Origin: Streptomyces diastaticus subsp. diastaticus
Lineage (GTDB): Bacteria; Actinomycetota; Actinomycetes; Streptomycetales; Streptomycetaceae
Assembly (NCBI RefSeq): GCF_011170125.1
Contig: NZ_BLLN01000002.1
Location: forward strand, 1,025,501 to 1,089,500
Direction of reading: 5' to 3'
DNA length: 64,000 nucleotides
Shown: in pieces, positions 1-64,000 of the stretch
Layout of the letters: the number at the start of each line of letters is the position of its first letter
Position numbering within the stretch: the stretch's first letter is position 1
The notes under the pieces: model-generated
Told to the model about the DNA's origin: nothing
Database searches by the model: none
The model's input: the letters and a program-made list of their open reading frames with translations, nothing else
Made by a program: the position numbers and the translations under genes

Positions 1-265
1 CCGTCCCGGTGCACGCTGCCGTCGGTGGGCGGCCGTTCGCGCGACCGCCCGCCGCCCGCCCGATGCTCGCGCGTCGCGTACGGGGCGCCGGCCCGGCGTG
101 TCCGCGTTCCTGACCGGTCGCGGCTTCTCGCGGACGTGGTTCGCCACGCCCGCCGTCGGCCGTACCCATGGCACGTGGCAGGCTCGGGCCCACAGCAACG
201 GGAGTCGCCGGACTTCGGTGAGCCGGTTCTCCCGGAGAGCACTCCCGTACATCCGAGGGGGACGC
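1..265. other. Upstream region of the BldG-type ATPase gene
   Basis: No convincing gene end is visible here. A GAGGGGGA ribosome-binding site lies at about 254-261, just before the ATG at 266. In S. coelicolor the matching position follows bldG, whose 3' end would be just left of this window if the synteny holds; that is memory-based inference. Confidence 0.4.
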
Positions 266-694
266 ATGGCCACCGTTGAGCTCCGTTTCACCCCGCTGCC
301 CGAGCACGTGCGGACGGCACGTCTGGTCGGGGCCGCGATGGCGCGCCGCGCCGGGGTGGCGGAGGCGGCCCTCGACGAGGTGCGGCTCGCCGTCGGCGAG
401 GCGTGCACCCGTGCCGTGGGGCTCCACCAGCTCCACGAGGTGGCCGAGCCGGTGCAGGTGCGGCTCATCGAGGACGAGAAGCAGTTCTCCATCGAGGTGG
501 CGGACGAGGCGCCGCACGCGGTGCCCACCGACATCGAGGCCGGTGCGGCGGGACTGCCCGTCACCGAGGACCCCGAGGGCGAGGACGAGATGGGACTCGC
601 CGTCATCAGCGGCCTCGTCGACGACGTGCAGGTGAAGACCGGTGAGTCCGGCGGCCTGATCCGGATGACCTGGCCGACCGTTCCCTCCGCCTGA
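266..694 (+). CDS. RsbW-like ATP-binding anti-sigma factor (BldG-associated type)
   Basis: A 142-residue HATPase_c_2 protein. Such proteins bind a sigma factor and are countered by an anti-anti-sigma partner, with ATP bound in the GHKL fold. Visible: an N-box-like segment LAVGEACTRAV around residues 40-50 and a G-box-like stretch DEMGLAVISGLVDDV near residues 110-125. Length fits RsbW-type regulators. ATG at 266 is chosen because a GAGGGGGA Shine-Dalgarno precedes it; the frame is open further upstream but has no better start. With topA, tmk and holB downstream, the order matches S. coelicolor SCO3548, which lies next to bldG and interacts with BldG. Assignment by synteny is inference; the ATPase family call is firm. 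Confidence 0.85.
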   Translation: MATVELRFTPLPEHVRTARLVGAAMARRAGVAEAALDEVRLAVGEACTRAVGLHQLHEVAEPVQVRLIEDEKQFSIEVADEAPHAVPTDIEAGAAGLPVTEDPEGEDEMGLAVISGLVDDVQVKTGESGGLIRMTWPTVPSA

Positions 695-727
695 CACCCC
701 GTTCGACGACCGCCCGTATCCCCCGCT

Positions 728-756
728 GACCTGCGACGCGCCTTCGTCGCGCGGTC
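728..756 (+). terminator. Possible factor-independent terminator hairpin
   Basis: GACC-GCGACG pairs with CGTCGC-GGTC, with one bulge on each arm and a 6-nt loop, 33 nt after the stop at 694. There is no T tract, which is usual for Streptomyces terminators but leaves the call weak. Confidence 0.3.
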
Positions 757-942
757 AACCGCCTTCGCTCGGGCCGGTGTTGACGGGGTAGGAATTCCCG
801 TCGATGTTGTGCGGGGTTCGTGAGCCTTGTCTCTCTTGGGCCAAAGGGCTTCAAATGGGCAGGTACCGGACGCCCGCGTGAGGGTTGGTGCCCGGGGGCC
901 GTGTAAGTTCCGGGGCCGAGAGCCACGGAAGGGACCAATCCG

Positions 943-1518
943 GTGAACAAGAAGCTCGCAGCCGCACTGTCCGGCGGTGCGGTACTGGCGATGGCGCTGA
1001 CGGGATGCGGCGACGACAAGGAAGAGAAGCTCGACGCGTGGGCCAAGCAGGTCTGCGACGACGTGCAGCCGCAGGCCAAGAAGATCTCGGACGCGAATGC
1101 CGCGATCCAGGAGCAGACCTCGGACAACAGCAGTCCCGAGGACGTCCAGAAGACGGACTCGAAGGCGTTCGGCGACATGTCCGCCGCCTACAAGGCGATC
1201 GGTTCCGCGGTGAAGAAGGCCGGTGCCCCGCCGGTCGAGGACGGCGAGAAGACGAAGAACGACGCCGTGAAGGAACTCAACGGCATCTCCACGTCCTACG
1301 GCGACCTGAAGAAGCAGATCGACGACCTGGACACCGACGACCAGGGTGAGTTCGCGGACGGCCTCAAGGACATCGCCGGGGAGCTGTCGAAGATCAGCAA
1401 GAGCGGCAACGAGGCCCTGGAGAAGCTCCAGTCCGGCGAGGTCGGCGAGGCGATGAAGAACCAGGAGTCCTGCAAGAGCTCCACCACGTCCCCGGCCCCG
1501 TCGCCGTCGGGCGCCTGA
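943..1518 (+). CDS. Small secreted lipoprotein
   Basis: A 191-residue protein starting at GTG, with GGAAGGGA 8 nt upstream. The N-terminus is a classical lipoprotein signal: KK, a hydrophobic stretch, then lipobox LTGC with Cys22. The mature part is charged, rich in Lys, Asp and Glu, and mostly helical with heptad-like spacing. It ends in a Ser/Pro/Thr tail (SSTTSPAPSPSGA). It carries one further Cys pair candidate (VCDD and ESCKS). I recognise no catalytic motif. It probably sits on the outer face of the membrane. Synteny suggests a conserved Streptomyces small secreted protein near topA; its job is unknown. Confidence 0.85.
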   Translation: MNKKLAAALSGGAVLAMALTGCGDDKEEKLDAWAKQVCDDVQPQAKKISDANAAIQEQTSDNSSPEDVQKTDSKAFGDMSAAYKAIGSAVKKAGAPPVEDGEKTKNDAVKELNGISTSYGDLKKQIDDLDTDDQGEFADGLKDIAGELSKISKSGNEALEKLQSGEVGEAMKNQESCKSSTTSPAPSPSGA

Positions 1519-1673
1519 GCCGGCGTCACCGGCTCGCCCGGCCACTCGCCCCGGGGGCGACCCTTCGAGCTCACGTCCTGAGGGCCGCCTGACGTGGCCG
1601 GCGCGCGGTCAGGTGCGTGCTCGTCACCACGCGTGCGCCCTGGCCGAGGTGACTCGCCATCGGGCGAGGTCCT

Positions 1674-1753
1674 CCGGGCTGGGACCGCCGGCTGAGATCG
1701 CCGGGCTGGGATCGCCGGGCTGGGATCGCCGGGCTGGGATCGCCGGGCCGTGG
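1674..1753 (+). repeat. 14-bp tandem repeat, about five copies
   Basis: Three perfect copies of CCGGGCTGGGATCG lie at 1701-1714, 1715-1728 and 1729-1742. Two imperfect copies precede them (1674-1687 and 1688-1700) and a partial one follows (from 1743). The array sits in the 494-bp gap between the lipoprotein gene and the methyltransferase. The rest of that gap (1519-2012) shows no gene I can support. Copy number should vary between strains. Confidence 0.85.
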
Positions 1754-2012
1754 CTACGGGGTTCTCGCCGCCGGTTGAACCGGCCGGTCGGACGGCAGGG
1801 AGTGACGTCGGCCCGGTCCGGCCCTTCCCGTCCCCCGCTTCGGCGCCGGGGCGCCCCCACCGCTTCGAAGTCCTCGGCGAAGCCGGACTCGTCAGGTGGG
1901 TGCCTCAGCCGAGCTGCCCCCGCCGGGCGCCCGCGCGAGCCGCCGCCGCCGGGCGCTCCCGCGAGCCGCCCCCTTGCCGCCGCACCCAGCCCCCAGCCCC
2001 CACAATGGACGG

Positions 2013-3566
2013 GTGAGTACCCCCAGCCTCCCCCTGACCGACCGCTCCGGCCTGGCTCCGCGCCTGCGGAGCGCCTTCCTCGCCGCCGACTTCACCGCCG
2101 ACGGGCTCCTGGAACGGCTGGGCGCCGCGGCGTACGCGGCCCTCGCGCGCGCGGAGACGGTGCCCGCGCTGCGGGCGACGCGGGGTGGGACCCCGCTCGA
2201 CACGCTGGTCCGCCTCTTCCTCCTCCAGCGTCCGGTCTCCGCCGCCGAGGCCGGGGCCGCGCTGCCCGGCGGGCTGCTGGACGACGCCGTGGACGGTGGC
2301 TGGCTCAGCCGGGAACCGGACGGGGAGACCGGGGAGGAGGTGGTACGGGCCGCGGTCGACGTCCGGCCCTACGGCGGGCCGGACGGGCAGGACTGGTTCA
2401 TCGCCTCGGACCTCGGGTGCGCGGTCGGCGGAGCCGGCGGGATCGGCAGCACGGCCGAGGGCGTCGTCCTCGGGGTGGGCGGCGCCTCCACGACGCTGGC
2501 CGGCCTCACCGTGCGCGGCCCCGTGCGGAGCGCCCTCGACCTGGGCACCGGCTCCGGTGTCCAGGCGCTGCACGCCTCCGTCGACGCGACGCGGGTGACC
2601 GCCACCGACCTCAACCCGCGCGCCCTGCGCTTCACCGAGCTGACCCTCGCGCTCTCCGGCGCCCCCGAGGCGGAGCTCCTCGAAGGCTCCCTGTTCGAGC
2701 CGGTCGGCGAGCACCGCTACGACCTGATCGTCTCCAACCCGCCCTTCGTGATCTCCCCGGGCGCCCGCCTCACGTACCGGGACGGCGGGATGAGTGGGGA
2801 CGATCTGTGCCGCACACTCGTTCAGCAGGCCGGGGACCGGCTCGACGAAGGGGGGTACGCGCACTTCCTGGCCAACTGGCAGCACGTCGAGGGCGAGGAG
2901 TGGAGTGACCGGCTCCGCTCCTGGGTGCCGTCGGGGTGCGACGCCTGGATCGTGCAGCGCGAAGTGCAGGACATCACCCAGTACACCGAACTGTGGCTGC
3001 GGGACGCCGGGGACCACCGCACCGACCCGGAGGCCTACGCGGTCCGGTACGAGGCGTGGCTGGACGAGTTCGAGGCGCGGAACACCAAGGCGATCGGCTT
3101 CGGCTGGATCACCCTTCGGCGCAGCGGCGCGGCCGAGCCGTCGATCCTCGTCGAGGAATGGCCGCACCCTGTCGAGCAGCCCCTCGGCGAGACGGTCCGC
3201 GCCCACTTCGCCCGCCAGGACTACCTGCGGACGCACGACGACGCGGCTCTCCTCGCCGGCTACTTCACCCTCGCCCCCGAGGTCGTCCAGGAGCAGATCG
3301 GGCTGCCCGGAGCCGAGGACCCCGAGCACGTGGTCCTGCGCCAGCACCGCGGCATGCGCCGGGCCACCCAGGTCGACACGGTCGGCGCGGGTTTCGCCGG
3401 GGTCTGCGACGGCTCGCTGAGCGCCGGGCGCATCCTCGACGCCATCGCCCAGCTCATCGGCGAGGACCCGGTGCTGCTGCGGGACCGGACGCCCGCCCAG
3501 ATCCGGCTCCTCGTGGAACAGGGCTTCCTGGAGCCGGTGACCGGGCCCGCTCCGTCCGGGGCGTAG
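2013..3566 (+). CDS. SAM-dependent methyltransferase, N6-Gln/Asn/adenine type (DUF7059-like N-terminus)
   Basis: A 517-residue protein. Residues 1-165 form a helical N-terminal domain of the kind found before actinobacterial HemK/RsmC-like methyltransferases. The SAM motif DLGTGSGVQALHA lies near residues 177-190, an acidic motif II (ATDLNPRAL) follows, and SNPPF (NPPY/F motif) near residue 240 places substrate methylation on a planar amide or amino nitrogen. The C-terminal third is a separate domain ending in a winged-helix-like tail. GTG at 2013 is preferred: CACAAT lies 6 nt upstream as a possible -10 of a leaderless mRNA, and upstream open frame is low complexity. Substrate unknown; protein, rRNA or DNA are all possible. 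Confidence 0.85.
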   Translation: MSTPSLPLTDRSGLAPRLRSAFLAADFTADGLLERLGAAAYAALARAETVPALRATRGGTPLDTLVRLFLLQRPVSAAEAGAALPGGLLDDAVDGGWLSREPDGETGEEVVRAAVDVRPYGGPDGQDWFIASDLGCAVGGAGGIGSTAEGVVLGVGGASTTLAGLTVRGPVRSALDLGTGSGVQALHASVDATRVTATDLNPRALRFTELTLALSGAPEAELLEGSLFEPVGEHRYDLIVSNPPFVISPGARLTYRDGGMSGDDLCRTLVQQAGDRLDEGGYAHFLANWQHVEGEEWSDRLRSWVPSGCDAWIVQREVQDITQYTELWLRDAGDHRTDPEAYAVRYEAWLDEFEARNTKAIGFGWITLRRSGAAEPSILVEEWPHPVEQPLGETVRAHFARQDYLRTHDDAALLAGYFTLAPEVVQEQIGLPGAEDPEHVVLRQHRGMRRATQVDTVGAGFAGVCDGSLSAGRILDAIAQLIGEDPVLLRDRTPAQIRLLVEQGFLEPVTGPAPSGA

Positions 3567-3576
3567 CCACCGGGTC

Positions 3577-3598
3577 CGCGCCGGCCCGCCCCGGCGCG
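3577..3598 (+). terminator. Terminator-like hairpin after the methyltransferase gene
   Basis: CGCGCCGG and CCGGCGCG form a perfect 8-bp stem with a CCCGCC loop, 10 nt after the stop codon. No T tract is present. Confidence 0.4.
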
Positions 3599-3814
3599 CG
3601 CACCGCTTCCGCCGGATGCCGTACGCCCGTGTCGTACTTCCGGGGTGTCCTGGCGTGCCGCGCGCGGGGCGGGTGGGTGCCGCGGGGCGGGGCGTACGGA
3701 CGACACGCGGTACCGGCCGGGAGTTCACCCCGGGTTCCCCCGGGTGTCGTGCCCGGGTGTCAGCCTCCTGGTCCCGGAGCCGCCCAGTCGGCCCGGCGAC
3801 AAGGGGGGCAGGCC

Positions 3815-4150
3815 ATGGACGGGGCAGCCGGGGTGCCGGAGGGAACCGCCGTCGGCGCGGTCGTGCGGGCGGGCTCGCAGGGCGGGCAGGGACCGGGAGC
3901 ACCGTTCGCCACGCCCGGGGGCGGCGGCGCCGCCCAGCCGTTGGGGAACCTGGTCGAGGCCACCCCGGCCACCTTCGCGGGAGCGGTCTTCGCCCTGTTC
4001 GGGCTGGGGCTGCTGGTCTGGACGGCCGTCCGGGCGCGGCACCGCCGGCCCGTCTACGAGGGCGCCGCCCCGGGCACCTCGGCGGCCGTCTCGGCGCTGG
4101 CCGCGGTGGCGTCGCTGGTGCTCGGCCTCTGGTGCTTCAGCCGTGTCTGA
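3815..4150 (+). CDS. Small two-helix membrane protein
   Basis: A 111-residue protein with AGGGGGG 7 nt before ATG 3815. The N-terminal 45 residues are Gly/Ala/Pro rich and probably disordered. Two hydrophobic segments follow, near residues 50-70 (FAGAVFALFGLGLLVWTAV) and 88-108 (AAVSALAAVASLVLGLWCF), separated by a basic loop RARHRRP. No enzyme motif is seen. Position next to topA matches a conserved Streptomyces small membrane protein by synteny. Function unknown. Confidence 0.75.
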   Translation: MDGAAGVPEGTAVGAVVRAGSQGGQGPGAPFATPGGGGAAQPLGNLVEATPATFAGAVFALFGLGLLVWTAVRARHRRPVYEGAAPGTSAAVSALAAVASLVLGLWCFSRV

Positions 4151-4382
4151 CCGCCCGCCCTCCCTGCCACCCGGCGCTGCCACCCGGCAGCCGGAAGCAG
4201 TGGTCCGGCTCGGACACGTGCCCCCGGCCCCCGTCCCGCGCCCGTCGCCCCCGGCCCCCGCGGCGGCCCGGAAGCATACCCGTCGGCCCCGTCCCGATCT
4301 GCGGTGAATGGCCAGGTCGGTACTCCGGGCGGCAGGATCGGACGGAGTCGGGTTACCGTTCCAGTGGCCGGGGTGGGCTTTT

Positions 4383-4397
4383 CCCGTGTGACACGGG
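4383..4397. promoter_or_regulatory. Palindrome upstream of topA
   Basis: CCCGTGT and ACACGGG flank one central base, about 100 bp before the topA start. TACCGT at 4407-4412 could be a -10. The 346-bp gap 4151-4496 holds no gene I can support. Operator function is inference; topA in Streptomyces is known to respond to supercoiling, which needs no operator. Confidence 0.3.
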
Positions 4398-4496
4398 GGC
4401 GGGATGTACCGTCACACTCCGCAGCGCAAACCCGGCCCCCATCCCGGAACCACGGGCTCGGGAAGGATTCAGTGTCGACCGGAGAGAAGAGCCACG

Positions 4497-7389
<2,893 letters not shown>

Positions 7390-7391
<2 letters not shown>

Positions 7392-7418
7392 GCCCGCCGG
7401 GCCGGTGGCGGCGGGCTC
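7390..7418 (+). terminator. Hairpin overlapping the topA stop codon
   Basis: GAGCCCGCCG (7390-7399) pairs perfectly with CGGCGGGCTC (7409-7418) around a 9-nt loop. The 5' arm starts inside the TGA. It has no T tract. Confidence 0.5.
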
Positions 7419-7665
7419 GGGGACGGGTCTCGCCGGTGGCCGGTGGCCGTAGGCCGGCCGGTGGGTGAGCCCGCGTGCGCGGCTGTCGGGATCGGGGCCG
7501 GTGAGCGCCCGGTCGGTGCGCGCCGGTCGGCGGGCCGGGTGCGGGCCTCGGTGCGCACCCGTTCCTTCCCGGGCGCCCGCCGGGGCGAGGTCCCGCCCGA
7601 CGGCGTGAACGATCGTTCCACGAGGCGTGCGGTGTGTGTTTCTCCGGGCTGAACGCGCTCGTGCG

Positions 7666-7705
7666 CCGCCCCGTTCCGTGATCTTCCGGAGCGGGGCGGT
7701 TTTCG
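7666..7705 (+). terminator. Rho-independent terminator downstream of topA
   Basis: CCGCCCCGTTCCG (7666-7678) pairs with CGGAGCGGGGCGG (7687-7699) with one G-T pair and an 8-nt loop, followed by TTTT. The rest of the 671-bp gap 7392-8062 shows no gene I can support, apart from the promoter candidate at its right end. Confidence 0.75.
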
Positions 7706-8050
7706 TTCGGGCGTACGAGGGGCAGGTGCTCACCGGAGGAGATGACGGAGCGTGAGGGGGCGGGACGTCGGTCCGGCGGGTGCTGGGGCGGTGCGGCCCT
7801 TCGGGGCGCGGCCGGCCGGGCCTGAGCGGGCCGAGCCGGAGAGGTGACCGGTCGCGGTGGCGGTGACGCAGCCGACGTCGGTGACGGACAGGTGACGGAC
7901 ACGCGGGTGGGCCGAGGGCCCGTCCGGGAGCGGAGGAGCGCGAGTGCCCAGGAGTACGAGGATGGTGCCGATTGTCGGCGTGGAGCGGATATGGGCCAGG
8001 CCGGACGGTCGTATGTTCGGGCGGGCCGACCGGGTGAGGAACGAGCGGGC

Positions 8051-8056
8051 TAGGCT
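8051..8056 (+). promoter_or_regulatory. -10 hexamer of a likely leaderless tmk mRNA
   Basis: TAGGCT lies 6 nt before the ATG at 8063 and no Shine-Dalgarno is visible, so transcription probably starts at or next to the start codon. The -35 is weak. Confidence 0.45.
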
Positions 8057-8062
8057 GGCGGG

Positions 8063-11000
8063 ATGACGCGAGCCGAGCAGCCAACGGTCGTGAACCCGGC
8101 CCCCGACGACGCCCTGGTCGCAGATTCCCGAGAGCGCGCCGTGCGCGCCCTGCTGCGTTTCCGCCCTCTCAAGCAGTTGTGGAGCGCCCAGCTCGTGGGG
8201 GGTGTCGGCGATGTCCTTGCCCTCTTCGTGCTGATGGTGCTGGCCTTCCACACCTCGCTGGCCCAGGGGGCGTTCGGCGGCGGGTACCGGGGTGCGGCCT
8301 TCACCGTCAGCATCGTCCTCGGCGTACGCGTCCTCGCGACGCTGCTCTTCGGCGCGCTCCTGCTGGGCCCGGTCAGCTCACTGACGGCGCCCGACGGTCC
8401 GCTCGACCGCCGCTGGACCATGATGGTCGCCGACGGCCTGCGCGCCGCCCTGCTGATCGTCGCGCCGCTGTGGATCGACTGGACCCCGGACACCGCCCTG
8501 GCCACCCTGCTGGTCACGGTCTTCGTGCTCGGTGTCGCGGAACGTTTCTGGACGGTCTGCCGGGAGAGCGCGGCGCCCGCGATCCTGCCCGCCCCGGCCC
8601 CGGGCGCGGACGCCGTGCGTCCGCTGCCGGACCGCTCCGAGACGCTGGGGCGGCTCTTCCTGCGCACCACCTTCGTCGCGGTACCGCTGGCCGCCGCCAC
8701 CCTGGTCGCGGTCACCCTGGTGGGGAACCTGCTGGCCACCGGCGTCGACTGGTTCGCCGAGCACCAGGTCGCCCTGGCCTCGTACGTCGCGGCCGGCCTG
8801 TTCGCCGCCTCCCTCTCGGCCGTGTACTTCCTGACGCTGCCCGGCACCCGTACGCCGCGCGCCCGTTCCCCGCTGGAGGGACTGCGCCGCCCGAAGACCG
8901 GCACCGGCGCCGACCGGGGCCGCACCGGCACCATCCGCCTGCTGGTCCTCGCCTGCGCCGCGGTGACCTCCGCGATCTCCGGTGCCGTTGCCGTCTCCGT
9001 CCTCCACGCCACCGACGTGGACGGTGGGCCCGTCCTCTTCGGCCTCTTCGTCCTCGCCCTCACCGGGGGTACGGGACTCGGCGTCCGCGGCGCCCCCCGC
9101 GTGCTGCCCGCCCTCTCCCGGCGCAGGCTGCTGGCGCTGGCCGTCACGCTGACCGGCGTGGCGCTGCTCGCCGCCGGGCTCGTGCCGGATGTCACGACCG
9201 TGCTGCTCCTGCTGCTGCTCGCCGGTTTCGCGGCGGGCGTCGCGGCGCAGGCCGGGCACACCCTGATCGACCAGGAGACGGAGGAGTTCCGCCGGGCCCG
9301 CCAGGGCGAACACCTCCAGGCCGTGGTGCGGCTGACGCTCGCCGTCTCCGTGCTCGCCGCCCCGCTCGTCGCGGGCGGCATCGGCCGCCACCGGGTCGAG
9401 GCCGGGAAGTTCGTCTTCGCCCACGGCGGCGCCGCGTTCACCCTGATGCTGCTCGGCGCGCTGCTGCTGCCGGTCGCCGCCCTCCTGCTCGCCAAGGCCG
9501 ACGACCGGCAGGGCGTCCCGCTCCGCCGCGACCTGCGGGACGCGCTGCGCGGCGACGACCCGGCCACCGCGCCCGCCGCGACCGGCTTCTTCATCGCCCT
9601 GGAGGGCGGCGACGGGGCCGGCAAGTCCACCCAGGCCGAAGCGCTGGCCGAGTGGATCAGGGCCAAGGGCCACGAGGTCGTCGTGACGCGTGAGCCGGGG
9701 GCCACCCCGATCGGCAAGCGGCTGCGCGCGATCCTGCTCGACGTCTCCAGCGCCGGGCTCTCGCACCGGGCGGAAGCCCTGCTCTACGCGGCCGACCGCG
9801 CCGAGCACGTCGACACCGTCGTCCGTCCAGCCCTGGAGCGTGGCGCCGTCGTCATCTCCGACCGGTACATCGACTCCTCGGTCGCCTACCAGGGCGCCGG
9901 GCGCGACCTCGCGCCCACCGAGATCGCGCGGATCTCCCGTTGGGCCACCGGGGGACTCGTCCCGCACCTCACGGTGCTGCTCGACGTCTCCCCCGAGACG
10001 GCCCGCGAGCGGTTCACGGAGGCACCGGACCGGCTGGAGTCCGAGCCGGCCGCCTTCCACCAGCGGGTTCGGGCCGGGTTCCTCACCCTGGCCGCCGCCG
10101 ACCAGGACCGTTACCTGGTGGTCGACGCCGGCCAGCAGCCCGAGGACGTCACCACCGTCATCCGGCACCGCCTGGACCAGCTGCTGCCGCTCTCCGAGGC
10201 GGAGCTCCGCGCTCAGGAGGAGGCCCGACGCAAGGCCGAGGAGGAGGCGCGCCGCAAGGCCGAGGAGGAGGCCGCGCGGAAGGCCGAGGAGGAGCGCCTG
10301 GAGCGCGAGCGTCAGGAGCAGCTCGCACGGTTGCGCGCCGAGGAGGAGGAGCGCAAGAAGCGCGAGTTGGAGGAGGCCAAGCGGCTGGAGGCGGAGCGGC
10401 AGGCCGAGCGCCAGGCCGAGGAGGCCCGCCGCCGCGCCGAGGAGGCCGAGCGCCGCGCCGAGGAGGAGCGCGCCCGGCTCCGCGCCGAGGAGGAACTGCG
10501 CGCCGCCGAGCAGGAGCGGCTGCGACTGCGCAAGCTGGAGGAGGAGCGGCTCCGCAAGGAGGCCGAGGAGCGCCGCCGGGAGAAGCAGCGCCAGGCCGAG
10601 GAGGCCCTGCTCCGCGCCGAGGAGGCGCGCCTCAAGGCCGAGGAGGAGGCCAGGGCCCGCGCCGAGGAGGAGGCGCGCCGCCAGGCCGAGGAGGACGCCA
10701 GGGCGCGGGCCGAAGAGGCCCGTCGGGCGGCCGAGCGGGAGGCGGCACTCCGAGCCGAGGCAACCCCGGCCGACAACGAGACGACCGTGCCCACCCCGGT
10801 CCACTCCCTGCGCAAGTCCGGACAGCCGGAGCAGGGCCCCGCCCACTCCCTCACCAAGGACGACGCCCAGGGCGGCGGCCGGCCTGCGGCGCCCTCGGAC
10901 GCCGAGGAGACGGCCGTCCTCCCGCAGGCCCCCGCCCCCGGGTCGCCCGACGCCGAGGAGACCGCCGTCATCCCCCAGGTCCCGGAGCCGGGCGCCGGGG

Positions 11001-11284
11001 ACGACGAGGAGACCAAGGCGATCCCGCGCGTCACCGAGGACCCCGCGGACCGCGTTCCGCCGGGCTACTTCCGCGACGGCTCCCCGTCCGTGCGCCGGGA
11101 CCCCGCCCCGGGCGAGAACGAGCGCACCCGCGAGATGCCCCAGGTGGACCCGGGCGCCTCACGCCCCCGCCCCGACTGGGCGGAGGAGACCCCGCTGGAC
11201 GACCTCCCCACCCTGGCCGACGAACTGCTCGGCCCGCACGACGACGAGGACGACGACCGGCGAGGTGGCCGGGGACGGCGGTAG
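8063..11284 (+). CDS. tmk: MFS-like membrane domain fused to thymidylate kinase, with coiled-coil tail
   Basis: A 1073-residue fusion. Residues about 30-490 contain around twelve hydrophobic segments of an MFS-type transporter. Residues about 511-705 are a complete dTMP kinase: P-loop EGGDGAGKST near 514, DRYIDSSVAYQGAGR, and the TRxP-like TREPGATPIG. This enzyme phosphorylates dTMP to dTDP. Residues about 712-900 are a Glu/Arg/Ala coiled coil. The last 170 residues are acidic and carry four ET/RT-x-x-hydrophobic-P motifs with threonines at 950, 967, 984 and 1022. Streptomyces tmk genes are known as such fusions. The membrane part probably places the kinase at the membrane; a transport role is unproven. 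The start has no ribosome-binding site but a close -10. Confidence 0.93.
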   Translation: MTRAEQPTVVNPAPDDALVADSRERAVRALLRFRPLKQLWSAQLVGGVGDVLALFVLMVLAFHTSLAQGAFGGGYRGAAFTVSIVLGVRVLATLLFGALLLGPVSSLTAPDGPLDRRWTMMVADGLRAALLIVAPLWIDWTPDTALATLLVTVFVLGVAERFWTVCRESAAPAILPAPAPGADAVRPLPDRSETLGRLFLRTTFVAVPLAAATLVAVTLVGNLLATGVDWFAEHQVALASYVAAGLFAASLSAVYFLTLPGTRTPRARSPLEGLRRPKTGTGADRGRTGTIRLLVLACAAVTSAISGAVAVSVLHATDVDGGPVLFGLFVLALTGGTGLGVRGAPRVLPALSRRRLLALAVTLTGVALLAAGLVPDVTTVLLLLLLAGFAAGVAAQAGHTLIDQETEEFRRARQGEHLQAVVRLTLAVSVLAAPLVAGGIGRHRVEAGKFVFAHGGAAFTLMLLGALLLPVAALLLAKADDRQGVPLRRDLRDALRGDDPATAPAATGFFIALEGGDGAGKSTQAEALAEWIRAKGHEVVVTREPGATPIGKRLRAILLDVSSAGLSHRAEALLYAADRAEHVDTVVRPALERGAVVISDRYIDSSVAYQGAGRDLAPTEIARISRWATGGLVPHLTVLLDVSPETARERFTEAPDRLESEPAAFHQRVRAGFLTLAAADQDRYLVVDAGQQPEDVTTVIRHRLDQLLPLSEAELRAQEEARRKAEEEARRKAEEEAARKAEEERLERERQEQLARLRAEEEERKKRELEEAKRLEAERQAERQAEEARRRAEEAERRAEEERARLRAEEELRAAEQERLRLRKLEEERLRKEAEERRREKQRQAEEALLRAEEARLKAEEEARARAEEEARRQAEEDARARAEEARRAAEREAALRAEATPADNETTVPTPVHSLRKSGQPEQGPAHSLTKDDAQGGGRPAAPSDAEETAVLPQAPAPGSPDAEETAVIPQVPEPGAGDDEETKAIPRVTEDPADRVPPGYFRDGSPSVRRDPAPGENERTREMPQVDPGASRPRPDWAEETPLDDLPTLADELLGPHDDEDDDRRGGRGRR

Positions 11285-11297
11285 GCCGTGTCCCGGA

Positions 11298-11338
11298 CGG
11301 GCCGCCCCGCTCCCCAGATGGAGGAGCGGGGCGGCCCG
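11298..11338 (+). terminator. Strong terminator after tmk
   Basis: A perfect 16-bp stem, CGGGCCGCCCCGCTCC (11298-11313) with its complement at 11323-11338, separated by a 9-nt loop and followed by GTGCTTT. It marks the end of the conserved tmk segment; unrelated fragments start right after it. Confidence 0.85.
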
Positions 11339-11361
11339 GTGCTTTCCGGCACCTGACCCCC

Positions 11362-11422
11362 GGTTCGGGTTCCACGGGTTCAGCAAGTCGTACAGCGCAG
11401 CGACATCAGCATCGGAGAACAT
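11362..11422 (-). pseudogene. Truncated N-terminus of a class I SAM methyltransferase
   Basis: The minus strand from ATG 11422 reads MFSDADVAALYDLLNPWNP, the usual first residues of a class I methyltransferase family of actinomycetes in which a VLDVGCGTG motif soon follows. Here similarity ends after about 20 codons, next to the tmk terminator, and no SAM motif follows. The rest has been lost. Recognition is from memory of the family N-terminus. Confidence 0.55.
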
Positions 11423-11449
11423 CGGCGAAAGTTGCCACCCTGATGAAGT

Positions 11450-11866
11450 GCAGACAAGCAGTGTGCTTGCCGATCGGGTGCCGACGGCTGGTCCCCGTGC
11501 GCCACCCGTACCGGTCGTCCCAGACGAGGGCGACTGCCGGCTGCCCGGGGGAGAAGAGGATGGCGGCGGCCAGGTGTGCGCCGCCGACGGTGCGCACCTG
11601 GACCTCACTGGACTCGGCCAGGCCGGCCTCCGCCAGGGTGCCAGCCGTCTTGGCGGAGCAGGGGTGGGCTTCGCGGGTGCGGAGTTCGGCGTCGGCTGCC
11701 GCGGTCGCTCCGCGGTGGGTGATCCGCGGATATCCGAGACGCTCGGCGGCCTCTGCGGTGTCGAGGTGAGGGTTGGCCTCGACGAGGTCGGCGATGCGCT
11801 CGCCGTGGATCTTGTTGAGGCCGTCGCGGGCGGCGGGGAACCTGTCGAGGCCGAGGGTGAAGGAGC
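11450..11866 (-). pseudogene. Remnant of a hypothetical protein (DUF6292-like C-terminus)
   Basis: Minus-strand codons read like a real protein over about 140 residues, including RIADLVEANPHLDTAEAA, AAILFSPGQPAVALVWDD and GWRTGTSRRHPIG. The hydrophobic-strand/VWDDRYGW/RRHP pattern resembles the C-terminal part of DUF6292-type actinobacterial proteins of integrative elements. Upstream the frame turns to non-coding composition with no start, and downstream it runs into the methyltransferase fragment. I treat it as a decayed 3' part. The family name is uncertain. Confidence 0.4.
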
Positions 11867-11994
11867 TGGGCCCCCTCGACGGAGCTCGCGCCCTGCGGCA
11901 ACGCCTCCAGGCCGTCGGCACCCGGCAAGCCCTCGCCGCCCGCCTGCACCGCTCCCAGGAACGGGTCTCCAGCGCCTCGCACTCCCGGGACTGA
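11867..11994 (+). pseudogene. Short 3' fragment of an unidentified gene
   Basis: The plus strand reads LDGARALRQRLQAVGTRQAL and then ARLHRSQERVSS before a stop. This is helical, protein-like composition with no start codon region of its own. It abuts the opposite-strand remnant at 11450-11866. I do not recognise the family. Confidence 0.25.
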
Positions 11995-12040
11995 CCCCCG
12001 GCACTGCAAGGGAAGCTCACAGCGGGGAAGGCGTCCGCTG

Positions 12041-12326
12041 AACTTCCGCGCCATGTAGGGCTGCCGCCGGACCGGATCGTGGAGCCGTACGACCACACCT
12101 GGAAGAACCCGGGGAGCATCACCACCGAGGACCTGCGCAGCCAGGCAGCCGAGATGGGACTCGCCGGCGTCGACGTCATCCTGCTCACCCCGGCGAGTAG
12201 ACCCGCCACGCCGCCGCCGTCTGGGCGCTCGCCCACACCCTGCTGATCCGCCTGGGGATCGGCGGACAGCGCGGACGGCTGACCGCCCCGCGCGAAGATG
12301 CCCAGATGTACACCACCGCCGCGTAA
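12041..12326 (+). pseudogene. DUF6884-like gene remnant with frameshift and stop
   Basis: One frame reads LPRHVGLPPDRIVEPYDHTW, then KNPGSITTEDLRSQAAEMGL and AGVDVILL. After a frame change near 12190 it continues TRHAAAVWALAHTLLIRLGI, then GGQRGRLTAPREDAQ up to TAA at 12326. This matches the C-terminal pattern of DUF6884-type proteins (EPYD, GSVT, AVWP, G.GGQ..L). The frame change and an in-frame TAG at the join make it a pseudogene. There is no start codon with the conserved N-terminus. Confidence 0.5.
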
Positions 12327-12350
12327 CCCGCCACACCCACTTGGAGCACC

Positions 12351-12491
12351 GTGAAGATCACCGTCGAAGGGGCCTCGGAGGAGTTCGAGCGCGAACTCCT
12401 CGACCTCGTCGCTGAGCACCGCCACGACTCGCCGTCACCGCGGACACCGAGTGGACGGTCGAGCGTGCCGAACGCTACCTCCGCCTGCTGA
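12351..12491 (+). pseudogene. Frameshifted small protein of mobile-element type
   Basis: GTG 12351 with GGAG 6 nt upstream opens VKITVEGASEEFERELLDLV and AEHR. The expected continuation LAVTADTEWTVERAERYLRL is found in another frame, so one or two bases are missing near 12425. In its own frame it stops at 12491 after 46 codons. The WTVERAERYLR segment is typical of small proteins carried on Streptomyces integrative elements, from memory. Function unknown. Confidence 0.4.
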
Positions 12492-12760
12492 CGGCAACTT
12501 CGACGATGAGAGCGACGACGAGGCAAATCCCCGTGCACCTTCCGATGAGCGGGGACCTGATCGAGATTTGCGCAGGTGGTGGTGGGGTTTACCTTGGTGC
12601 CGAAAGTATGCGTGTTAAGAGTTTCGTCTCTCTCAGAGTCCAAGCGTCTTCCCAGGTGGAGGCGCTCCAGGCCGCATTGTGGGCCCGCAGTCTGTGATGG
12701 ACGCGGCAAAAGTGTGGGGGGCCGCGCTTATGCTCAGTGCGAGGGTTCGCCGGGAACGCC

Positions 12761-12819
12761 GATGAGCCCCGCTGTTGAACCTTTGCTTTGGACGGCCGGG
12801 TTCAGACAGGGGGCTCATC
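12761..12819. other. Long imperfect hairpin
   Basis: GATGAGCCCC (12761-12770) pairs with GGGGCTCATC (12810-12819). The pairing continues, after single bulges, with CTGT/ACAG and TGAACC/GGTTCA, giving 20 bp around a 17-nt loop. It lies in the stretch 12492-12873, which otherwise shows no gene I can support. It is 55 bp upstream of the small gene at 12874. It could be a terminator, a 5' leader structure or an old mobile-element end. Confidence 0.55.
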
Positions 12820-12873
12820 AGGTGGTTCGGGCAACTCGCGACTTGATGAATCCCGAGTTCTCTGAGGAGAGAA

Positions 12874-13131
12874 GTGCCCAACCGCATTCACGAATGTACC
12901 TCGCGTGTCAGTTGCATGTGTGGTTCCGCCGCTGAGGAACAGCTGGCAGTGCCGCCCGTAGCGTTGATCTCGTCGCGCGCCGCACTGGTCTGCGTCATCG
13001 CGATCCTCTTCGGTGCGGCCGGGGGGTGGCTCACCTTCCTCGCCGGTGACAACGTGCCGGCTGCCGTGCTGGCCGGTCTGAGTGTGACCGGTCTCGCCGT
13101 ACCGAAGCTGCACACCCACATCGGCCGCTGA
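12874..13131 (+). CDS. Small membrane protein, unknown
   Basis: An 85-residue protein from GTG 12874, preceded by GAGGAGAG. The N-terminal 30 residues carry three cysteines (ECTSRVSCMCGS) and then two hydrophobic segments, ALVCVIAILFGAAGGWLTFL and VPAAVLAGLSVTGLAV. A shorter start at GTG 12955 would remove the Cys segment. It belongs to the insertion between tmk and holB. I do not recognise a family; a small holin-like or membrane accessory role is only a guess from size and topology. Confidence 0.5.
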   Translation: MPNRIHECTSRVSCMCGSAAEEQLAVPPVALISSRAALVCVIAILFGAAGGWLTFLAGDNVPAAVLAGLSVTGLAVPKLHTHIGR

Positions 13132-13246
13132 GGGTACCTGAGGCTCCGCCGACTGCCAGAAGTCATCGGTGGGGCCGCAGGCTCGCGGGATCAACACTCC
13201 CCGTGGGGCAATGCCGATCCGCCCTGACCAACGAAGGGGAAAGCAC

Positions 13247-13732
13247 GTGGACGCAGCATTAGCTGGCCTGGTCGGAACCGTGGCAGGAGCCCTGGCGGGC
13301 GCTTTCGGCAGCTGGCTGGCCCAGCGAGCACAGCTTCGTCTGCAACGGGAGAGCTTGGCGCACCAAGAGAGTATCCGGTGGGTGGACGACAAGTGGACCC
13401 TCCACCGCGACCTGCTGATCGCCTTGCGCAACTGGCGTGACTGCCTCATGCACCTGTGGCAGGAAGGGAACCGTGAGGGTCTCCACGACGCCCGTGCGAC
13501 GGCCTACCGGCTTGGGGTGGGAGCAGGCCTGATCGCCCAGCCGGGCACGCGAATCGCGATCAAGGAAGCGCGTAAGGGCCTCCTCGCCGGGCAGGCCGCG
13601 ATGGCACGGCAACAAGTCCCGCAAGACGCCACCGATCCGTGCAGCGAGGCGAAGCCGCTCCTCACTGCCCTGGAGGAAGCTCTCCACGTGGAACCTTCCT
13701 GGGCTGACCGTAGCGCGGCCGCAGAGCCATGA
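13247..13732 (+). CDS. Membrane-anchored helical protein, unknown
   Basis: A 161-residue protein from GTG 13247, with GAAGGGGAA 5-6 nt upstream. Residues 2-22 form one hydrophobic helix (LAGLVGTVAGALAGAFGSWL), followed by a basic helix with many Gln and Arg (AQRAQLRLQRESL) and then a mostly helical cytoplasmic region. This layout is common in small actinobacterial proteins on integrative elements. No catalytic motif is seen. It lies between the small membrane gene and the toxin-antitoxin-like pair, all on the same strand. Confidence 0.65.
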   Translation: MDAALAGLVGTVAGALAGAFGSWLAQRAQLRLQRESLAHQESIRWVDDKWTLHRDLLIALRNWRDCLMHLWQEGNREGLHDARATAYRLGVGAGLIAQPGTRIAIKEARKGLLAGQAAMARQQVPQDATDPCSEAKPLLTALEEALHVEPSWADRSAAAEP

Positions 13733-13783
13733 GCTGATCACTTCCAGGCAGAATCACTCCGCCCGACCATGGGAGAAACCACA

Positions 13784-14056
13784 GTGTCGTCCCCCCGCTC
13801 AGACCGATACGAGAACGTGCCCACCGCCTCGGTGTACGACACCTTCGCTGAACTGGCCACCCAGCTCACCGGTCGCTACATCCGTCTCTCCGATACCGCA
13901 CCGTCTGCCGCAGAGCGCGATCAGTGGTGGCAGAAGGTGCTGGAACTACGCGACACCAAGCGCGCAGTGCCTGCCTACGACCGCGCCGCGCTGATGGCTC
14001 ACATCAGCCAGTGGGAGGCGGAATTGGCCCGGCTCCAGGGCGATCACCGTGGCTGA
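13784..14056 (+). CDS. Antitoxin-like partner of a zeta-type toxin
   Basis: A 90-residue protein from GTG 13784, with GGGAGA 7 nt upstream; ATG 13769 in the same frame has no ribosome-binding site. It is helical with AERDQWWQKVLELRD and DRAALMAHISQWEAELARL. This pattern often precedes zeta-toxin-like genes in Streptomyces. It overlaps the next gene by 8 nt, as toxin-antitoxin pairs do. The epsilon-like role is inferred from position. If the toxin is dead, selection to keep this gene would be relaxed. Confidence 0.65.
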   Translation: MSSPRSDRYENVPTASVYDTFAELATQLTGRYIRLSDTAPSAAERDQWWQKVLELRDTKRAVPAYDRAALMAHISQWEAELARLQGDHRG

Positions 14057-14365
14057 GGCCCGGGAGGACTACTACCTCCCCGAGGAAGAGCTGCGGCGCC
14101 ACTTCGACGAGAGGGTCCGTGACTTCGTGTTCTCCGGCTACGCCCCCCAGGACCGGCCGGTGCTGATCCTGGTGGGCGGGCAGCCCGCCGCCGGGAAGAG
14201 CCAGGCGATGGCGGGCGCCGAGCAGCGCCACGCCGGCAGTCAGCTCGTCCCCCTCACCGGGGACGAGCTTCGGGCCTTCCACCCCCGGTACGCGGAGCTT
14301 CTCGCCGACCATCCGCTGCTCTTCCCGGACGCGACCGGCCAGGCGTCCGGCGCCTGGGTGCGGAT
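14049..14365 (+). pseudogene. Zeta-toxin-family kinase, truncated
   Basis: From GTG 14049 the frame reads a zeta-like P-loop kinase: VLILVGGQPAAGKSQAM near residues 38-54, then VPLTGDELRAFHPRY (the D-E-x-R substrate region) and ATGQASGAWVRM. Full zeta toxins use ATP to phosphorylate UDP-GlcNAc or similar substrates. Here the match stops after about 105 residues, where transposase sequence begins in another frame. The open frame continues to 14600 only with unrelated residues. The C-terminal half, including later catalytic residues, is missing, so activity is unlikely. Confidence 0.7.
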
Positions 14366-14695
14366 GCCGGCAGCCGGTGGGCGATCGAGGAATGCTTCCA
14401 GGCAGCGAAGAACGAATGCGGCCTGGACGAGTACGAAGTCCGCCACTACCCCGGCCGCCCAGGCCGCCGTGGAGGCCGTGGAAGGGGCTGCGGAAACGGC
14501 TCAGCCCTCGCCCCCCTCACCGTGGCGGAGATCCGACGGCTCCTGGACACTCACCTGCCGCACTCCGGAGCCGACCACGATCCCGTCACCCACGCACTGA
14601 ACTGGTCCGCCTGGAGAAGACGCCACCAGGCCATCGCCCGCCCCTGCCACTACCAAAAACGCAGCGCAGGACACGAACCGCTGCTGGAGTACTAG
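14366..14695 (+). mobile_element. 3' remnant of an IS701-type transposase
   Basis: In the frame of 14366 the DNA reads AGSRWAIEECFQAAKNECGL then DEYEVRHYPG, the conserved RWxIEExFQxxKxExGLDxYEVRxYPG segment of IS701/IS4-like DDE transposases, where the E is catalytic. After a frame-disturbed stretch the C-terminal part LTVAEIRRLLDTHLP, HALNWSAWRRRHQAIARPCHY follows to TAG 14695. The N-terminal two thirds are absent and at least one indel breaks the frame. It directly joins the truncated zeta gene, so the insertion or a later deletion destroyed both. Confidence 0.75.
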
Positions 14696-14812
14696 GGGCC
14701 CGAGCGGCTCCGCCCGTCGCGTTTGGGCCCTGTCAGTCGTGTCGCGGAGAATGGGGGCGGTGGGTTCGGTGGTGGGCTCGCGGCGGGGCGGATGCGGATG
14801 GAGGCGTGCCGG

Positions 14813-16024
14813 ATGGCGGTATGGGACGACCTGGTGGGCCAGGAGCGGGTGATCGGGCAGCTCGACGCGGCCGCCCGCGACGCCGACGCCTACGTGACGG
14901 CGGCGGCCTCCGGAAGCCCGCTGCCCGAGGCGTCCCGGATGACGCACGCCTGGCTGTTCACCGGGCCGCCCGGCGCGGGCCGGGCGGACGCGGCGCGGGC
15001 CTTCGCCGCCGCCCTCCAGTGCACCAGCCCGGACCGGGCCCTGCCGGGCGGCGCCCCTGGCTGCGGCTTCTGCGACGGCTGCCACACCAGCCTCATCGGC
15101 ACCCACGCCGACGTGGACGTCGTCCGTACCGACCTGCTCTCCATCGGCGTGAAGGAGACCCGCGACCTGGTCCGCCGCTCCCAGATGTCGCCCGCCGGCG
15201 GCCGCTGGCAGGTGATCGTCCTGGAGGACGCCGACCGCCTCACGGAAGGCGCGGGGAACGTCCTGCTCAAGGCGGTCGAGGAGCCCGCCTCGCGGACCGT
15301 CTGGCTGCTCTGCGCCCCGTCGCTGGAGGACGTGCTGCCGACGATCCGCTCGCGTTCCCGGCACCTGTCGCTGCGTACGCCGCCGGTGGAGGCCGTCGCC
15401 GACATCCTGGTCCGGCGTGACGGGGTCGACCCGGCGCTGGCGGCCTCCGTCGCCCGGGCCACACAGGGGCACATCGACCGGGCCCGGCGTCTGGCCACCG
15501 ACGAGCGGGCCCGCCTGCGTCGTGCCGCCGTCCTCAAGCTGCCACTGCGCGTCGGCGACGTGGGCGCGGGGCTGCGGGCCGCACAGGAGCTGATCGACGC
15601 GGCGAGCGAGGACTCCAAGCAGGCGGCCACCGAGACCGACGAGAAGGAGACCGAGGCGCTGCGGGCCGCCCTCGGTGGGCAGAGCGGCGGCCGGATGCCC
15701 CGTGGCACGGCCGGGGCCATGAAGGAGCTGGAGGAGAAGCAGAAGCGCCGACGCACCCGTTCCCAGCGTGACAGCCTCGACCTGGCCCTGGTCGACCTCA
15801 CGAGCTTCTACCGCGACGTGCTCACGCTCCAGTTCGGCTCGTCCCCCCAGGCCGTCGCCAACGTCGAGCTGCGCGACGCCCTGGAGCGGATCGCCGAGGA
15901 GAGCACCCCGGCCGCCACCCTCCGCCGCATCGAGGCCATCGCCGCCTGCCGCGACGCCCTCGACCGGAACGTCGCGCCCCTCCTCGCGGTGGAGGCGATG
16001 GCGATGGCGCTCCGGGCCGGATAG
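14813..16024 (+). CDS. holB: DNA polymerase III delta' subunit
   Basis: A 403-residue clamp-loader subunit. The AAA+ module starts with the degenerate P-loop FTGPPGAGRADAARAF near residue 48, where the usual Lys is replaced, as in delta' subunits. A Cys4 zinc module (C, then CGFCDGC) is near residues 72-92, and the sensor region holds IRSRSRHL instead of a catalytic SRC. A variable insert (residues 265-320) with Glu/Lys-rich helix KELEEKQKRRRTR precedes the C-terminal collar domain. ATG 14813 is preferred since GGAGG lies 8 nt upstream and MAVWDDLVGQERVI is the family N-terminus. In S. coelicolor it directly follows tmk; here a 3.4-kb insertion separates them. Confidence 0.93.
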   Translation: MAVWDDLVGQERVIGQLDAAARDADAYVTAAASGSPLPEASRMTHAWLFTGPPGAGRADAARAFAAALQCTSPDRALPGGAPGCGFCDGCHTSLIGTHADVDVVRTDLLSIGVKETRDLVRRSQMSPAGGRWQVIVLEDADRLTEGAGNVLLKAVEEPASRTVWLLCAPSLEDVLPTIRSRSRHLSLRTPPVEAVADILVRRDGVDPALAASVARATQGHIDRARRLATDERARLRRAAVLKLPLRVGDVGAGLRAAQELIDAASEDSKQAATETDEKETEALRAALGGQSGGRMPRGTAGAMKELEEKQKRRRTRSQRDSLDLALVDLTSFYRDVLTLQFGSSPQAVANVELRDALERIAEESTPAATLRRIEAIAACRDALDRNVAPLLAVEAMAMALRAG

Positions 16025-16172
16025 CGCGTCACGCCCCCGCGGCCCCGCAGACCGTGCGAGGCCCTCCCTCACCGTCGCCCGGACGAGTGGTTTGGCCGTC
16101 CCGGAGCCCAGAACGAAGGGCCTCCCCGCCCCACCCTTTGTCACTGACCGTAGTCGCGTCGGTTCCGCGCGT

Positions 16173-16178
16173 TAGAGT
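16173..16178 (+). promoter_or_regulatory. -10 hexamer of a likely leaderless mRNA
   Basis: TAGAGT lies 7 nt before ATG 16186 with no Shine-Dalgarno between. This fits the common actinomycete TANNNT leaderless promoter. The -35 is not clear. Confidence 0.5.
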
Positions 16179-16185
16179 CGGCCGC

Positions 16186-17769
16186 ATGGAGAACCGCCGA
16201 CCCCACCTCGCTCCCCTCCGCTCACCCCGCCGGGTGGTGACGGCCGTGCTCGCCGCCGCGGCCGTCGCCCTCGTGCCGGCGTGCAGTGCGGAGAGCACCA
16301 CGGCGGACGCCTCCGGTGACACCGTCCTCGCCGCCCTGCCCAAAGCGGTCCCCGAGGCGCTCGCCCCCTTCTACGGCCAGCGGCCGGCCTGGCGGACCTG
16401 CGAAGGCGCCGGGAAGGAGGAGTTCCAGTGCGCCACCCTCAAGGCGCCCCTGGACTACGACGACCCGGCGGCCGGCACCCTCGACCTCGCGCTCTCCCGC
16501 AAGAAGGCGACCGGCCCCGGCTCCCGCCTCGGCTCGCTCCTCGTCAATCCGGGCGGCCCCGGCGGTTCCGCCATCGGTTACCTCCAGTCGTACGCGGCCC
16601 TCGGTTATCCGGCGCCGGTCCGCGCCCGGTACGACATGGTCGCCGTCGACCCGCGCGGCGTAGCCGACAGCGAGCCCGTCACCTGCCTCGACGGCCCGGC
16701 GATGGACGCCCACACCGCCACCGACACCACCCCGGACACCCCGGCCGAGCGGCGGGCGCTCGTCTCCGCCTTCCAGAAGTACGGCAAGGGCTGCCAGGCC
16801 GACGCCGGCAAGACCCTCGGCCATGTCTCCACCATCGAGTCCGCCCGCGATCTCGACCTCGCCCGCTCCGCCCTCGGCGACAAGAAGCTGACCTACGTCG
16901 GCGCCTCGTACGGGACCTTCCTCGGCGCGACCTACGCCGGGCTGTACCCGCACCGCGTAGGCCGGCTGGTCCTCGACGGCGCCATGGACCCGACCCTCGA
17001 CGCCCGGCGGCTCAACCTCGAACAGACCGCCGGCTTCGACACCGCGTTCACCGCCTTCGCCGAGGACTGCGCCCGGCGCAAGGACTGCCCCCTCGGCACC
17101 GGCGGCCCCACGAGCGCCGGCCGGAACCTCACCGCCTTCTTCGACGAACTCGACGCCGACCCGCTCCCCACCGGTCAGGGCCGCGCCCTCACCGAGTCCC
17201 TCGCCACCATGGGCGTCGTCGCCGCCCTCTACGACGAGGCCGGCTGGCCCCAGCTCCGTACCGCGCTGACCAGCGCCGTCAAGGACCGCGACGGCAACGC
17301 CCTGCTCGCCCTCTCCGACCTCTACCACGAGCGCGACGCCGACGGCGGCTACCAGAACCTCATGTCGGCCAACGCCGCCGTCAACTGCCTCGACCTCCCC
17401 CCGGCCTTCGCCGATCCGGACGAGGTCGAGGCGGCCCTGCCAGAGTTCCGCAAGGCGTCCCCGGTCTTCGGCGAGGGCTTCGCCTGGTCCGCGCTGAACT
17501 GCGCCCAGTGGCCCACCCCCGCCACCTCGGGACCGCACCGCATCGAGGCGTCCGGCGCCGCCCCGATCGTCGTGGTCGGCACCACCCGCGACCCCGCGAC
17601 CCCGTACCGCTGGGCCGAAGGACTTGCCTCCCAGCTCGACTCCGCCACCCTCCTCACCTACGACGGCGACGGCCACACCGCCTTCGGCCGGGGCAGCGAC
17701 TGCGTCGACACTGCCATCAACACCTACCTCCTCGAGGGCACCCCGCCGGACGACGGCACCCGCTGCTGA
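16186..17769 (+). CDS. Secreted alpha/beta-hydrolase lipoprotein, tripeptidyl-aminopeptidase-like
   Basis: A 527-residue serine hydrolase of the SlpD/E and tripeptidyl aminopeptidase group (peptidase family S33, TAP-like C-terminal domain). A basic start, a hydrophobic helix and LVPAC give a lipoprotein signal with Cys near residue 30. The oxyanion segment is VNPGGPGGS, the nucleophile elbow is GASYGT near residue 240, and the late Asp and His are in TRDPATPYRWAEGL and GDGHTAFG. Such enzymes remove N-terminal peptides outside the cell. The gene lies between holB and tRNA-Thr as in other streptomycetes. Confidence 0.88.
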   Translation: MENRRPHLAPLRSPRRVVTAVLAAAAVALVPACSAESTTADASGDTVLAALPKAVPEALAPFYGQRPAWRTCEGAGKEEFQCATLKAPLDYDDPAAGTLDLALSRKKATGPGSRLGSLLVNPGGPGGSAIGYLQSYAALGYPAPVRARYDMVAVDPRGVADSEPVTCLDGPAMDAHTATDTTPDTPAERRALVSAFQKYGKGCQADAGKTLGHVSTIESARDLDLARSALGDKKLTYVGASYGTFLGATYAGLYPHRVGRLVLDGAMDPTLDARRLNLEQTAGFDTAFTAFAEDCARRKDCPLGTGGPTSAGRNLTAFFDELDADPLPTGQGRALTESLATMGVVAALYDEAGWPQLRTALTSAVKDRDGNALLALSDLYHERDADGGYQNLMSANAAVNCLDLPPAFADPDEVEAALPEFRKASPVFGEGFAWSALNCAQWPTPATSGPHRIEASGAAPIVVVGTTRDPATPYRWAEGLASQLDSATLLTYDGDGHTAFGRGSDCVDTAINTYLLEGTPPDDGTRC

Positions 17770-17893
17770 CCCGGACCGGGCCGCACGGCCGCCCCGGTCC
17801 GAGGCACACCGCGGAACCCTGTAGACTGAACGTCGCTGCAGATGCGAACCTCTTCCCCGGAGACGGGCCCGGAGAGGCTCCTTCCTGCAGCTT

Positions 17894-17967
17894 GCCGCCT
17901 TAGCTCAGATGGCCAGAGCAACGCACTCGTAATGCGTAGGTCTCGGGTTCGAATCCCGAAGGCGGCT
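17894..17967 (+). tRNA. tRNA-Thr (CGT anticodon)
   Basis: A 74-nt cloverleaf. The acceptor GCCGCCT pairs with AGGCGGC, and the discriminator is T. The D arm starts TAGCTCAG, the anticodon loop is CTCGTAA with anticodon CGT, and the T arm is CGGGTTCGAATCCCG. CCA is not encoded. It sits at the left edge of the accessory island, a typical integration place, but I found no second copy of its 3' end in the window. Confidence 0.97.
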
Positions 17968-17973
17968 CAGAAG

Positions 17974-18006
17974 AACCCCAGGTCACATTCCCCGTGACCT
18001 GGGGTT
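17974..18006 (+). terminator. Terminator of the tRNA-Thr transcript
   Basis: AACCCCAGGTCAC (17974-17986) pairs perfectly with GTGACCTGGGGTT (17994-18006) around a 7-nt loop, followed by TCTATTGTTT. Confidence 0.9.
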
Positions 18007-18253
18007 TCTATTGTTTGGGCATGGCGTGTCACACGGTCGGGTTGCCGTGATGTTGTCTGCGTGAGCGGAGCCGCTCGGGACCTACCTCGTGGGCTCGCGG
18101 CGTGTGGCCTTTCGGTGGACGTGAAACGGTCGCTGCGTTGTCAGACCGTTCGTCTTGGGGCCTCCGCCGAAGGCGCGCACGCCAAGGACCCGCCCCGGCC
18201 ACGGGCTCTCGCTGCGGGGGGACAGCGGGCGCCAGCGTGACCGGGGCGGGGGC
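18007..18253. other. Junction region between tRNA terminator and island
   Basis: No gene, integrase remnant or tRNA repeat is visible. There is a small inverted repeat AACGGTC...GACCGTT around 18125-18153. Confidence 0.35.
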
Positions 18254-18626
18254 TTAATTACGCGGAAGAGCCTGCTCTTGGCCCCGATGCCTGCCGGTTC
18301 TCTTGCCAGAGGCCGACTGCCCCACCTCGGCGGATTCGCTCGGCCGGGTGGAGCGGGCCGGGCGGTTCTCGTTGAAGAAGGATTGCCAGACCCGTTCCTG
18401 CAGCGCGCCGATGCAGGCGCCGCACGCGTACATCGGGGCCTGGGCCCCGGCGACTCTGGCTGGGCCGATCCACAGGACGCGCGTCCACCGCTGCCCGCAG
18501 TAGAGCCAGCAGAGGCCGTCGACCCACTCGTTGCCGTCGTCGGTGGCCGCCGGTGAGGGCAGTCCTCCCCGGGCGAACTCGGCGATCCCGGGAACACCCT
18601 GTGCTGTAGGGCGACTTCCGTCAGCA
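18254..18626 (-). pseudogene. Small Cys-rich protein with an apparent frameshift
   Basis: ATG 18626, 20 nt after the CYTH stop and with GGGAGGGAG in front, opens MLTEVALQHRVFPGSPSSPG. The protein-like part lies in another frame and runs to TAA at 18254: EWVDGLCWLYCGQRWTRVLW, then YACGACIGALQERVWQSFF. CWLYC and CGAC could form a Cys4 metal site. That second frame has no ATG, GTG or TTG start, so one base is probably inserted or lost near 18560. The tail is long and polar. The spacing suggests it is the last gene of the radical SAM operon. Family not recognised; a CTG start or a programmed shift cannot be excluded. Confidence 0.5.
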
Positions 18627-18646
18627 TCGCTCGTCTCCCTCCCCGA

Positions 18647-19234
18647 TCAACGGTCCTGGGCCGTGGGAGAAGCGTCCTTCTGCTTCCCAGCTTCGGAGAA
18701 CAGGAGCGTGGGTTCGGCGAGGATGTCGCGGCCGGACTCGCTCTTGTAGATCTCGTCGACGCTGCCGAACCGGGCCTCGGAGTAGTCGAGGTCCAGCAGG
18801 GCGGCGGCCTGGCGTACCGATGCCTCGTCGGGTCCTTCGATCTCCAGGAAGGTGGGCAGGTCGGGCCAGGTGTCGAAGTCGAAGGCGACCTCACCCAGGC
18901 GCCATTCCTCGCGGTAGTTCTCCTGGTACCGGACCTCGGTGAGGCCGACCCGGCGCAGGATGTCGGCCATGGCGTGCAGGTCGGTGACCTCGGTTTCGAT
19001 CTCCTTGGTGCCGTCGATCGTCGTTGCGTCGGTGACCTGCTTGAGCGTGAGCGTCGAGCGGGTGCCCTCGTCCCGCAGACGGATCCAGGCTCCACCGTCG
19101 AGGGAGTCGTTCTCGAAGATCTTGCGGGTGAGGAGCGTGCGGGGGAATGCCTGGACCGCATTGAGGGCGCTCAGTTTGTTCTGGAGGCCGGCGACGTCGA
19201 CGGCCAGGAACTTGGCCTCGTATTCGTGCTTCAT
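18647..19234 (-). CDS. CYTH-domain protein (class IV adenylate cyclase / triphosphatase fold)
   Basis: A 195-residue triphosphate-tunnel enzyme. The signature ExExK is E4-Y-E6-A-K8. Further tunnel residues are in WIRLRDEG, LTLKQ, KEIETEV and FLEIEGPD. CYTH proteins bind a triphosphate and divalent metal inside a barrel; known members make cAMP or hydrolyse thiamine triphosphate, tripolyphosphate or similar compounds. The sequence does not tell which. It starts 11 nt after the methyltransferase stop, so the genes are probably translated together. The C-terminal 25 residues are polar and likely disordered. Fold call firm, substrate unknown. Confidence 0.85.
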   Translation of the reverse strand: MKHEYEAKFLAVDVAGLQNKLSALNAVQAFPRTLLTRKIFENDSLDGGAWIRLRDEGTRSTLTLKQVTDATTIDGTKEIETEVTDLHAMADILRRVGLTEVRYQENYREEWRLGEVAFDFDTWPDLPTFLEIEGPDEASVRQAAALLDLDYSEARFGSVDEIYKSESGRDILAEPTLLFSEAGKQKDASPTAQDR

Positions 19235-19245
19235 GGGGTCTTCTC

Positions 19246-19908
19246 TCAGAAGTGGTCGGTGAGGGTTGATGTCCGGGCCGCGAGCAGGAGGCCCATGCGG
19301 TGGGTGTGGTCGTGCAGCTGGCCGACGTGGGCGCGCTCCGTGAACTCAGTGGTGCGCAGGGTGAGCAGGACCTCCCAGTCGCCGATGAAGTGGGGGTGAA
19401 GGCGTTCCGGGGAGGTGTAGTGCTCGATCATGTGGTGGCGTCTTTCGACGGGCATCATGAACTCCGCGCCGAAGATGCCGCCTGGGCGAACCAGGCGCTG
19501 CATACGGTCGACGAACTCGCCGAGCGGGCGGTGGTGGTTGGCACTGTAGTGCCACGAGCAGCTCGTCCAGACCGCGTCGCACTGCAGGCCCAGGGGCTCG
19601 CCGTTCAGGAAATCGTCCTCAACAACCTCTACGCGGTCGTGGAGTTCTTCGAGCTTCAGGCGATCGATCAGTCCCAACGCGTGGGCCTGGCTGTCACCCG
19701 GGAGGTGGACGTCGCCCCCGTGGAGGGCGACCGCGTCGCGTTCGATGGCGACGACGCGGTAGCCGGCGGCGGCGAGGGGCAGGACGAACTTGCCGTCGCT
19801 CGCGCCGACCACCGCGACGGTGGCGTCAGGGGCGACACGTTCCCGCAACGTGGCGAGGAACTGCGGGAAGAACGTGAGGGTGTGCTCCCACAGGCTCTGA
19901 GTCTGCAT
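19246..19908 (-). CDS. Class I SAM-dependent methyltransferase
   Basis: A 220-residue Rossmann methyltransferase. Motif I is AVVGASDGKFVLPLAAAGY near residues 31-49, motif II ends in VVAIERD, and AVWTSCSWHYSANHH carries the motif IV region. A His-rich stretch, ERRHHMIEHYTSPERLHPHF, lies near residues 155-175. ATG 19908 has AAGGAG about 9 nt upstream. It lies in the middle of the radical SAM-kinase-CYTH operon. A small-molecule substrate is likely given its size and neighbours, but this is inference. Confidence 0.85.
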   Translation of the reverse strand: MQTQSLWEHTLTFFPQFLATLRERVAPDATVAVVGASDGKFVLPLAAAGYRVVAIERDAVALHGGDVHLPGDSQAHALGLIDRLKLEELHDRVEVVEDDFLNGEPLGLQCDAVWTSCSWHYSANHHRPLGEFVDRMQRLVRPGGIFGAEFMMPVERRHHMIEHYTSPERLHPHFIGDWEVLLTLRTTEFTERAHVGQLHDHTHRMGLLLAARTSTLTDHF

Positions 19909-20468
19909 GGGGGTGCGCTCCTTGCGTATCGGTATCCATGATCACTCGGAGGACCTCGTCGGGGCTGCGCCCCGTGGTGTCGACGCGATGCATCGGGAAC
20001 GGAGGCGTAGGCGTCCGTCACCCGGTCCGTAGCGGTCTCGATCAGTGAGTCCCACCGCGACACCGGCTTGTTCCGCCCAGCGAGTCGACGTTGTCTCTCG
20101 TCGTCGTCGCAGACGAGGTGGTAGGTAGCGGGTGTCGGCAGCCAGCTCGGCAGGGTGATACCGAGTTGTGCCCCCAGGGCCCGGTGAGTGGTGAGGCACC
20201 GGGCGAAGTAGCTCTCGACGACGACCGGGACGCCGGCGTCGAGGTGGTGCTGGATCTCCTCGGCCGCGGTGAACAGGCCCGAGAGGTAGAAGCACATCCG
20301 TGCCTCTACATTCGTCCGCTCGTCCAGCGCCTGTCTGAGCGGCTGGTAGGGCAGCGGGACGGTAGCGACGAGGACGGCCTGTCGGGCGGCGGCGAGCATG
20401 GGCGCCAGGGTGGATTTGCCGGTGCCGCGTAACCCCTCCAGGCTCTCGAAGCGTGGGTGATCAGGCAC
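19668..20468 (-). CDS. P-loop kinase, dTMP-kinase-like, with a 3' frameshift
   Basis: From GTG 20468 the protein reads a nucleotide-kinase fold: P-loop EGLRGTGKST near residues 11-20, VVVESYFARCLTTHRALGA as the DR(Y)xxS-like region near residue 90, and a LID-like VCDDDERQRRLAGRN. The start overlaps the radical SAM stop by 8 nt. Coding sense ends near residue 155: after DAYAS the expected FPMHRVDTTGRSPDEVLRVI continues in another frame, implying one extra base near 19997-20002. As written, the frame runs 240 nt into the methyltransferase gene, which is abnormal. The catalytic core is intact. Nucleotide, nucleoside or other phosphate acceptor cannot be told apart. Confidence 0.72.
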   Translation of the reverse strand: MPDHPRFESLEGLRGTGKSTLAPMLAAARQAVLVATVPLPYQPLRQALDERTNVEARMCFYLSGLFTAAEEIQHHLDAGVPVVVESYFARCLTTHRALGAQLGITLPSWLPTPATYHLVCDDDERQRRLAGRNKPVSRWDSLIETATDRVTDAYASVPDASRRHHGAQPRRGPPSDHGYRYARSAPPCRLRACGSTPSRSSRSSSPRCGNVSPLTPPSRWSARATASSSCPSPPPATASSPSNATRSPSTGATSTSRVTARPTRWD

Positions 20469-21363
20469 GGCCGTACACCACGTCCGGTACCGCGAGGGTG
20501 AGTTCGTCGACGGACGAGGGCTTGTGGACGATGCGTCCTGCCGCCTTCTCGTACCAGAAGGCGTGCGCGTCCTTGCCCACGGCCTTGCAGGACATGGTCA
20601 GCGCACCGCGCGGGTCGACCTCGATGCGGTCGATTTCGCGAGGACCGTCGGAGGGCGCGCACACCTGCGGGGCACCGTCCTCGGAGAGGTCCTCGTCGAC
20701 GATCACCTCCAAGGGCAGATCGGCTGACGCCAGCTCGTCCCGGAGCCGCCCGTAGGCGGAAGGGGAGGTGACCAGCAGCTCGGGATGATCGGCGGCGTTG
20801 CCGACCGGCCGCAGGTGGTGGAGCTTGAGCTGCCGGACCCCGAGCTGCGCCAAGGCCCTTCCGAGGGGCAGGACTTCGGCGATGTTCCGCGAGGTGACGG
20901 TCATGGTCGCACCGGTCGGAACGCCGAGATCCCGAGCCAGCCGGAGCGCCTCCAGGGCGCTCTTGTAGCTGCCCTGCTTTCGGATGCCGTCGTTGGTCGA
21001 CCCGACGCCCTCCAGCGAAACCCTGAGCAGGTCCAGGGAGGGGGCGATCTCGGTCAGACGGCGCTCGATCCGGTACCCGTTGGTGCAGATCTCGACGCGC
21101 AGGCCCAGTTCCTCCTTGGCGTGGCGGACGACCTGCGCGAGGTCCCGGTGGACGAAGGGCTCTCCGCCAAGCAGGGTCACTGCCTCGGTGCCGTACTCGT
21201 CCCGCATCAGGGTGAGAAGACCCGCGGCTTCGTCGACGGTGAAGGCGTCGGCGTACTGAAGCCGCTTGCCGTGGAAGCAGTGCAGGCACGTGAAGTTGCA
21301 GCGGTAGAGCAGCTGCAGGTACAGCATGCGGATCTTCTTGATCCCGGTGACTTCCTCGATCAC
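20461..21363 (-). CDS. Radical SAM enzyme with short SPASM-like tail
   Basis: A 300-residue radical SAM protein. The cluster motif CNFTCLHC puts Cys22, Cys26 and Cys29 in CxxxCxxC. The SAM motif LLGGEPF follows, and VEICTNGY and LLRVSLEGVG mark later strands. The C-terminal region has two more cysteines (PQVCAPSDG, TMSCKAVG), fewer than a full SPASM domain. It makes a 5'-deoxyadenosyl radical; the substrate is unknown. GTG 21363 is chosen because AAGGAG lies 6 nt upstream; the frame is open further up but reads non-coding. It is the first gene of the operon, 84 bp downstream of a candidate operator. Confidence 0.88.
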   Translation of the reverse strand: MIEEVTGIKKIRMLYLQLLYRCNFTCLHCFHGKRLQYADAFTVDEAAGLLTLMRDEYGTEAVTLLGGEPFVHRDLAQVVRHAKEELGLRVEICTNGYRIERRLTEIAPSLDLLRVSLEGVGSTNDGIRKQGSYKSALEALRLARDLGVPTGATMTVTSRNIAEVLPLGRALAQLGVRQLKLHHLRPVGNAADHPELLVTSPSAYGRLRDELASADLPLEVIVDEDLSEDGAPQVCAPSDGPREIDRIEVDPRGALTMSCKAVGKDAHAFWYEKAAGRIVHKPSSVDELTLAVPDVVYGRA

Positions 21364-21446
21364 GTCGGCTCCTTCGGCTGATTGCCTGGTGGGAGCCTGA
21401 TAGTGGCCTTCTGCTCGGGGACCTCGACACCGCGTTCGGGGACGGT

Positions 21447-21470
21447 CCAAGGACGTCCTGGGACGTCTTC
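21447..21470 (+). promoter_or_regulatory. Candidate operator 1 (GGACG direct repeat)
   Basis: The core CAAGGACGTCCTGGGACG holds two GGACG half-sites spaced exactly 10 bp. It lies upstream of the radical SAM operon and touches the HAD stop codon. A site matching at 16 of 18 core positions is found at 22201-22224. Binding by the island's HTH protein is inference. Confidence 0.6.
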
Positions 21471-22161
21471 AGTGACCTGCGAAGGACTCCAGAATGCCGA
21501 GGACACGCTTCGTGTCCGACAGGTCGGGCAGGACTTCGACGGCTCCGGCGGCGGTCAGTTCCTCCTGGGTGTGGATGCCGGAGGCGACGGCGAGGACGCT
21601 GGAGCCTGTGGTCAGAGCCGCCTCCACGTCACGAGGGGTATCCCCGACGAGGACGGTGGGGATGTCGGCCGCAACACCATGAAGCCGTTGAGCGCGCTCG
21701 CGGGCGACAGCGACCAGGTGGGGGCGGAGTTCGGCGTCCGCTCCGTAGGCGCCGACCGGTAGATCAAGCAAGGAGTCGAGCCCGAACGCGGCAAGCTTCA
21801 CACGGGCGTTGGCGGAAATGTTGCCGGTGAGTACGGAGGAGATCCAACCGGTCTGAGCCGAGGGGGCTTTCAGGGCGTCGTGCACACCGGGCAGGGCGGT
21901 CCCACGCCTGCGTAGCTCCTCCAGGCGCGCCTCCCCTGCCTGGGCGAGCGCCGTCTCGACGAAGGGCCAGCCGGGTACGGGCAGCCCGTCACGGACGAAC
22001 ATGTCGCGCATGATCAGCCGATCCGTACGCCCCTCAGTACGCGCGGGCTCCGTGGGTTCGCGACCTGAGAGGCCACGAAAGGCAGCGGCGTAGATCTCCT
22101 TGCTGACCCCCGCGTTCTCGATGAGGGTGTGGTCGATGTCCCACAGGACGAAGAGCTCCAT
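21469..22161 (-). CDS. HAD-superfamily hydrolase (phosphatase)
   Basis: A 230-residue haloacid dehalogenase-fold phosphatase of the phosphoglycolate phosphatase type. Motif I is LWDIDHTLIE with nucleophile Asp8 and acid-base Asp10, motif II is SVLTGN, motif III has KLAAFGL, and motif IV is VGDTPRDVEA. A helical cap lies between motifs I and II. ATG 22161 is only 6 nt after TACTCT, a likely -10, so the mRNA may be leaderless. The gene is divergent from the HTH-NUDIX pair and its promoter region holds the second operator. Substrate unknown; a phosphorylated intermediate of the island pathway is plausible. Confidence 0.87.
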   Translation of the reverse strand: MELFVLWDIDHTLIENAGVSKEIYAAAFRGLSGREPTEPARTEGRTDRLIMRDMFVRDGLPVPGWPFVETALAQAGEARLEELRRRGTALPGVHDALKAPSAQTGWISSVLTGNISANARVKLAAFGLDSLLDLPVGAYGADAELRPHLVAVARERAQRLHGVAADIPTVLVGDTPRDVEAALTTGSSVLAVASGIHTQEELTAAGAVEVLPDLSDTKRVLGILESFAGH

Positions 22162-22167
22162 GCCGCC

Positions 22168-22206
22168 AGAGTAGGCAGTCCGCGAGGTTCCACTACAGCG
22201 GACTGC
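22168..22206 (-). promoter_or_regulatory. HAD promoter -10 and adjoining inverted repeat
   Basis: On the minus strand TACTCT (22168-22173) lies 6 nt before the HAD ATG. Just upstream, GCAGTCCGC (22175-22183) and GCGGACTGC (22198-22206) form a perfect 9-bp inverted repeat with a 14-nt spacer. Its right arm overlaps operator 2. Confidence 0.5.
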
Positions 22207-22224
22207 GTCCCAAAACGTCCTTGC
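22201..22224 (-). promoter_or_regulatory. Candidate operator 2 (GGACG direct repeat)
   Basis: On the minus strand the core is CAAGGACGTTTTGGGACG, again with GGACG half-sites 10 bp apart. It lies between the divergent HAD and HTH genes, 25 bp before the HTH start. It overlaps TTGCGC (22221-22226), a possible -35 of the HTH gene, where a bound repressor would block transcription. Confidence 0.6.
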
Positions 22225-22248
22225 GCGATCACGCGCCGTGCCGATTCG

Positions 22249-23031
22249 ATGGCTGCTGTGAACAACCGACTGCGCACCGTGCTCGGCCAACGGGGCGTCT
22301 CGCCCGATGCACTCGCCGAGATCTGCGAGGTAGATCCCAAGACGGTCAGCCGATGGCTGGGCGGACGGATTCCCCATGCACGGCACCGCTTCCGCGTCGC
22401 GCGACACCTGCGCGTCGAAGAGACCTTTCTCTGGCCCGAGCCGTCCAAGCGCCCAGGCCGGCCGAAGGACGGGTTAGGCACCGAGCTGGTCGGCACCTAC
22501 CAGAACCGAGCCAGCGTGCCCCGGGGGGTATGGCTCGCACTATTGCGAGAAGCGCGGCACGAGATCGGCGTCCTCGTCTTCTCCGGCACCTTCTTCGCCC
22601 AGTCCAACCCCCACGTCGCCAAGATGCTCTCCGAGCGCGCCGCCGACGGTGTGCGGGTTCGTCTGTGCTTCGGCGATCCCGGTGGACACGCAGTCGCCGT
22701 ACGGGGCCGCGAGGAGGGAATCGGCGACACCCTCGCCGCCAAGATCCGCGCCTCACTGACGTACTACCGTCCGCTGCTGGGCGAGGCCGGGTGCGGCGTA
22801 CGACTCCACGACACCACCCTCTACACGTCCATGTTCCGCTACGACGACAACTTGCTCGTCAACCCGCACATCTGGGGCCAACCGGCCAGCGCCAACCCCG
22901 TCCTGCACCTCAAGAGGGCAGTCGATACAGGGTGGTTCGACAACTACGCGGAAAGCTTCGACGCCGTCTGGGCCGCCGCGAGGCCATGGGCACCCGACCA
23001 GGAGAGGACCGCCGACCATGGGCAGGACTGA
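22249..23031 (+). CDS. HTH regulator with DUF5919-like C-terminal domain
   Basis: A 260-residue protein. Residues about 5-55 form an XRE-type helix-turn-helix (LAEICEVDPKTVSRWLGG). A basic Pro/Arg linker (KRPGRPKDG) leads to a second domain of about 170 residues with EIGVLVFSGTFFA, VRVRLCFGDPGG and HDTTLYTSMFRYDDNLLVNP. This resembles the DUF5919 effector domain of actinobacterial HTH proteins, whose ligand is unknown to me. ATG 22249 is given; GTG 22258 is possible if the mRNA is leaderless. Its stop overlaps the NUDIX start by 14 nt. It is the obvious candidate to bind the two GGACG sites. Confidence 0.82.
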   Translation: MAAVNNRLRTVLGQRGVSPDALAEICEVDPKTVSRWLGGRIPHARHRFRVARHLRVEETFLWPEPSKRPGRPKDGLGTELVGTYQNRASVPRGVWLALLREARHEIGVLVFSGTFFAQSNPHVAKMLSERAADGVRVRLCFGDPGGHAVAVRGREEGIGDTLAAKIRASLTYYRPLLGEAGCGVRLHDTTLYTSMFRYDDNLLVNPHIWGQPASANPVLHLKRAVDTGWFDNYAESFDAVWAAARPWAPDQERTADHGQD

Positions 23032-23485
23032 GTACTACAACGATCCCTCTGCTCCGAAGGCGAACACCCTCATCCCGGCCAGCAACCTGCTCGTCGCCGA
23101 CGAGACGGGCGCCATCCTCCTCCAGCGGCGCCGCGACACCGGCCAGTGGGCTCTCCCTGGCGGAGCCCAGGACATCGGCGAGACCGCAGCCGAGTGCGCG
23201 GTGCGCGAGTGCTTGGAGGAGACCGGGATCATCGCGGAACTCACCGGGTTCCTCGGCGTCTACACCAACCCGAACCACATCGTCGCGTACACCGACGGCG
23301 AGATCCGCCAGCAGTACGAGAACACCTACATCGGCCGGCCCGTCGGCGGAGTGCCCATGATCAACGACGAGGCTGACGGCGTCCGCTTCGTCCAGCCGGC
23401 CGACCTCGACCAGTACGACATCCACCCGAGCATGCGCCAGCAGATCGGGGACTACCTCGCCGGCACCTACCCCTACCTCGGCTGA
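23018..23485 (+). CDS. NUDIX hydrolase
   Basis: A 155-residue NUDIX enzyme that cleaves nucleoside diphosphates linked to another group. The box GX5EX7REUXEEXGU is complete: G49, E55, R63-E64, E67-E68, G70-I71 in GGAQDIGETAAECAVRECLE and following residues. It starts inside the end of the HTH gene (14-nt overlap), so the two are translated together. The C-terminus overlaps the convergent HD gene by 13 bp. Substrate is not readable. Pairing with a DUF5919-like regulator suggests that the regulator senses the NUDIX substrate or product; this is inference. Confidence 0.92.
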   Translation: MGRTEYYNDPSAPKANTLIPASNLLVADETGAILLQRRRDTGQWALPGGAQDIGETAAECAVRECLEETGIIAELTGFLGVYTNPNHIVAYTDGEIRQQYENTYIGRPVGGVPMINDEADGVRFVQPADLDQYDIHPSMRQQIGDYLAGTYPYLG

Positions 23486-24036
23486 GCTGCCAGGGCGGCT
23501 TCCACTCGCTCCACGGAGGCAAAGATCTCCGGAGCCGCCCGGCGGATGAACCGCCCGACCACGCTGTCGTCCCCGTAGCGGCTGCGGATCTCTGCGACCC
23601 GGTCCTGCGCGGTGGTTCGGTCGCCGTCGGGCGTGGTCGTCATGTCGCAGTACACGAGGGCGTCCACCAGCAGTGGCTCCTCCAGCAAGGGGAACTCCGT
23701 CGCGAGCTCCTCGCGCAACCCGCGCTCCTCTGCCTCAAGGAGCGCAAACGAGTGGTTCCCGACCAACCGCACCAGCCGCTTGTCGGCCCTGTGCTCGTCA
23801 CGGAGGAACCGGGCTCCGTCCAGGGGATGGAAGCCCGTCACCGCCAGGCGAGGCGCATACCCAATGTCATGCAGCGTGGCGGCGGCGACAAGCAGGCTGG
23901 CGTGTTGGTTGAGGATCTGACCTACTTCGGCGGCGCGGTTGGCCACTCCCTGCGTATGCGCCCACCTCCGTGGAAGTGTGCAGCTGAGTTCGGCCCTCGC
24001 GATGTGCGTCGCCCAGTCCTCGATGTGATCGCCCAT
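23473..24036 (-). CDS. HD-domain phosphohydrolase
   Basis: A 187-residue HD-superfamily metal phosphohydrolase. Visible ligands: His in PRRWAHTQGV near residue 26, the HD pair in TLHDIGYAP near residue 58, NHSF near residue 95 and Asp in VYCDMTT near residue 130. Such enzymes hydrolyse nucleotides or phosphoesters. ATG 24036 gives the family-like N-terminus (GDHIEDWATHIARAEL); longer starts exist but read poorly. It converges on NUDIX. The deleted IS5-type element lies 125 bp upstream of its start, so its native promoter may have been moved away. Confidence 0.85.
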   Translation of the reverse strand: MGDHIEDWATHIARAELSCTLPRRWAHTQGVANRAAEVGQILNQHASLLVAAATLHDIGYAPRLAVTGFHPLDGARFLRDEHRADKRLVRLVGNHSFALLEAEERGLREELATEFPLLEEPLLVDALVYCDMTTTPDGDRTTAQDRVAEIRSRYGDDSVVGRFIRRAAPEIFASVERVEAALAAQPR

Positions 24037-24160
24037 GTCTGGCTCTCTGCCCAGGGCGCCGTCGGCCCAAGCCGCCGCACTCGATGACAACTGCACGCGG
24101 TAGCCGCCGCTCCCTCGCAGCGTCATCTTCATCTGGCTCGACGTATGACCGTAGGAGTAA

Positions 24161-24894
24161 GACCGTGTCCTATGTGGCGAGGTGGTCGTTGGGCTCGTCA
24201 TGGGGAGGGGTACGTGGAGTTGGATTGTTCCGGACGGGTTGTGGGAGATCGCGAAGCCGCTGATCCCGCCGTCGAAGGTGCGGCCGCAGGTCGGTGGGAC
24301 GCAGAACACGCCTGATGAGACGCTGTTCGCCGCGATCATCTATGTTCTGGTCAGCGGCTGCGCCTGGCGGGCCTTGCCGCCGTGTTTCGGCGTCTCCAAA
24401 TCGACAGTCCATCGCCGGTTCTTGATCTGGTCGCGAGCCCCGTTGACCGGGGCAAGGCGGGTTGCACGATGCACGTCCTGTCGGACGCGAACGGACTGCC
24501 CCTCCTCGTCGGTCTCACCGCGGTCAACACCCACGACAGCCAGGCACTGAAGCCCATGGTGCTCGGTCACCAAACGAGACACGACCCCCACCGCGGCCGG
24601 CACTTCAAACCCCAGCGCCTGCACGCCGATAAGGCCTACGACATCCCTGAGCTGCGGAAATGGCTCCGCGGGAAACGCATCGGCGTCCGCATCGCGCGCA
24701 AGGGCGTCGAGTCCAGCGAGCGACTCGGGTGCCGCAGGTGGGTGATCGAGCGGACCATGTCCTGGCTGACAGGCTACCGCCGGCTCAACCACCGCTACGA
24801 ACGCCATCCCCGCAACTACCTGGCCTTCCTCGGCCTCGTCGCAGCCCTCTGCTGCTACAAACGACTCCTTCGCCTCACCACATAGGACACGGTC
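24161..24894 (+). mobile_element. IS5-family insertion sequence, internally deleted
   Basis: Terminal inverted repeats are GACCGTGTCCTATGTGG at 24161-24177 and its complement at 24878-24894, with similarity reaching a few bases further in. The element is about 734 bp, shorter than usual for this group. The transposase stop lies inside the right repeat. No clear target duplication is seen: TAA on the left, CTA on the right. It lies upstream of the HD gene at the right edge of the island. Confidence 0.85.
24182..24885 (+). pseudogene. IS5-family transposase with internal deletion and frame change
   Basis: The first frame reads GRGTWSWIVPDGLWEIAKPL and ATG 24200 is a usable start, continuing to CFGVSKSTVHRRFLIWSRA. 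Intact relatives then carry about 50 residues with the first catalytic Asp (DSAHVRAKKGG). Here these are missing, and the next frame resumes at PVDRGKAGCTMHVLSDANGL, then HADKAYDIPELRKWLRGK and WVIERTMSWLTGYRRL to TAG 24885. The second Asp and the Glu (WVIERT) remain but the first Asp is gone. It cannot transpose itself, though it might be mobilised by a full copy elsewhere. Confidence 0.85.
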
Positions 24895-25398
24895 CTATTT
24901 TTTTTGGCCTTGGAGCGTGGGCATGTGCCGTCACGGAAGCCCGTGCATGAACTGTGTAGGGCAGAGGCTTCACTCTCCGGGGGCGACAGTGTGCCTCCGA
25001 GGTCGCGGCGTTCTTCGCGGCGCGCAGGGCGGAGCGCTCCCGGGGGCCCGTGACGGCCGGAGAGGTCAGCGGTGCCGCATGTCCGGTCCGTCGGCCGCAC
25101 GTGAGGGCGGAACCGTCCGAGGAGGGGGAGTAGTGCTGGGTCCGGCGCGCCCCCTCGGGTACGCGCTCGGTCTCCTCGTGGGTCGCCGAACCGGTGGCAG
25201 TGGCAACAGCCGTCTTCCGGGTTCGGTCGCCGTCGGTGGCCTGGGCCGTGGCGACGGCTGCCCCCGTGAGGGCGCCGGTCACAGCGAAGGCCGCCGCCGG
25301 TTCCGCCTCGCCCGCGGTGTTTCCGGCGGGCACCGGCATACGCGCGGAGAGTCTCCGGCACCTCCCGGACGCCGGGCGTGCGGCGCCGGGGCAGCGGG
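24895..25398. other. Region without a supported gene
   Basis: It begins with a run of eight T beside the insertion sequence. A minus-strand open frame across it contains FAVTGALTGAAVATAQA, which looks a little like a signal peptide, but the rest is low complexity and lacks a ribosome-binding site. I see no gene I can support. Confidence 0.4.
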
Positions 25399-26019
25399 TC
25401 AGGGACGAGGAGCGGGGACCCGGACTGCGGCCGCGACCGTGCGGACCGCGCGGTCGACGGTGGCCTCTGTGGCCTCGGTGGAGGGCTGCTCGGAATCGTG
25501 GACGAAGGCAGTGGCGCCGCGGCGGCTGCCGACGTAGTCGACGAGGCCGTGCGTGAGTTGCGTGCGCAGCGCCGTCCCGTAGCCGTGCCGCTCGTACGCG
25601 CCGGCGTCGGCACCGGCTACCGGCAGCAGGTGCGTCGTGAGCCGCTGGAGCTTGGGCTGCACCCCTGCCGGGGCGGAGTACTCGAAGGCCCAGCCGCTCA
25701 CGAAGACCCGGTCGATCCACCCCTTCAGCAGGGCCGGCACCGACCACCAGTACACCGGGAAGACCAGAACGAGGTCGGTCGCCCGGTCCAGGCGCTGCTG
25801 TTCGCGAAGCACGTCGGGCGGGTGGCCGCCGCCCTCGTGGTAGGCGCGACGGTCCGCCGGGGTGAACCGGGGGTCGAACCCCTCCCGGTGCAGATCCGCG
25901 ACCTCGACCGCCCCGGGGCGCAGGGCAGCGCCGAGGCGTTGCGAGACGTGGTGGGTGAGAGAGCCAGGATCAGGGTGCGCGATGACCACGAGGGTGCGCG
26001 GCATGTCGTCGGTGCTCAT
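25399..26019 (-). CDS. NAD(P)H:quinone oxidoreductase, flavodoxin-like fold
   Basis: A 206-residue flavin reductase of the KefF/MdaB/NQO1 type (Flavodoxin_2). LVVIAHPDPGSLTHHV at residues 10-25 binds the FMN/FAD phosphate, VFPVYWWSVPALLKGWIDRV near residues 85-105 is the family hallmark, and GWAFEYS follows. These enzymes reduce quinones or nitro compounds by two electrons. The C-terminus is an acidic, polar tail. It lies next to an NmrA-like oxidoreductase gene and an AraC regulator, which suggests a small electrophile or quinone response cluster. Confidence 0.88.
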   Translation of the reverse strand: MSTDDMPRTLVVIAHPDPGSLTHHVSQRLGAALRPGAVEVADLHREGFDPRFTPADRRAYHEGGGHPPDVLREQQRLDRATDLVLVFPVYWWSVPALLKGWIDRVFVSGWAFEYSAPAGVQPKLQRLTTHLLPVAGADAGAYERHGYGTALRTQLTHGLVDYVGSRRGATAFVHDSEQPSTEATEATVDRAVRTVAAAVRVPAPRP

Positions 26020-26128
26020 GACGGTACGTCCTTGGGTGGGGCCGGTGCCGGGAATGAGAGGTCCACGCAGGCCGCAGGCGCAGGCGTGCCGTGTGCGGTG
26101 CCCGGCGGGAGAGGGCGGGGGCGGCGCG

Positions 26129-26965
26129 TCACAGCGGGTCCCAGACGCCGGCCGCGGCCGCGCGGACGACGTACTCCTCGAAGGCGCGCGGCGCGCGCCC
26201 CAGCACGGTGGTGAGGTCGCCGGTCGTCCCCGCGACCGAACCGCCCGCCAGCAACGCGAACATCTCGGCGACCTCGTCGGCCTCGTGCGGACCCACGCCT
26301 TGCCCGACGAGCGCCGCTACGTACGCGTCACGCGTGATCCGCCGGTAGGTGAGCGCCCGCCCTGACGCCCGCGCGATCAGCTCGACGGCTTCGGCGAACC
26401 CGACGGGGCGGGGCCCGCTCAGCTCGTACACCTGCCCGGCGTGCCGTTCAGGCTCGGTCAGTGCCACGACCGCGGCGTCCGCGATGTCCTCCACGTCGAC
26501 GAAGGGCTCGGGAACATCCCCGGCCGGCAGCGCGAGTTCGCCGGCGAGCAGCGGTGCGTGGAAGACGTCCTCGCCGAAGTTCTGGGCGAAGTTCGACGCC
26601 CGCAGCACGGTCCATTCCAGGGGCGCGCCGCGGACGGCATCCTCGGCGGAGAGCATGTTCCGCCCGAACTCCGAGCCGCCCCAGCCGTCCGCACCGCGGC
26701 CGGAGAGCAGCACCAACCGCCGCACCCCGGCGGCCGCGGCCCGCGCCGCGAACGCGTGCGCCGGGCCCGGTACCGGCGGGGGCACCACATAGGCCGCGTC
26801 GACGCCGCGCAGGACGGCGTCCCAGCCACCCGGCTGGGACCAGTCGAAATGGGCCGGGCTGGACCGGGAGGCGGCGCGGACCGGGATGCCGCGCAGTCGC
26901 AGCCGGGCGGCGACCCGGCGCCCCGTCCGGCCGGTCGCGCCGACCACAAGAGTGTGTGCGTTCAT
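26129..26965 (-). CDS. NmrA-like NAD(P)-binding protein
   Basis: A 278-residue atypical short-chain dehydrogenase. TLVVGATGRTGRRVAARL at the N-terminus is the dinucleotide-binding GxTGxxG motif. LVLLSGRGADGWGG and LEWTVLRASNFAQNF are typical of the NmrA/HSCARG and QOR2-like group, and no Tyr-x-x-x-Lys catalytic pair is seen in its usual place. Members sense NADP(H) or act as quinone reductases. ATG 26965 is divergent from the AraC gene, with 80 bp between them, so both may share control. Confidence 0.85.
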   Translation of the reverse strand: MNAHTLVVGATGRTGRRVAARLRLRGIPVRAASRSSPAHFDWSQPGGWDAVLRGVDAAYVVPPPVPGPAHAFAARAAAAGVRRLVLLSGRGADGWGGSEFGRNMLSAEDAVRGAPLEWTVLRASNFAQNFGEDVFHAPLLAGELALPAGDVPEPFVDVEDIADAAVVALTEPERHAGQVYELSGPRPVGFAEAVELIARASGRALTYRRITRDAYVAALVGQGVGPHEADEVAEMFALLAGGSVAGTTGDLTTVLGRAPRAFEEYVVRAAAAGVWDPL

Positions 26966-27045
26966 GCCTCCACACAACACCGGCCGTCCGGACTTTCCCA
27001 TGGGTGAAGAGCTGCTCCGCCTTTGTGATCGTCTAATCTGGCGGG

Positions 27046-27981
27046 GTGGACATCACCAGTGAGCTGTTCCGCGGCGTGCGAGCCCACGGCTCCCTGTTCG
27101 GCAGCTCCACGCTGTCCCCGCCCTGGTCCCTGCACTTCGTGGACGGGGCCCCGCTGACGCTGTGCACCGTCCTCACCGGGGCCGGCTGGATCGTTCCGGA
27201 CGGCCATCCGCCCGAACAGCTCGGAGCCCACGACACGATCGTGGTGCGCGGCCCCTCGACCTTCACCTTCGTCGACGACCCCGCGACCGCAGCCGAGCCC
27301 CTCGTGTGCAGCGAGGAGTGCGCCACCCCTGAGCAGGGCGGCACCCGCCACCGGCTGGGCTGGCACGACCCCGGCGAGGCAGGGGGCGGCACGACGACCC
27401 TGGTCGTCGGCGCCTATCCGGTGAGCGGCGAGATCGGCCGACAGCTGCTGGACAGCCTGCCCGTCGTGCTGCGCGTGCCCGCCGGCGGTGACGGCGACCC
27501 GGTGCTCGGCCATCTCGCCGCCGAGGTCGCCCGTGACGAACCGGGCCAGCAGGTGGTGCTCGACCGGCTCCTGGACTGGATGCTGGTCTGCACGCTGCGC
27601 ACCTGGCTCGACGGTCCCGGCCGTCGTCCTCCGGCCTGGTGGTCCGCGCAGAAGGACCCGGTGGCCGGCGAGACCCTGCGCCTGCTGCACGCCGAACCGT
27701 CCGCGCCCTGGACGGTGGCCGCACTGGCCCGGCGTACCGGAGTGTCTCGCTCGACGCTGGCCAAGCGGTTCACCGAACTGCTCGGCGAACCGCCGCTGAC
27801 CTACCTCACCCGTTGGCGCATGACGCTCGCCGCGGACCTTCTGACCGAGCAGCCCTCCGCCACGGTCGCGTCCGTGGCCCGTACTGTCGGCTACACCGAC
27901 CCGTTCGCGTTCAGCGTGGCCTTCAAGAGGGTCCGCGGCACCACACCCAGCGCCTACCGCCGCACCACCGCAGCCCACTGA
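27046..27981 (+). CDS. AraC-family regulator with cupin N-terminus
   Basis: A 311-residue regulator. The N-terminal part (PPWSLHFVDGAPLTLCTVLT and HDTIVVRGPSTFTF) is the AraC-binding-like cupin domain. The C-terminal DNA-binding domain has two helix-turn-helices: WTVAALARRTGVSRSTLAKR and VASVARTVGYTDPFAFSVAF, ending in G.TPSAYRR. The GTG at 27046 has weak ribosome-binding sequence. It is divergent from the NmrA-like gene. Regulation of that gene and the quinone reductase is likely for this arrangement but not shown. Confidence 0.88.
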   Translation: MDITSELFRGVRAHGSLFGSSTLSPPWSLHFVDGAPLTLCTVLTGAGWIVPDGHPPEQLGAHDTIVVRGPSTFTFVDDPATAAEPLVCSEECATPEQGGTRHRLGWHDPGEAGGGTTTLVVGAYPVSGEIGRQLLDSLPVVLRVPAGGDGDPVLGHLAAEVARDEPGQQVVLDRLLDWMLVCTLRTWLDGPGRRPPAWWSAQKDPVAGETLRLLHAEPSAPWTVAALARRTGVSRSTLAKRFTELLGEPPLTYLTRWRMTLAADLLTEQPSATVASVARTVGYTDPFAFSVAFKRVRGTTPSAYRRTTAAH

Positions 27982-28377
27982 CGCAGGCGAGTGCGGGAAG
28001 CCGGTCCCGGTCCCACGCAAGAAGTCCGTGACCGACACCGGCAGCCCGCCCCCGACCGTGGTGGCCGCGACGTGCCCGGAGGGTTTCGCTGCCAGCCGCC
28101 GGACAGTGCCGAGCCGAGCCGTGCTCCGCGTGCCGCATCAGCGTCAAGGCCCTCCAGATCGCTGAGCAGGTCCGTTCCGACGACGCGTCGCCGAAGGCGA
28201 CGGGACCGCGCTCTCCGCGCGGAGCGGGTTTGCATCCTTCGGATGCACTGCCTCGATGCAACCATCGGGCCGTAGAGCCCGCCGGCGAGGAACCCTAGCG
28301 TTCCCGTCCTGACACAGACCCGAACCGGCCCGTCCGGCTTCCCGGTCCCCGACCCGGCTCCGGCAAGGCTCCGCGAG
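27982..28377. other. Intergenic region, no gene seen
   Basis: Both strands lack a supported gene. ACTGCCTCGATGCA-like AT-richer sequence near 28244-28260 could hold a promoter for the protease gene, but no clear -10/-35 pair stands out. Confidence 0.35.
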
Positions 28378-29298
28378 ATGGCGCGAGCGCGTCCGCTGAC
28401 CTACTTCTTCCTCCTCGCGAACGGGCTGAGCTGGGTGGCATGGCTGCCGTACATCCTGTCGCAGAACGGCCTCGGCGTCTGGGACCACCGGTTCCCCGCG
28501 ATTCTCGGGACCACTCAAGTGCTGGGGGTCCTCCCGGGCGCCTACCTGGGGCCGATCGGTGCGGCTTTCGTGATGACCGCGCTGGTGGACGGCCGGACCG
28601 GGCTGCGGGCCTGGACGCGCCGGCTGTGGCGGTGGAGGGTCGGCGGGCGCTGGTACGCGATCACGTTGCTCAGCGTCCCCGCCGGAATGCTCCTGACGGG
28701 CTTGGCGTTCTCCGGCGGACAGGTCGCCGCCCCTTCGGCCGCGGCACTCACCGCCTTCGTGCCGATGCTGCTGTTCCAGATGATCACGACCGGTCTGGCC
28801 GAGGAGCCCGGGTGGCGCGACTTCGCCCTTCCCCGCCTGCAGAGCCGGTTCTCGCCGCTGCGCGCCGCCTTCGTCCTGGGCCCGCTGTGGGGTGTGTGGC
28901 ACCTCCCGCTGTTCCTCACCGAGTGGGGCGGCTACCCCGAGGCGTCCTGGACGCGACCTCTGGCCTTCCTCACGTTCTGCGTCGCGTTCAACATCGTGAT
29001 GTCGTGGGTGTTCAACCGCACCGGGCAGAGCCTGCCGCTGTCCATGCTCATGCATGTGGGCGTCAACACCTTCGCGTCCGTCATGTGGTCCGAGATGTTC
29101 CCCGGCCTGGACGGAGAGCTCGCCCTCGTCGCGATGGGGACCGGTGCCTCCGTCGCCGCGGCAGTCATCGTCGTCGCCACGCGCGGGCGTCTCGGCCATG
29201 ACCCCCTCCCACCGTTCTTCTCCCCGGGCCACGGCGGTACGGAACCGTCCGACCGTCAGACGGGGGCCGACCGGGCCCGCACTACGATCGACTCGTGA
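28378..29298 (+). CDS. CPBP-family intramembrane protease
   Basis: A 306-residue protein with about eight hydrophobic helices. Family motifs are present: EEPGWR (EExxxR) near residue 143, LWGVWHLPLF (FxxxH-like) near residue 180 and HVGVNT near residue 225. CPBP (Abi) proteins are glutamic intramembrane proteases or their inactive relatives; some process peptides or give self-immunity to bacteriocins. Its stop overlaps the histidine kinase GTG by 4 nt, so it is translated with a two-component system. It may act on the kinase or a signal peptide; this is inference from the overlap. Confidence 0.88.
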   Translation: MARARPLTYFFLLANGLSWVAWLPYILSQNGLGVWDHRFPAILGTTQVLGVLPGAYLGPIGAAFVMTALVDGRTGLRAWTRRLWRWRVGGRWYAITLLSVPAGMLLTGLAFSGGQVAAPSAAALTAFVPMLLFQMITTGLAEEPGWRDFALPRLQSRFSPLRAAFVLGPLWGVWHLPLFLTEWGGYPEASWTRPLAFLTFCVAFNIVMSWVFNRTGQSLPLSMLMHVGVNTFASVMWSEMFPGLDGELALVAMGTGASVAAAVIVVATRGRLGHDPLPPFFSPGHGGTEPSDRQTGADRARTTIDS

Positions 29299-30554
29299 CC
29301 ACCGCGCAGCGAGCTGACAGGTCCCGTTCCGCAGCGACCGCCACGGCGACCGCCACGACGACCGTGCTGAGTGCGCTGGCCCTTCTGTGGATCATCGCCC
29401 TGCTGTCGCGTGACGACCCGTCGATGGGCGGAGCGGCTCTCGGCACGGCCGCCTGGTGGTGGACGGCCGTGACGCTCGTCCTGCAGTCGGCGACCCTCCT
29501 GTGGCGCCGTCAGGCGACCGCCACGCTGGGCTGTGCGGCCGCTCTCCCCCTCGTCCTGGCGGCCGTGGTTCCCAGCGGCCTGTTCACCGTCACCGCGTTG
29601 CCGGTTCTGGTGGCCGCGTTCGTGGCCGGGCTGACCGGGGCCTGGCGCGATGTGCGCCGGTGGGCCCTGGCCTCGGGCGTGCTGGTGGCGGCCGCGCACT
29701 TCGTCAACGGCAGCGCCGAAGCCCGCACCGACGGGTCGGCCCTGGTGCTGCAGGCGGTGCTCCAGGCGGCTCTGGTGGTCGGTCTGCCGCTGTTGCCGGC
29801 CTCCGTCGTCGCCGCACAGCGCGCGACGAGGGCCGCGCAGCGGGAGACGCTGGCGGCGGTCACCCGTGAGCGGGATGCCAAGATCGGCGAGGCGATCGCC
29901 CTGGAACGGGCCGCGATGGCGCGCGAACTGCACGACATCGCCGCTCACCACCTGTCCGGCATCTCGTTGATGGCCTCGGCCGTCGCGCGGCAGACCGTAT
30001 CGGCACCGGACGAAGCCCGCTCCGGGGCCTTGGAGATCCGCGAGCAGAGCAACGCGATCCTGGAGGACCTGCGTCGGCTGGTGGGGTTGCTCCGCGATGT
30101 CGGCTCCGGGGACGAGGGCGTCAAGACCCTCGACACCCTCACCGGTCTGATCGAGACGGCACGTCTCACCGGAGCCCGTGTCGACTTCGCGTTGCGGAGC
30201 GACGGACGGCGGGATCCGGGCACAGGAGTCAGCCCGCTGGGTCAGCTTGCCGCCTACCGCATGGTGCAGGAATCCCTCACGAACGCCTCACGGCACGCCC
30301 CCGGCGCCCCCTGCGTCGTCACCGTGGACGACCGCGATCCGAGCCGGCTGCGGCTCACCGTCCGCAACGCACCACCCGGCCCGCAGGCCCGTCCCGCTTC
30401 GCGAGGCACGGGCTTCGGCATCGTCGGAATGAGGGAGCGTGCCGCCCTCGTCGGCGGGTTCTTCGACGCAGGCCCGACCGGCGACGACGGCTGGGAGAAC
30501 CGTATGAGCATCCCCCGCGAGAGCGACCACGACCTCCCGGAGGGGTCCGCATGA
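29295..30554 (+). CDS. Two-component sensor histidine kinase (NarL/DesK type)
   Basis: A 419-residue kinase. Four to five hydrophobic helices span residues 20-175. The HisKA_3 domain has the phospho-acceptor in MARELHDIAAHHLSG (about His213), then the HATPase part with QESLTNASRHA (N-box) and GTGFGIVGMRERAALVGG (G-box). It autophosphorylates and passes phosphate to the next gene's product. GTG 29295 overlaps the protease stop, and its stop overlaps the response regulator ATG by 4 nt. No extracellular sensor domain is seen, so sensing may be in the membrane. Confidence 0.92.
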   Translation: MTTAQRADRSRSAATATATATTTVLSALALLWIIALLSRDDPSMGGAALGTAAWWWTAVTLVLQSATLLWRRQATATLGCAAALPLVLAAVVPSGLFTVTALPVLVAAFVAGLTGAWRDVRRWALASGVLVAAAHFVNGSAEARTDGSALVLQAVLQAALVVGLPLLPASVVAAQRATRAAQRETLAAVTRERDAKIGEAIALERAAMARELHDIAAHHLSGISLMASAVARQTVSAPDEARSGALEIREQSNAILEDLRRLVGLLRDVGSGDEGVKTLDTLTGLIETARLTGARVDFALRSDGRRDPGTGVSPLGQLAAYRMVQESLTNASRHAPGAPCVVTVDDRDPSRLRLTVRNAPPGPQARPASRGTGFGIVGMRERAALVGGFFDAGPTGDDGWENRMSIPRESDHDLPEGSA

Positions 30555-31225
30555 TCCGAGTACTCCTCGCCGACGACCAGCCTCTCGTCCGCGCCGGCCT
30601 GAGTGCGCTGCTGAACGCGGAGGAGGACGTCGATGTCGTCGGTGTCGCCGCGGACGGGCTGGAGGCCCTCGACCTGGCTGCCGAGCTGGTGCCGGACGTG
30701 GCGTGCCTGGACATCCGGATGCCGGGGATGGACGGTATCGACGTTGCGGCCCGTATCTGCGGCCCCGGCGCGTCTCCGGCCGTCCCGGTGCTGATCCTCA
30801 CGACCTTCGACATCGACGACTACGTCTTCCGGGCGTTGGAAGCGGGGGTCTCCGGGTTCCTGCTCAAGGACTCCGACCCTGAGGAGATCCTGCGGGCGAT
30901 CCGTCATGTCGCCGCGGGCCACGGCACTCTCGACCGCACTCTCACCCGCCGTGTCGTCGCCGAGTACGTGCAGCGACGGCGGCTGCGACCCGTCACGGCG
31001 GCGCGGGGGATCGACATGCTCACCGCCCGCGAGCGGGACATTCTGCTGTTGCTGGCGCAGGGCATGTCGAACGAGCAGATCGCCGGAACACTCGTCGTCG
31101 AGGTCGCCACCGTCAAGTCGCATCTCGCCCGGCTGCTGCCCAAGCTCGGCGTGCGGTCCCGTCTGCAAGCGGCTGTCTGGGCCTACCAGAACCGCGTCGT
31201 GACGGTGGACGACACCTCGCGCTGA
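30551..31225 (+). CDS. LuxR/NarL-type response regulator
   Basis: A 224-residue regulator. The receiver has DD near the N-terminus (LLADDQPLVRAG), the phospho-acceptor Asp54 in ACLDIRMPGMDGIDV, and Lys in GFLLKDSDPEEIL. The C-terminal LuxR helix-turn-helix is LTARERDILLLLAQGMSNEQ and onwards. ATG 30551 overlaps the kinase stop (ATGA). Partner of the adjacent kinase; targets unknown, perhaps the protease operon itself. Confidence 0.93.
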   Translation: MIRVLLADDQPLVRAGLSALLNAEEDVDVVGVAADGLEALDLAAELVPDVACLDIRMPGMDGIDVAARICGPGASPAVPVLILTTFDIDDYVFRALEAGVSGFLLKDSDPEEILRAIRHVAAGHGTLDRTLTRRVVAEYVQRRRLRPVTAARGIDMLTARERDILLLLAQGMSNEQIAGTLVVEVATVKSHLARLLPKLGVRSRLQAAVWAYQNRVVTVDDTSR

Positions 31226-31398
31226 ACACGTCCAGGGCCCGCCCGCACCGGGACCGCCGTTGACCACGATCACGCGAGGGGGCACCGCGTCACCGCGGAG
31301 GCACCGGGGCGGCGACCGGAACCGGCTTCCCCTGCTCCGATCGGCGGCAATCCGTCCTGCGCGGGGAGCGCCCGTCCCGGTCCGGGCACGGATGGCCC

Positions 31399-32256
31399 AT
31401 GCTCGTGCTCGCTGTTCTTTTCGCCGTCCTCGGTGCCGCCAGCAACGCCGCCGGTACCGCCTTCCAGCGGAAGGCCGCCTCCTCGGTCTCCTCCGGCGGC
31501 GGGTGGCGGCTGTTGCGGGAGCTGGCCCGGAAGCCGGCGTGGCTGCTGGGGATCGCCGGGGTCACCGGCGCTGCCCTGTTCCAGGCGCTGGCGCTGGCCA
31601 ACGGGCCGCTCGCGCTGGTCCAGCCGGTGTTCGTGCTGGAGCTGCCGTTCGCGCTGCTGATCGGGGTGCCGCTGCTGCACCGCCGGCTGCCGCGCGAGGG
31701 GTGGTGGGCGGTGGCCGCGGTGGTGGTGGGGCTGGTCGCGGTGCTGGGCGCGGCGGCGCCCTCGGGAGCCCGTACCGACGCTTCGATGGCCCGGTGGATC
31801 CCGGTGCTCGCCGGGTGCCTGGGGGCGATGGCGCTGGCGGTGGTGGCGTCCCGGGCGAGCCGGTCGCGGCTGGTCCGGGCCACGGCGCTGGGCGGCGCGG
31901 CGGCCGTCGGCAACGCCCTGACGGCCGCGCTGCTCAAGTCCGCCACCGGCACCCTCGCCGACGAGGGCCTCACGGCGTTCCTCACCACCTGGCAGACGTA
32001 CGGGTTCGCCCTGACGGGGATCGCGGCGGTGCTGCTGCTGGAGAACGCCCTCCAGGCCGGGCCGCTCGCCGCCTCCCAGCCCGCGCTGACCATCGGCGAC
32101 GCCTCGGTCAGCCTGCTGCTCGGCGTCGTCGTCTACGAGGAGAGCGTGCGCGGCGGCTGGTGGGTGGTGCCGGAGCTGGTGGGCGTGGCCCTGATCGCCT
32201 GGGGCGTACGGGAGCTCACCCGGGCGGTGCCGCACCTGCGGGACCTGACCGGGTGA
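31399..32256 (+). CDS. DMT-superfamily membrane transporter (EamA-like)
   Basis: A 285-residue protein with nine to ten transmembrane helices. The first repeat starts VLAVLFAVLGAASNAAGTAF, and LALANGPLALVQPVFVLELP and AASQPALTIGDASVSLLLGV are the paired helix-4/9-type segments typical of DMT exporters with an NIPA-like flavour. Substrate unknown. ATG 31399 fits the hydrophobic N-terminus; an earlier ATG at 31392 is out of frame. Confidence 0.83.
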   Translation: MLVLAVLFAVLGAASNAAGTAFQRKAASSVSSGGGWRLLRELARKPAWLLGIAGVTGAALFQALALANGPLALVQPVFVLELPFALLIGVPLLHRRLPREGWWAVAAVVVGLVAVLGAAAPSGARTDASMARWIPVLAGCLGAMALAVVASRASRSRLVRATALGGAAAVGNALTAALLKSATGTLADEGLTAFLTTWQTYGFALTGIAAVLLLENALQAGPLAASQPALTIGDASVSLLLGVVVYEESVRGGWWVVPELVGVALIAWGVRELTRAVPHLRDLTG

Positions 32257-32293
32257 GCCCGCGTACGCCGGAGGGGCCGCGGGGCCCGCAGGG

Positions 32294-32977
32294 TCAGGGG
32301 ATCGGCGGCACCGTGGGGCTCTCCCTCGCGAGCAGGTCGCGGGCGAAGCCTTCCCACTGGGCGTACCGGTCCGGGTAGGCCGACCGCTGCACGGCCTGGC
32401 ACACGTCACCGGGTGCCATCGTCTCCCAGCCGGCGATCTGGACGAGCCCCGGGTTGCTGCCGAACGGAGCCACTCCGTAGAACGACTTCGACGAGGTGGG
32501 GACGTCGGTGATCTGCTCGGGCGTACCCCAGCCGGTGCTCGGGCGCTGCTGGAATATGCCCAGGGAGTCGTGGTCGACGGGCACCGTGTAGTTGACGAAC
32601 TTCGACTCCTGCATGGCCGTCATCAAGGCGATGACCTGGCCCTGTTCGGGGATGTTCGCGCCCTTGCCGACGCCGATGACGGTACGGGCGTTGGCCAGTT
32701 CCTCCGGGCCGAGGTCCTGCGCGGTGCGGAAGGTCCGGCGCAACTCGGAGTCCGGTGCCTGCTGGAGTTCCCGCGCGGTCGCGTCGTCGACCGAGCCGGT
32801 GCGCGGCAGGCCGTGCCGGGCCTGGAACCACTCCAGGCCCTGGCCGGGTGCGGCGGTGGCGGCGGGACGGGGCGGCTCGGCGGCCTGGACGGTGCCCGGC
32901 GCGGTGAGGAGCACGCCGGCGGCGACCATGGAGGCCGTGAGGGCCGCGCGGAGACAAAGAGAACGGGAGGTGCGCAA
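32294..32977 (-). CDS. Secreted lysozyme-like cell wall protein
   Basis: A 227-residue protein with an Arg-containing start, a hydrophobic helix (ALTASMVAAGVLLTAPG) and a signal cleavage after VQAAE. A short peptidoglycan-binding-like segment (WFQARHGLPRTGSVDDATA) follows. The C-terminal domain has VIALMTAMQESKFVN and HDSLGIFQQRPSTGWGT, the Glu and SxGxFQQR pattern of actinobacterial transglycosylase-like domains. TTG 32977 is chosen because AAGGAG lies 5 nt upstream; GTG 32983 overlaps that site. Muralytic activity is inferred from the fold pattern. Confidence 0.8.
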   Translation of the reverse strand: MRTSRSLCLRAALTASMVAAGVLLTAPGTVQAAEPPRPAATAAPGQGLEWFQARHGLPRTGSVDDATARELQQAPDSELRRTFRTAQDLGPEELANARTVIGVGKGANIPEQGQVIALMTAMQESKFVNYTVPVDHDSLGIFQQRPSTGWGTPEQITDVPTSSKSFYGVAPFGSNPGLVQIAGWETMAPGDVCQAVQRSAYPDRYAQWEGFARDLLARESPTVPPIP

Positions 32978-33395
32978 CGCCACTCCTTCGGTAGGACGTC
33001 GAGCGCCCCGGGCCGCACGCGTGCGCTCGCACCGTCTCCCGGCCTTGGCGGCGAGGCGGGCCGGCGCCGGGCCACGGGAGGGCGGGACGCCGCGCGTGGT
33101 GAGGCCGTCGGGACGCAAGGCGGTGGGGGGATGCGTGCAACGACGCGAGACAGACTCGGTGCGCGGAAAGCGCGGGCGCAAGGGGTGTAAGCCCTGACTT
33201 ACCCCCCGGACCCGCAAGGTGCCCGCGCCGTGCGGTGGGTGCGGCGGTCATGGCGGGCTCCCGGGGCGGGTCGGGCGGTCGGTGGGTGTCGTGCCCGGCC
33301 GAAGGGAGGAGTTCGAGCGGAGTCGAGGTCAAGGGCGGGGGCACGGCGCGGAAATGCCGTGGACCGGCGGTGCGTGCGGAGGCCAGGATGGCCGG
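32978..33395. other. Divergent intergenic region with palindrome
   Basis: The 5' leader of the wall-protein gene (minus strand) is GC rich and contains CGCACGCGTGCG, a perfect 12-nt palindrome at 33014-33025. Wall-hydrolase genes of streptomycetes often have a ydaO (c-di-AMP) riboswitch here, but I do not see its conserved blocks. No gene is supported. Confidence 0.35.
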
Positions 33396-33893
33396 ATGCT
33401 GATTCGTGAGGCCCGCACCGAGGACTGGGCCGCCGTCTGGCCCTTCTTCGCCCGCATCGTCCGCGCGGGCGAGACGTTCACCTACCCGCTCGACCTGTCC
33501 CGCGAGGACGCCGAGGGCTGGTGGATGACGAAGGCGCCGAGCCGCACCGTGGTCGCCGTGGACGACTCCGGCGCGGTCCTCGGCACCGCCAAGATGAACC
33601 GCAACCACCTGGGCAACGGCGGCCACGTCGCCAGCGCCAGCTACATGGTCGACCCCGCGCACGGCGGCCGGGGCGTGGGCCGGGCGCTCTGCACGTACAC
33701 GATCGACTGGGCCCGGGCCGAGGGGTACCGGGCGATGCAGTTCAACGCGGTGGTCGCCACCAACACCCGCGCGGTCAGGCTGTACGAGTCGCTGGGCTTC
33801 GAGGTGCTGGGCACGCTGCCGGAGGGGTTCCGGCATCCGGGCGAGGGTTATGTGGGGCTGCACATCATGCACCGGTCGCTGGTCGACGACTGA
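33396..33893 (+). CDS. GNAT-family N-acetyltransferase
   Basis: A 165-residue acetyltransferase. LIREARTEDWAAVWPFFARI is the usual N-terminus, SYMVDPAHGGRGVGRALCTY the acetyl-CoA pyrophosphate loop (RGVGRAL), and NTRAVRLYESLGFEVLGTLP the C-terminal strand-helix. ATG 33396 is used; AGGA lies 8 nt upstream and CAGGAT could be a -10 for a leaderless message. Substrate unknown. Confidence 0.88.
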   Translation: MLIREARTEDWAAVWPFFARIVRAGETFTYPLDLSREDAEGWWMTKAPSRTVVAVDDSGAVLGTAKMNRNHLGNGGHVASASYMVDPAHGGRGVGRALCTYTIDWARAEGYRAMQFNAVVATNTRAVRLYESLGFEVLGTLPEGFRHPGEGYVGLHIMHRSLVDD

Positions 33894-34095
33894 CCCGGCG
33901 GGGCGTACCTGTCATCCGTCGCTGACGGGCCGGCACGTCGACCGGGCCTTCGGCCACCCACCGGCCCGGGGCCCGACGTCCCTGACCCACGGCCCGACCC
34001 CCTTGCTCTCAAGCGTGGTTGAGGTTCTACGTTCGGCCACGTCGGCCCGGACGCACGGGCCGCGACCGACCTGTCGAGGACGAAGGGACACCACC

Positions 34096-34599
34096 ATGAG
34101 CGCCGAGGCACAGGCAGCCCAGCCGGACGCCCGCCCCCGGTACACCGACGAGGAGCTGGCCGCCCAGCCGGCCCCGTACTGGACCAAGCTGGCCTACGAG
34201 GCGACCATCGGGTTCGTGCGCCGCAAGCAGGCCGAAGCGGGGTTCACCCAGCCCCGGTTCTGGATACTGCGGTTCCTGTCGGCGAACGACGTCTCCGAGG
34301 ACGGGCAGGGGAGGACCGTCGGGGAACTCCGGGCGGCGATGGCCTCCTTCCTCCGGCCCGAGGACGACCTCGCGGCCGAGGCGGAGGTGCTGCTCGCGGC
34401 CGGCTGGGTCACCCGGGACGGCGACGGGCGGCTCTGGATCACCGAGGCGGGCGACGCGGCCCGCGCCGGCCTGAAGGCCCGGGCGCCCGAGTGGCGCGCC
34501 GAGCTGCACGCGGGGATCAGCGACGCCGACTACGCGACGGCCCTGCGTGTGCTGATGCGGCTGCTGCGGAACACGGGGGCGACCGTGCCCGCGCTCTGA
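34096..34599 (+). CDS. MarR-like winged-helix protein
   Basis: A 167-residue protein with GAAGGGA upstream of ATG 34096. The N-terminal helix bundle (YWTKLAYEATIGFVRRKQAE) and recognition region (RTVGELRAAMASFLRPEDDL), then a wing WVTRDGDGRLWITEAGDAAR, fit the MarR group, though the sequence is diverged. It lies close to two acetyltransferase genes. Ligand and targets unknown. Confidence 0.75.
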   Translation: MSAEAQAAQPDARPRYTDEELAAQPAPYWTKLAYEATIGFVRRKQAEAGFTQPRFWILRFLSANDVSEDGQGRTVGELRAAMASFLRPEDDLAAEAEVLLAAGWVTRDGDGRLWITEAGDAARAGLKARAPEWRAELHAGISDADYATALRVLMRLLRNTGATVPAL

Positions 34600-34623
34600 G
34601 CGCGCCCGCCCCCGCGACGCGCG

Positions 34624-35195
34624 TCAGCCGGCCGCGAGCGGCCCGGCCGCCGGCCGCCACTCCCGACCGAGCAGCCCGAACACCCAGGTGTCGGAGACCT
34701 CGCCGGCCACCACGCACTCCTCCCGCAGGGTGCCCTCCCGCACGAATCCGAGCTTCTCCAGGACCCGGGCGGAGGCGAGGTCGCGGGTGTCGGTCCCGGA
34801 CTGGACCCGGTCCAGGTCCAGGGTGTCGAAGGCCCAGCGCAGCACGGCGTGCGCGGTCTCCGTCGCGTAGCCGTGGCCCCACGCGGCCTCGTCGAAGCAG
34901 TAGCCGGGGCCGCGCCGCGGTGCTGCGGCCGGCGGCCGGTCAGGCCGCTCCAGCCGACGAAGGACCCGTGGGAGGCGCGGTCGACGGCCACGCGCACGCC
35001 GGTGCCCTCTTCCGCGATCTCCCGGCAGACGGCGAGGAAGCGTTCCGCGCGTGACCGCTCCGTCCACACGGCGGAGTCCCAGTAGCGCATCACGCGGGGG
35101 TCGCTGTGCAGGGCGAAGAGGCGTCCGGCGTCGGCACCGGTGAAGGGACGCAGCCGCAGGCGTCCGGTACGCAGGGTGGGCGTGGGCGAGGTCAT
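34624..35195 (-). pseudogene. GNAT acetyltransferase (RimJ-type) with one frameshift
   Basis: From ATG 35195 one frame gives LRTGRLRLRPFTGADAGRLF and FVGWSGLTG, about 95 residues. The remaining part, GYCFDEAAWGHGYATETAHA and ARVLEKLGFVREGTLREECV, continues in a second frame to 34624. The join is near 34907, where one G is missing from a GC run (the family reads GYCFD directly after the glycine/proline segment). All conserved parts are otherwise present, so the gene is either freshly broken or the base is an assembly error. RimJ-like enzymes acetylate protein N-termini or small molecules. Confidence 0.8.
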
Positions 35196-35284
35196 GGGCG
35201 CCACGGTGCGCCCGCGCGGTCCCGCCGGGACACCGGTTCTCCGCGTGGGGCGCCGGGCCGGGCGCCCCACGCGGACACGGCCCC

Positions 35285-36649
35285 CTACGCCGCCCCCGGT
35301 ACGACCCCTCGCGCCACCCCCAGTTCCACCGCGTCCTGGGGGCGCAGCCGGAGCGCGTCGGCGGTGGCCGGGATCTCCTCCGGGGGCCGCTTGAGGATGG
35401 CGGCGGCCAGTTCGGGGGCGATGACCGAGAAGTAGCTGTCGGGGGTGACCCAGAGGTGGCCGGGGGCGGCCAGGGCCAGCGCGCCCCCGGAGCCGCCCTC
35501 GCCGATCAGCAGCGAGGTGACGGGGACCTCGGCCTCGGCGACGGCGGCGAAGAGGTCGGCGATGGCCGGGCCCGCGCCGCCCTGTTCGGCCGCCGCGTCG
35601 TTGGCGGCGCCGGGGGTGTCGATGAGGGTGAGGACGGGGATGCCGAGCCGGTCGGCCGTGCGGACCAGGCGGGCGGCGGTGCGGAATCCGGCGGGCCGGG
35701 TCGCGGTGCCGCACTGGGCCGCGTAGGCGACGGTCCGCCCGTCGCGGCGGCCGAAACCGCACCGTGTGCCGGGGTCGGTGGCGCCGGTCCGGTCGCCCCG
35801 GATCTCCTCGCGCCAGTCGAAGTAGGCGTCCAGGTAGGCGTCGGCGCGCGGCCGTTCGGGTGCCCGGGCGCGGCGGACGGCCTCGGCGCCGTCGGCCGGG
35901 AGCGGGCCGGGGCGCAGCGCGTGCGGCGGGTCGGCCCGGCGCGCGGGGACCACCGGGGCGGTGAGCAGGGTCAGCCAGCGGCCGAGGCGGTCCGACAGGT
36001 CGGCAGGTTCGGTGAGCGCGTCCACGTGCCCGGCCGCGTGCTGTCCTTCGGCGGTGTACGCCCACGGTTCGGCGCCGGGCGGGCGGACCCGCGAGCCGGC
36101 GAAACCGACCTGGGCGCCGGGCAGGGCGAGGACCACGTCGGCGCCGGCCGCCAGGGTGGCCCAGCCGCCGCCGGTGGTGGGGTCGCGGACCACCGCGATC
36201 TGCGGGAGCCCGGCGCGCCGGGTGAGCACGGTCTGCCGGGCGACGCGCTGGAGTTGGGCGAGGGCGCGCATACCCTCCTGCATACGGCTGCCGCCCGTGG
36301 CGACCAGGGAGACGACGGGGAGCCGGTGGGTGCGGGCGTGCGCGTAGGCCGCCTCGACGCGGTCGCCGGTGGCCTCGCCGAGCGAGCCGCCGAGGAAGCC
36401 GAACTCGAAGGCGATCAGAACCGCCTCGGGAGCGGGGGCGGAGCCGTCCGCCGCCCCCACCCGGGCGGTGGCGCAGACGACGGACTCGCGCTCGCCGGTC
36501 CGCTCGCGGGCGCGGGCGCGGGCCGTGCCGTACCCGGCCCACTCCAGCGGTCCGTCCGTGAACCGCGGTCCGATGAAACCCAGTTCCACGTAGTCCGGGT
36601 CGAGGGAGGCGATCAGGGCGCGGGCGGTGAGGGCGCCGGGGTCAGCCAT
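35285..36649 (-). CDS. Carboxyltransferase, AccD-AccA-like fusion
   Basis: A 454-residue protein. The N-terminal half resembles the beta carboxyltransferase (FEFGFLGGSLGEATGDRV, VSLVATGGSRMQEGM, PTTGGGWATLAAGADV) and the C-terminal half the alpha part (LTLIDTPGAANDAAAEQGGA, IGEGGSGGALALAAPG). Its zinc finger is not visible. It overlaps matB by 8 nt. Such proteins move carboxyl groups between biotin and an acyl-CoA. With matB and matC beside it a role in malonate or malonyl-CoA metabolism is likely, either carboxylation or decarboxylation; no biotin carboxylase or biotin carrier gene is in the neighbourhood. Confidence 0.85.
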   Translation of the reverse strand: MADPGALTARALIASLDPDYVELGFIGPRFTDGPLEWAGYGTARARARERTGERESVVCATARVGAADGSAPAPEAVLIAFEFGFLGGSLGEATGDRVEAAYAHARTHRLPVVSLVATGGSRMQEGMRALAQLQRVARQTVLTRRAGLPQIAVVRDPTTGGGWATLAAGADVVLALPGAQVGFAGSRVRPPGAEPWAYTAEGQHAAGHVDALTEPADLSDRLGRWLTLLTAPVVPARRADPPHALRPGPLPADGAEAVRRARAPERPRADAYLDAYFDWREEIRGDRTGATDPGTRCGFGRRDGRTVAYAAQCGTATRPAGFRTAARLVRTADRLGIPVLTLIDTPGAANDAAAEQGGAGPAIADLFAAVAEAEVPVTSLLIGEGGSGGALALAAPGHLWVTPDSYFSVIAPELAAAILKRPPEEIPATADALRLRPQDAVELGVARGVVPGAA

Positions 36650-38114
36650 GGAGGGACCGCTTCATGATCTTGCCCATGTCGTTGCGGGGCAGGGCGTCGA
36701 GGTGGCGGACGACGCGGGGGCGCTTGTGCGGGGCGAGCTGGCGGGCCACGTGGTCGGCGACCTCCCGCTCGTCCAGCGGAGCGCCGTCGGTGACCAGCCA
36801 GGCGACGACGCGTTCGCCGAGGTCAGGGTCGGGTTCGCCGGTGACGGCGGCCTCACGCACGCCGGGGAGGTCGAGCAGGGCGTTCTCGATCTCGCCCGCG
36901 CCGATCTTGTAGCCGCCGGACTTGATGAGGTCGGTGGCGCGGCGGCCGACGATCCGCACGTACCCGTCGGGGTCGCGGACCGCCATGTCCCCGGTGCGGA
37001 ACCAGTCGCCGTCGAACGCCTCGGCGGTGGCGTCGGGCCGGTTCAGGTACTCGGTGAAGAGGTTCGGGCCGCGCACCTGGATCTCGCCGACCGTCTCACC
37101 GTCCCACTCCGCGATCTCCGTACCGTCGTCCTCGACGAGCCGCAGCGCGACCCCGGCCAGCGGCAGGCCGACCGTGCCGGGACGCGGCTCGCCGTCGGCG
37201 CGGACGCTGGTGTTCATCAGGGTCTCGCTCATGCCGTACCGCTCGACGACGCGGCGGCCGGTGGCGGCGGCGATGCGTTCCTGGTCGTGGACGGGGAGCG
37301 CGGCCGAGCCGGAGACCAGCAGCCGCGCCTTGGCGAGGGCGGCGGCGAGCGCCGGGTCCGAGGCGGCCTCCTCGGCGATCCGGTGGTACATCGTCGGGAC
37401 GCCGAACATCAGCGTCGCCCCGTCCTCCAGCGCCCGGCGCACCCCGTCCGGGGAGAAGCGGACCAGGTGGACCAAGGAGCCGCCGCGCCGCAGCGGGCCG
37501 AGGACGCCCAGGATCAGGCCGTGCACGTGGAAGAGGGGCAGGCCGTGCACGAGGGTGTCGTCGGCCGTCCACCCCCAGGCGTCCTGAAGCGCGTCGAGCG
37601 TGCTGGTCAGGGCGCGCCGGGGCAGCACGACGCCCTTGGGCGGGCCGGTGGTGCCCGAGGTGTAGACGATCAGCGCGGGCGCCTCGGGGCCCGGCTCGGC
37701 GGGCAGCGCCACCGACTCCGCGACGGTCTCCGGGTCGGTCGCCACGTTCCTGCGCGCCAGCCCCGCCAGTTCCTCGGGCAGCACCTCGCCGGGGGCCGCC
37801 AGCACCAGTGCCGGGTCGCTGTCCGCGAGGATGTGCGCCAGCTCGCGCGCCCCCGCCTTCGGGTTGAGCGGTACGGCGGCCACCCCGGCGAGCAGGGCCG
37901 CGACCACGCCCACCGCGGTCTCCAGGCTCGGCGTCGCCCAGACGGCGACCCGGCGGCCGTGCGGCAGCTCGCGGGCGAGTGCCCCGGCGAGGCGGGCGAC
38001 CTGCGCGTACTCCAGGGCGCGGTCGCCGAAGCGGAGGGTGGGCCCCGGCGGCGTCGGCGGGGCGTGCAGGGCGGGGAAGAGCGGGGCCGTCTCGGGTGCG
38101 GCGGGCGAGGTCAC
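36642..38114 (-). CDS. matB: Malonyl-CoA synthetase-like acyl-CoA synthetase
   Basis: A 490-residue ANL-superfamily adenylating enzyme. P-loop-like ALIVYTSGTTGPPKGVVLP near residue 150, RYGMSETLMNTS near residue 290, the hinge GDWFRTGDMAVRDPDGYVRI, and the late Lys in PRNDMGKIMKRSL. It closely resembles MatB of S. coelicolor, which makes malonyl- and methylmalonyl-CoA from the diacids. ATG 38114 starts 91 bp after the matC stop. Together with matC and the GntR gene it forms a typical malonate uptake and activation locus supplying extender units. Confidence 0.9.
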   Translation of the reverse strand: MTSPAAPETAPLFPALHAPPTPPGPTLRFGDRALEYAQVARLAGALARELPHGRRVAVWATPSLETAVGVVAALLAGVAAVPLNPKAGARELAHILADSDPALVLAAPGEVLPEELAGLARRNVATDPETVAESVALPAEPGPEAPALIVYTSGTTGPPKGVVLPRRALTSTLDALQDAWGWTADDTLVHGLPLFHVHGLILGVLGPLRRGGSLVHLVRFSPDGVRRALEDGATLMFGVPTMYHRIAEEAASDPALAAALAKARLLVSGSAALPVHDQERIAAATGRRVVERYGMSETLMNTSVRADGEPRPGTVGLPLAGVALRLVEDDGTEIAEWDGETVGEIQVRGPNLFTEYLNRPDATAEAFDGDWFRTGDMAVRDPDGYVRIVGRRATDLIKSGGYKIGAGEIENALLDLPGVREAAVTGEPDPDLGERVVAWLVTDGAPLDEREVADHVARQLAPHKRPRVVRHLDALPRNDMGKIMKRSLHG

Positions 38115-38205
38115 GGGTGCGTCTCCTCGGGGTCGGGCCGGGCAGGGGCTGCGCCGGTCGGGGGCGCCCCGGTCAGGCGGCGCCTCCCGACCAGGGTTAC
38201 CCGGG

Positions 38206-39528
38206 TCAGAGGCCGGGCACCACCAGCGCCAGCCAGAGCACGGCCGGGGCCAGCACGGTGACGGCGCCGCCGTACAGCATGAGCTGGCGGAAGAAGCGTT
38301 CGCGGTCGGTGTCCTCGGCGGCCGCCAGCACCAGCGCGCCGTTGGTGGAGAAGGGGCTGACGTCGACCACGGTCGCCGACACCGAGAGCGCCGCGACCAT
38401 GCCCACCACGCCGATCTCGCCCTGCTCCAGGAACGGCACGGCGAGCGGGATGAGCGCGCCGATGATCCCGACGGACGAGGCGAAGGCGGAGACGACCGCG
38501 CCGATGTAGCAGAACAGCAGCGCCGCCAGCAGCGGGATGGCGACGGAGCCGACGTGCTCCCCGGCCCAGTCGATCGTCCCCATCTCCTGGAGCACCGAGA
38601 CGTAGGTGAGCATGCCGCAGATCAGCAGCACCGTCGGCCAGGTGATGTGGGCGACCGCGGTCCTGCTGTCCTGCGGCCAGACGACGGCGAGCAGCACGGC
38701 CAGGGTGATGGCGGTCAGGCCCGCGTCCAGGTCGAGGACCAGCACCGCGACGACCAGGGCGACCAGCCCGGCGAGAGTGGCGATCCGGGCGGGGGTGAGG
38801 CGCAGCAGGTCGACGTCGGGGATGGCGTGGGTGCCGGTGAGGGTGCCCGCACGCCCGGTACCGCCGGCTCCGCCCGTCCCGCCCGCCGCCTCGTCCGGCG
38901 CGCCCGCGTCGCCCAGGTCCCGTCCCCGCAGGCGGAGTCCGCCGAGGGCGACGAAGAGCAGGGCGGCGATGGCCAGGTTGGCGAGGAGGCTCGCGAGGAA
39001 GAGGGCGACCGGGCTGCCCGGCAGGCCCTCGCGTTCCAGGATGCCGTTGACCGTCGAGCCGTAGATGCTGATCGGGGAGAAGCCGCCGGCCTGGGCGCCG
39101 TGCACGACGAGGGCGCCCATCAGCAGCGGCTTGACGCCGTAGCGGGCGGCGAAGCCCATGGCGAGCGGGGCGACGATGGCGACCGCCGCCGGGCTGACCG
39201 CGCCGATCGCGGTCAGCACCCCGGTGACGGTGAACATCACCCAGGGGATCAGCGCGATCCGGCCGCGCACCAGCCGGATCCCGGCGTGCACCAGCCAGTC
39301 GGTGGTGCCGTTGGCGCGGGCGATGGCGAAGAAGTACGTGACGCCGACCAGCACCACGAAGAGGTCTCCGGGGAACCCGGCGAAGATCCCGTCCGCGTCG
39401 AGCCCGGCGGCCAGCGTGCCGACCCCGAAGGCGGCGGCGAAGGCCAGTGCGCCCATGTTCACGGAGCGGGTGGTGCCGACGACGAACAGCACCGCCAGCA
39501 CCAGGATGGAGAGTGGTTCGGCAGACAT
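38206..39528 (-). CDS. matC: Malonate/dicarboxylate carrier
   Basis: A 440-residue membrane protein with eleven to twelve helices of the MatC/DASS type (citrate-transporter-like). The N-terminal MatC segment ILVLAVLFVVGTTRSVNMGA, the re-entrant FSPISIYGSTVNGIL and the mirror ALSVSATVVDVSPFSTNGAL near the C-terminus hold the paired substrate sites. ATG 39528 reads MSAEPLSILVLAV. A Gly-rich cytoplasmic loop lies near residue 215. It is the first gene of the malonate operon, divergent from the GntR regulator. Confidence 0.88.
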   Translation of the reverse strand: MSAEPLSILVLAVLFVVGTTRSVNMGALAFAAAFGVGTLAAGLDADGIFAGFPGDLFVVLVGVTYFFAIARANGTTDWLVHAGIRLVRGRIALIPWVMFTVTGVLTAIGAVSPAAVAIVAPLAMGFAARYGVKPLLMGALVVHGAQAGGFSPISIYGSTVNGILEREGLPGSPVALFLASLLANLAIAALLFVALGGLRLRGRDLGDAGAPDEAAGGTGGAGGTGRAGTLTGTHAIPDVDLLRLTPARIATLAGLVALVVAVLVLDLDAGLTAITLAVLLAVVWPQDSRTAVAHITWPTVLLICGMLTYVSVLQEMGTIDWAGEHVGSVAIPLLAALLFCYIGAVVSAFASSVGIIGALIPLAVPFLEQGEIGVVGMVAALSVSATVVDVSPFSTNGALVLAAAEDTDRERFFRQLMLYGGAVTVLAPAVLWLALVVPGL

Positions 39529-39611
39529 CAGGGGCTCCCGTCCCATGGGTCCCAATGGGTCATGTCACGGGGTCCAGTGGGGTGTTGAGCCCGAAAGGAC
39601 CCGGGGCCGAA

Positions 39612-39648
39612 GAGGCGGAACGCCTCATTGGCCCGGTGGCTGGACCAC
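39612..39648. promoter_or_regulatory. Inverted repeats in the matC/GntR divergent region
   Basis: GAGGCG-gaa-CGCCTC at 39612-39626 and GTGG-N5-CCAC at 39636-39648 lie in the 321-bp gap 39529-39849. The second has the short-arm shape of FadR/GntR operators. Either could be bound by the divergent regulator; no gene is seen in the gap. Confidence 0.35.
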
Positions 39649-39849
39649 GCTCGGCCCTGGCGCGCCGGGTGTCAACGGGTCGCGCGGGAATTGGTTCAGC
39701 CACTCGTCCACCGGGCAGACATCAAGGTCCGCTCCAGGGCCGGTGCTACGCTCCGGGCGCGACCGGCCCGGGCGCCCGGGGGACCCGCGCGCAGGCCGGT
39801 GCGGGGGACGGCAGGGGACCCGGCGGCAGCCGGAGGACAGGGGTTTCGC

Positions 39850-40557
39850 ATGACCGACGACGCGCTGCGCCCGATGGGCCGCACCCGCCTCTACGAGCAG
39901 GTCCTCGAACGCCTCCGCGCCTACGCCGCCGACCACCACCTCACCGCCGGGGACCGCCTGCCCGCCGAACGCGACCTGGCCCAGCGCCTCGGCGTGAGCC
40001 GCGCCTCCGTCAAGCAGGCCGTGGTCGTCCTGGAGGTGCAGGGCCTGGTCGAGACCCGGCACGGCGGCGGTACCTACCTGCTCCGCGACACCCTCGACCA
40101 CGAACCGGTGGAGCGCCTGGTCGAACGCCGGCGCCGCCTGCCCGACGTGCTGGAGGCCCGCGAGGCCCTGGAGACCAAGCTCGCCGAACTCGCCGCCGCC
40201 CGCCGTACCGAGGCCGACCTCACCGCCCTGCGTGCCGCCCTCGCCCACATGGCCGGGGAGATCGCGGACGGTGGCCACGGGGAGGAGGGCGACCGCCTCT
40301 TCCACGCCGCCGTCACCGAGGCGGGGCACAGCCCGCTGCTCGCCGAGTTCATGGCCTCGCTCACCGACCAGATCACCGAGAGCCGGCGCGAATCCCTCCG
40401 CCAGCCCGGCCGCCCCGACCGCTCCCTCGCCCAGCACCACGCCATCCTCGACGCCATCGAGTCCGGTACCCCGGGACAGGCGGCGGCCGCGATGCGCCGC
40501 CACGTACGGACGGTGGCGAAGGTGCGGCTGCTGGAGTGGGAGCCGGGGGACCGCTGA
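39850..40557 (+). CDS. GntR-family regulator, FadR/FCD type
   Basis: A 235-residue repressor-type protein. The winged helix is RLRAYAADHHLTAGDRLPAE with RDLAQRLGVSRASVKQAVVV and VETRHGGGTYL. The FCD effector domain follows, with metal-ligand type residues in DRLFHAAVTEAGHSPLL and AQHHAILDAIESG. ATG 39850 is divergent from matC. Likely represses or activates the malonate genes with malonate or methylmalonate as effector, by analogy with known MatR proteins. Confidence 0.9.
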   Translation: MTDDALRPMGRTRLYEQVLERLRAYAADHHLTAGDRLPAERDLAQRLGVSRASVKQAVVVLEVQGLVETRHGGGTYLLRDTLDHEPVERLVERRRRLPDVLEAREALETKLAELAAARRTEADLTALRAALAHMAGEIADGGHGEEGDRLFHAAVTEAGHSPLLAEFMASLTDQITESRRESLRQPGRPDRSLAQHHAILDAIESGTPGQAAAAMRRHVRTVAKVRLLEWEPGDR

Positions 40558-40736
40558 GCGCCCGGGTCGGGGCTCCCGCCGGGCAGGGAACCGGCGGCAC
40601 CGGGGCCCGCGTGGACCCCGGCGGGTACCCGGCGCCGCCGCTCACGGGCCGGGGGACCCGCCTCCACGCCCCCGCTGACGGCCCTTGGCGCGGGGGCAAG
40701 CCGTCGACGGGGCTCGCACGCGCGCGTTCCGGCCCC

Positions 40737-41819
40737 CTACGAGGCCGTGTCGCTCTCGTCCTGGTCACCGCTGGTCCCGCTCTCCAGGATGGAGACGATG
40801 GAGAAGAGCGAGAAGCAGATGCCGCCGAGCCCGGTCAGGACGCGCGCTCCGACGATCACCGCGCTGTCGTCCGACTCGAAGAGGAACGCCATGAGGAACA
40901 GGCACAGCAGAGCCGTGCCCACGGGGATCAGCGGCACCCGGTTGGCCAGGGGAGCCGTGCGCCGCCAGACGAGTGCGAGCAGCAGGACCTTGCTGAGGAT
41001 GCTCCAGCAGACGAGCCCCAGGCCGATGAGCACGAACCCCGCGGACAACTGGGAGGAGCGGCTGTGCGCGGCGACGACCACGAGGCCCAGGATGACGCCG
41101 ACGGCTCCCAGCACGGCGGCGGCCACGGGCCAGAGCACGCGTTCCCGCGGCGCGTAGGTGTTCTGGATCTGTCGCAGGATGCTCGCCACCAGACCGATCA
41201 GGCAGGTGCAGACGAGCGCCAGGCCCACCATCACGTGGCCGGAGGTGAAACGGCCGGCCGGGGCCCCACCGCCCCCGCCGGCCAGCAGGATGAAGGCCCA
41301 CACCCAGGTGGTCAGGGCCGCGAGGACGGGAAGTGCCGACAGGGCACCTGCGGCGGGTGCGCTGAACGGTGCCGGTGAGCGCGGCGGGGAGCCCTCGGGC
41401 AGTGCCGAGTTCTCGGTGATCAGAAGGAACCGGGTGGAGCTGGTGGCCACACACGAGACGCACACGCAGATCATGGAGACGCCGAAGACGACGTGTCCGG
41501 CGACGAAGTCGGGCGGCGGCCTGGGGTTCTGGGCGAGCAGGGAGAGGCCGTAGCCCATGGTGGCGCCGCTGACCGCGAAACCGAACACGGGGTACAGCCA
41601 CCGGTCCGTCGTGGTGTACCGGCCGATGAGCTGCCTGATGATGGTGGCCGCCGTGGCGAACAGGCAGAGGCAGATCGCCGCCAGGGAGAGGAGCACCAGG
41701 CCCGCCACTCGGGCGGACGGCCCGGACGAGTGGGCCAGCACGTATCCGCCCAACGCGGCGGACACCCCGGCCATCAACACCGGGATGGCACGGAAGAGGA
41801 CACTGATCCTGTAGTCCAT
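40737..41819 (-). CDS. Polytopic membrane protein, DUF2776-like
   Basis: A 360-residue protein with about ten transmembrane helices in two similar halves. ISVLFRAIPVLMAGVSAALG starts it. CLFATAATIIRQLIGRY and FVAGHVVFGVSMICVCVSC, then SGHVMVGLALVCTCLIGLVA in the second half, show an internal repeat (GHV.VG). The pattern resembles DUF2776 proteins, whose function I do not know. The C-terminal tail is acidic and Ser-rich. It is divergent from the Sir2 gene. Confidence 0.75.
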   Translation of the reverse strand: MDYRISVLFRAIPVLMAGVSAALGGYVLAHSSGPSARVAGLVLLSLAAICLCLFATAATIIRQLIGRYTTTDRWLYPVFGFAVSGATMGYGLSLLAQNPRPPPDFVAGHVVFGVSMICVCVSCVATSSTRFLLITENSALPEGSPPRSPAPFSAPAAGALSALPVLAALTTWVWAFILLAGGGGGAPAGRFTSGHVMVGLALVCTCLIGLVASILRQIQNTYAPRERVLWPVAAAVLGAVGVILGLVVVAAHSRSSQLSAGFVLIGLGLVCWSILSKVLLLALVWRRTAPLANRVPLIPVGTALLCLFLMAFLFESDDSAVIVGARVLTGLGGICFSLFSIVSILESGTSGDQDESDTAS

Positions 41820-41879
41820 CGAGCCTCCACGACGACGGGGTCAGTTCATCATCGGGCGGGGCCCGCCGGGTCGCCACAG

Positions 41880-41910
41880 GAGGCCGGCCGGGACCCTCCC
41901 GGCCGGCCTC
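41880..41910. other. Perfect 14-bp hairpin in a divergent gap
   Basis: GAGGCCGGCCGGGA (41880-41893), CCC loop, and the exact complement at 41897-41910. It lies between two divergently read genes, where a terminator is not expected. It may end an unseen small RNA or a lost gene. Confidence 0.55.
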
Positions 41911-42105
41911 GCCGGTACGTGGGCTCCCGATCGGGCGGGGCCCCCTTCTCCAGCGGGGCCGGGACGCCGATCGTCGCGGTGCCCGCGGCCGAGGTGGCCC
42001 TCGCGCTCGTCGCGGCCCCGCCGGAGGCCGGTGCGCTCCCGGCGCCCGGCCTCGGCGGCGGGTGGCGAGGCACTCGCGAGACCTCCGGAGCGGCGGCGCC
42101 CTCCG

Positions 42106-42111
42106 TACCCT
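42106..42111 (+). promoter_or_regulatory. -10 hexamer before the Sir2 gene
   Basis: TACCCT lies 6 nt before ATG 42118, without a Shine-Dalgarno, which suggests a leaderless transcript. Confidence 0.4.
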
Positions 42112-42117
42112 GGGGTC

Positions 42118-43047
42118 ATGCGTATGCGACCCACCCTGAGCTGGACGCCGACCGGGGAGCCGTCGCCGGGCACCACGGACCTGGCGCCGGTCGCCGAGGC
42201 ACTGGGCGGCGGCGGGGTGCTGGTGCTGAGCGGCGCGGGCATCTCCACGGAGTCGGGCATCCCCGACTACCGGGGCGAGGGCGGGAGCCTGAGCCGCCAC
42301 ACCCCGATGACCTACCAGGACTTCACCGCCGATCCCGCCGCCCGGCGCCGGTACTGGGCGCGCAGCCATCTCGGCTGGCGCACCTTCGGCCGGGCCCGTC
42401 CCAACGCCGGGCACCGGGCCGTGGCCGCGTTCGGGCGGCACGGGCTGCTCTGCGGGGTGATCACCCAGAACGTCGACGGACTGCACCAGGCCGCCGGCAG
42501 TGAGGGCGTCGTGGACCTGCACGGGCGTCTGGACCGGGTCGTCTGCCTCGACTGCGGTTCCTTCAGCCCGCGCCGGGAGCTGGCGTGGCGCCTGGAGGAG
42601 GTCAACGAGGGGTTCTCGCCGGTGGCCGCCGGGATCAACCCGGACGGGGACGCCGATCTCACCGACGGCCAGGTCGGCGACTTCCAGGTGGTGCCCTGCA
42701 CCGTCTGCGGCGGCGTCCTCAAGCCGGACGTGGTGTTCTTCGGCGAGACGGTGCCCCCGGAGCGGGCCGAGCACTGCCGCGCGCTGGTCCGGGAGGCGAG
42801 GACGCTGCTGGTCCTGGGTTCCTCGCTGACGGTGATGTCAGGACTCCGGTTCGTCCGCCAGGCGGCCCAGGCCGGCCGGCCCGTGCTGATCGTCAACCGG
42901 GACCCGACCCGCGGCGACCGGCACGCCCTCACCCGAGTCGCCCTGCCGCTGGGCGACGCCCTCACCGACGTGGCCGGCCGGCTGGGCGTGCCGCTCGACG
43001 AGAGGGCGCCCACGGAGACGGAACCACCGGCAGGCCCCGGTGCGTGA
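42118..43047 (+). CDS. NAD-dependent protein deacylase, Sir2 family
   Basis: A 309-residue sirtuin. NAD-binding LVLSGAGISTESGIPDYRG near residues 36-54, ITQNVDGLHQAAG, the catalytic His in DLHGRLD near residue 137, and a zinc site of CLDCGS and CTVCGG. GSSLTV and VNRDPTRGD close the Rossmann fold. It removes acyl groups from lysines using NAD, giving O-acyl-ADP-ribose and nicotinamide. The long segment between the two Cys pairs (about 45 residues) is typical of the class II-like actinobacterial forms. Confidence 0.93.
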   Translation: MRMRPTLSWTPTGEPSPGTTDLAPVAEALGGGGVLVLSGAGISTESGIPDYRGEGGSLSRHTPMTYQDFTADPAARRRYWARSHLGWRTFGRARPNAGHRAVAAFGRHGLLCGVITQNVDGLHQAAGSEGVVDLHGRLDRVVCLDCGSFSPRRELAWRLEEVNEGFSPVAAGINPDGDADLTDGQVGDFQVVPCTVCGGVLKPDVVFFGETVPPERAEHCRALVREARTLLVLGSSLTVMSGLRFVRQAAQAGRPVLIVNRDPTRGDRHALTRVALPLGDALTDVAGRLGVPLDERAPTETEPPAGPGA

Positions 43048-43272
43048 CACCCGGCCTCGACGCTGACCGGGCCTCGCGCCAGGCCCGGCACGGGTCGGCC
43101 TACAGGCGCGGGCCTTTCGCCGGGCGACGAAGGCGAAGGTGAGGACGACGAGGAGTACGCCGCTGAGCGCGGCGATCACGCCGGGGACGATCGGCGCGAT
43201 GTGCGCGGCGATGCCGCCCGCGACGGCTCCGAAGCTGCCGACCGCGACGAGGAGAGCGGCGAAGGCCCGCAC
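42838..43272 (-). CDS. Small membrane protein, C-terminus uncertain
   Basis: From GTG 43272, with GAGGAGAT upstream, the first 55 residues read FAALLVAVGSFGAVAGGIAA and IVPGVIAALSGVLLVVLTFA, two transmembrane helices, then RRKAR. After that the frame becomes Arg/Pro rich and overlaps the 3' end of the Sir2 gene by 210 bp, which looks non-coding. The real stop was probably lost through a small indel. A two-helix membrane protein is all that can be supported. Confidence 0.45.
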   Translation of the reverse strand: MRAFAALLVAVGSFGAVAGGIAAHIAPIVPGVIAALSGVLLVVLTFAFVARRKARACRPTRAGPGARPGQRRGRVSRTGACRWFRLRGRPLVERHAQPAGHVGEGVAQRQGDSGEGVPVAAGRVPVDDQHGPAGLGRLADEPES

Positions 43273-43330
43273 GGTCCTGATCTCCTCGTGCGTCGCCTCG
43301 CCGGGGCCGGTGCGGCCCCGGCGCCCGGCC

Positions 43331-43681
43331 TCAGCGGCGGGCCAGCCGGCGGCTGTGGCCCACGCCGAACTCCAGGCCGTAGTGGTCGAAGATGCCCTGC
43401 TCCTGCTCGGCGAGGAGTTCCCCGTCGGGACTGATGGCGGGCGCCTCCTTCACCAGCTGCTTGGGCCAGGCCAGCTTCACGTACGAGGGGGAGACGACCG
43501 CCTTCTCCAGCGGAGCGAAGGTGATGCGCCGGCGGGTCGGCAGCCCGACCAGGACGCCGACGAAGAACGGGCGGTCGCTGACCGTGTCCACGTACACCGA
43601 CTCCAGCGTGCCGATCTTGTGGCCCTCCGAGTCCACGACGTTGTGGTCCCGCCAGTCCCTGATGTTCTCCGCCTCGATCAT
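43331..43681 (-). CDS. PRC-barrel domain protein
   Basis: A 116-residue protein with a PRC barrel: NVVDSEGHKIGTLESVYVDT near residues 14-33 and FVGVLVGLPTRRRITFAPLE after it. The C-terminus is EQEQGIFDHYGLEFGVG. PRC-barrel proteins of this kind are widespread in actinomycetes; some bind RNA or photosystem-type partners, and here the role is unknown. ATG 43681 fits the domain start (MIEAENIRDWRDHNV). Confidence 0.85.
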   Translation of the reverse strand: MIEAENIRDWRDHNVVDSEGHKIGTLESVYVDTVSDRPFFVGVLVGLPTRRRITFAPLEKAVVSPSYVKLAWPKQLVKEAPAISPDGELLAEQEQGIFDHYGLEFGVGHSRRLARR

Positions 43682-43785
43682 GGGGGTGCTCCTCGTGGTC
43701 CGTGCCGTGCCGATGCCGCCGATGCCGTCATCGTGCCCCCTCCCGCCCCGACCATGACCCCGGACGCGCCCGGGGCGGACCTGGT

Positions 43786-43965
43786 TCAGGGGGCGTCCGC
43801 GGCCACCGCCCGCACCCAGATCCGGTCCTCCGTCAGATACCTGTCGACCTTCAGTCCCGCCTCGGCCAGGGCGTCCTCGAACTGCCGGCGGGTCATCGGC
43901 CGGGAGAGGAAGGTCTGCGTCCACTGGGCGTCCCGGGCGGTGCCGCCCGGTGGCCCGGACCGCAC
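43786..43965 (-). pseudogene. C-terminal remnant of a methyltransferase-like gene
   Basis: From a GTG at 43965 the minus strand reads DAQWTQTFLSRPMTRRQFED, then ALAEAGLKVDRYLTEDRIWV and RAVAADAP to TGA 43786. The last part matches the end of SAM methyltransferases (LAEAGL...VRAV). No SAM motif exists upstream; an in-frame stop lies just before the GTG. It is either a truncated relic or a very small protein. It sits between the PRC gene and the ndh promoter. Confidence 0.4.
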
Positions 43966-44016
43966 GAGCGGTCACCCTCCGAAGTCACCCGGAATGCACC
44001 CCCGGGGGAGCGGGCA

Positions 44017-44022
44017 TAGCGT
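44017..44022 (+). promoter_or_regulatory. -10 hexamer before ndh
   Basis: TAGCGT lies 6 nt before ATG 44029. AAGG next to the ATG is too close to be a ribosome-binding site, so a leaderless message is likely. Confidence 0.45.
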
Positions 44023-44028
44023 TAAGGC

Positions 44029-45318
44029 ATGGCAGAGACGTACGAGGTCATCGTCGTGGGAGGCGGCTTCGCGGGAATCGAAGCCGCCAAGAAGCTCGGC
44101 CGTGCCGGGGTGCGGACCCTGCTGGTGGACGTGCACGGGTACCACCAGTTCCAGCCGCTGCTCTACCAGCTGGCCACCGCGCAGATCGGGGTGTCCGAGC
44201 TGGCCCGGCCGTTGCGGTCGATCTTCCGCAACCAGCCGTCGGTCCGGGTGCTCACGGCCAGAGTGAGCGCCGTCGATCCCGAACGGCGGTCCATCACCCT
44301 CTCCGACGGGACCGTGTACGAGGCCGACGACGCGCTGATCGTCGCCTGCGGCGCCGAGGCCAACTTCTTCAACACCCCGGGCGCCCGCGAGAACGCCTAC
44401 CCCCTGTACTCCGCCACCGACGCCACCCGGCTCGGCTCCGAGCTGGTGGCCCTGCTCGACCAGGCCGACAAGGACACCGGGCAGAAGTCCATGAACGTGG
44501 CCGTGGTCGGTGCCGGGCCCACCGGGGTGGAGACCGCCGGTGCCATCGCCGACGCCATCAACTACGTCGTCCCGAAGCTCTTCGCGGGCGGCCTCGCCAA
44601 ACGGTGCTCGGTCGCGCTGGTGGACATGGTCGACCGGACGCTCGGCGGCTTCAGCGAGAAGTCCCAGGCGTACGCGGCCAGCCGGCTCGTCGAGCGCGGC
44701 GTGCGGCTCAAGCTGGGCTCGGCCGTCACCGAGGTGCGCAAGGACGGGCTCAGCTTCGCCGACGGCGCCACCATGGACGCCGACCTGGTCATCTGGGCCG
44801 GCGGCCTCAAGGCCGGGCCGCTGCTGCGCGAGTCGGGCATGCCGCAGGGGCGCGGCGGCCGCGTCGACGTCGGCAAGGACCTGACCGCGCCCGGCTACGA
44901 CGGGCGGGTCTACGTCCTCGGCGACGCCGCCAACATCACCGACGACCGTGACGAGCGGCTGCCGCAACTCGGCTCCGTCGCCAAGCAGTCGGGAGCATGG
45001 GCGGCCCGCAACATCCTCGCGCAACGGGCCGGGCGGCCGACCGAACCGTTCGGGTACAAGGACCGCGGCTACATGGCGATGATCGGGCGCGGCTCGGCCG
45101 TGGCCGAGCTGGGACGCAGCCGACGGCTGGTGCGCGGCCCCGCCGCCTTCATGGTCTGGCTCGCCGTCCACCTGGCGCTGCTCTCCGGCGCCAGCCAGAA
45201 GGCCCGCGCCCTGGTGTCGTGGATCTTCACCTATCTCAGCCACACCCGGCAGCACGTCTTCGTCGGCAGCCCCGAACAGGCCGCCGTGGAGGAGGGCGCG
45301 GACCGGCCCGCCGCCTGA
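44029..45318 (+). CDS. ndh: Type II NADH dehydrogenase
   Basis: A 429-residue monotopic flavoprotein (NDH-2) that passes electrons from NADH to quinone without pumping protons. The FAD site is IVVGGGFAGIEAAKKLG at residues 8-24, the NADH site VAVVGAGPTGVETAGAIAD near residue 162, and the second FAD contact VYVLGDAANITD near residue 294. KQSGAWAARNI is the quinone-region helix. The C-terminus has an amphipathic-to-hydrophobic segment (FMVWLAVHLALLSG) for membrane attachment. A hairpin follows the stop codon. Confidence 0.92.
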   Translation: MAETYEVIVVGGGFAGIEAAKKLGRAGVRTLLVDVHGYHQFQPLLYQLATAQIGVSELARPLRSIFRNQPSVRVLTARVSAVDPERRSITLSDGTVYEADDALIVACGAEANFFNTPGARENAYPLYSATDATRLGSELVALLDQADKDTGQKSMNVAVVGAGPTGVETAGAIADAINYVVPKLFAGGLAKRCSVALVDMVDRTLGGFSEKSQAYAASRLVERGVRLKLGSAVTEVRKDGLSFADGATMDADLVIWAGGLKAGPLLRESGMPQGRGGRVDVGKDLTAPGYDGRVYVLGDAANITDDRDERLPQLGSVAKQSGAWAARNILAQRAGRPTEPFGYKDRGYMAMIGRGSAVAELGRSRRLVRGPAAFMVWLAVHLALLSGASQKARALVSWIFTYLSHTRQHVFVGSPEQAAVEEGADRPAA

Positions 45319-45342
45319 GCGGGCCGCCGGTGACCGGCCCGC
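45319..45342 (+). terminator. Terminator-like hairpin after ndh
   Basis: GCGGGCCG and CGGCCCGC form an 8-bp stem with an 8-nt loop directly after the stop codon; no T tract. Confidence 0.4.
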
Positions 45343-45461
45343 CCCGCGACGGTGGCGGGTGCCGGGGCGTACGCGGCCGGGGGTGGACTCCTCCGGCCGC
45401 GCCGCTGTGTACTGGGCGGCCGGCGGCCGGACCCTCCGGCGCCGGCGAGGGGACGGGGCGC

Positions 45462-46196
45462 GTGGACACGACGACGGCGACGGCACTGGTCATCCAGAAC
45501 TTTCCGCGCGGCGGCCCCGGACGCTGGGCGCCCTGGCTGACGGCGGCCGGGGTCACCCCGGTGGTCGTCCGGGCGTACGAGGGCGAGCCGGTGCCCGAGC
45601 GGCTCGGCCACGCGGCCCTCCTCGTCCTCGGCGGCGGCTACCTCCCCGACGAGGACGACCGCGCTCCCTGGCTCGCTCCCACCCGGGCCCTCGCCCGGCA
45701 GGCCCTGGACGAGGGTGTCCCCTACTTCGGCATCTGCCTCGGCGGCCAGCTCCTGGCCCAGGTCGCCGGCGGCGAGGTGCGCGGGGAGCACGGCCGTCCC
45801 GAGTTCGGCTCGACCCGGCTGCGGCTGCGTCCCGAGACCGCCGGTGACCCGCTCTTCGACGCGCTGCCGCCGGGGCCCGCCGCGATCCAGAACCACGTCG
45901 ACGCCATCACCCGCCTGCCCGCGGGCGCCCACTGGCTGGCCGACAGCGAACACTGCCCCTACCAGGCGTTCCGGGTGGGGGAACGGGCGTGGGGCGTCCA
46001 GTTCCACCCCGAGGCCGAGCCGGACGGCATCCTCCGCTGGAACGAGGACCGGCTGCGACGGTACGGACACGAGCGCGGAGCCCTGCACCGGGCCGCCGCC
46101 GCGGACGACGCCGAGGCGGCGGCGGTGTGGGGCGAGGTGGCGGGGCGGTTCGGGGCGCTGGTACGCGGAGACGAGCGCGCCGAGCGCTGTGGCTGA
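45462..46196 (+). CDS. Class I glutamine amidotransferase-like protein
   Basis: A 244-residue protein of the GuaA/GATase_1 type. The nucleophile is Cys92 in PYFGICLGGQLLAQ, with His and Glu in VQFHPEAEPD near residue 187. LLVLGGGYLPDEDD is the oxyanion region. No synthetase domain is attached and no amide-accepting partner is adjacent, so it may act as a stand-alone glutamine or gamma-glutamyl hydrolase. GTG 45462 has GAGGGGACGGGG upstream. Confidence 0.87.
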   Translation: MDTTTATALVIQNFPRGGPGRWAPWLTAAGVTPVVVRAYEGEPVPERLGHAALLVLGGGYLPDEDDRAPWLAPTRALARQALDEGVPYFGICLGGQLLAQVAGGEVRGEHGRPEFGSTRLRLRPETAGDPLFDALPPGPAAIQNHVDAITRLPAGAHWLADSEHCPYQAFRVGERAWGVQFHPEAEPDGILRWNEDRLRRYGHERGALHRAAAADDAEAAAVWGEVAGRFGALVRGDERAERCG

Positions 46197-46307
46197 GCCG
46201 CCGCCGGCGGGCCGCCCCTTTCCGGTGGGCGCGTCCCCGGCCGTGCCCACGCCCTAGACTGGCCCCGCCGACCAGGCAGGGGGCCGACAGGGAGAGGGCG
46301 GGCGACA

Positions 46308-46664
46308 GTGGTGCAGGACGTCGGGTTCCAGGACCCCTCGGCCGAGGTGCTCGCCGCCGCGGCCACCACGTTCGGGCTCCTGTCGTCGGCCGCGCGGCTG
46401 CACATCGTCTGGGCGCTGGCCGAGGGCGAGAGCGACGTGAGCGGACTCGCCCTGCGGGTCGGCGGAGCGCTGCCCGCCGTCAGCCAGCACCTGACCAAGC
46501 TCAAGCTGGCCGGGCTGGTCCGCTCCCGGCGCGAGGGCCGCCGCCAGGTCTACTTCGTCGACGACCCGGACGTGGTCACCGTCGTCCAGTCGATGGTCGG
46601 CCGCCTCGCCGAGCAGGCGGCCGAGTCCGACCGGCCGCGGCGGCTGCGTGGAGCCGGTGGCTGA
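46308..46664 (+). CDS. ArsR/SmtB-family regulator
   Basis: A 118-residue winged-helix repressor. GLLSSAARLHIVWALAEGES leads into the recognition helix ALPAVSQHLTKLKLAGLVRS and the wing RREGRRQVYFVDD. It lacks the Cys pair of classic metal sensors in its DNA-binding helix (ELCVCDL), so a different site or ligand is likely. Its 3' end overlaps the P-type ATPase start by 17 nt, making a regulator-transporter operon. GTG 46308 follows GGGAGAGGG. Confidence 0.88.
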   Translation: MVQDVGFQDPSAEVLAAAATTFGLLSSAARLHIVWALAEGESDVSGLALRVGGALPAVSQHLTKLKLAGLVRSRREGRRQVYFVDDPDVVTVVQSMVGRLAEQAAESDRPRRLRGAGG

Positions 46665-49275
46665 GCGGGCGGCCGCCTTCAGGGCGGCCGCACCCGTACC
46701 ACCCCGGCCCCCCGCCCACGAACCCCTCGCACCGCCGGACGCCGCCGGCCTCACCGCGCTCCAGCTGCTGCGCGCCCACGGCAGCGGCCCGCGCGGCCTC
46801 ACCGAGGACGAGGCGGCCCGGCGGCTCGCCCGGTACGGCGAGAACGCCCTCCCGGCACGCCGCCGCGTCACCCGGCGTCGCCGCCTGCTGCGGAGCCTGC
46901 GCGACCCCTTCACCACCGTGCTGCTCTGCCTCGGCGTGCTCTCCGCGGTGGTCGCCGCCTGGGGCACGGCGACCGTGATCCTCTCCCTGGTACTGGTGAG
47001 CTGTGTCCTGCGGGTCTCCGGCGAGCACCGGGCGGACCGTTCCGTCGCTCTGCTGCGGGCGCTGCTGCCGACCACGGCCACGGTGGTGCGCCGGGCGGAG
47101 GACGCGGCCGAGTCCCGGACGCGGGAGGTCCCGGTCGGCGAGGTGGTGCCCGGCGACGTGGTCCGGCTCGGCCCCGGCGACCTGGTCCCCGCCGACGTAC
47201 GGCTGCTGCGGGCGACCGGGCTCAGCGTGCACCAGCAGGCGCTGACCGGGGAGTCGGCGCCGGTCCCCAAGCACGCCGTGCAGGAGCCGGGCGAGTCGCC
47301 GCCGGGCCCGTTCGCCCCGCCGCACCTCTGTTTCCAGGGCAGCAGCGTCGCCTACGGCAGCGCCACCGCGCTGGTCACCGCGACCGGTGCGGCCACCCGG
47401 TTCGCCGCCGCGCACCGGGCGGGCGACCGGCGGCGGTTCACCGCCTTCGACCGGTCGGTGCACGGCATCTCCTGGACCCTGATCCGCTTCATGCTGCTCA
47501 CCCCGCCGCTGGTGCTGGTCGCCGGGGCGGCGCTTCACGGGCGCGGCCTGGAGACCCTGCCGTTCGCGGTGGCCGTCGCGGTCGGGCTGACCCCGGAGAT
47601 GCTGCCCGTGGTGGTGACGACGGCGCTGGCCCGCGGCGCCGCCCGGCTCGCCCGCGAGCACCGGGTCATCGTCACCCGGCTGCCCGCCCTGCACGACCTG
47701 GGCTCCGTCGACGTGCTCTGCCTCGACAAGACCGGCACCCTCACGCAGGACCGGCCCGTCGTCACCGGCGCCCTGGACGCCGAGGGCCGCGACGACCCGG
47801 AGGTCCTGCGGTGGGCCGCCGCCAACGCCTGGTGGACGCTGCACCTGGCGGACCTGCCGGTCCCGGACGCCCTGGACGAGGCGGTGCTGGAGGCGGCGCA
47901 GGAGATGGCCGACGGGCCGGAGGGCGTCGCCGCGCTCCCCTTCGACCCGGTCCGCCGCCTGTCCACCGCCGTCCTCCGCACCCCCGGCCGGCTCGGCCGC
48001 GACACCCTCGTCGTCAAGGGCGCCGTCGAGCAGGTCCTCGACCGGTGCGTCCTCGACGCCGAGGAGCGGGCCCGCCTCCTCGACCTGGCCGCCGCCGAGG
48101 CCGCCGCCGGCTCCCGGCTCCTCGCGGTGGCCGTCGCCGAGCGGCCCGCCCGGCACGGCGAGTGGTCCCACGCCGACGAGCGCGGGCTGACCTTCCGGGG
48201 CCTGGTCACCTTCGGTGACGCCCTCGCCCCGACCGCCGCCGACGCCCTCGCGGAACTGGCCGGGCGCGGTGTCGGCGTCAAGATCCTCACCGGGGACCAC
48301 CCGGGCACCGCCGCACAGGTCTGCCGTGCTCTCGGCCTGGACCCGGGCCGGGTGCTCACCGCCGACGAGGCCGACCGGCTCACCGACGCGGAACTCGGCC
48401 CGGCCGCCCGGCGCACGGCGGTCTTCGCGCGGTGCGGGCCCGAGCACAAGGCGCGGATCGTCACCGCGCTGCGCGCCACCGGGCACACCGTCGGGTTCCT
48501 CGGCGACGGCGTCAACGACCTGCCCGCCCTGCACGCCGCCGACGTCGGCCTGTGCCCGCGCGAGTCGGTGGACGCGGTGCGCGAGTGCGCCGACGTGGTC
48601 CTCGCCGAGAAGGACCTGGCCGCCGTCGACCGGGCGATCACCGCCGGACGCCACAGCGGCGGCAACATCGGCACCTACCTGCGCATCACCCTCTCCTCCA
48701 ACCTCGGCAACGTCTTCGCGATGCTCGCCACCGCCCTGCTGCTGCCCTTCCTGCCGATGCTCCCGGCGCAGGTCCTGGTGCAGAACCTCTGCTTCGACGC
48801 CGCCCAGCTCGCCTTCGCCTACGAACGCCCCTCGCGAGCCGTGCTGCGCCGCCCGACCCGGCTGCGCCCGCGCGGCTTCCTCCGCTTCATCACCGGCTTC
48901 GGCCTGATCAACGCCGCCGCAGACGTGGCGACCTTCGGCGTCCTGGCCCTCACCACGCACGGCGCGCACGCCTCGCAGGAGGCGTTCCACGCGGGCTGGT
49001 TCACCGAGAACCTGCTCACCCAGGCCCTGGTCATGGTCGTCCTGCGCGGCGGCCGGCACGCCGCCGAGGGCCGGACGGCGGGACCGGTCCACCGGGCCGC
49101 GCTCGGGCTGGCGGTCATCGGTGTCCTGCTGCCGCTCTCCCCGCTCGGCCCGCCGCTGGCGATGGGCACGCTGCCCCCGCTGTACTACGTCCTGCTCGCC
49201 ACCGTGCTGGCCCTGTACGCGGCGGTGCTGGTGGTGGCACGCGACCGGTACGGGCGGGCCGCCGACGCGGGCTGA
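46648..49275 (+). CDS. P-type cation ATPase (Mg/Ca-type, P3B-like)
   Basis: An 875-residue ion pump. LTALQLL..GLTEDEAARRLARYGENAL is the cation-ATPase N-terminal domain. The actuator motif is ALTGESAPVPK near residue 206, the phosphorylated Asp361 lies in CLDKTGTLT, and the hinge is GDGVNDLPALHAADVG. VGLTPEMLPVVVTTAL in helix M4 matches the MgtA/MgtB group. No heavy-metal CPC motif or Cys-rich N-terminal domain occurs, so magnesium or a similar ion is more likely than copper or zinc. It overlaps the ArsR-type regulator gene, which probably controls it. Confidence 0.9.
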   Translation: MEPVAERAAAFRAAAPVPPRPPAHEPLAPPDAAGLTALQLLRAHGSGPRGLTEDEAARRLARYGENALPARRRVTRRRRLLRSLRDPFTTVLLCLGVLSAVVAAWGTATVILSLVLVSCVLRVSGEHRADRSVALLRALLPTTATVVRRAEDAAESRTREVPVGEVVPGDVVRLGPGDLVPADVRLLRATGLSVHQQALTGESAPVPKHAVQEPGESPPGPFAPPHLCFQGSSVAYGSATALVTATGAATRFAAAHRAGDRRRFTAFDRSVHGISWTLIRFMLLTPPLVLVAGAALHGRGLETLPFAVAVAVGLTPEMLPVVVTTALARGAARLAREHRVIVTRLPALHDLGSVDVLCLDKTGTLTQDRPVVTGALDAEGRDDPEVLRWAAANAWWTLHLADLPVPDALDEAVLEAAQEMADGPEGVAALPFDPVRRLSTAVLRTPGRLGRDTLVVKGAVEQVLDRCVLDAEERARLLDLAAAEAAAGSRLLAVAVAERPARHGEWSHADERGLTFRGLVTFGDALAPTAADALAELAGRGVGVKILTGDHPGTAAQVCRALGLDPGRVLTADEADRLTDAELGPAARRTAVFARCGPEHKARIVTALRATGHTVGFLGDGVNDLPALHAADVGLCPRESVDAVRECADVVLAEKDLAAVDRAITAGRHSGGNIGTYLRITLSSNLGNVFAMLATALLLPFLPMLPAQVLVQNLCFDAAQLAFAYERPSRAVLRRPTRLRPRGFLRFITGFGLINAAADVATFGVLALTTHGAHASQEAFHAGWFTENLLTQALVMVVLRGGRHAAEGRTAGPVHRAALGLAVIGVLLPLSPLGPPLAMGTLPPLYYVLLATVLALYAAVLVVARDRYGRAADAG

Positions 49276-49287
49276 GCCCCGGCCCGG

Positions 49288-50796
49288 TCAGCCGTAGCTC
49301 AGGTCGGAGCAGATGTCGTCGGCGGCGGAGCGGGAGTCCCGGCCGGCGTCCGACGGCTCTGCCGCCTCGTCGTCCTCGGGGGCGTCGGCGTACTCCTGGC
49401 CCACGGTGACGCGGATGCCCGGATCCGGGGAGGCGGCGAGTTCCGCGCCGGGGAAGAGGCGGGCGGCGGTGGCGGCCGCCTCGCGGTCGCCGGGGCCGTG
49501 GTGGACGACGGTGGCGGTGCGGCCCTGGTCCAGGTCGGTGGCGGTGCCGGTGACGGTGAAGCCGTGCGCGGTGAGGGCGTCGGCGGCGCGGGCGGCGAGG
49601 CCGGTGACGGTGGTGCCGTTGCGGACGGAGACCTGGATGCCGGTGCCGTCGACCTCGGCCGGTTCCGCCTTGCCGCCGCCCTTCTTCTTCTGGTCGCCGG
49701 AGGGCTCGTCGAGGGGCTCGTCGGCGCGCAGGGCGGCCCACAGGGCGTCGGCCTCGGGCTGGACGACGGCGACGCGTGCGCCCTCGTACCGCCAGGGGAC
49801 GGTGACGAAGCGGATGTCGTCCAGTTCGACGTCCTTGAGCGACATGGCGAAGGAGATGAGGCGGTCGGCCGAGCCGAGGCCGGGGTCGACGGTGAGGGAG
49901 CGGGTCGCCGCGTCGGCGAGCGGCAGCAGGCGGGTGGGGGTCAGCCCGTCCTCGCGCACCTTCTTCATCAGGGCGCCCACGAACGCCTGCTGCCGCTTGA
50001 TCCGCCCGATGTCGGAACCGTCGCCGACGCCGTACCGCAGCCGCACGTAGTCCAGCGCGGCCTGGCCCTGGACCTCCTGCACGCCTTTGCGGAAGACGCG
50101 CTCGCCCCGGGTGGGGCGGTTGGGGTCGAGATCGCGCTGGTAGACGTCGTCGGGCAGGCATATCCGCACCCCGCCCACCGCTTCGGTGAGGGCGGCGAAC
50201 CCCTGGAAGTCGACGACCACGGTGTGGTCGACCCGGAGGCCGGTCAGCTTCTCGACGGTGTTCTGGGTGCAGGCGGGGTTGCCCCCGGGGGTGTCGCCCA
50301 CGGAGAAGGCGGCGTTGAACATGGCCTGGTCGCGCGGCTCGGTCCAGGTGCCGTCGGGGAGTTTGCAGGCGGGTATCTCCACGAGCGTGTCCCGGGGTAT
50401 GGAGACGGCCACCGCGTGCTCCCCGTCGGCGTACACGTGGAGCAGGAAGGCGGTGTCGGAGCGGCCGACGTCCCCCTCGCCACCGCCCAGCGAGCTGTTC
50501 TCGCCCGAGCGCGAGTCGGAGCCGATGACCAGCACGTTCTGGCCGAGGGCGGCGGAGGAGGGGCGGTGGTCGGAGAGTCCGTCGGCACCGAACGTGTCGA
50601 TGTTGCCGTTCAGCCGCAGAAACGCCCAGCCGACGCCCGCCCCCACCAGCACGGCCAGCGACAGGCCGACGGCGAGCACGGTCCGCAGCGGCCGGCGGGG
50701 CCGGTCCCGGTGCCGTCGCCGGGAGCGCCCGCGCCCGCCTTCCCGGTGTCCGGCCGCCGGGCCGGGGCCGTCCGTCCGCCTGTCCGCCCGTGCCAT
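49288..50796 (-). CDS. LytR-CpsA-Psr family wall-glycopolymer transferase
   Basis: A 502-residue membrane-anchored protein. A basic cytoplasmic start, one helix ([20 protein letters not shown]), then the LCP domain: [53 protein letters not shown] and [20 protein letters not shown] with the polyprenyl-phosphate-binding Arg residues. A LytR_C domain follows near residues 390-460, and an acidic tail ends it. LCP enzymes attach teichoic or teichuronic acid-like polymers to peptidoglycan. It converges on the ATPase gene, 12 bp apart. Confidence 0.92.
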
Positions 50797-50905
50797 CCGC
50801 CGCCCTCACCGTCGTCCGCCGTTGTTATGGTTGCGCAATCTAGCAACTGACGAGGCGGGGTCACCCCCGGGGGCCCGCGCCGCACGAGGAGAGGACGGGC
50901 CCGCC

Positions 50906-51217
50906 GTGTACGCCAACGCCCTGAAGCCCTGGCATCTGCTGATCGTGGCCCTGGTGGTCATCGTGCTCTTCGGCTCGAAGAGGCTCCCTGACGCCGCACG
51001 CGGACTGGGGCGCTCCCTGCGCATCCTGAAGAGCGAGGCGCGGGCGCTGAAGGAGGAGGACCGGGGAGCCGGTGAGCCGGCCTCCGCCTCCGGTGAGGCG
51101 GGTGCCGGGGTCGCGCCGGCCGGAAGCGGCCCGGTCGCCGACGCTCGGGCCGGGGAGGCGGCGGCCGGCCGGGGCAAGGGTGCCGAGGCCGAGCGGCCCG
51201 GTCCGCCCGCCGCCTGA
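50906..51217 (+). CDS. tatA: TatA-type twin-arginine translocase subunit
   Basis: A 103-residue protein. One N-terminal transmembrane helix ([20 protein letters not shown]) with the FG-(S/A)KKLP hinge, then an amphipathic helix [20 protein letters not shown] and a long disordered tail. TatA forms the pore part of the Tat export system. GTG 50906 has GAGGAGAGGA upstream. No tatB or tatC is nearby, so this is probably an additional TatA copy. Confidence 0.9.
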
Positions 51218-51264
51218 GCGCGCTGTCGGCGCCGGTGCGCCCGGTGCGTGCGCCGCCGCCGGGC

Positions 51265-51537
51265 TCACGGGCTGCCGGGGTCGTACCCGTACCGCAGGGG
51301 TGCGCGCTTCACCCCCCAGTCGCGCCGGTACACGTACACCTCGGCGACGCCGAACGCGCCGCCGCCCGGTCCCGGTTCCGCCGCGCACGGGCGCGTGACC
51401 TGGAGGATCGGTGGGCGCCCGGCGACGCGCAGGCGCAGTCCGGTGGCGGGGCCGCCGTCCAGTACGGCGAGTTCGGCCTCGGTGGGGTGCGGGTCGGCGG
51501 GGGCGGCCGGACCGTTCGGGGTCGTCGCATCGTCCAT
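51265..51537 (-). CDS. Hypothetical protein, possibly leaderless
   Basis: A 90-residue acidic protein with GLRLRVAGRPPILQVTRPCA and FGVAEVYVYRRDWGVKRAPL, mostly beta-strand in appearance. No family recognised. ATG 51537 is 7 nt after TATGCT on the same strand, so a leaderless mRNA is plausible; ATG 51549 is an alternative start overlapping that -10. It is read towards tatA. Confidence 0.55.
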   Translation of the reverse strand: MDDATTPNGPAAPADPHPTEAELAVLDGGPATGLRLRVAGRPPILQVTRPCAAEPGPGGGAFGVAEVYVYRRDWGVKRAPLRYGYDPGSP

Positions 51538-51544
51538 GCCGCCC

Positions 51545-51569
51545 AGCATAGTTCTCTACTTACGCAAGT
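51545..51569 (-). promoter_or_regulatory. -10 box and ACTTACGCAAGT palindrome
   Basis: The minus strand has TATGCT (51545-51550) and, just upstream, the near-palindrome ACTTACGCAAGT (51558-51569, arms ACTT and AAGT exact). The TACTTACG/AAGT shape recalls operators of HxlR/PadR-like regulators. It lies beside the start of the hypothetical gene; the regulator is not in the neighbourhood. Confidence 0.45.
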
Positions 51570-51581
51570 GTTGAAGGCAGT

Positions 51582-52415
51582 TCACGTCCGCCCCGCGGCG
51601 TCCCGGACCCGGGCGAGCCACTCCCGGCCCAGCCGCGTGCCGTCGGGGAACCGGTCCTCCCGGTCCCAGCGCCACACCGCGACGATCGCCGACACGAGGA
51701 GCCGGCACCGGCGCAGCAACTCCTGGTCGGCGCCCGGGTAGTGGGCTCCGGCCGCCTCGGGCGTGTGCGCCAGGTCGAACTCGACCGGGCCCCGGCAGCA
51801 GGTCTCCAGGTCGATGAAGAGCGGGCCCCGCGCGGTGGCGAGCACGTTGCCCGGGTGCGGCTCGCCGTGCAGCAACTGCTCGGGGGCGCCGCGCGCGGTG
51901 ATCCACTCCGCCGTGGCGCCCAGGGTCTCCTGGAGCAGCGCCCGGTCCTCCGGGGCGAGGGCGGGGGTGCGGTCGTGGTCGGCCAGGAGGTGCTGCGCCC
52001 GCGCGACCCGCTCGGTGAACCGGGGCGCCGGTACGTCCAGTTCCCGCATCCCGGCGTGCAGCACGGCCAGTGCCCGGGCGAGGTCGGCGGGCGGGACGCC
52101 GCCCGGCGCCACCGGCGGGTAGTAGGTCCACAGGGTGACGACGAAGCCGTCCCGCTCGTGGACGTCCGGCGCCACCCGGGGGTCGAGCGTGCCGACCGGG
52201 CAGCCCGCCGCGGTGAGCCGCCGGGCGAGTCCGACCTCGAACCGCGCGACCTGGTCGGCCACGGGAGCCACCCGGGCCAGGGTGTCGGCGGGCAGCAGCC
52301 GCAGGGTGAGCTTGTTGGAGTCGTGCAGCACGGCCGCCTCCTCGGCGGGCAGACCGAGCGAGGCGGCGACCTCTCTGGCCGCGACGACCGCGCGGTGGAC
52401 CTCGGGCTCACGCAT
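51582..52415 (-). CDS. APH-family phosphotransferase-like protein
   Basis: A 277-residue kinase-like protein. The catalytic segment HGEPHPGNVLATARGPLFID near residues 190-209 has the HGxxHxxN pattern (Asp replaced by Glu at the third place) and LFIDLETCC matches the metal-binding DxE. Such proteins phosphorylate antibiotics, sugars or choline-like compounds. The Asp-to-Glu change in HGE is common in some branches. ATG 52415 has GAGGGG upstream. Substrate unknown. Confidence 0.83.
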   Translation of the reverse strand: MREPEVHRAVVAAREVAASLGLPAEEAAVLHDSNKLTLRLLPADTLARVAPVADQVARFEVGLARRLTAAGCPVGTLDPRVAPDVHERDGFVVTLWTYYPPVAPGGVPPADLARALAVLHAGMRELDVPAPRFTERVARAQHLLADHDRTPALAPEDRALLQETLGATAEWITARGAPEQLLHGEPHPGNVLATARGPLFIDLETCCRGPVEFDLAHTPEAAGAHYPGADQELLRRCRLLVSAIVAVWRWDREDRFPDGTRLGREWLARVRDAAGRT

Positions 52416-52526
52416 CGGCACCGACCCCTCCTCCTCGCGCGGGCCCGGCCGCTCCGGGCACGCGACCCGCGTACCGTACCGAGCCACCGGGCCCGCCCGC
52501 TCCTCAATTCCGCGCCGCCCGCGGCC

Positions 52527-54224
<1,698 letters not shown>

Positions 54225-54369
54225 TGCTGCCTCCTGGGGTGGGCCGGGCGGACCGGGTCCCCCCATGACAGGGCGCGGCGTGAGGCCCGGCCAGAGGACG
54301 CGCCGCGAAATCTCGGATACGAGACGGCGGCTGGAGCCCGCGGGGCGCGCCCGGGCCGGCCCGGGGCGG

Positions 54370-54879
54370 TCAGCCGGCCTCGGCCCACCACCCGGGGGAC
54401 ACACTGAGCGTCCACAGCTCGCCCGCCTCCCGCCGGGCGTCCTCGTCCGCGCGGACGAAGATCCGCGCCCCGGACTCGGGCACCCGGTGGCGGTGGAAGC
54501 CCTCCGTCGTGCCGGCCGCGTCCGGTTCGTGCGCGACCGTGCAGCCGAGGCGGGCGATGGCGCCGGCCAGCTCCCCGAAGCGCGTCGAGGCGGCGAAGTC
54601 CCCGTACGCCTCGCGCAGGGGCGCCGGGACGTGCGAGGCGGTGTCCCACCGCAGGCGGTCCGCCCGCACGCTCACCCCGACGCACGGCCAGGCGCCGCCC
54701 TCCTCCTGGAACGTCAGCTCCACGAGTCCGTGGTCCCGGCGCAGCAGGCCCGCCTCCTCGACGTCGAGGAAGTCGCCGCCCAGGGCGGCCTCCCACTCGG
54801 CGGGCCGGGCGCCGACGCCCACCCCCAGCACCTGGCCACGGGTGGCGACACGGGCGTAGAAGTCCAGGCCGGACAGCAT
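54370..54879 (-). CDS. DUF2617-like protein
   Basis: A 169-residue protein. [20 protein letters not shown] and [20 protein letters not shown], beside a duplicated strand pattern, match DUF2617, an actinobacterial family I know only by name. ATG 54879 has GGAGAGAC 4 nt upstream. It is read in the same direction as hutU but 145 bp from it. Function unknown. Confidence 0.75.
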
Positions 54880-55200
54880 CGTCTCTCCATCGTCTCGATC
54901 AGGCGCGGTGGGGCTGCGACAAGCCTCGCAGAACCGGACGGCGCCGGGAGCACCCGCGTACGCGCTGAACATGCTGTCGTCCGCGAAGAGGGGGATACTG
55001 ACGCGACGGAAGGGGGCATTCCGGTGGTGTCTCCGTGTGGTGCCGCCCGGGGCTCGCCGCCGGGCGACGGCTCCCGGCCGTACGGCCGGGCGGCGTCCCC
55101 CTCGCGGGGCCGCCCGCCGGGTGCGACGCGGGCCCGCCCCACCGCCGGTGGCGGCCCGGCCGTCGCCCGTTCGGTGGTGCCGCCAGGGAAGGAGGGAGCG
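54880..55200. other. Divergent intergenic region
   Basis: It holds no gene I can support. GATACT at 54994-54999 could be a -10 for the phosphatase gene. The right half (55030-55200) is very GC rich, with ribosome-binding sequence GGAGGGAG at its end. Confidence 0.35.
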
Positions 55201-56856
55201 GTGTCCGACAGTGACCGGCTCCTCAGGCGGTACCAGGCGCTGCTGGGCGCCGTGCCGCAGACGGTCTGGGTGCTGTCGCCCGACGGCGTCGTCACCACGC
55301 TGGTCGACGGCGGGGTGCAGGAGAAGCTGTGGCACCCGGCCGGCGGCGGCTCGTGGACCGACGCGATCCACCCCAAGGACCGGGACTGGTTCGAGCGCGA
55401 GTGGCGCAGGGGCGCCCGGCTGCGTACGCCCGTGGACGCCATCGTGCGGCTGCGGGTGGAGGGCGACCCCTCCCGCCACCGGCACGTACGCGTCGTCGCC
55501 GCACCCGTGCAGGAGCCCGGCGGGCGACTGGAATGGGTCGGCAGCGTCGCCGACGCGGAGGAGCACTGGCGCACCCGGACGCGGGAGAAGCTGCTGGCCC
55601 GCATGGCCCCGGTGCCGGCCGCCCGTGACCTCAGCGAGGCCTTCATGACGACCGCGGCGGCCGTCGTCCCCGAACTCGCCGACGCGGTCGCCATCTTCCT
55701 CGTCCCGCACGAGAAGGAGACCGACTTCTGGAGTACGGGCAGCGCCTCGGCGGCGTCCTCGATCGAGCGCGTCGACCTCGCCCCCGGCCTGCCCTCCCTG
55801 GCCCCCCTGGAGCCGGACTTCCTGCTGGGGCCGGTCGCGCGACGGGCGATGCGCGAGCAGCGGGCACGGCTGCTGACCTTCCCTTCGGGGCGGCCCCCCG
55901 AGACGGGCATCTCACCCGCCTCCAGCCGGTGGCTGCGGGAGGCCGGGGCGACGAGTGTGGCCCTGCTGCCCGTCGTGGTGGCCGGGCGGACGGTCGCGCT
56001 GGCCACCACGGCGACCTGCCGGGGCAACCCGCCCGCGGACGAGGGCGATCTCGGGCTGTTGCAGGACGTTTTCCAGCAGATGAGCGGGCCCCTGCGGCGG
56101 ACGATGGAGTTGCAGAGCGCCCGTGACACGGCCCTCACGCTCCAGCAGTCCTTCCTCGCCGCCCCGCCGCTCGTCGACGGCCTCGTCAGCACGGCGCTCT
56201 ACCACCCGGCCGACTCGGACGCGGAGGTCGGCGGGGACTGGTACGACGCCGTCAAGCTCTCGGACGGCGCACTCGCCCTGACCATCGGCGACATCGCGGG
56301 CCACGACGTGGACGCGGCCACCACCATGGGGCGCGTCAACAGCATGTTGCGCGCCCTCGCCTACGACAGCGGCCCGGCCGTCAGCCCCGCCCTCACCCTG
56401 GACCGCCTCGACCGGGTCGTGCAGGCGCTCGACAGTCCGTCGATGATCACGGCGGTCCACGCGATCCTGCGCCGGGAGACGGAGCACCTCTGGCGCGTCA
56501 CCCTGTCCAACGCCGGCCACCCCCCGCCCCTGCTGATCCCCGCCGGGCAGCCGGCCCGGTACCTGCACAACCCGGCGGGCGCGGACCCGCCGCTCTGCGT
56601 CGCCGACGGCCTTCCCCGCTCCGACCAGGAGACGGAGCTGCGGGAGGGCGACGTCATGGTGTTCTACACCGACGGGCTGGTGGAGACCCCGGGCACCGAC
56701 ATCGGTCACAACCTCCGGCGCCTGCGCGAACGGACCGACGAACTGGCCGGCCGGGGGGCCTCCCTGCCCGCCCTGGTCCGCGGACTGCTGCCGCCGGTGC
56801 AGAATCGCCTGGACGACATCGCCGTCATCGCGCTGCAAGCACGGGCGGACCGGTGA
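55201..56856 (+). CDS. PAS-GAF-SpoIIE-type protein phosphatase
   Basis: A 551-residue PP2C-like phosphatase. A PAS-like domain spans about residues 10-125 (WVLSPDGVVTTLVDGG), a GAF-like domain about 140-310, and the SpoIIE catalytic domain from about residue 325 with metal sites in VGGDWYDAVKLSDGALALTI, GDIAGHDVDAA, and FYTDGLVETPGTD. Such proteins dephosphorylate anti-anti-sigma factors (BldG-like) and so release sigma factors. GTG 55201 has GGAGGGAG 2-9 nt upstream. The partner switch partners are not beside it; a BldG-type module starts this window. Confidence 0.9.
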   Translation: MSDSDRLLRRYQALLGAVPQTVWVLSPDGVVTTLVDGGVQEKLWHPAGGGSWTDAIHPKDRDWFEREWRRGARLRTPVDAIVRLRVEGDPSRHRHVRVVAAPVQEPGGRLEWVGSVADAEEHWRTRTREKLLARMAPVPAARDLSEAFMTTAAAVVPELADAVAIFLVPHEKETDFWSTGSASAASSIERVDLAPGLPSLAPLEPDFLLGPVARRAMREQRARLLTFPSGRPPETGISPASSRWLREAGATSVALLPVVVAGRTVALATTATCRGNPPADEGDLGLLQDVFQQMSGPLRRTMELQSARDTALTLQQSFLAAPPLVDGLVSTALYHPADSDAEVGGDWYDAVKLSDGALALTIGDIAGHDVDAATTMGRVNSMLRALAYDSGPAVSPALTLDRLDRVVQALDSPSMITAVHAILRRETEHLWRVTLSNAGHPPPLLIPAGQPARYLHNPAGADPPLCVADGLPRSDQETELREGDVMVFYTDGLVETPGTDIGHNLRRLRERTDELAGRGASLPALVRGLLPPVQNRLDDIAVIALQARADR

Positions 56857-56936
56857 CGCCCGCACCGCGCACATGGCCGGTGGCCGGTGCGGACAGACAG
56901 GAGAAGACGACTTCCCTTGAGTGAAAGAGACGCCGC

Positions 56937-57746
56937 ATGAACGCCCCGCAGCCACGCCCGAGCGGTCTCGCGACCTCACGAGCCCACTCCGCCCGCGTCT
57001 ACGACTACATCCTGGGCGGCAAGGACCACTACCCGCCGGACGTCGAGGCGGGGGACGCGATGTGCCGTCACTGGCCCGCCCTCCCCGTCCACATGCTGGA
57101 GAACCGGCGCTTCATGCACCGCGCGGCCCGCCACCTCGCCGAGGACCACGGCATACGCCAGTTCCTCGACGTCGGGACCGGCCTGCCGACCTCTCCCAAC
57201 CTGCACGAGGTGGTGCAGGAGGTCGCCCCCGAGTCGCACGTCGTCTACGTCGACAACGACCCCATCGTCCTGGCCCACGCCCGCGCGCTGCTGCGCAGCG
57301 CACCCGAGGGCGCCACCGCCTACGTGGACGCCGACATGCACGACCCCGACGCGATCCTGGGCAGCCCCGAGTTCCGCGAACTCATCGACCTGGACCGGCC
57401 GGTCGGCCTGCTGGTCATCGGCATCCTGCACTTCATCCTGCCCCCGGACGACCGGCGCCTGATCCAGCGGCTGCTGGACCCGCTGCCCTCCGGCAGCTAC
57501 CTGGCGATGACCATCGGCACCGCCGACTTCGCCCCCGAGGAGGTCAACCGGGTCGCCCAGGAGTACCGGCAGCAGGGCATGCCCATGGAACTCCGCGACC
57601 TCGCCACCGCCACCTCGTTCTTCGACGGCATGGACCTGCTGGAACCAGGAGTCACCCAGGTCCACGAGTGGCGCCCCGGGCCCGAGCAGGAAGGCATCGA
57701 GGGCCGCGACATCGCCATGTACGGGGCGGTCGCCAGGAAGCGCTGA
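56937..57746 (+). CDS. DUF574-type SAM-dependent methyltransferase
   Basis: A 269-residue member of Methyltransf_19 (DUF574), an actinobacterial family. SARVYDYILGGKDHYPPD near residues 18-35 is the family signature, FLDVGTGLPTSPNLHE the SAM motif, and VYVDNDPIVLAHARALL motif II. Streptomycetes carry many paralogues of unknown substrate, often next to regulators. ATG 56937 lies 80 bp after the phosphatase stop. Confidence 0.9.
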   Translation: MNAPQPRPSGLATSRAHSARVYDYILGGKDHYPPDVEAGDAMCRHWPALPVHMLENRRFMHRAARHLAEDHGIRQFLDVGTGLPTSPNLHEVVQEVAPESHVVYVDNDPIVLAHARALLRSAPEGATAYVDADMHDPDAILGSPEFRELIDLDRPVGLLVIGILHFILPPDDRRLIQRLLDPLPSGSYLAMTIGTADFAPEEVNRVAQEYRQQGMPMELRDLATATSFFDGMDLLEPGVTQVHEWRPGPEQEGIEGRDIAMYGAVARKR

Positions 57747-57777
57747 CACCGTCCCGCCGTCGGGGCGGCCGCCCGGC

Positions 57778-58626
57778 TCAGCCGCCCGGCGCCCGCCCCG
57801 ACACCGCCGAAGTCAGCCGGGCCGCCGCCCGCGCCAGGGCGTCCCGCACGCCGTCGGTGCCGTGCGGGGCGTAGTGGCGCCGCCAGGTGGTGGAGAGGGC
57901 GGCGACCGGATGGCCGTGGTGGTCGAAGACGGCCGCGCCGAGGGAGCGCAGCCCCTCCGAGACCAGCTCGGTCTCCTCGGACCAGCCGCGCCGCCGGTCG
58001 GCGGCGAGCAGGCCGAGGAGCTCGGCGAGCGAGCGCGGACCCCGGCCGGTGCGGGTGATCAGGTCCCCGGGGCGCGGATACAGGGCGCGGACCTGCGCCT
58101 CGGGGAGGTGGGCGAGGATCGCCCGGCCGCTGGCGGTCAGGTGCGCGGGCAGCCGGACGCCGATGTCGGTGACGAGGGCGGTGTCGGCCGCGCGTCCGCG
58201 CGGCGGGCGTTCCTTCAGCAGGTAGACGGTCTCGGCGCCGTAGACCACCCCGAGGTGCACGGTCTGCCCGAGCCGTCCCGCGAGCCGCCGCACCACCGGC
58301 TGGGCCAGCCGCTCCAGCGGCTCGTGCCGCAGGTAGGCCGACCCGATCTCGAACGCCGCCACCCCGAGCCCGTACGCCCGCTCCCCGGGCAGGTAGGTCA
58401 CGAACCCGCGCTCCGCCAGCACCGTGAGGATGTGGTACGCCGACGACCTCGGCATCCCCAGTTCCCGTGCGAGCGTGGCCGCCCGCACCGGCCCGGTCCG
58501 CCCGGCGAGGTGCAGCAGGATGTCGAGTGCGCGCCCCACGGCGGGGGAGGTGCTGGACGTGGGCGCGGGGGAGCCGGGGTGGGGCGGCAACGGGGCCTCC
58601 GGGGCTGGACGGTCGGGGACCAGCAT
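57778..58626 (-). CDS. IclR-family regulator
   Basis: A 282-residue regulator. The winged helix is VGRALDILLHLAGRTGPVRA and ATLARELGMPRSSAYHILTV; the effector domain has TVHLGVVYGAETVYLLKERP, PAHLTASGRAILAHL and AALSTTW near the end. The first 25 residues are Pro rich. ATG 58626 has no good Shine-Dalgarno; a longer frame reaches across the riboswitch on the other strand and is not credible. Targets unknown; the next gene on the right is cobalamin-controlled, not shared in orientation. Confidence 0.87.
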   Translation of the reverse strand: MLVPDRPAPEAPLPPHPGSPAPTSSTSPAVGRALDILLHLAGRTGPVRAATLARELGMPRSSAYHILTVLAERGFVTYLPGERAYGLGVAAFEIGSAYLRHEPLERLAQPVVRRLAGRLGQTVHLGVVYGAETVYLLKERPPRGRAADTALVTDIGVRLPAHLTASGRAILAHLPEAQVRALYPRPGDLITRTGRGPRSLAELLGLLAADRRRGWSEETELVSEGLRSLGAAVFDHHGHPVAALSTTWRRHYAPHGTDGVRDALARAAARLTSAVSGRAPGG

Positions 58627-58760
58627 GGCCGCCGCCGGGCCGGAGCGCACGGAGGGTCCGGGCGGCGGCCCCCCGTCCCGCCCTCCCCGGTGTGAGCACC
58701 GTCTCCCCGGCTCGCCCCGGAACCTCCGCCCCCCGCGTGACAGAATCGCGGCGTTCACCC

Positions 58761-58871
58761 AGGCGGCGGAGGACAGGAAGCCGGTGCGAATCCGGCGCGG
58801 TCCCGCCACGGTGACCAGGCCCGGCGCGGCGACGCGCGCGGGCCCGGGAGTCCGACACTGACCCGCCGCCT
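58761..58871 (+). ncRNA. Cobalamin riboswitch
   Basis: AGGCGGCGG (58761-58769) pairs with CCGCCGCCT (58863-58871) as P1. The core GAAGCCGGTGCGAATCCGGC starts at 58778, the GCGGTCCCGCCAC block follows, and AGTCCGACAC closes it before P1. These are the B12-box elements of the Cbl class. Adenosylcobalamin binding would repress the ABC transporter genes that start 45 nt downstream. Confidence 0.93.
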
Positions 58872-58916
58872 TTCGCACTACCAGGGGACGCGGTCATCCC
58901 CCGGAGAGGCACGGTC

Positions 58917-59924
58917 ATGTCCGGACCCCGTCGCGCCCCGCGCGCGCTCGCCGCCACGGCGGCCCTCCTCCTCCCGCTCACCGCCTGCGGCGCCGCCGAC
59001 GGCGGCCGGACCGGGGCGAAGGGCGGCCAGGACGCCCAAGGCGGCGAGGGCTTCCCGTACACCGTCACCAACTGCGGGGTGAAGACCACCTTCGAGAAGG
59101 CGCCCGAGCGGGCCGTGACGATGAATCAGCACGTCACCGAGGTCATGCTCGCCCTCGGCTTGGAGGACCGGATGGCGGGCACCGCCTTCCTGGACGACGA
59201 GATCCTCCCCGAGTACCGCGCGGCCTACGACCGGATCGAGGTCGTCGCCGACGCGTACCCCTCCTACGAGAAGCTGATCGCCGCCTCACCCGACTTCGTC
59301 TACGGCGGCTACGCCAGCGCCTTCGACAAGGGCGCGGGGCGCGAGCGCGCCGCCCTGGCCGAGGACGGTGTCCCCACCCGCCTCAACGTCGAGGGCTGCA
59401 CCGACGGACCCGTGGGCGTCAAGGAGCTGCGCAAGGAACTGCGCGAGGTGGCCCGGACGTTCGGCGTGCCCCAGCGCGCCGAGAAGCTGATAGCCGAGCA
59501 GGAGGAGCAGCTCGCGGCCACCGCCGAACGCCTCAAGGGCGCCGAGAAGCCCGCCGTCTTCGTCTTCGACAGCGGCGACAGCTCGGCCTTCACGGCCGGC
59601 GGCCACGGCATCGGCAACGACCTCATCAGCCGGGCCGGCGGCCGCAACGTCTTCGCCGACCTCGACAAGTCCTTCGGCGACGTCTCCTGGGAGAAGGTCG
59701 TCGAGCGCAAGCCCGAGGTCGTCGTCATCTACGACTACGGCGGCACCCCCGTCGCCGCCAAGAAGAAGCAGCTCCTGAACGACCCGGCGCTCAAGGACGT
59801 GCCCGCGATCAAGAACGAGCGGTTCGCCGTCCTGCCGCTCTCCTCCGCCGTACTCGGCCCGCGCGTCCCCGACGCCGTGGACGAGCTGGCGGACCAGCTC
59901 CACCCCGACCGCGCCGCCGAGTAG
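58917..59924 (+). CDS. ABC transporter substrate-binding lipoprotein (BtuF/FecB type)
   Basis: A 335-residue binding protein with a lipoprotein signal ending LTAC (Cys near residue 23). The Peripla_BP_2 fold has TTFEKAPERAVTMNQHVTEV and VFVFDSGDSSAF. ATG 58917 lies 45 nt after the cobalamin riboswitch. The riboswitch argues for a cobalamin or cobinamide ligand; cobalt or siderophore-type ligands are less likely but share this fold. First gene of a three-gene operon. Confidence 0.92.
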   Translation: MSGPRRAPRALAATAALLLPLTACGAADGGRTGAKGGQDAQGGEGFPYTVTNCGVKTTFEKAPERAVTMNQHVTEVMLALGLEDRMAGTAFLDDEILPEYRAAYDRIEVVADAYPSYEKLIAASPDFVYGGYASAFDKGAGRERAALAEDGVPTRLNVEGCTDGPVGVKELRKELREVARTFGVPQRAEKLIAEQEEQLAATAERLKGAEKPAVFVFDSGDSSAFTAGGHGIGNDLISRAGGRNVFADLDKSFGDVSWEKVVERKPEVVVIYDYGGTPVAAKKKQLLNDPALKDVPAIKNERFAVLPLSSAVLGPRVPDAVDELADQLHPDRAAE

Positions 59925-59933
59925 GGGGCCGTG

Positions 59934-60995
59934 GTGACCGCCCCCGCGGGCACCCCGGCGGCGGCCGAGCCCCGCCGCCGGGCCCTGTCGTACCCCGCCG
60001 TCCTCGCCCTGCTCGCCGGTCTGCTGCTGGCCGCCGGCCTCGCCGGGCTCGCCCTCGGCTCCGTCCGCGTCCCGCCCGGCGAGGTGCTGGCCGCGCTCAC
60101 CGGGAGCGAGCCGACGCCGCTCGCGCCGGTCATCCGGAACGTGCGGCTGCCGCGCGTGCTGCTCGCCGTCGTCGTCGGCGCGGGCCTCGCCGTCGCCGGT
60201 ACGGTCCTCCAGGCGCTGGTCCGCAACCCGCTGGCCGACCCGTTCCTGCTCGGCGCCTCCTCGGGGGCCTCCACGGGGGCGGTACTGGTCATCGTCGCGG
60301 GTATCGGCACCGGACTGCTCGGCACCGTCGCCCTGCCCGTCGCCGCCTTCGCCGGCTCGATGGGCGCGCTGGTCGCCGTCTACGCGATGGCCCGGCGCGG
60401 CGGCACCATGACGACCGGCCGGCTGATCCTCGCCGGGGTCGCGGTGCAGTACATCCTCTCCGCGCTGACCAGCCTCGCCCTGGTGCTCTCCAGCCAGGCC
60501 GAGCACGCCCGGGCCATTCTCTTCTGGACCCTCGGCGGTCTCGGCGGCGCCCGCTGGGACAGCCTGTTCCTCCCGGCCGCCGTCCTGGTCGCGGGCACCG
60601 GCCTGCTGCTCGCCCTGTCCCGGCCGCTCGACCTGCTCCTCGCCGGGGAGGAGGGCGCCACCGTCCTCGGCCTGGACACCCACCGGTTCCGCGCCGCCGC
60701 CTTCGTCCTCGCCTCCCTGGTGGTCGGCGTGCTGGTCGCGGTGAGCGGCGCGATCGGCTTCATCGGCCTGATGGTGCCGCACGCCGCCCGGCTGCTGGTC
60801 GGTGCCGGGCACCGCCGGCTGCTGCCGGTCACCGCGCTCGGCGGCGCCCTCTTCCTGGTCGTCGCCGATCTGGTCGCCCGTACCGTCGCCGCGCCCGAGG
60901 AGATCCCCGTCGGCGTGGTCACCGCGCTCACCGGCGGGCCGTTCTTCCTCTGGCTGCTGCGCCGGTCCTCCCGCGGAGAAGGAGTCGTCGGATGA
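59934..60995 (+). CDS. ABC transporter permease (BtuC/FecCD type)
   Basis: A 353-residue permease with about ten helices. RNVRLPRVLLAVVVGAGLAV and NPLADPFLLGASSGASTGAV are FecCD hallmarks, and GAIGFIGLMVPHAARLLVG is the cytoplasmic coupling helix. Two GTG codons lie in tandem; 59934 is used because AGGGGG is 5 nt upstream (59931 is too close). Its stop overlaps the ATPase ATG by 4 nt. Confidence 0.92.
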   Translation: MTAPAGTPAAAEPRRRALSYPAVLALLAGLLLAAGLAGLALGSVRVPPGEVLAALTGSEPTPLAPVIRNVRLPRVLLAVVVGAGLAVAGTVLQALVRNPLADPFLLGASSGASTGAVLVIVAGIGTGLLGTVALPVAAFAGSMGALVAVYAMARRGGTMTTGRLILAGVAVQYILSALTSLALVLSSQAEHARAILFWTLGGLGGARWDSLFLPAAVLVAGTGLLLALSRPLDLLLAGEEGATVLGLDTHRFRAAAFVLASLVVGVLVAVSGAIGFIGLMVPHAARLLVGAGHRRLLPVTALGGALFLVVADLVARTVAAPEEIPVGVVTALTGGPFFLWLLRRSSRGEGVVG

Positions 60996-61834
60996 GCCAC
61001 CGCACCGCCCCCGCCCCGGCCGACCCGGGCTTCGGCGCCGCCGCGCCCGGCTCGCTGCGCGCCGAGGGGCTCGGCTACCGCCTGCCGCCGCCCGGCCGGG
61101 GCCGCTCGGGCGCCGTCCTCCTCGACGGTGTCGACCTGGCGGTGGCGCCGGGCGAGACGGTCGGCGTGGTGGGTCCCAACGGCAGCGGCAAGACCACGCT
61201 GCTGCGCTGCGTCTACGGCACCCTCGCCGCCACCTCGGGCCGGTTGCTCCTGGACGGGCAGGACGCGGCCGGGCTCAGCGCCAAGGAGCGCGCCCGCCTG
61301 GTCGCCGCCGTGCCGCAGGACGCCACCGGCGCCTTCGGCCTCACCGTCCGCGAGACCGTCGCCATGGGGCACAGCCCGCACAAACGGTTCTGGGAGGGCG
61401 ACACCGCCGAGGACGCCGCCCGGGCCCGGGCCGCCCTGGAGCGCGTCGGCGCCGCCCACCTCGCCGACCGCCGCCTCGACGAACTCTCCGGCGGCGAACG
61501 CCAGCGCGCCCTGATCGCCCGCGCCCTGGTCCAGCGCCCCCGCATCCTCGCCCTGGACGAGCCCACCAACCACCTGGACATCCGCTACCAGCTGGACATC
61601 CTCCACCTGGCCCGTACCCTCCCCCCGACCGTCCTCGTCGTCCTCCACGACCTCAACCTGGCCGCCGCCTACTGCGACCGCATCCACGTCCTCGCCGCCG
61701 GCCGCGTCGTCGCGGCCGGCACCCCCGCCGACGTCCTGACCGAGGACCTCCTCCACGAGGTCTACGGCGTCCACACCCGCATCACCCCGCACCCGGTGAC
61801 GGGCAGGCCGAACGTCGTGTACGTACCGGAGTAG
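60992..61834 (+). CDS. ABC transporter ATPase (BtuD/FecE type)
   Basis: A 280-residue ATP-binding subunit. Walker A GPNGSGKTTLL near residue 57, signature LSGGERQRALIARAL, Walker B ILALDEPTNHLD, and the switch His in VVLHDLNLAA. ATG 60992 overlaps the permease stop (ATGA). With the lipoprotein and permease it completes a cobalamin-type importer. Confidence 0.95.
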   Translation: MSHRTAPAPADPGFGAAAPGSLRAEGLGYRLPPPGRGRSGAVLLDGVDLAVAPGETVGVVGPNGSGKTTLLRCVYGTLAATSGRLLLDGQDAAGLSAKERARLVAAVPQDATGAFGLTVRETVAMGHSPHKRFWEGDTAEDAARARAALERVGAAHLADRRLDELSGGERQRALIARALVQRPRILALDEPTNHLDIRYQLDILHLARTLPPTVLVVLHDLNLAAAYCDRIHVLAAGRVVAAGTPADVLTEDLLHEVYGVHTRITPHPVTGRPNVVYVPE

Positions 61835-61936
61835 AACCGGCTCCGGCACCGGTCCGGATCTTCCCGGCGCCGACGGTTCCGCCCCGCCTCCGGCCCACCC
61901 GGCCGGCCCCGGCGCACCGGAACCAGGGGCCCGGCC

Positions 61937-61984
61937 GACGGCACCGCCCGACAGGGACGGCACCGCCCGACAGGGACGGCACCG
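61937..61984 (+). repeat. 19-bp tandem repeat, two and a half copies
   Basis: GACGGCACCGCCCGACAGG occurs at 61937-61955 and 61956-61974, with a 10-bp third copy. It lies in the 385-bp gap 61835-62219 between the transporter and dps, which holds no supported gene. Confidence 0.8.
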
Positions 61985-62219
61985 GGGAGCGCCGACGAGC
62001 GGTCCGGCCGGGACCCGGTCCGGAAGAGGCCGCCCTCCCGCGCGGCCGCGGACGGCCGTCTCGCCCGCATGGCGTCAACTTCGGCCCGGTCCTTCACTCC
62101 GTCGGGTGGGTGGGCGGTGGGCGGACCGCTCACGGGGAACAGAAAGGGATCACCAGCTCACCTCAGGCAGCCACCCCGCCCGCGGTGGCTCCCGCACAGA
62201 GACGGACGGACGAGACTTC

Positions 62220-62777
62220 ATGGCCACCGACACCACCCCCCGCTACACCGTCCCCGGCCTCACGGTCCAGCAGGGCGGCAAGCTCATCGACCTGCTGCGC
62301 CTTCGGCTCTACGCCCTCAACGACCTCCACCTGACGCTGAAGCACATCCACTGGAACGTGGTCGGACCGCACTTCATCGCGGTCCACGAGATGCTCGACC
62401 CCCAGGTCGACCGGGTCCGCGAGATGGCCGACGACGTGGCCGAGCGGATCGCGGCGCTCGGCGGCGTCGCCAAGGGCACCCCCGGCGCGCTGGTCTCCGC
62501 CCGCACCTGGGAGGACTACAGCATCGGCCGGGGCGACGCCATCGCCCACCTCGGTGCCCTGGACGTCGTCTACACCGGCGTCGTCGAGGACGTCCGCAAG
62601 GCCGTCGCCCAGGCGGGCGAGATCGACCCGGCCACCGAGGACCTGCTCATCGAGCAGCTCCGCGACCTGGAGCAGTTCCAGTGGTTCGTCCGCGCCCACC
62701 TGGAGACCTCGGGAGGCTCCCTGCGCACCGCCGGGGCGACCACCGAGAAGGCGGGCGCGGAGAGCGCCACCGACTGA
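62220..62777 (+). CDS. dps: Dps-family DNA-protection ferritin
   Basis: A 185-residue Dps protein. The ferroxidase residues are in LKHIHWNVVGPHFIAVHEML and DPQVDRVREMADDVAERI, the usual His..Asp..Glu set shared between subunits. Dodecamers store iron and shield DNA in stress and stationary phase. The C-terminal tail (about 20 residues, Gly/Thr/Glu) is polar and short. ATG 62220 gives the family N-terminus with an extra polar stretch; the Shine-Dalgarno is weak. Confidence 0.93.
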   Translation: MATDTTPRYTVPGLTVQQGGKLIDLLRLRLYALNDLHLTLKHIHWNVVGPHFIAVHEMLDPQVDRVREMADDVAERIAALGGVAKGTPGALVSARTWEDYSIGRGDAIAHLGALDVVYTGVVEDVRKAVAQAGEIDPATEDLLIEQLRDLEQFQWFVRAHLETSGGSLRTAGATTEKAGAESATD

Positions 62778-62829
62778 CCGGGCCGGGCGCGGGCACCCGC
62801 GCCGCGACACCCCGCGGACCGGAGGCCCC

Positions 62830-63301
62830 GTGGCACGCAGCACCCGCCCCCCGGCGCCGAACCGCGCGGCGGGCCTGCTGGTCCTCTGCTCCGCCGTGGC
62901 GGCCGCCGGCGGTCTCGCCGCCGGTGACGCGGACCGGGTCCACGCCTTTCTCCACCACCCGGCCTGGCCCCCGCCCGCCTGGCTCTTCGGCCCGGTCCGG
63001 ACGGTCCTGTACGCCACGATCGCCGTCGCCGGCCGGCTCGTCGCCCGCACCACGTCGCCGCGCCATGACGGCCTGGTCCGTCCAGCCCACCCGCAACCTC
63101 GACTGGACGCCCCTCCTCTTCGGCGCCGTCCAGTACGGCGTGGCCTTCCTCGACGCCGCCCTGGTCACCCTCGCCATCGCGGCGACGGTCCTGTTCTTCC
63201 GCCGCGTCGACCGCAGGGCGGCAGCCCTGCTCCCGCCCTACCGCTGCCGGGTGGTGTTCGCGGCGGCGCTGAACTGGTCGGTCCGGGTGCGGAACGGGTG
63301 A
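62830..63301 (+). pseudogene. TspO/MBR-family membrane protein with one frameshift
   Basis: From GTG 62830 one frame gives HPAWPPPAWLFGPVRTVLYA and VAGRLVARTTSPR, typical of TspO helices 1-2 (PxWxPPxxxFGPVWTxLY). The rest, RNLDWTPLLFGAVQYG, VLFFRRVDRRAAALLPPYRC and ALNWSVRV, continues in a second frame to 63301. The join is near 63060, where one base of a GC run is missing. TspO proteins bind porphyrins and steroids in membranes. As in the GNAT gene, everything else is intact, so an assembly error is possible. Confidence 0.8.
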
Positions 63302-63338
63302 GGGGCGGGGAGCCGGAAGGTGCCCGGCTCCCCGCCCC
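63302..63338. terminator. Bidirectional terminator
   Basis: GGGGCGGGGAGCCGG (63302-63316) pairs perfectly over 15 bp with 63324-63338, with a 7-nt loop, between the plus-strand TspO gene and the convergent minus-strand gene. Confidence 0.8.
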
Positions 63339-63361
63339 GCGTCAGGAAGGACGAGGCCGGT

Positions 63362-63814
63362 CTACTCCTCCTCCCCGGCCGCCCGCCCCGCCAGCCGCTC
63401 GTACCGCTGGCGGGCCGCCTGGGGAGTGCCGAGGCCGAGGCCGAAGGCGATCTCCTGCCAGGTCATGCCGCGGCCGCGGGCCATGCGGATGAGGCCGGTC
63501 TCCAGTTCGTCCAGGTCGGCGCGGGCGCTGGGGACGAGGGTGAGGGCGGCGGTGACGTCGGCCGGGTCGACCTCCGGCTCGTCGCCCTCGGGCAGGGCGG
63601 TGCCGCTGAGCAGGTAGGAGACGAGGCGGACGGCCTCGTGCGGGCCGATCATCGACGGGTGCACCTGGCGGCGCCGCTGCTCGTCGGTGGCGGCGTGCCG
63701 GTCGGCGATGCGGAAGAGCGAGGCGTGCACCCGGCCGGCGCGCGCCTGCTCGGCGTCGGGGGCGGCGAAGGGCGCGTCGGGGGCGGACTGCTGAGGGTCC
63801 GGGGTGTTCGGCAT
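63362..63814 (-). CDS. Putative DNA-binding protein with C-terminal HTH
   Basis: A 150-residue protein. The N-terminal half is acidic and helical, and the C-terminus contains GMTWQEIAFGLGLGTPQAAR then QRYERLAGR, a helix-turn-helix-like segment seen in small actinobacterial DNA-binding proteins. A perfect TTGACA lies upstream on the same strand. ATG 63814 has GGAG only 2 nt away. Targets unknown. Confidence 0.75.
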   Translation of the reverse strand: MPNTPDPQQSAPDAPFAAPDAEQARAGRVHASLFRIADRHAATDEQRRRQVHPSMIGPHEAVRLVSYLLSGTALPEGDEPEVDPADVTAALTLVPSARADLDELETGLIRMARGRGMTWQEIAFGLGLGTPQAARQRYERLAGRAAGEEE

Positions 63815-63843
63815 GGCTCCAGCGTGGGTGGCGCACGGATTGT

Positions 63844-63849
63844 TGTCAA
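63844..63849 (-). promoter_or_regulatory. Perfect -35 box and TCAACG-rich operator region
   Basis: The minus strand has TTGACA here, with CACGCT 17-18 nt downstream as a weak -10 before ATG 63814. Around it, TCAACG-type elements recur at 63846, 63860 and 63872, which may be operator repeats. Confidence 0.4.
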
Positions 63850-63893
63850 CGACATGCTTTCAACGTCGCGTTCAATTCACTCGGGCGGCCCTG

Positions 63894-64000
63894 TCACCAG
63901 CGCATACGGACGTCCTCCGCCCACCCCAGTACCCCGCGGACGGCGACACGGTCGCCGGTGTCGTCGTGGACGGTGCCGTTCCAGTGACCGAAGCACTGGT
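63894..64000 (-). CDS. C-terminus of a DUF2804-like protein (partial)
   Basis: The minus strand from the window edge reads QCFGHWNGTVHDDTGDRVAV, then RGVLGWAEDVRMRW and stop. FGHxxGTV...L.GFAE.VR.RW is the conserved end of DUF2804 proteins. The gene continues beyond the right edge of the window. Function unknown. Confidence 0.7.
   Translation of the reverse strand, partial: QCFGHWNGTVHDDTGDRVAVRGVLGWAEDVRMRW

Follow-up and report, generated by a model that had tools for sequence, protein, structure and literature searches.

A conserved radical SAM, kinase, methyltransferase and CYTH operon with a mobile-element type of control module beside a tRNA-Thr gene of Streptomyces

The locus raised the question of whether the enzyme and regulator genes lying directly behind a tRNA-Thr gene of Streptomyces diastaticus subsp. 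diastaticus form a gene system of their own, what kind of DNA carries them and what they may make. The whole stretch analysed (64,000 nucleotides) is called the window, and all coordinates refer to it. Within the window the tRNA-Thr (CGT) gene was placed at 17894 to 17968 on the plus strand by ARAGORN, and is taken as the putative left attachment site of an element. It is followed on the minus strand by the genes for a small Cys-rich protein (CxxxC...CxxC; 18254 to 18627; frameshifted close to its start), a CYTH/triphosphate-tunnel protein of 195 aa (18647 to 19234; PF01928, 38.5 bits against a cut-off of 23.2), a class I methyltransferase of 220 aa (19246 to 19908; Methyltransf_11, 21.2 bits at a cut-off of 21.2), a P-loop kinase of the thymidylate-kinase kind (19668 to 20468; recognised by the PADLOC profile PDC-M51B) and a radical SAM enzyme of 300 aa with the CxxxCxxC motif (20461 to 21363; PF04055, 78.8 bits, and family alignments). 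A HAD-fold phosphatase of 230 aa (21469 to 22161, minus strand; PF12710, 40.9 bits) is followed on the plus strand by an XRE HTH regulator of 260 aa with a DUF5919 domain (22249 to 23031) and a NUDIX hydrolase of 155 aa with an intact Nudix box (23018 to 23485; PF00293, 69.5 bits), and the latter overlaps by 13 nt with a convergent HD-domain phosphohydrolase of 187 aa (23473 to 24036, minus strand; PF01966, 36.9 bits). An insertion sequence with a DDE transposase in two frames and 25-nt inverted ends (24158 to 24897, plus strand) forms the right edge of the block, and the GC content is about 0.66-0.69 in the block versus about 0.70-0.75 in both flanks.

The genes, strands and coordinates listed by the first-pass annotation all held, including the DUF5919-like regulator, for which PF19319 gave 28.1 bits (cut-off 23.5) with a match to part of the profile only. 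The close ties that it had drawn between neighbouring genes were also found: the radical SAM gene overlaps the start of the kinase gene (20468) by 8 nt, the NUDIX and HTH genes overlap by 14 nt, and the CYTH and methyltransferase genes are separated by a gap of 11 nt.

For the conservation of the block, the radical SAM protein was searched in Streptomyces and detected in 20 of 246 genomes, the window's own counted, and a scan of GTDB contigs yielded 66 loci from Streptomyces, Kitasatospora, Actinacidiphila, Streptantibioticus, Sphaerimonospora, Nocardia, Nocardiopsis, Planosporangium and Gandjariella. The radical SAM, kinase, methyltransferase and CYTH genes stood side by side in 64/66 loci. 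A conserved block of at least five genes had been named beforehand as support for a system; all eight main genes (a count that omits the Cys-rich gene) were complete in 54/66 loci, with order and strands identical in 54/54. Scattered homologues without GGACG sites, named as the opposite case, were not what was seen, given this order and the sites upstream of the radical SAM gene in 58/66 loci. The kinase was present in 65 loci, the methyltransferase in 64, the HTH regulator in 60, the HD protein in 59 and the HAD protein in 57, and the Cys-rich gene was recognised in at least 41/66, a lower bound because the window query is frameshifted. Some of the 12 incomplete loci were fragments or cut by contig ends, the five Nocardia loci had no recognisable HAD gene, and L107, L111 and L113 held the four-gene core alone in differing gene orders.

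Median dN/dS values per gene, calculated from pairs with dS of 0.1-1.2 only, ranged from 0.095 (NUDIX, the lowest of the block) to 0.333 (kinase), and the genes have therefore been retained for function. Between radical SAM enzyme and regulator, protein distances correlated at 0.92 (47 loci with all genes), a kind of value that shared ancestry alone raises; the HD protein correlated with the other genes at 0.30-0.45 and thus seems to have been swapped more often. A class-wide search for the radical SAM protein gave 5/394 genomes, the window's own among them, so that distant cores are rare, and no match to it was obtained in plasmids (E 1e-20) or phages (E 1e-10). The block is a conserved unit that evolves under purifying selection, and chance is ruled out because the arrangement recurs across species and tandem GGACG sites occur far above expectation. 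The view that this system carries no name still stands within the open-access PMC literature, where no publication on the gene set was found among the matches listed (in one case 12 of 531) and none on DUF5919, and where a search for PDC-M51 gave nothing of use.

The two GGACG sites noted in the first reading exist as a triple repeat with a period of 10-11 nt upstream of the radical SAM gene (21440 to 21465, plus strand) and a pair, GGACG-N5-GGACG, between the HAD and HTH genes (22206 to 22220, minus strand); both are regarded as candidate operators, the former for the payload. The two promoters of the block have tandem GGACG in common. In the 58 loci mentioned, the tandem lay no more than 160 bp upstream of the radical SAM gene; the HAD/HTH interval was tested for 55 loci, and 45 of them had it there. 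Out of 185 tandem occurrences in 1.29 Mb, 160 fell in one of these two places, and 0.003 per 160 bp were expected as estimated from the remaining DNA. In a set of 78 HAD/HTH intergenic stretches, which includes the window and duplicates of the same genomes, 65 carried the tandem versus 0.09 expected from mononucleotide shuffles. The eight loci without the upstream site comprised four from Nocardia and four in which no HTH gene was found; in L069 and L114 the site was present and the HTH gene was absent from the fetched DNA. Judging by this co-occurrence, the regulator probably binds the GGACG sites. Its N-terminal HTH is of the XRE, phage-repressor kind, and residues 76-250 have a phospholipase D (PLD)/TrmB-like fold. 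Regulators of the DUF5919 type, mostly more distant copies, were detected in 128/246 Streptomyces genomes (E 1e-60) and 83/388 genomes of the class (E 1e-45).

The surroundings of the block were inspected for traces of mobility. A tRNA gene was present in the fetched DNA of 29/66 loci (often Thr or Lys; some were unrelated tRNA clusters), and with the queries used an integrase-like match was found in 13/66 loci, some of the matches being short, and a relaxase match in 23/66; in L027, Pfam bore out the relaxase as well as MobC and DUF2637. A 22-95 bp repeat of the tRNA 3' part lay across the block from the tRNA gene at 13 loci, ten of them from the set of 66 and the other three being L023, L040 and L165. 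L023 occupies the same tRNA-Thr site as the window; there the 3' part recurs as a 43-bp stretch 5.4 kb away, past the block, and the element, of 5.5 kb, has lost NUDIX and HD. Gene lists were made for 12 of these 13 loci (L101 was left out); the elements span 5.2-17 kb, and radical SAM was present in 12/12 and the complete four-gene core in 10/12 (the exceptions being L040 and L114). L104 is an element of 6.8 kb which holds the eight genes and a single further 69-codon ORF. Among 36 other Streptomyces, at least seven (G003, G005, G007, G011, G015, G021 and G025) have a second copy of the tRNA-Thr 3' part about 3-20 kb downstream of the tRNA gene, so the site looks like a hot spot.

The window copy itself is the degenerate, worn remains of a mobile element. 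One-base frameshifts were found in both the kinase and the Cys-rich gene on comparison with the DNA of the four nearest relatives (L023, L049, L050 and L051), and the kinase is out of frame past about residue 158, the kinase of most relatives being 213 aa long. A cluster of 214 protein sequences that almost match the window's kinase is intact, so this break is confined to the window strain or its assembly. No second att repeat was found in the window, and no integrase match with the queries used. Cargo decay is described as frequent in such integrative elements (PMC9513070).

The control genes of the block have a known counterpart. A three-gene set of mdp (HD), nud (Nudix) and xre was described by Ghinet et al. 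2011 (PMC3218068) as common to four Frankia actinomycete integrative and conjugative elements (AICEs), Sco5349, pMEA100 and pSE211, and the same text states that Pif, the Nudix protein of pSAM2, confers conjugal immunity. The adjacent HD, Nudix and XRE genes of this module are present in the window. Among forty fetched contexts, chosen rather than random, the module stood beside three kinds of genes: (a) the radical SAM-kinase-methyltransferase-CYTH operon of the window type; (b) in six loci, a different operon with a radical SAM gene, accompanied by phosphoketolase-like, enolase-superfamily, YdeI/OmdA-like, HAD, methyltransferase and creatininase genes; and (c) integrase, RepSA, DUF2637 and FtsK genes, established by Pfam in L183 and by eye in L175, L176, L177, L184 and others of similar appearance. 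All seven genes of type (b) were found in L150, L167, L168 and L171 (in the last, a HAD gene adjoining the regulator was not found), and six in L151 and L152. Tandem GGACG was located near the payload start in 6/6 type (b) loci. Of 19 regulator copies less than 50% identical to the window's, 13 had it no more than 150 bp upstream; it was absent in L158-L160 and L178-L180. Transfer elements and metabolic payloads thus have one kind of switch in common.

Some further candidates were set aside. L146-L149 and L153 held module remnants only (NUDIX, sometimes with HD and a piece of HTH) and were not counted as payloads; HAD-HTH-NUDIX-HD was kept without a clear operon in L155-L157 and L169, and L166 had the module and the Cys-rich gene and had lost the core. 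The NUDIX protein was also considered as pSAM2 Pra and this was rejected: the AICE loci have Pra-like ORFs besides, as distinct genes of 117-118 aa (by eye), and the Nudix protein named in PMC3218068 is Pif. No RepSA- or Tra-like match, as expected of a complete AICE, was obtained in the window or the 66 loci with the Rep and Tra queries from L183, L176 and L177.

As the whole explanation, we estimate at roughly 0.55 the probability that a small integrative element once inserted at the tRNA-Thr 3' end and that the block represents its cargo and its control genes, with a repressor governing an operon whose product is turned over by HAD, NUDIX and HD. The XRE-DUF5919 protein would repress via the GGACG sites, and its PLD/TrmB-like domain would sense a small, probably phosphate-bearing ligand. 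On its release the operon would make a nucleotide-like molecule, modified and phosphorylated: the radical SAM enzyme may alter a sugar or base, the kinase add phosphate, the methyltransferase decorate the product and the CYTH protein act on its (tri)phosphate. HAD, NUDIX and HD may then strip phosphates from the product, or from a signal related to it, and reset the switch. The element, and not primary metabolism, would gain, through a signal or by keeping out rivals or phages. That the four-gene core makes such a molecule serving the element is the most likely reading of the enzyme set, which suits the phosphorylated small molecule proposed at first. The E-x-E, R-x-R and E-x-E motifs of the CYTH protein were kept in 12/12 aligned homologues and its nearest solved structure was the tripolyphosphate-type tunnel enzyme Saci_0718, the class IV adenylate cyclase (CyaB) profile TIGR00318 being matched at 37.2 bits, short of its cut-off of 57.95; the Nudix box is conserved among the NUDIX proteins. 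Less of the original proposal remains where removal of the product was assigned to NUDIX, HAD and HD: these enzymes suit a phosphorylated molecule, but NUDIX, HTH and HD are not specific to the pathway, and removal is one possibility only because the module is a known AICE set that occurs with other payloads.

An anti-phage cargo, in which the radical SAM product would be a chain-terminating or polymerase-poisoning nucleotide activated by the kinase, with NUDIX, HD and CYTH limiting self-harm, was judged unlikely. PADLOC profiles matched for viperin (78.1 bits), the viperin-associated kinase (38.4 bits) and the defence candidate PDC-M51B (70.6 bits, the kinase; the scan of eight window proteins gave no further component of PDC-M51), CTP-bound viperin was among the best fold matches of the radical SAM model (pLDDT 88), L113 has a GreA/B-like gene and the element L090 a DNA-methylase-like gene (by eye). 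However, the curated viperin profile NF038283 gave 53.4 bits, far from its cut-off of 180, and a viperin profile match is weakly specific because two other radical SAM proteins tested match as well. Still less probable is a hitch-hiking natural-product cluster, in which a nucleoside-like antibiotic would be secreted for the host, HAD, NUDIX and HD would confer self-resistance and the element would be a vehicle only. It is favoured by BlsE of blasticidin S as the closest solved structure by single sequence (although TIGR04466 gave 63 bits, below its curated cut-off of 400), by a 35% relative, L162, among thymidylate-synthase-like and carbamoyltransferase-like genes (by eye) and by a cytidine-deaminase-like gene in L107; yet the conserved block has no transporter or large scaffold enzyme, the core consists of four enzymes only, and the control module is of the element's own type and runs transfer genes too. 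A RiPP pathway with the small Cys-rich protein as radical SAM substrate is very improbable: the RiPP maturase SkfB led the fold matches with a margin of about one Z unit and the Cys-rich gene is found as often as given above, but that gene was unrecognised in 25/66 loci (partly owing to a weak query) whereas kinase, methyltransferase and CYTH are nearly constant and, to our knowledge, without place in radical SAM RiPP pathways, and the single invariant Cys in the C-terminal part of the radical SAM protein is too few, so that a SPASM domain is unlikely.

The integrative-element reading has a bolder form, a signalling circuit of mobile elements in which a modified nucleotide from the core would be read by the PLD-like repressor and erased by NUDIX, HD and HAD, which we regard as a long shot. 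If true, the molecule would report whether the host or its neighbours already carry the element, the Nudix-based conjugal immunity of pSAM2 would have a chemical reason, and the window-type and type (b) payloads would be signal dialects, each with its own regulator.

What is real is a conserved payload, not found in print in open PMC, whose switch is of a kind already known from mobile elements. The unexplained Nudix proteins of AICEs are thereby linked to a switch whose DNA site is defined and whose sensor is PLD-like, two metabolic payloads, for which no description was found, are added under such a switch, and the old question of the substrate of the AICE Nudix protein becomes testable. Should the product prove to be a nucleotide that signals or terminates chains, a new class of bioactive compound would be present in the 20 of 246 Streptomyces genomes sampled.

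Compared with known systems, the block resembles AICEs in that HD, Nudix and XRE genes are adjacent in integrative elements, as in L183, where the triad stands beside integrase, RepSA, DUF2637 and FtsK, and differs in adding HAD and the four-gene operon to the triad. Prokaryotic viperins with their kinases are set apart by the viperin cut-off, which the window block misses, and by the methyltransferase, CYTH and mobile-element switch that it has besides. BlsE, the cytosylglucuronate decarboxylase of blasticidin S, differs likewise by a missed cut-off and by the absence of any other recognised blasticidin gene from the block. With TrmB and TrmBL2 the window regulator shares the PLD/TrmB-like domain, but its N-terminal HTH is of the XRE type.

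The same control module (the HTH, NUDIX and HD genes) together with the GGACG site, a tandem repeat regarded as its putative operator, was found beside a second type of payload, that is, an operon different from the one in the window, at six loci from other genomes (L150, L151, L152, L167, L168 and L171). This payload type, which spans 371-7246 in L150, encodes a radical SAM protein and a methyltransferase together with phosphoketolase-like, enolase-superfamily, YdeI/OmdA-like, HAD and creatininase proteins. Solitary NUDIX genes with about 90% identity to the window NUDIX were present at L148:9001-9465 and L149:9001-9465 without the remaining module. The one in L148 has a pair of radical SAM genes nearby, along with one cupin-like gene, and the same neighbours occur in L153.

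For the first payload type, the gene coordinates of intact relatives were used, and the 3' end of the kinase gene was found to overlap the methyltransferase gene by about 83 nt in a different frame (L024:9536-9618). The four-gene core (radical SAM, kinase, methyltransferase and CYTH) was accompanied by ornithine/DAP-decarboxylase-like and cytidine-deaminase-like genes in Nocardiopsis (L107:7690-12203), and was interrupted in Gandjariella (L113:3151-6560) by a GreA/GreB-like gene, which represents a possible link to RNA polymerase.

Block-bearing elements also carried further cargo, namely a DNA cytosine methylase gene and a Vsr-like gene, both recognized by eye (L090:3442-7257), and several additional genes in L087:1678-6948. 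CRISPR-Cas type I-E-like genes, again by eye, lay a few kb off the block in L039 (about 12810-16681, locus turned). In the window itself, a second GC dip (0.64-0.67) was observed at 12000-13999, to the left of a DNA polymerase III-like gene, where all predicted genes were short.

A radical SAM relative (35% identity) in L162 had thymidylate-synthase-like, carbamoyltransferase-like, glycosyltransferase-like and kinase genes as neighbours, and this neighbourhood (5820-14413), judged by eye, looks like a nucleoside-antibiotic cluster.
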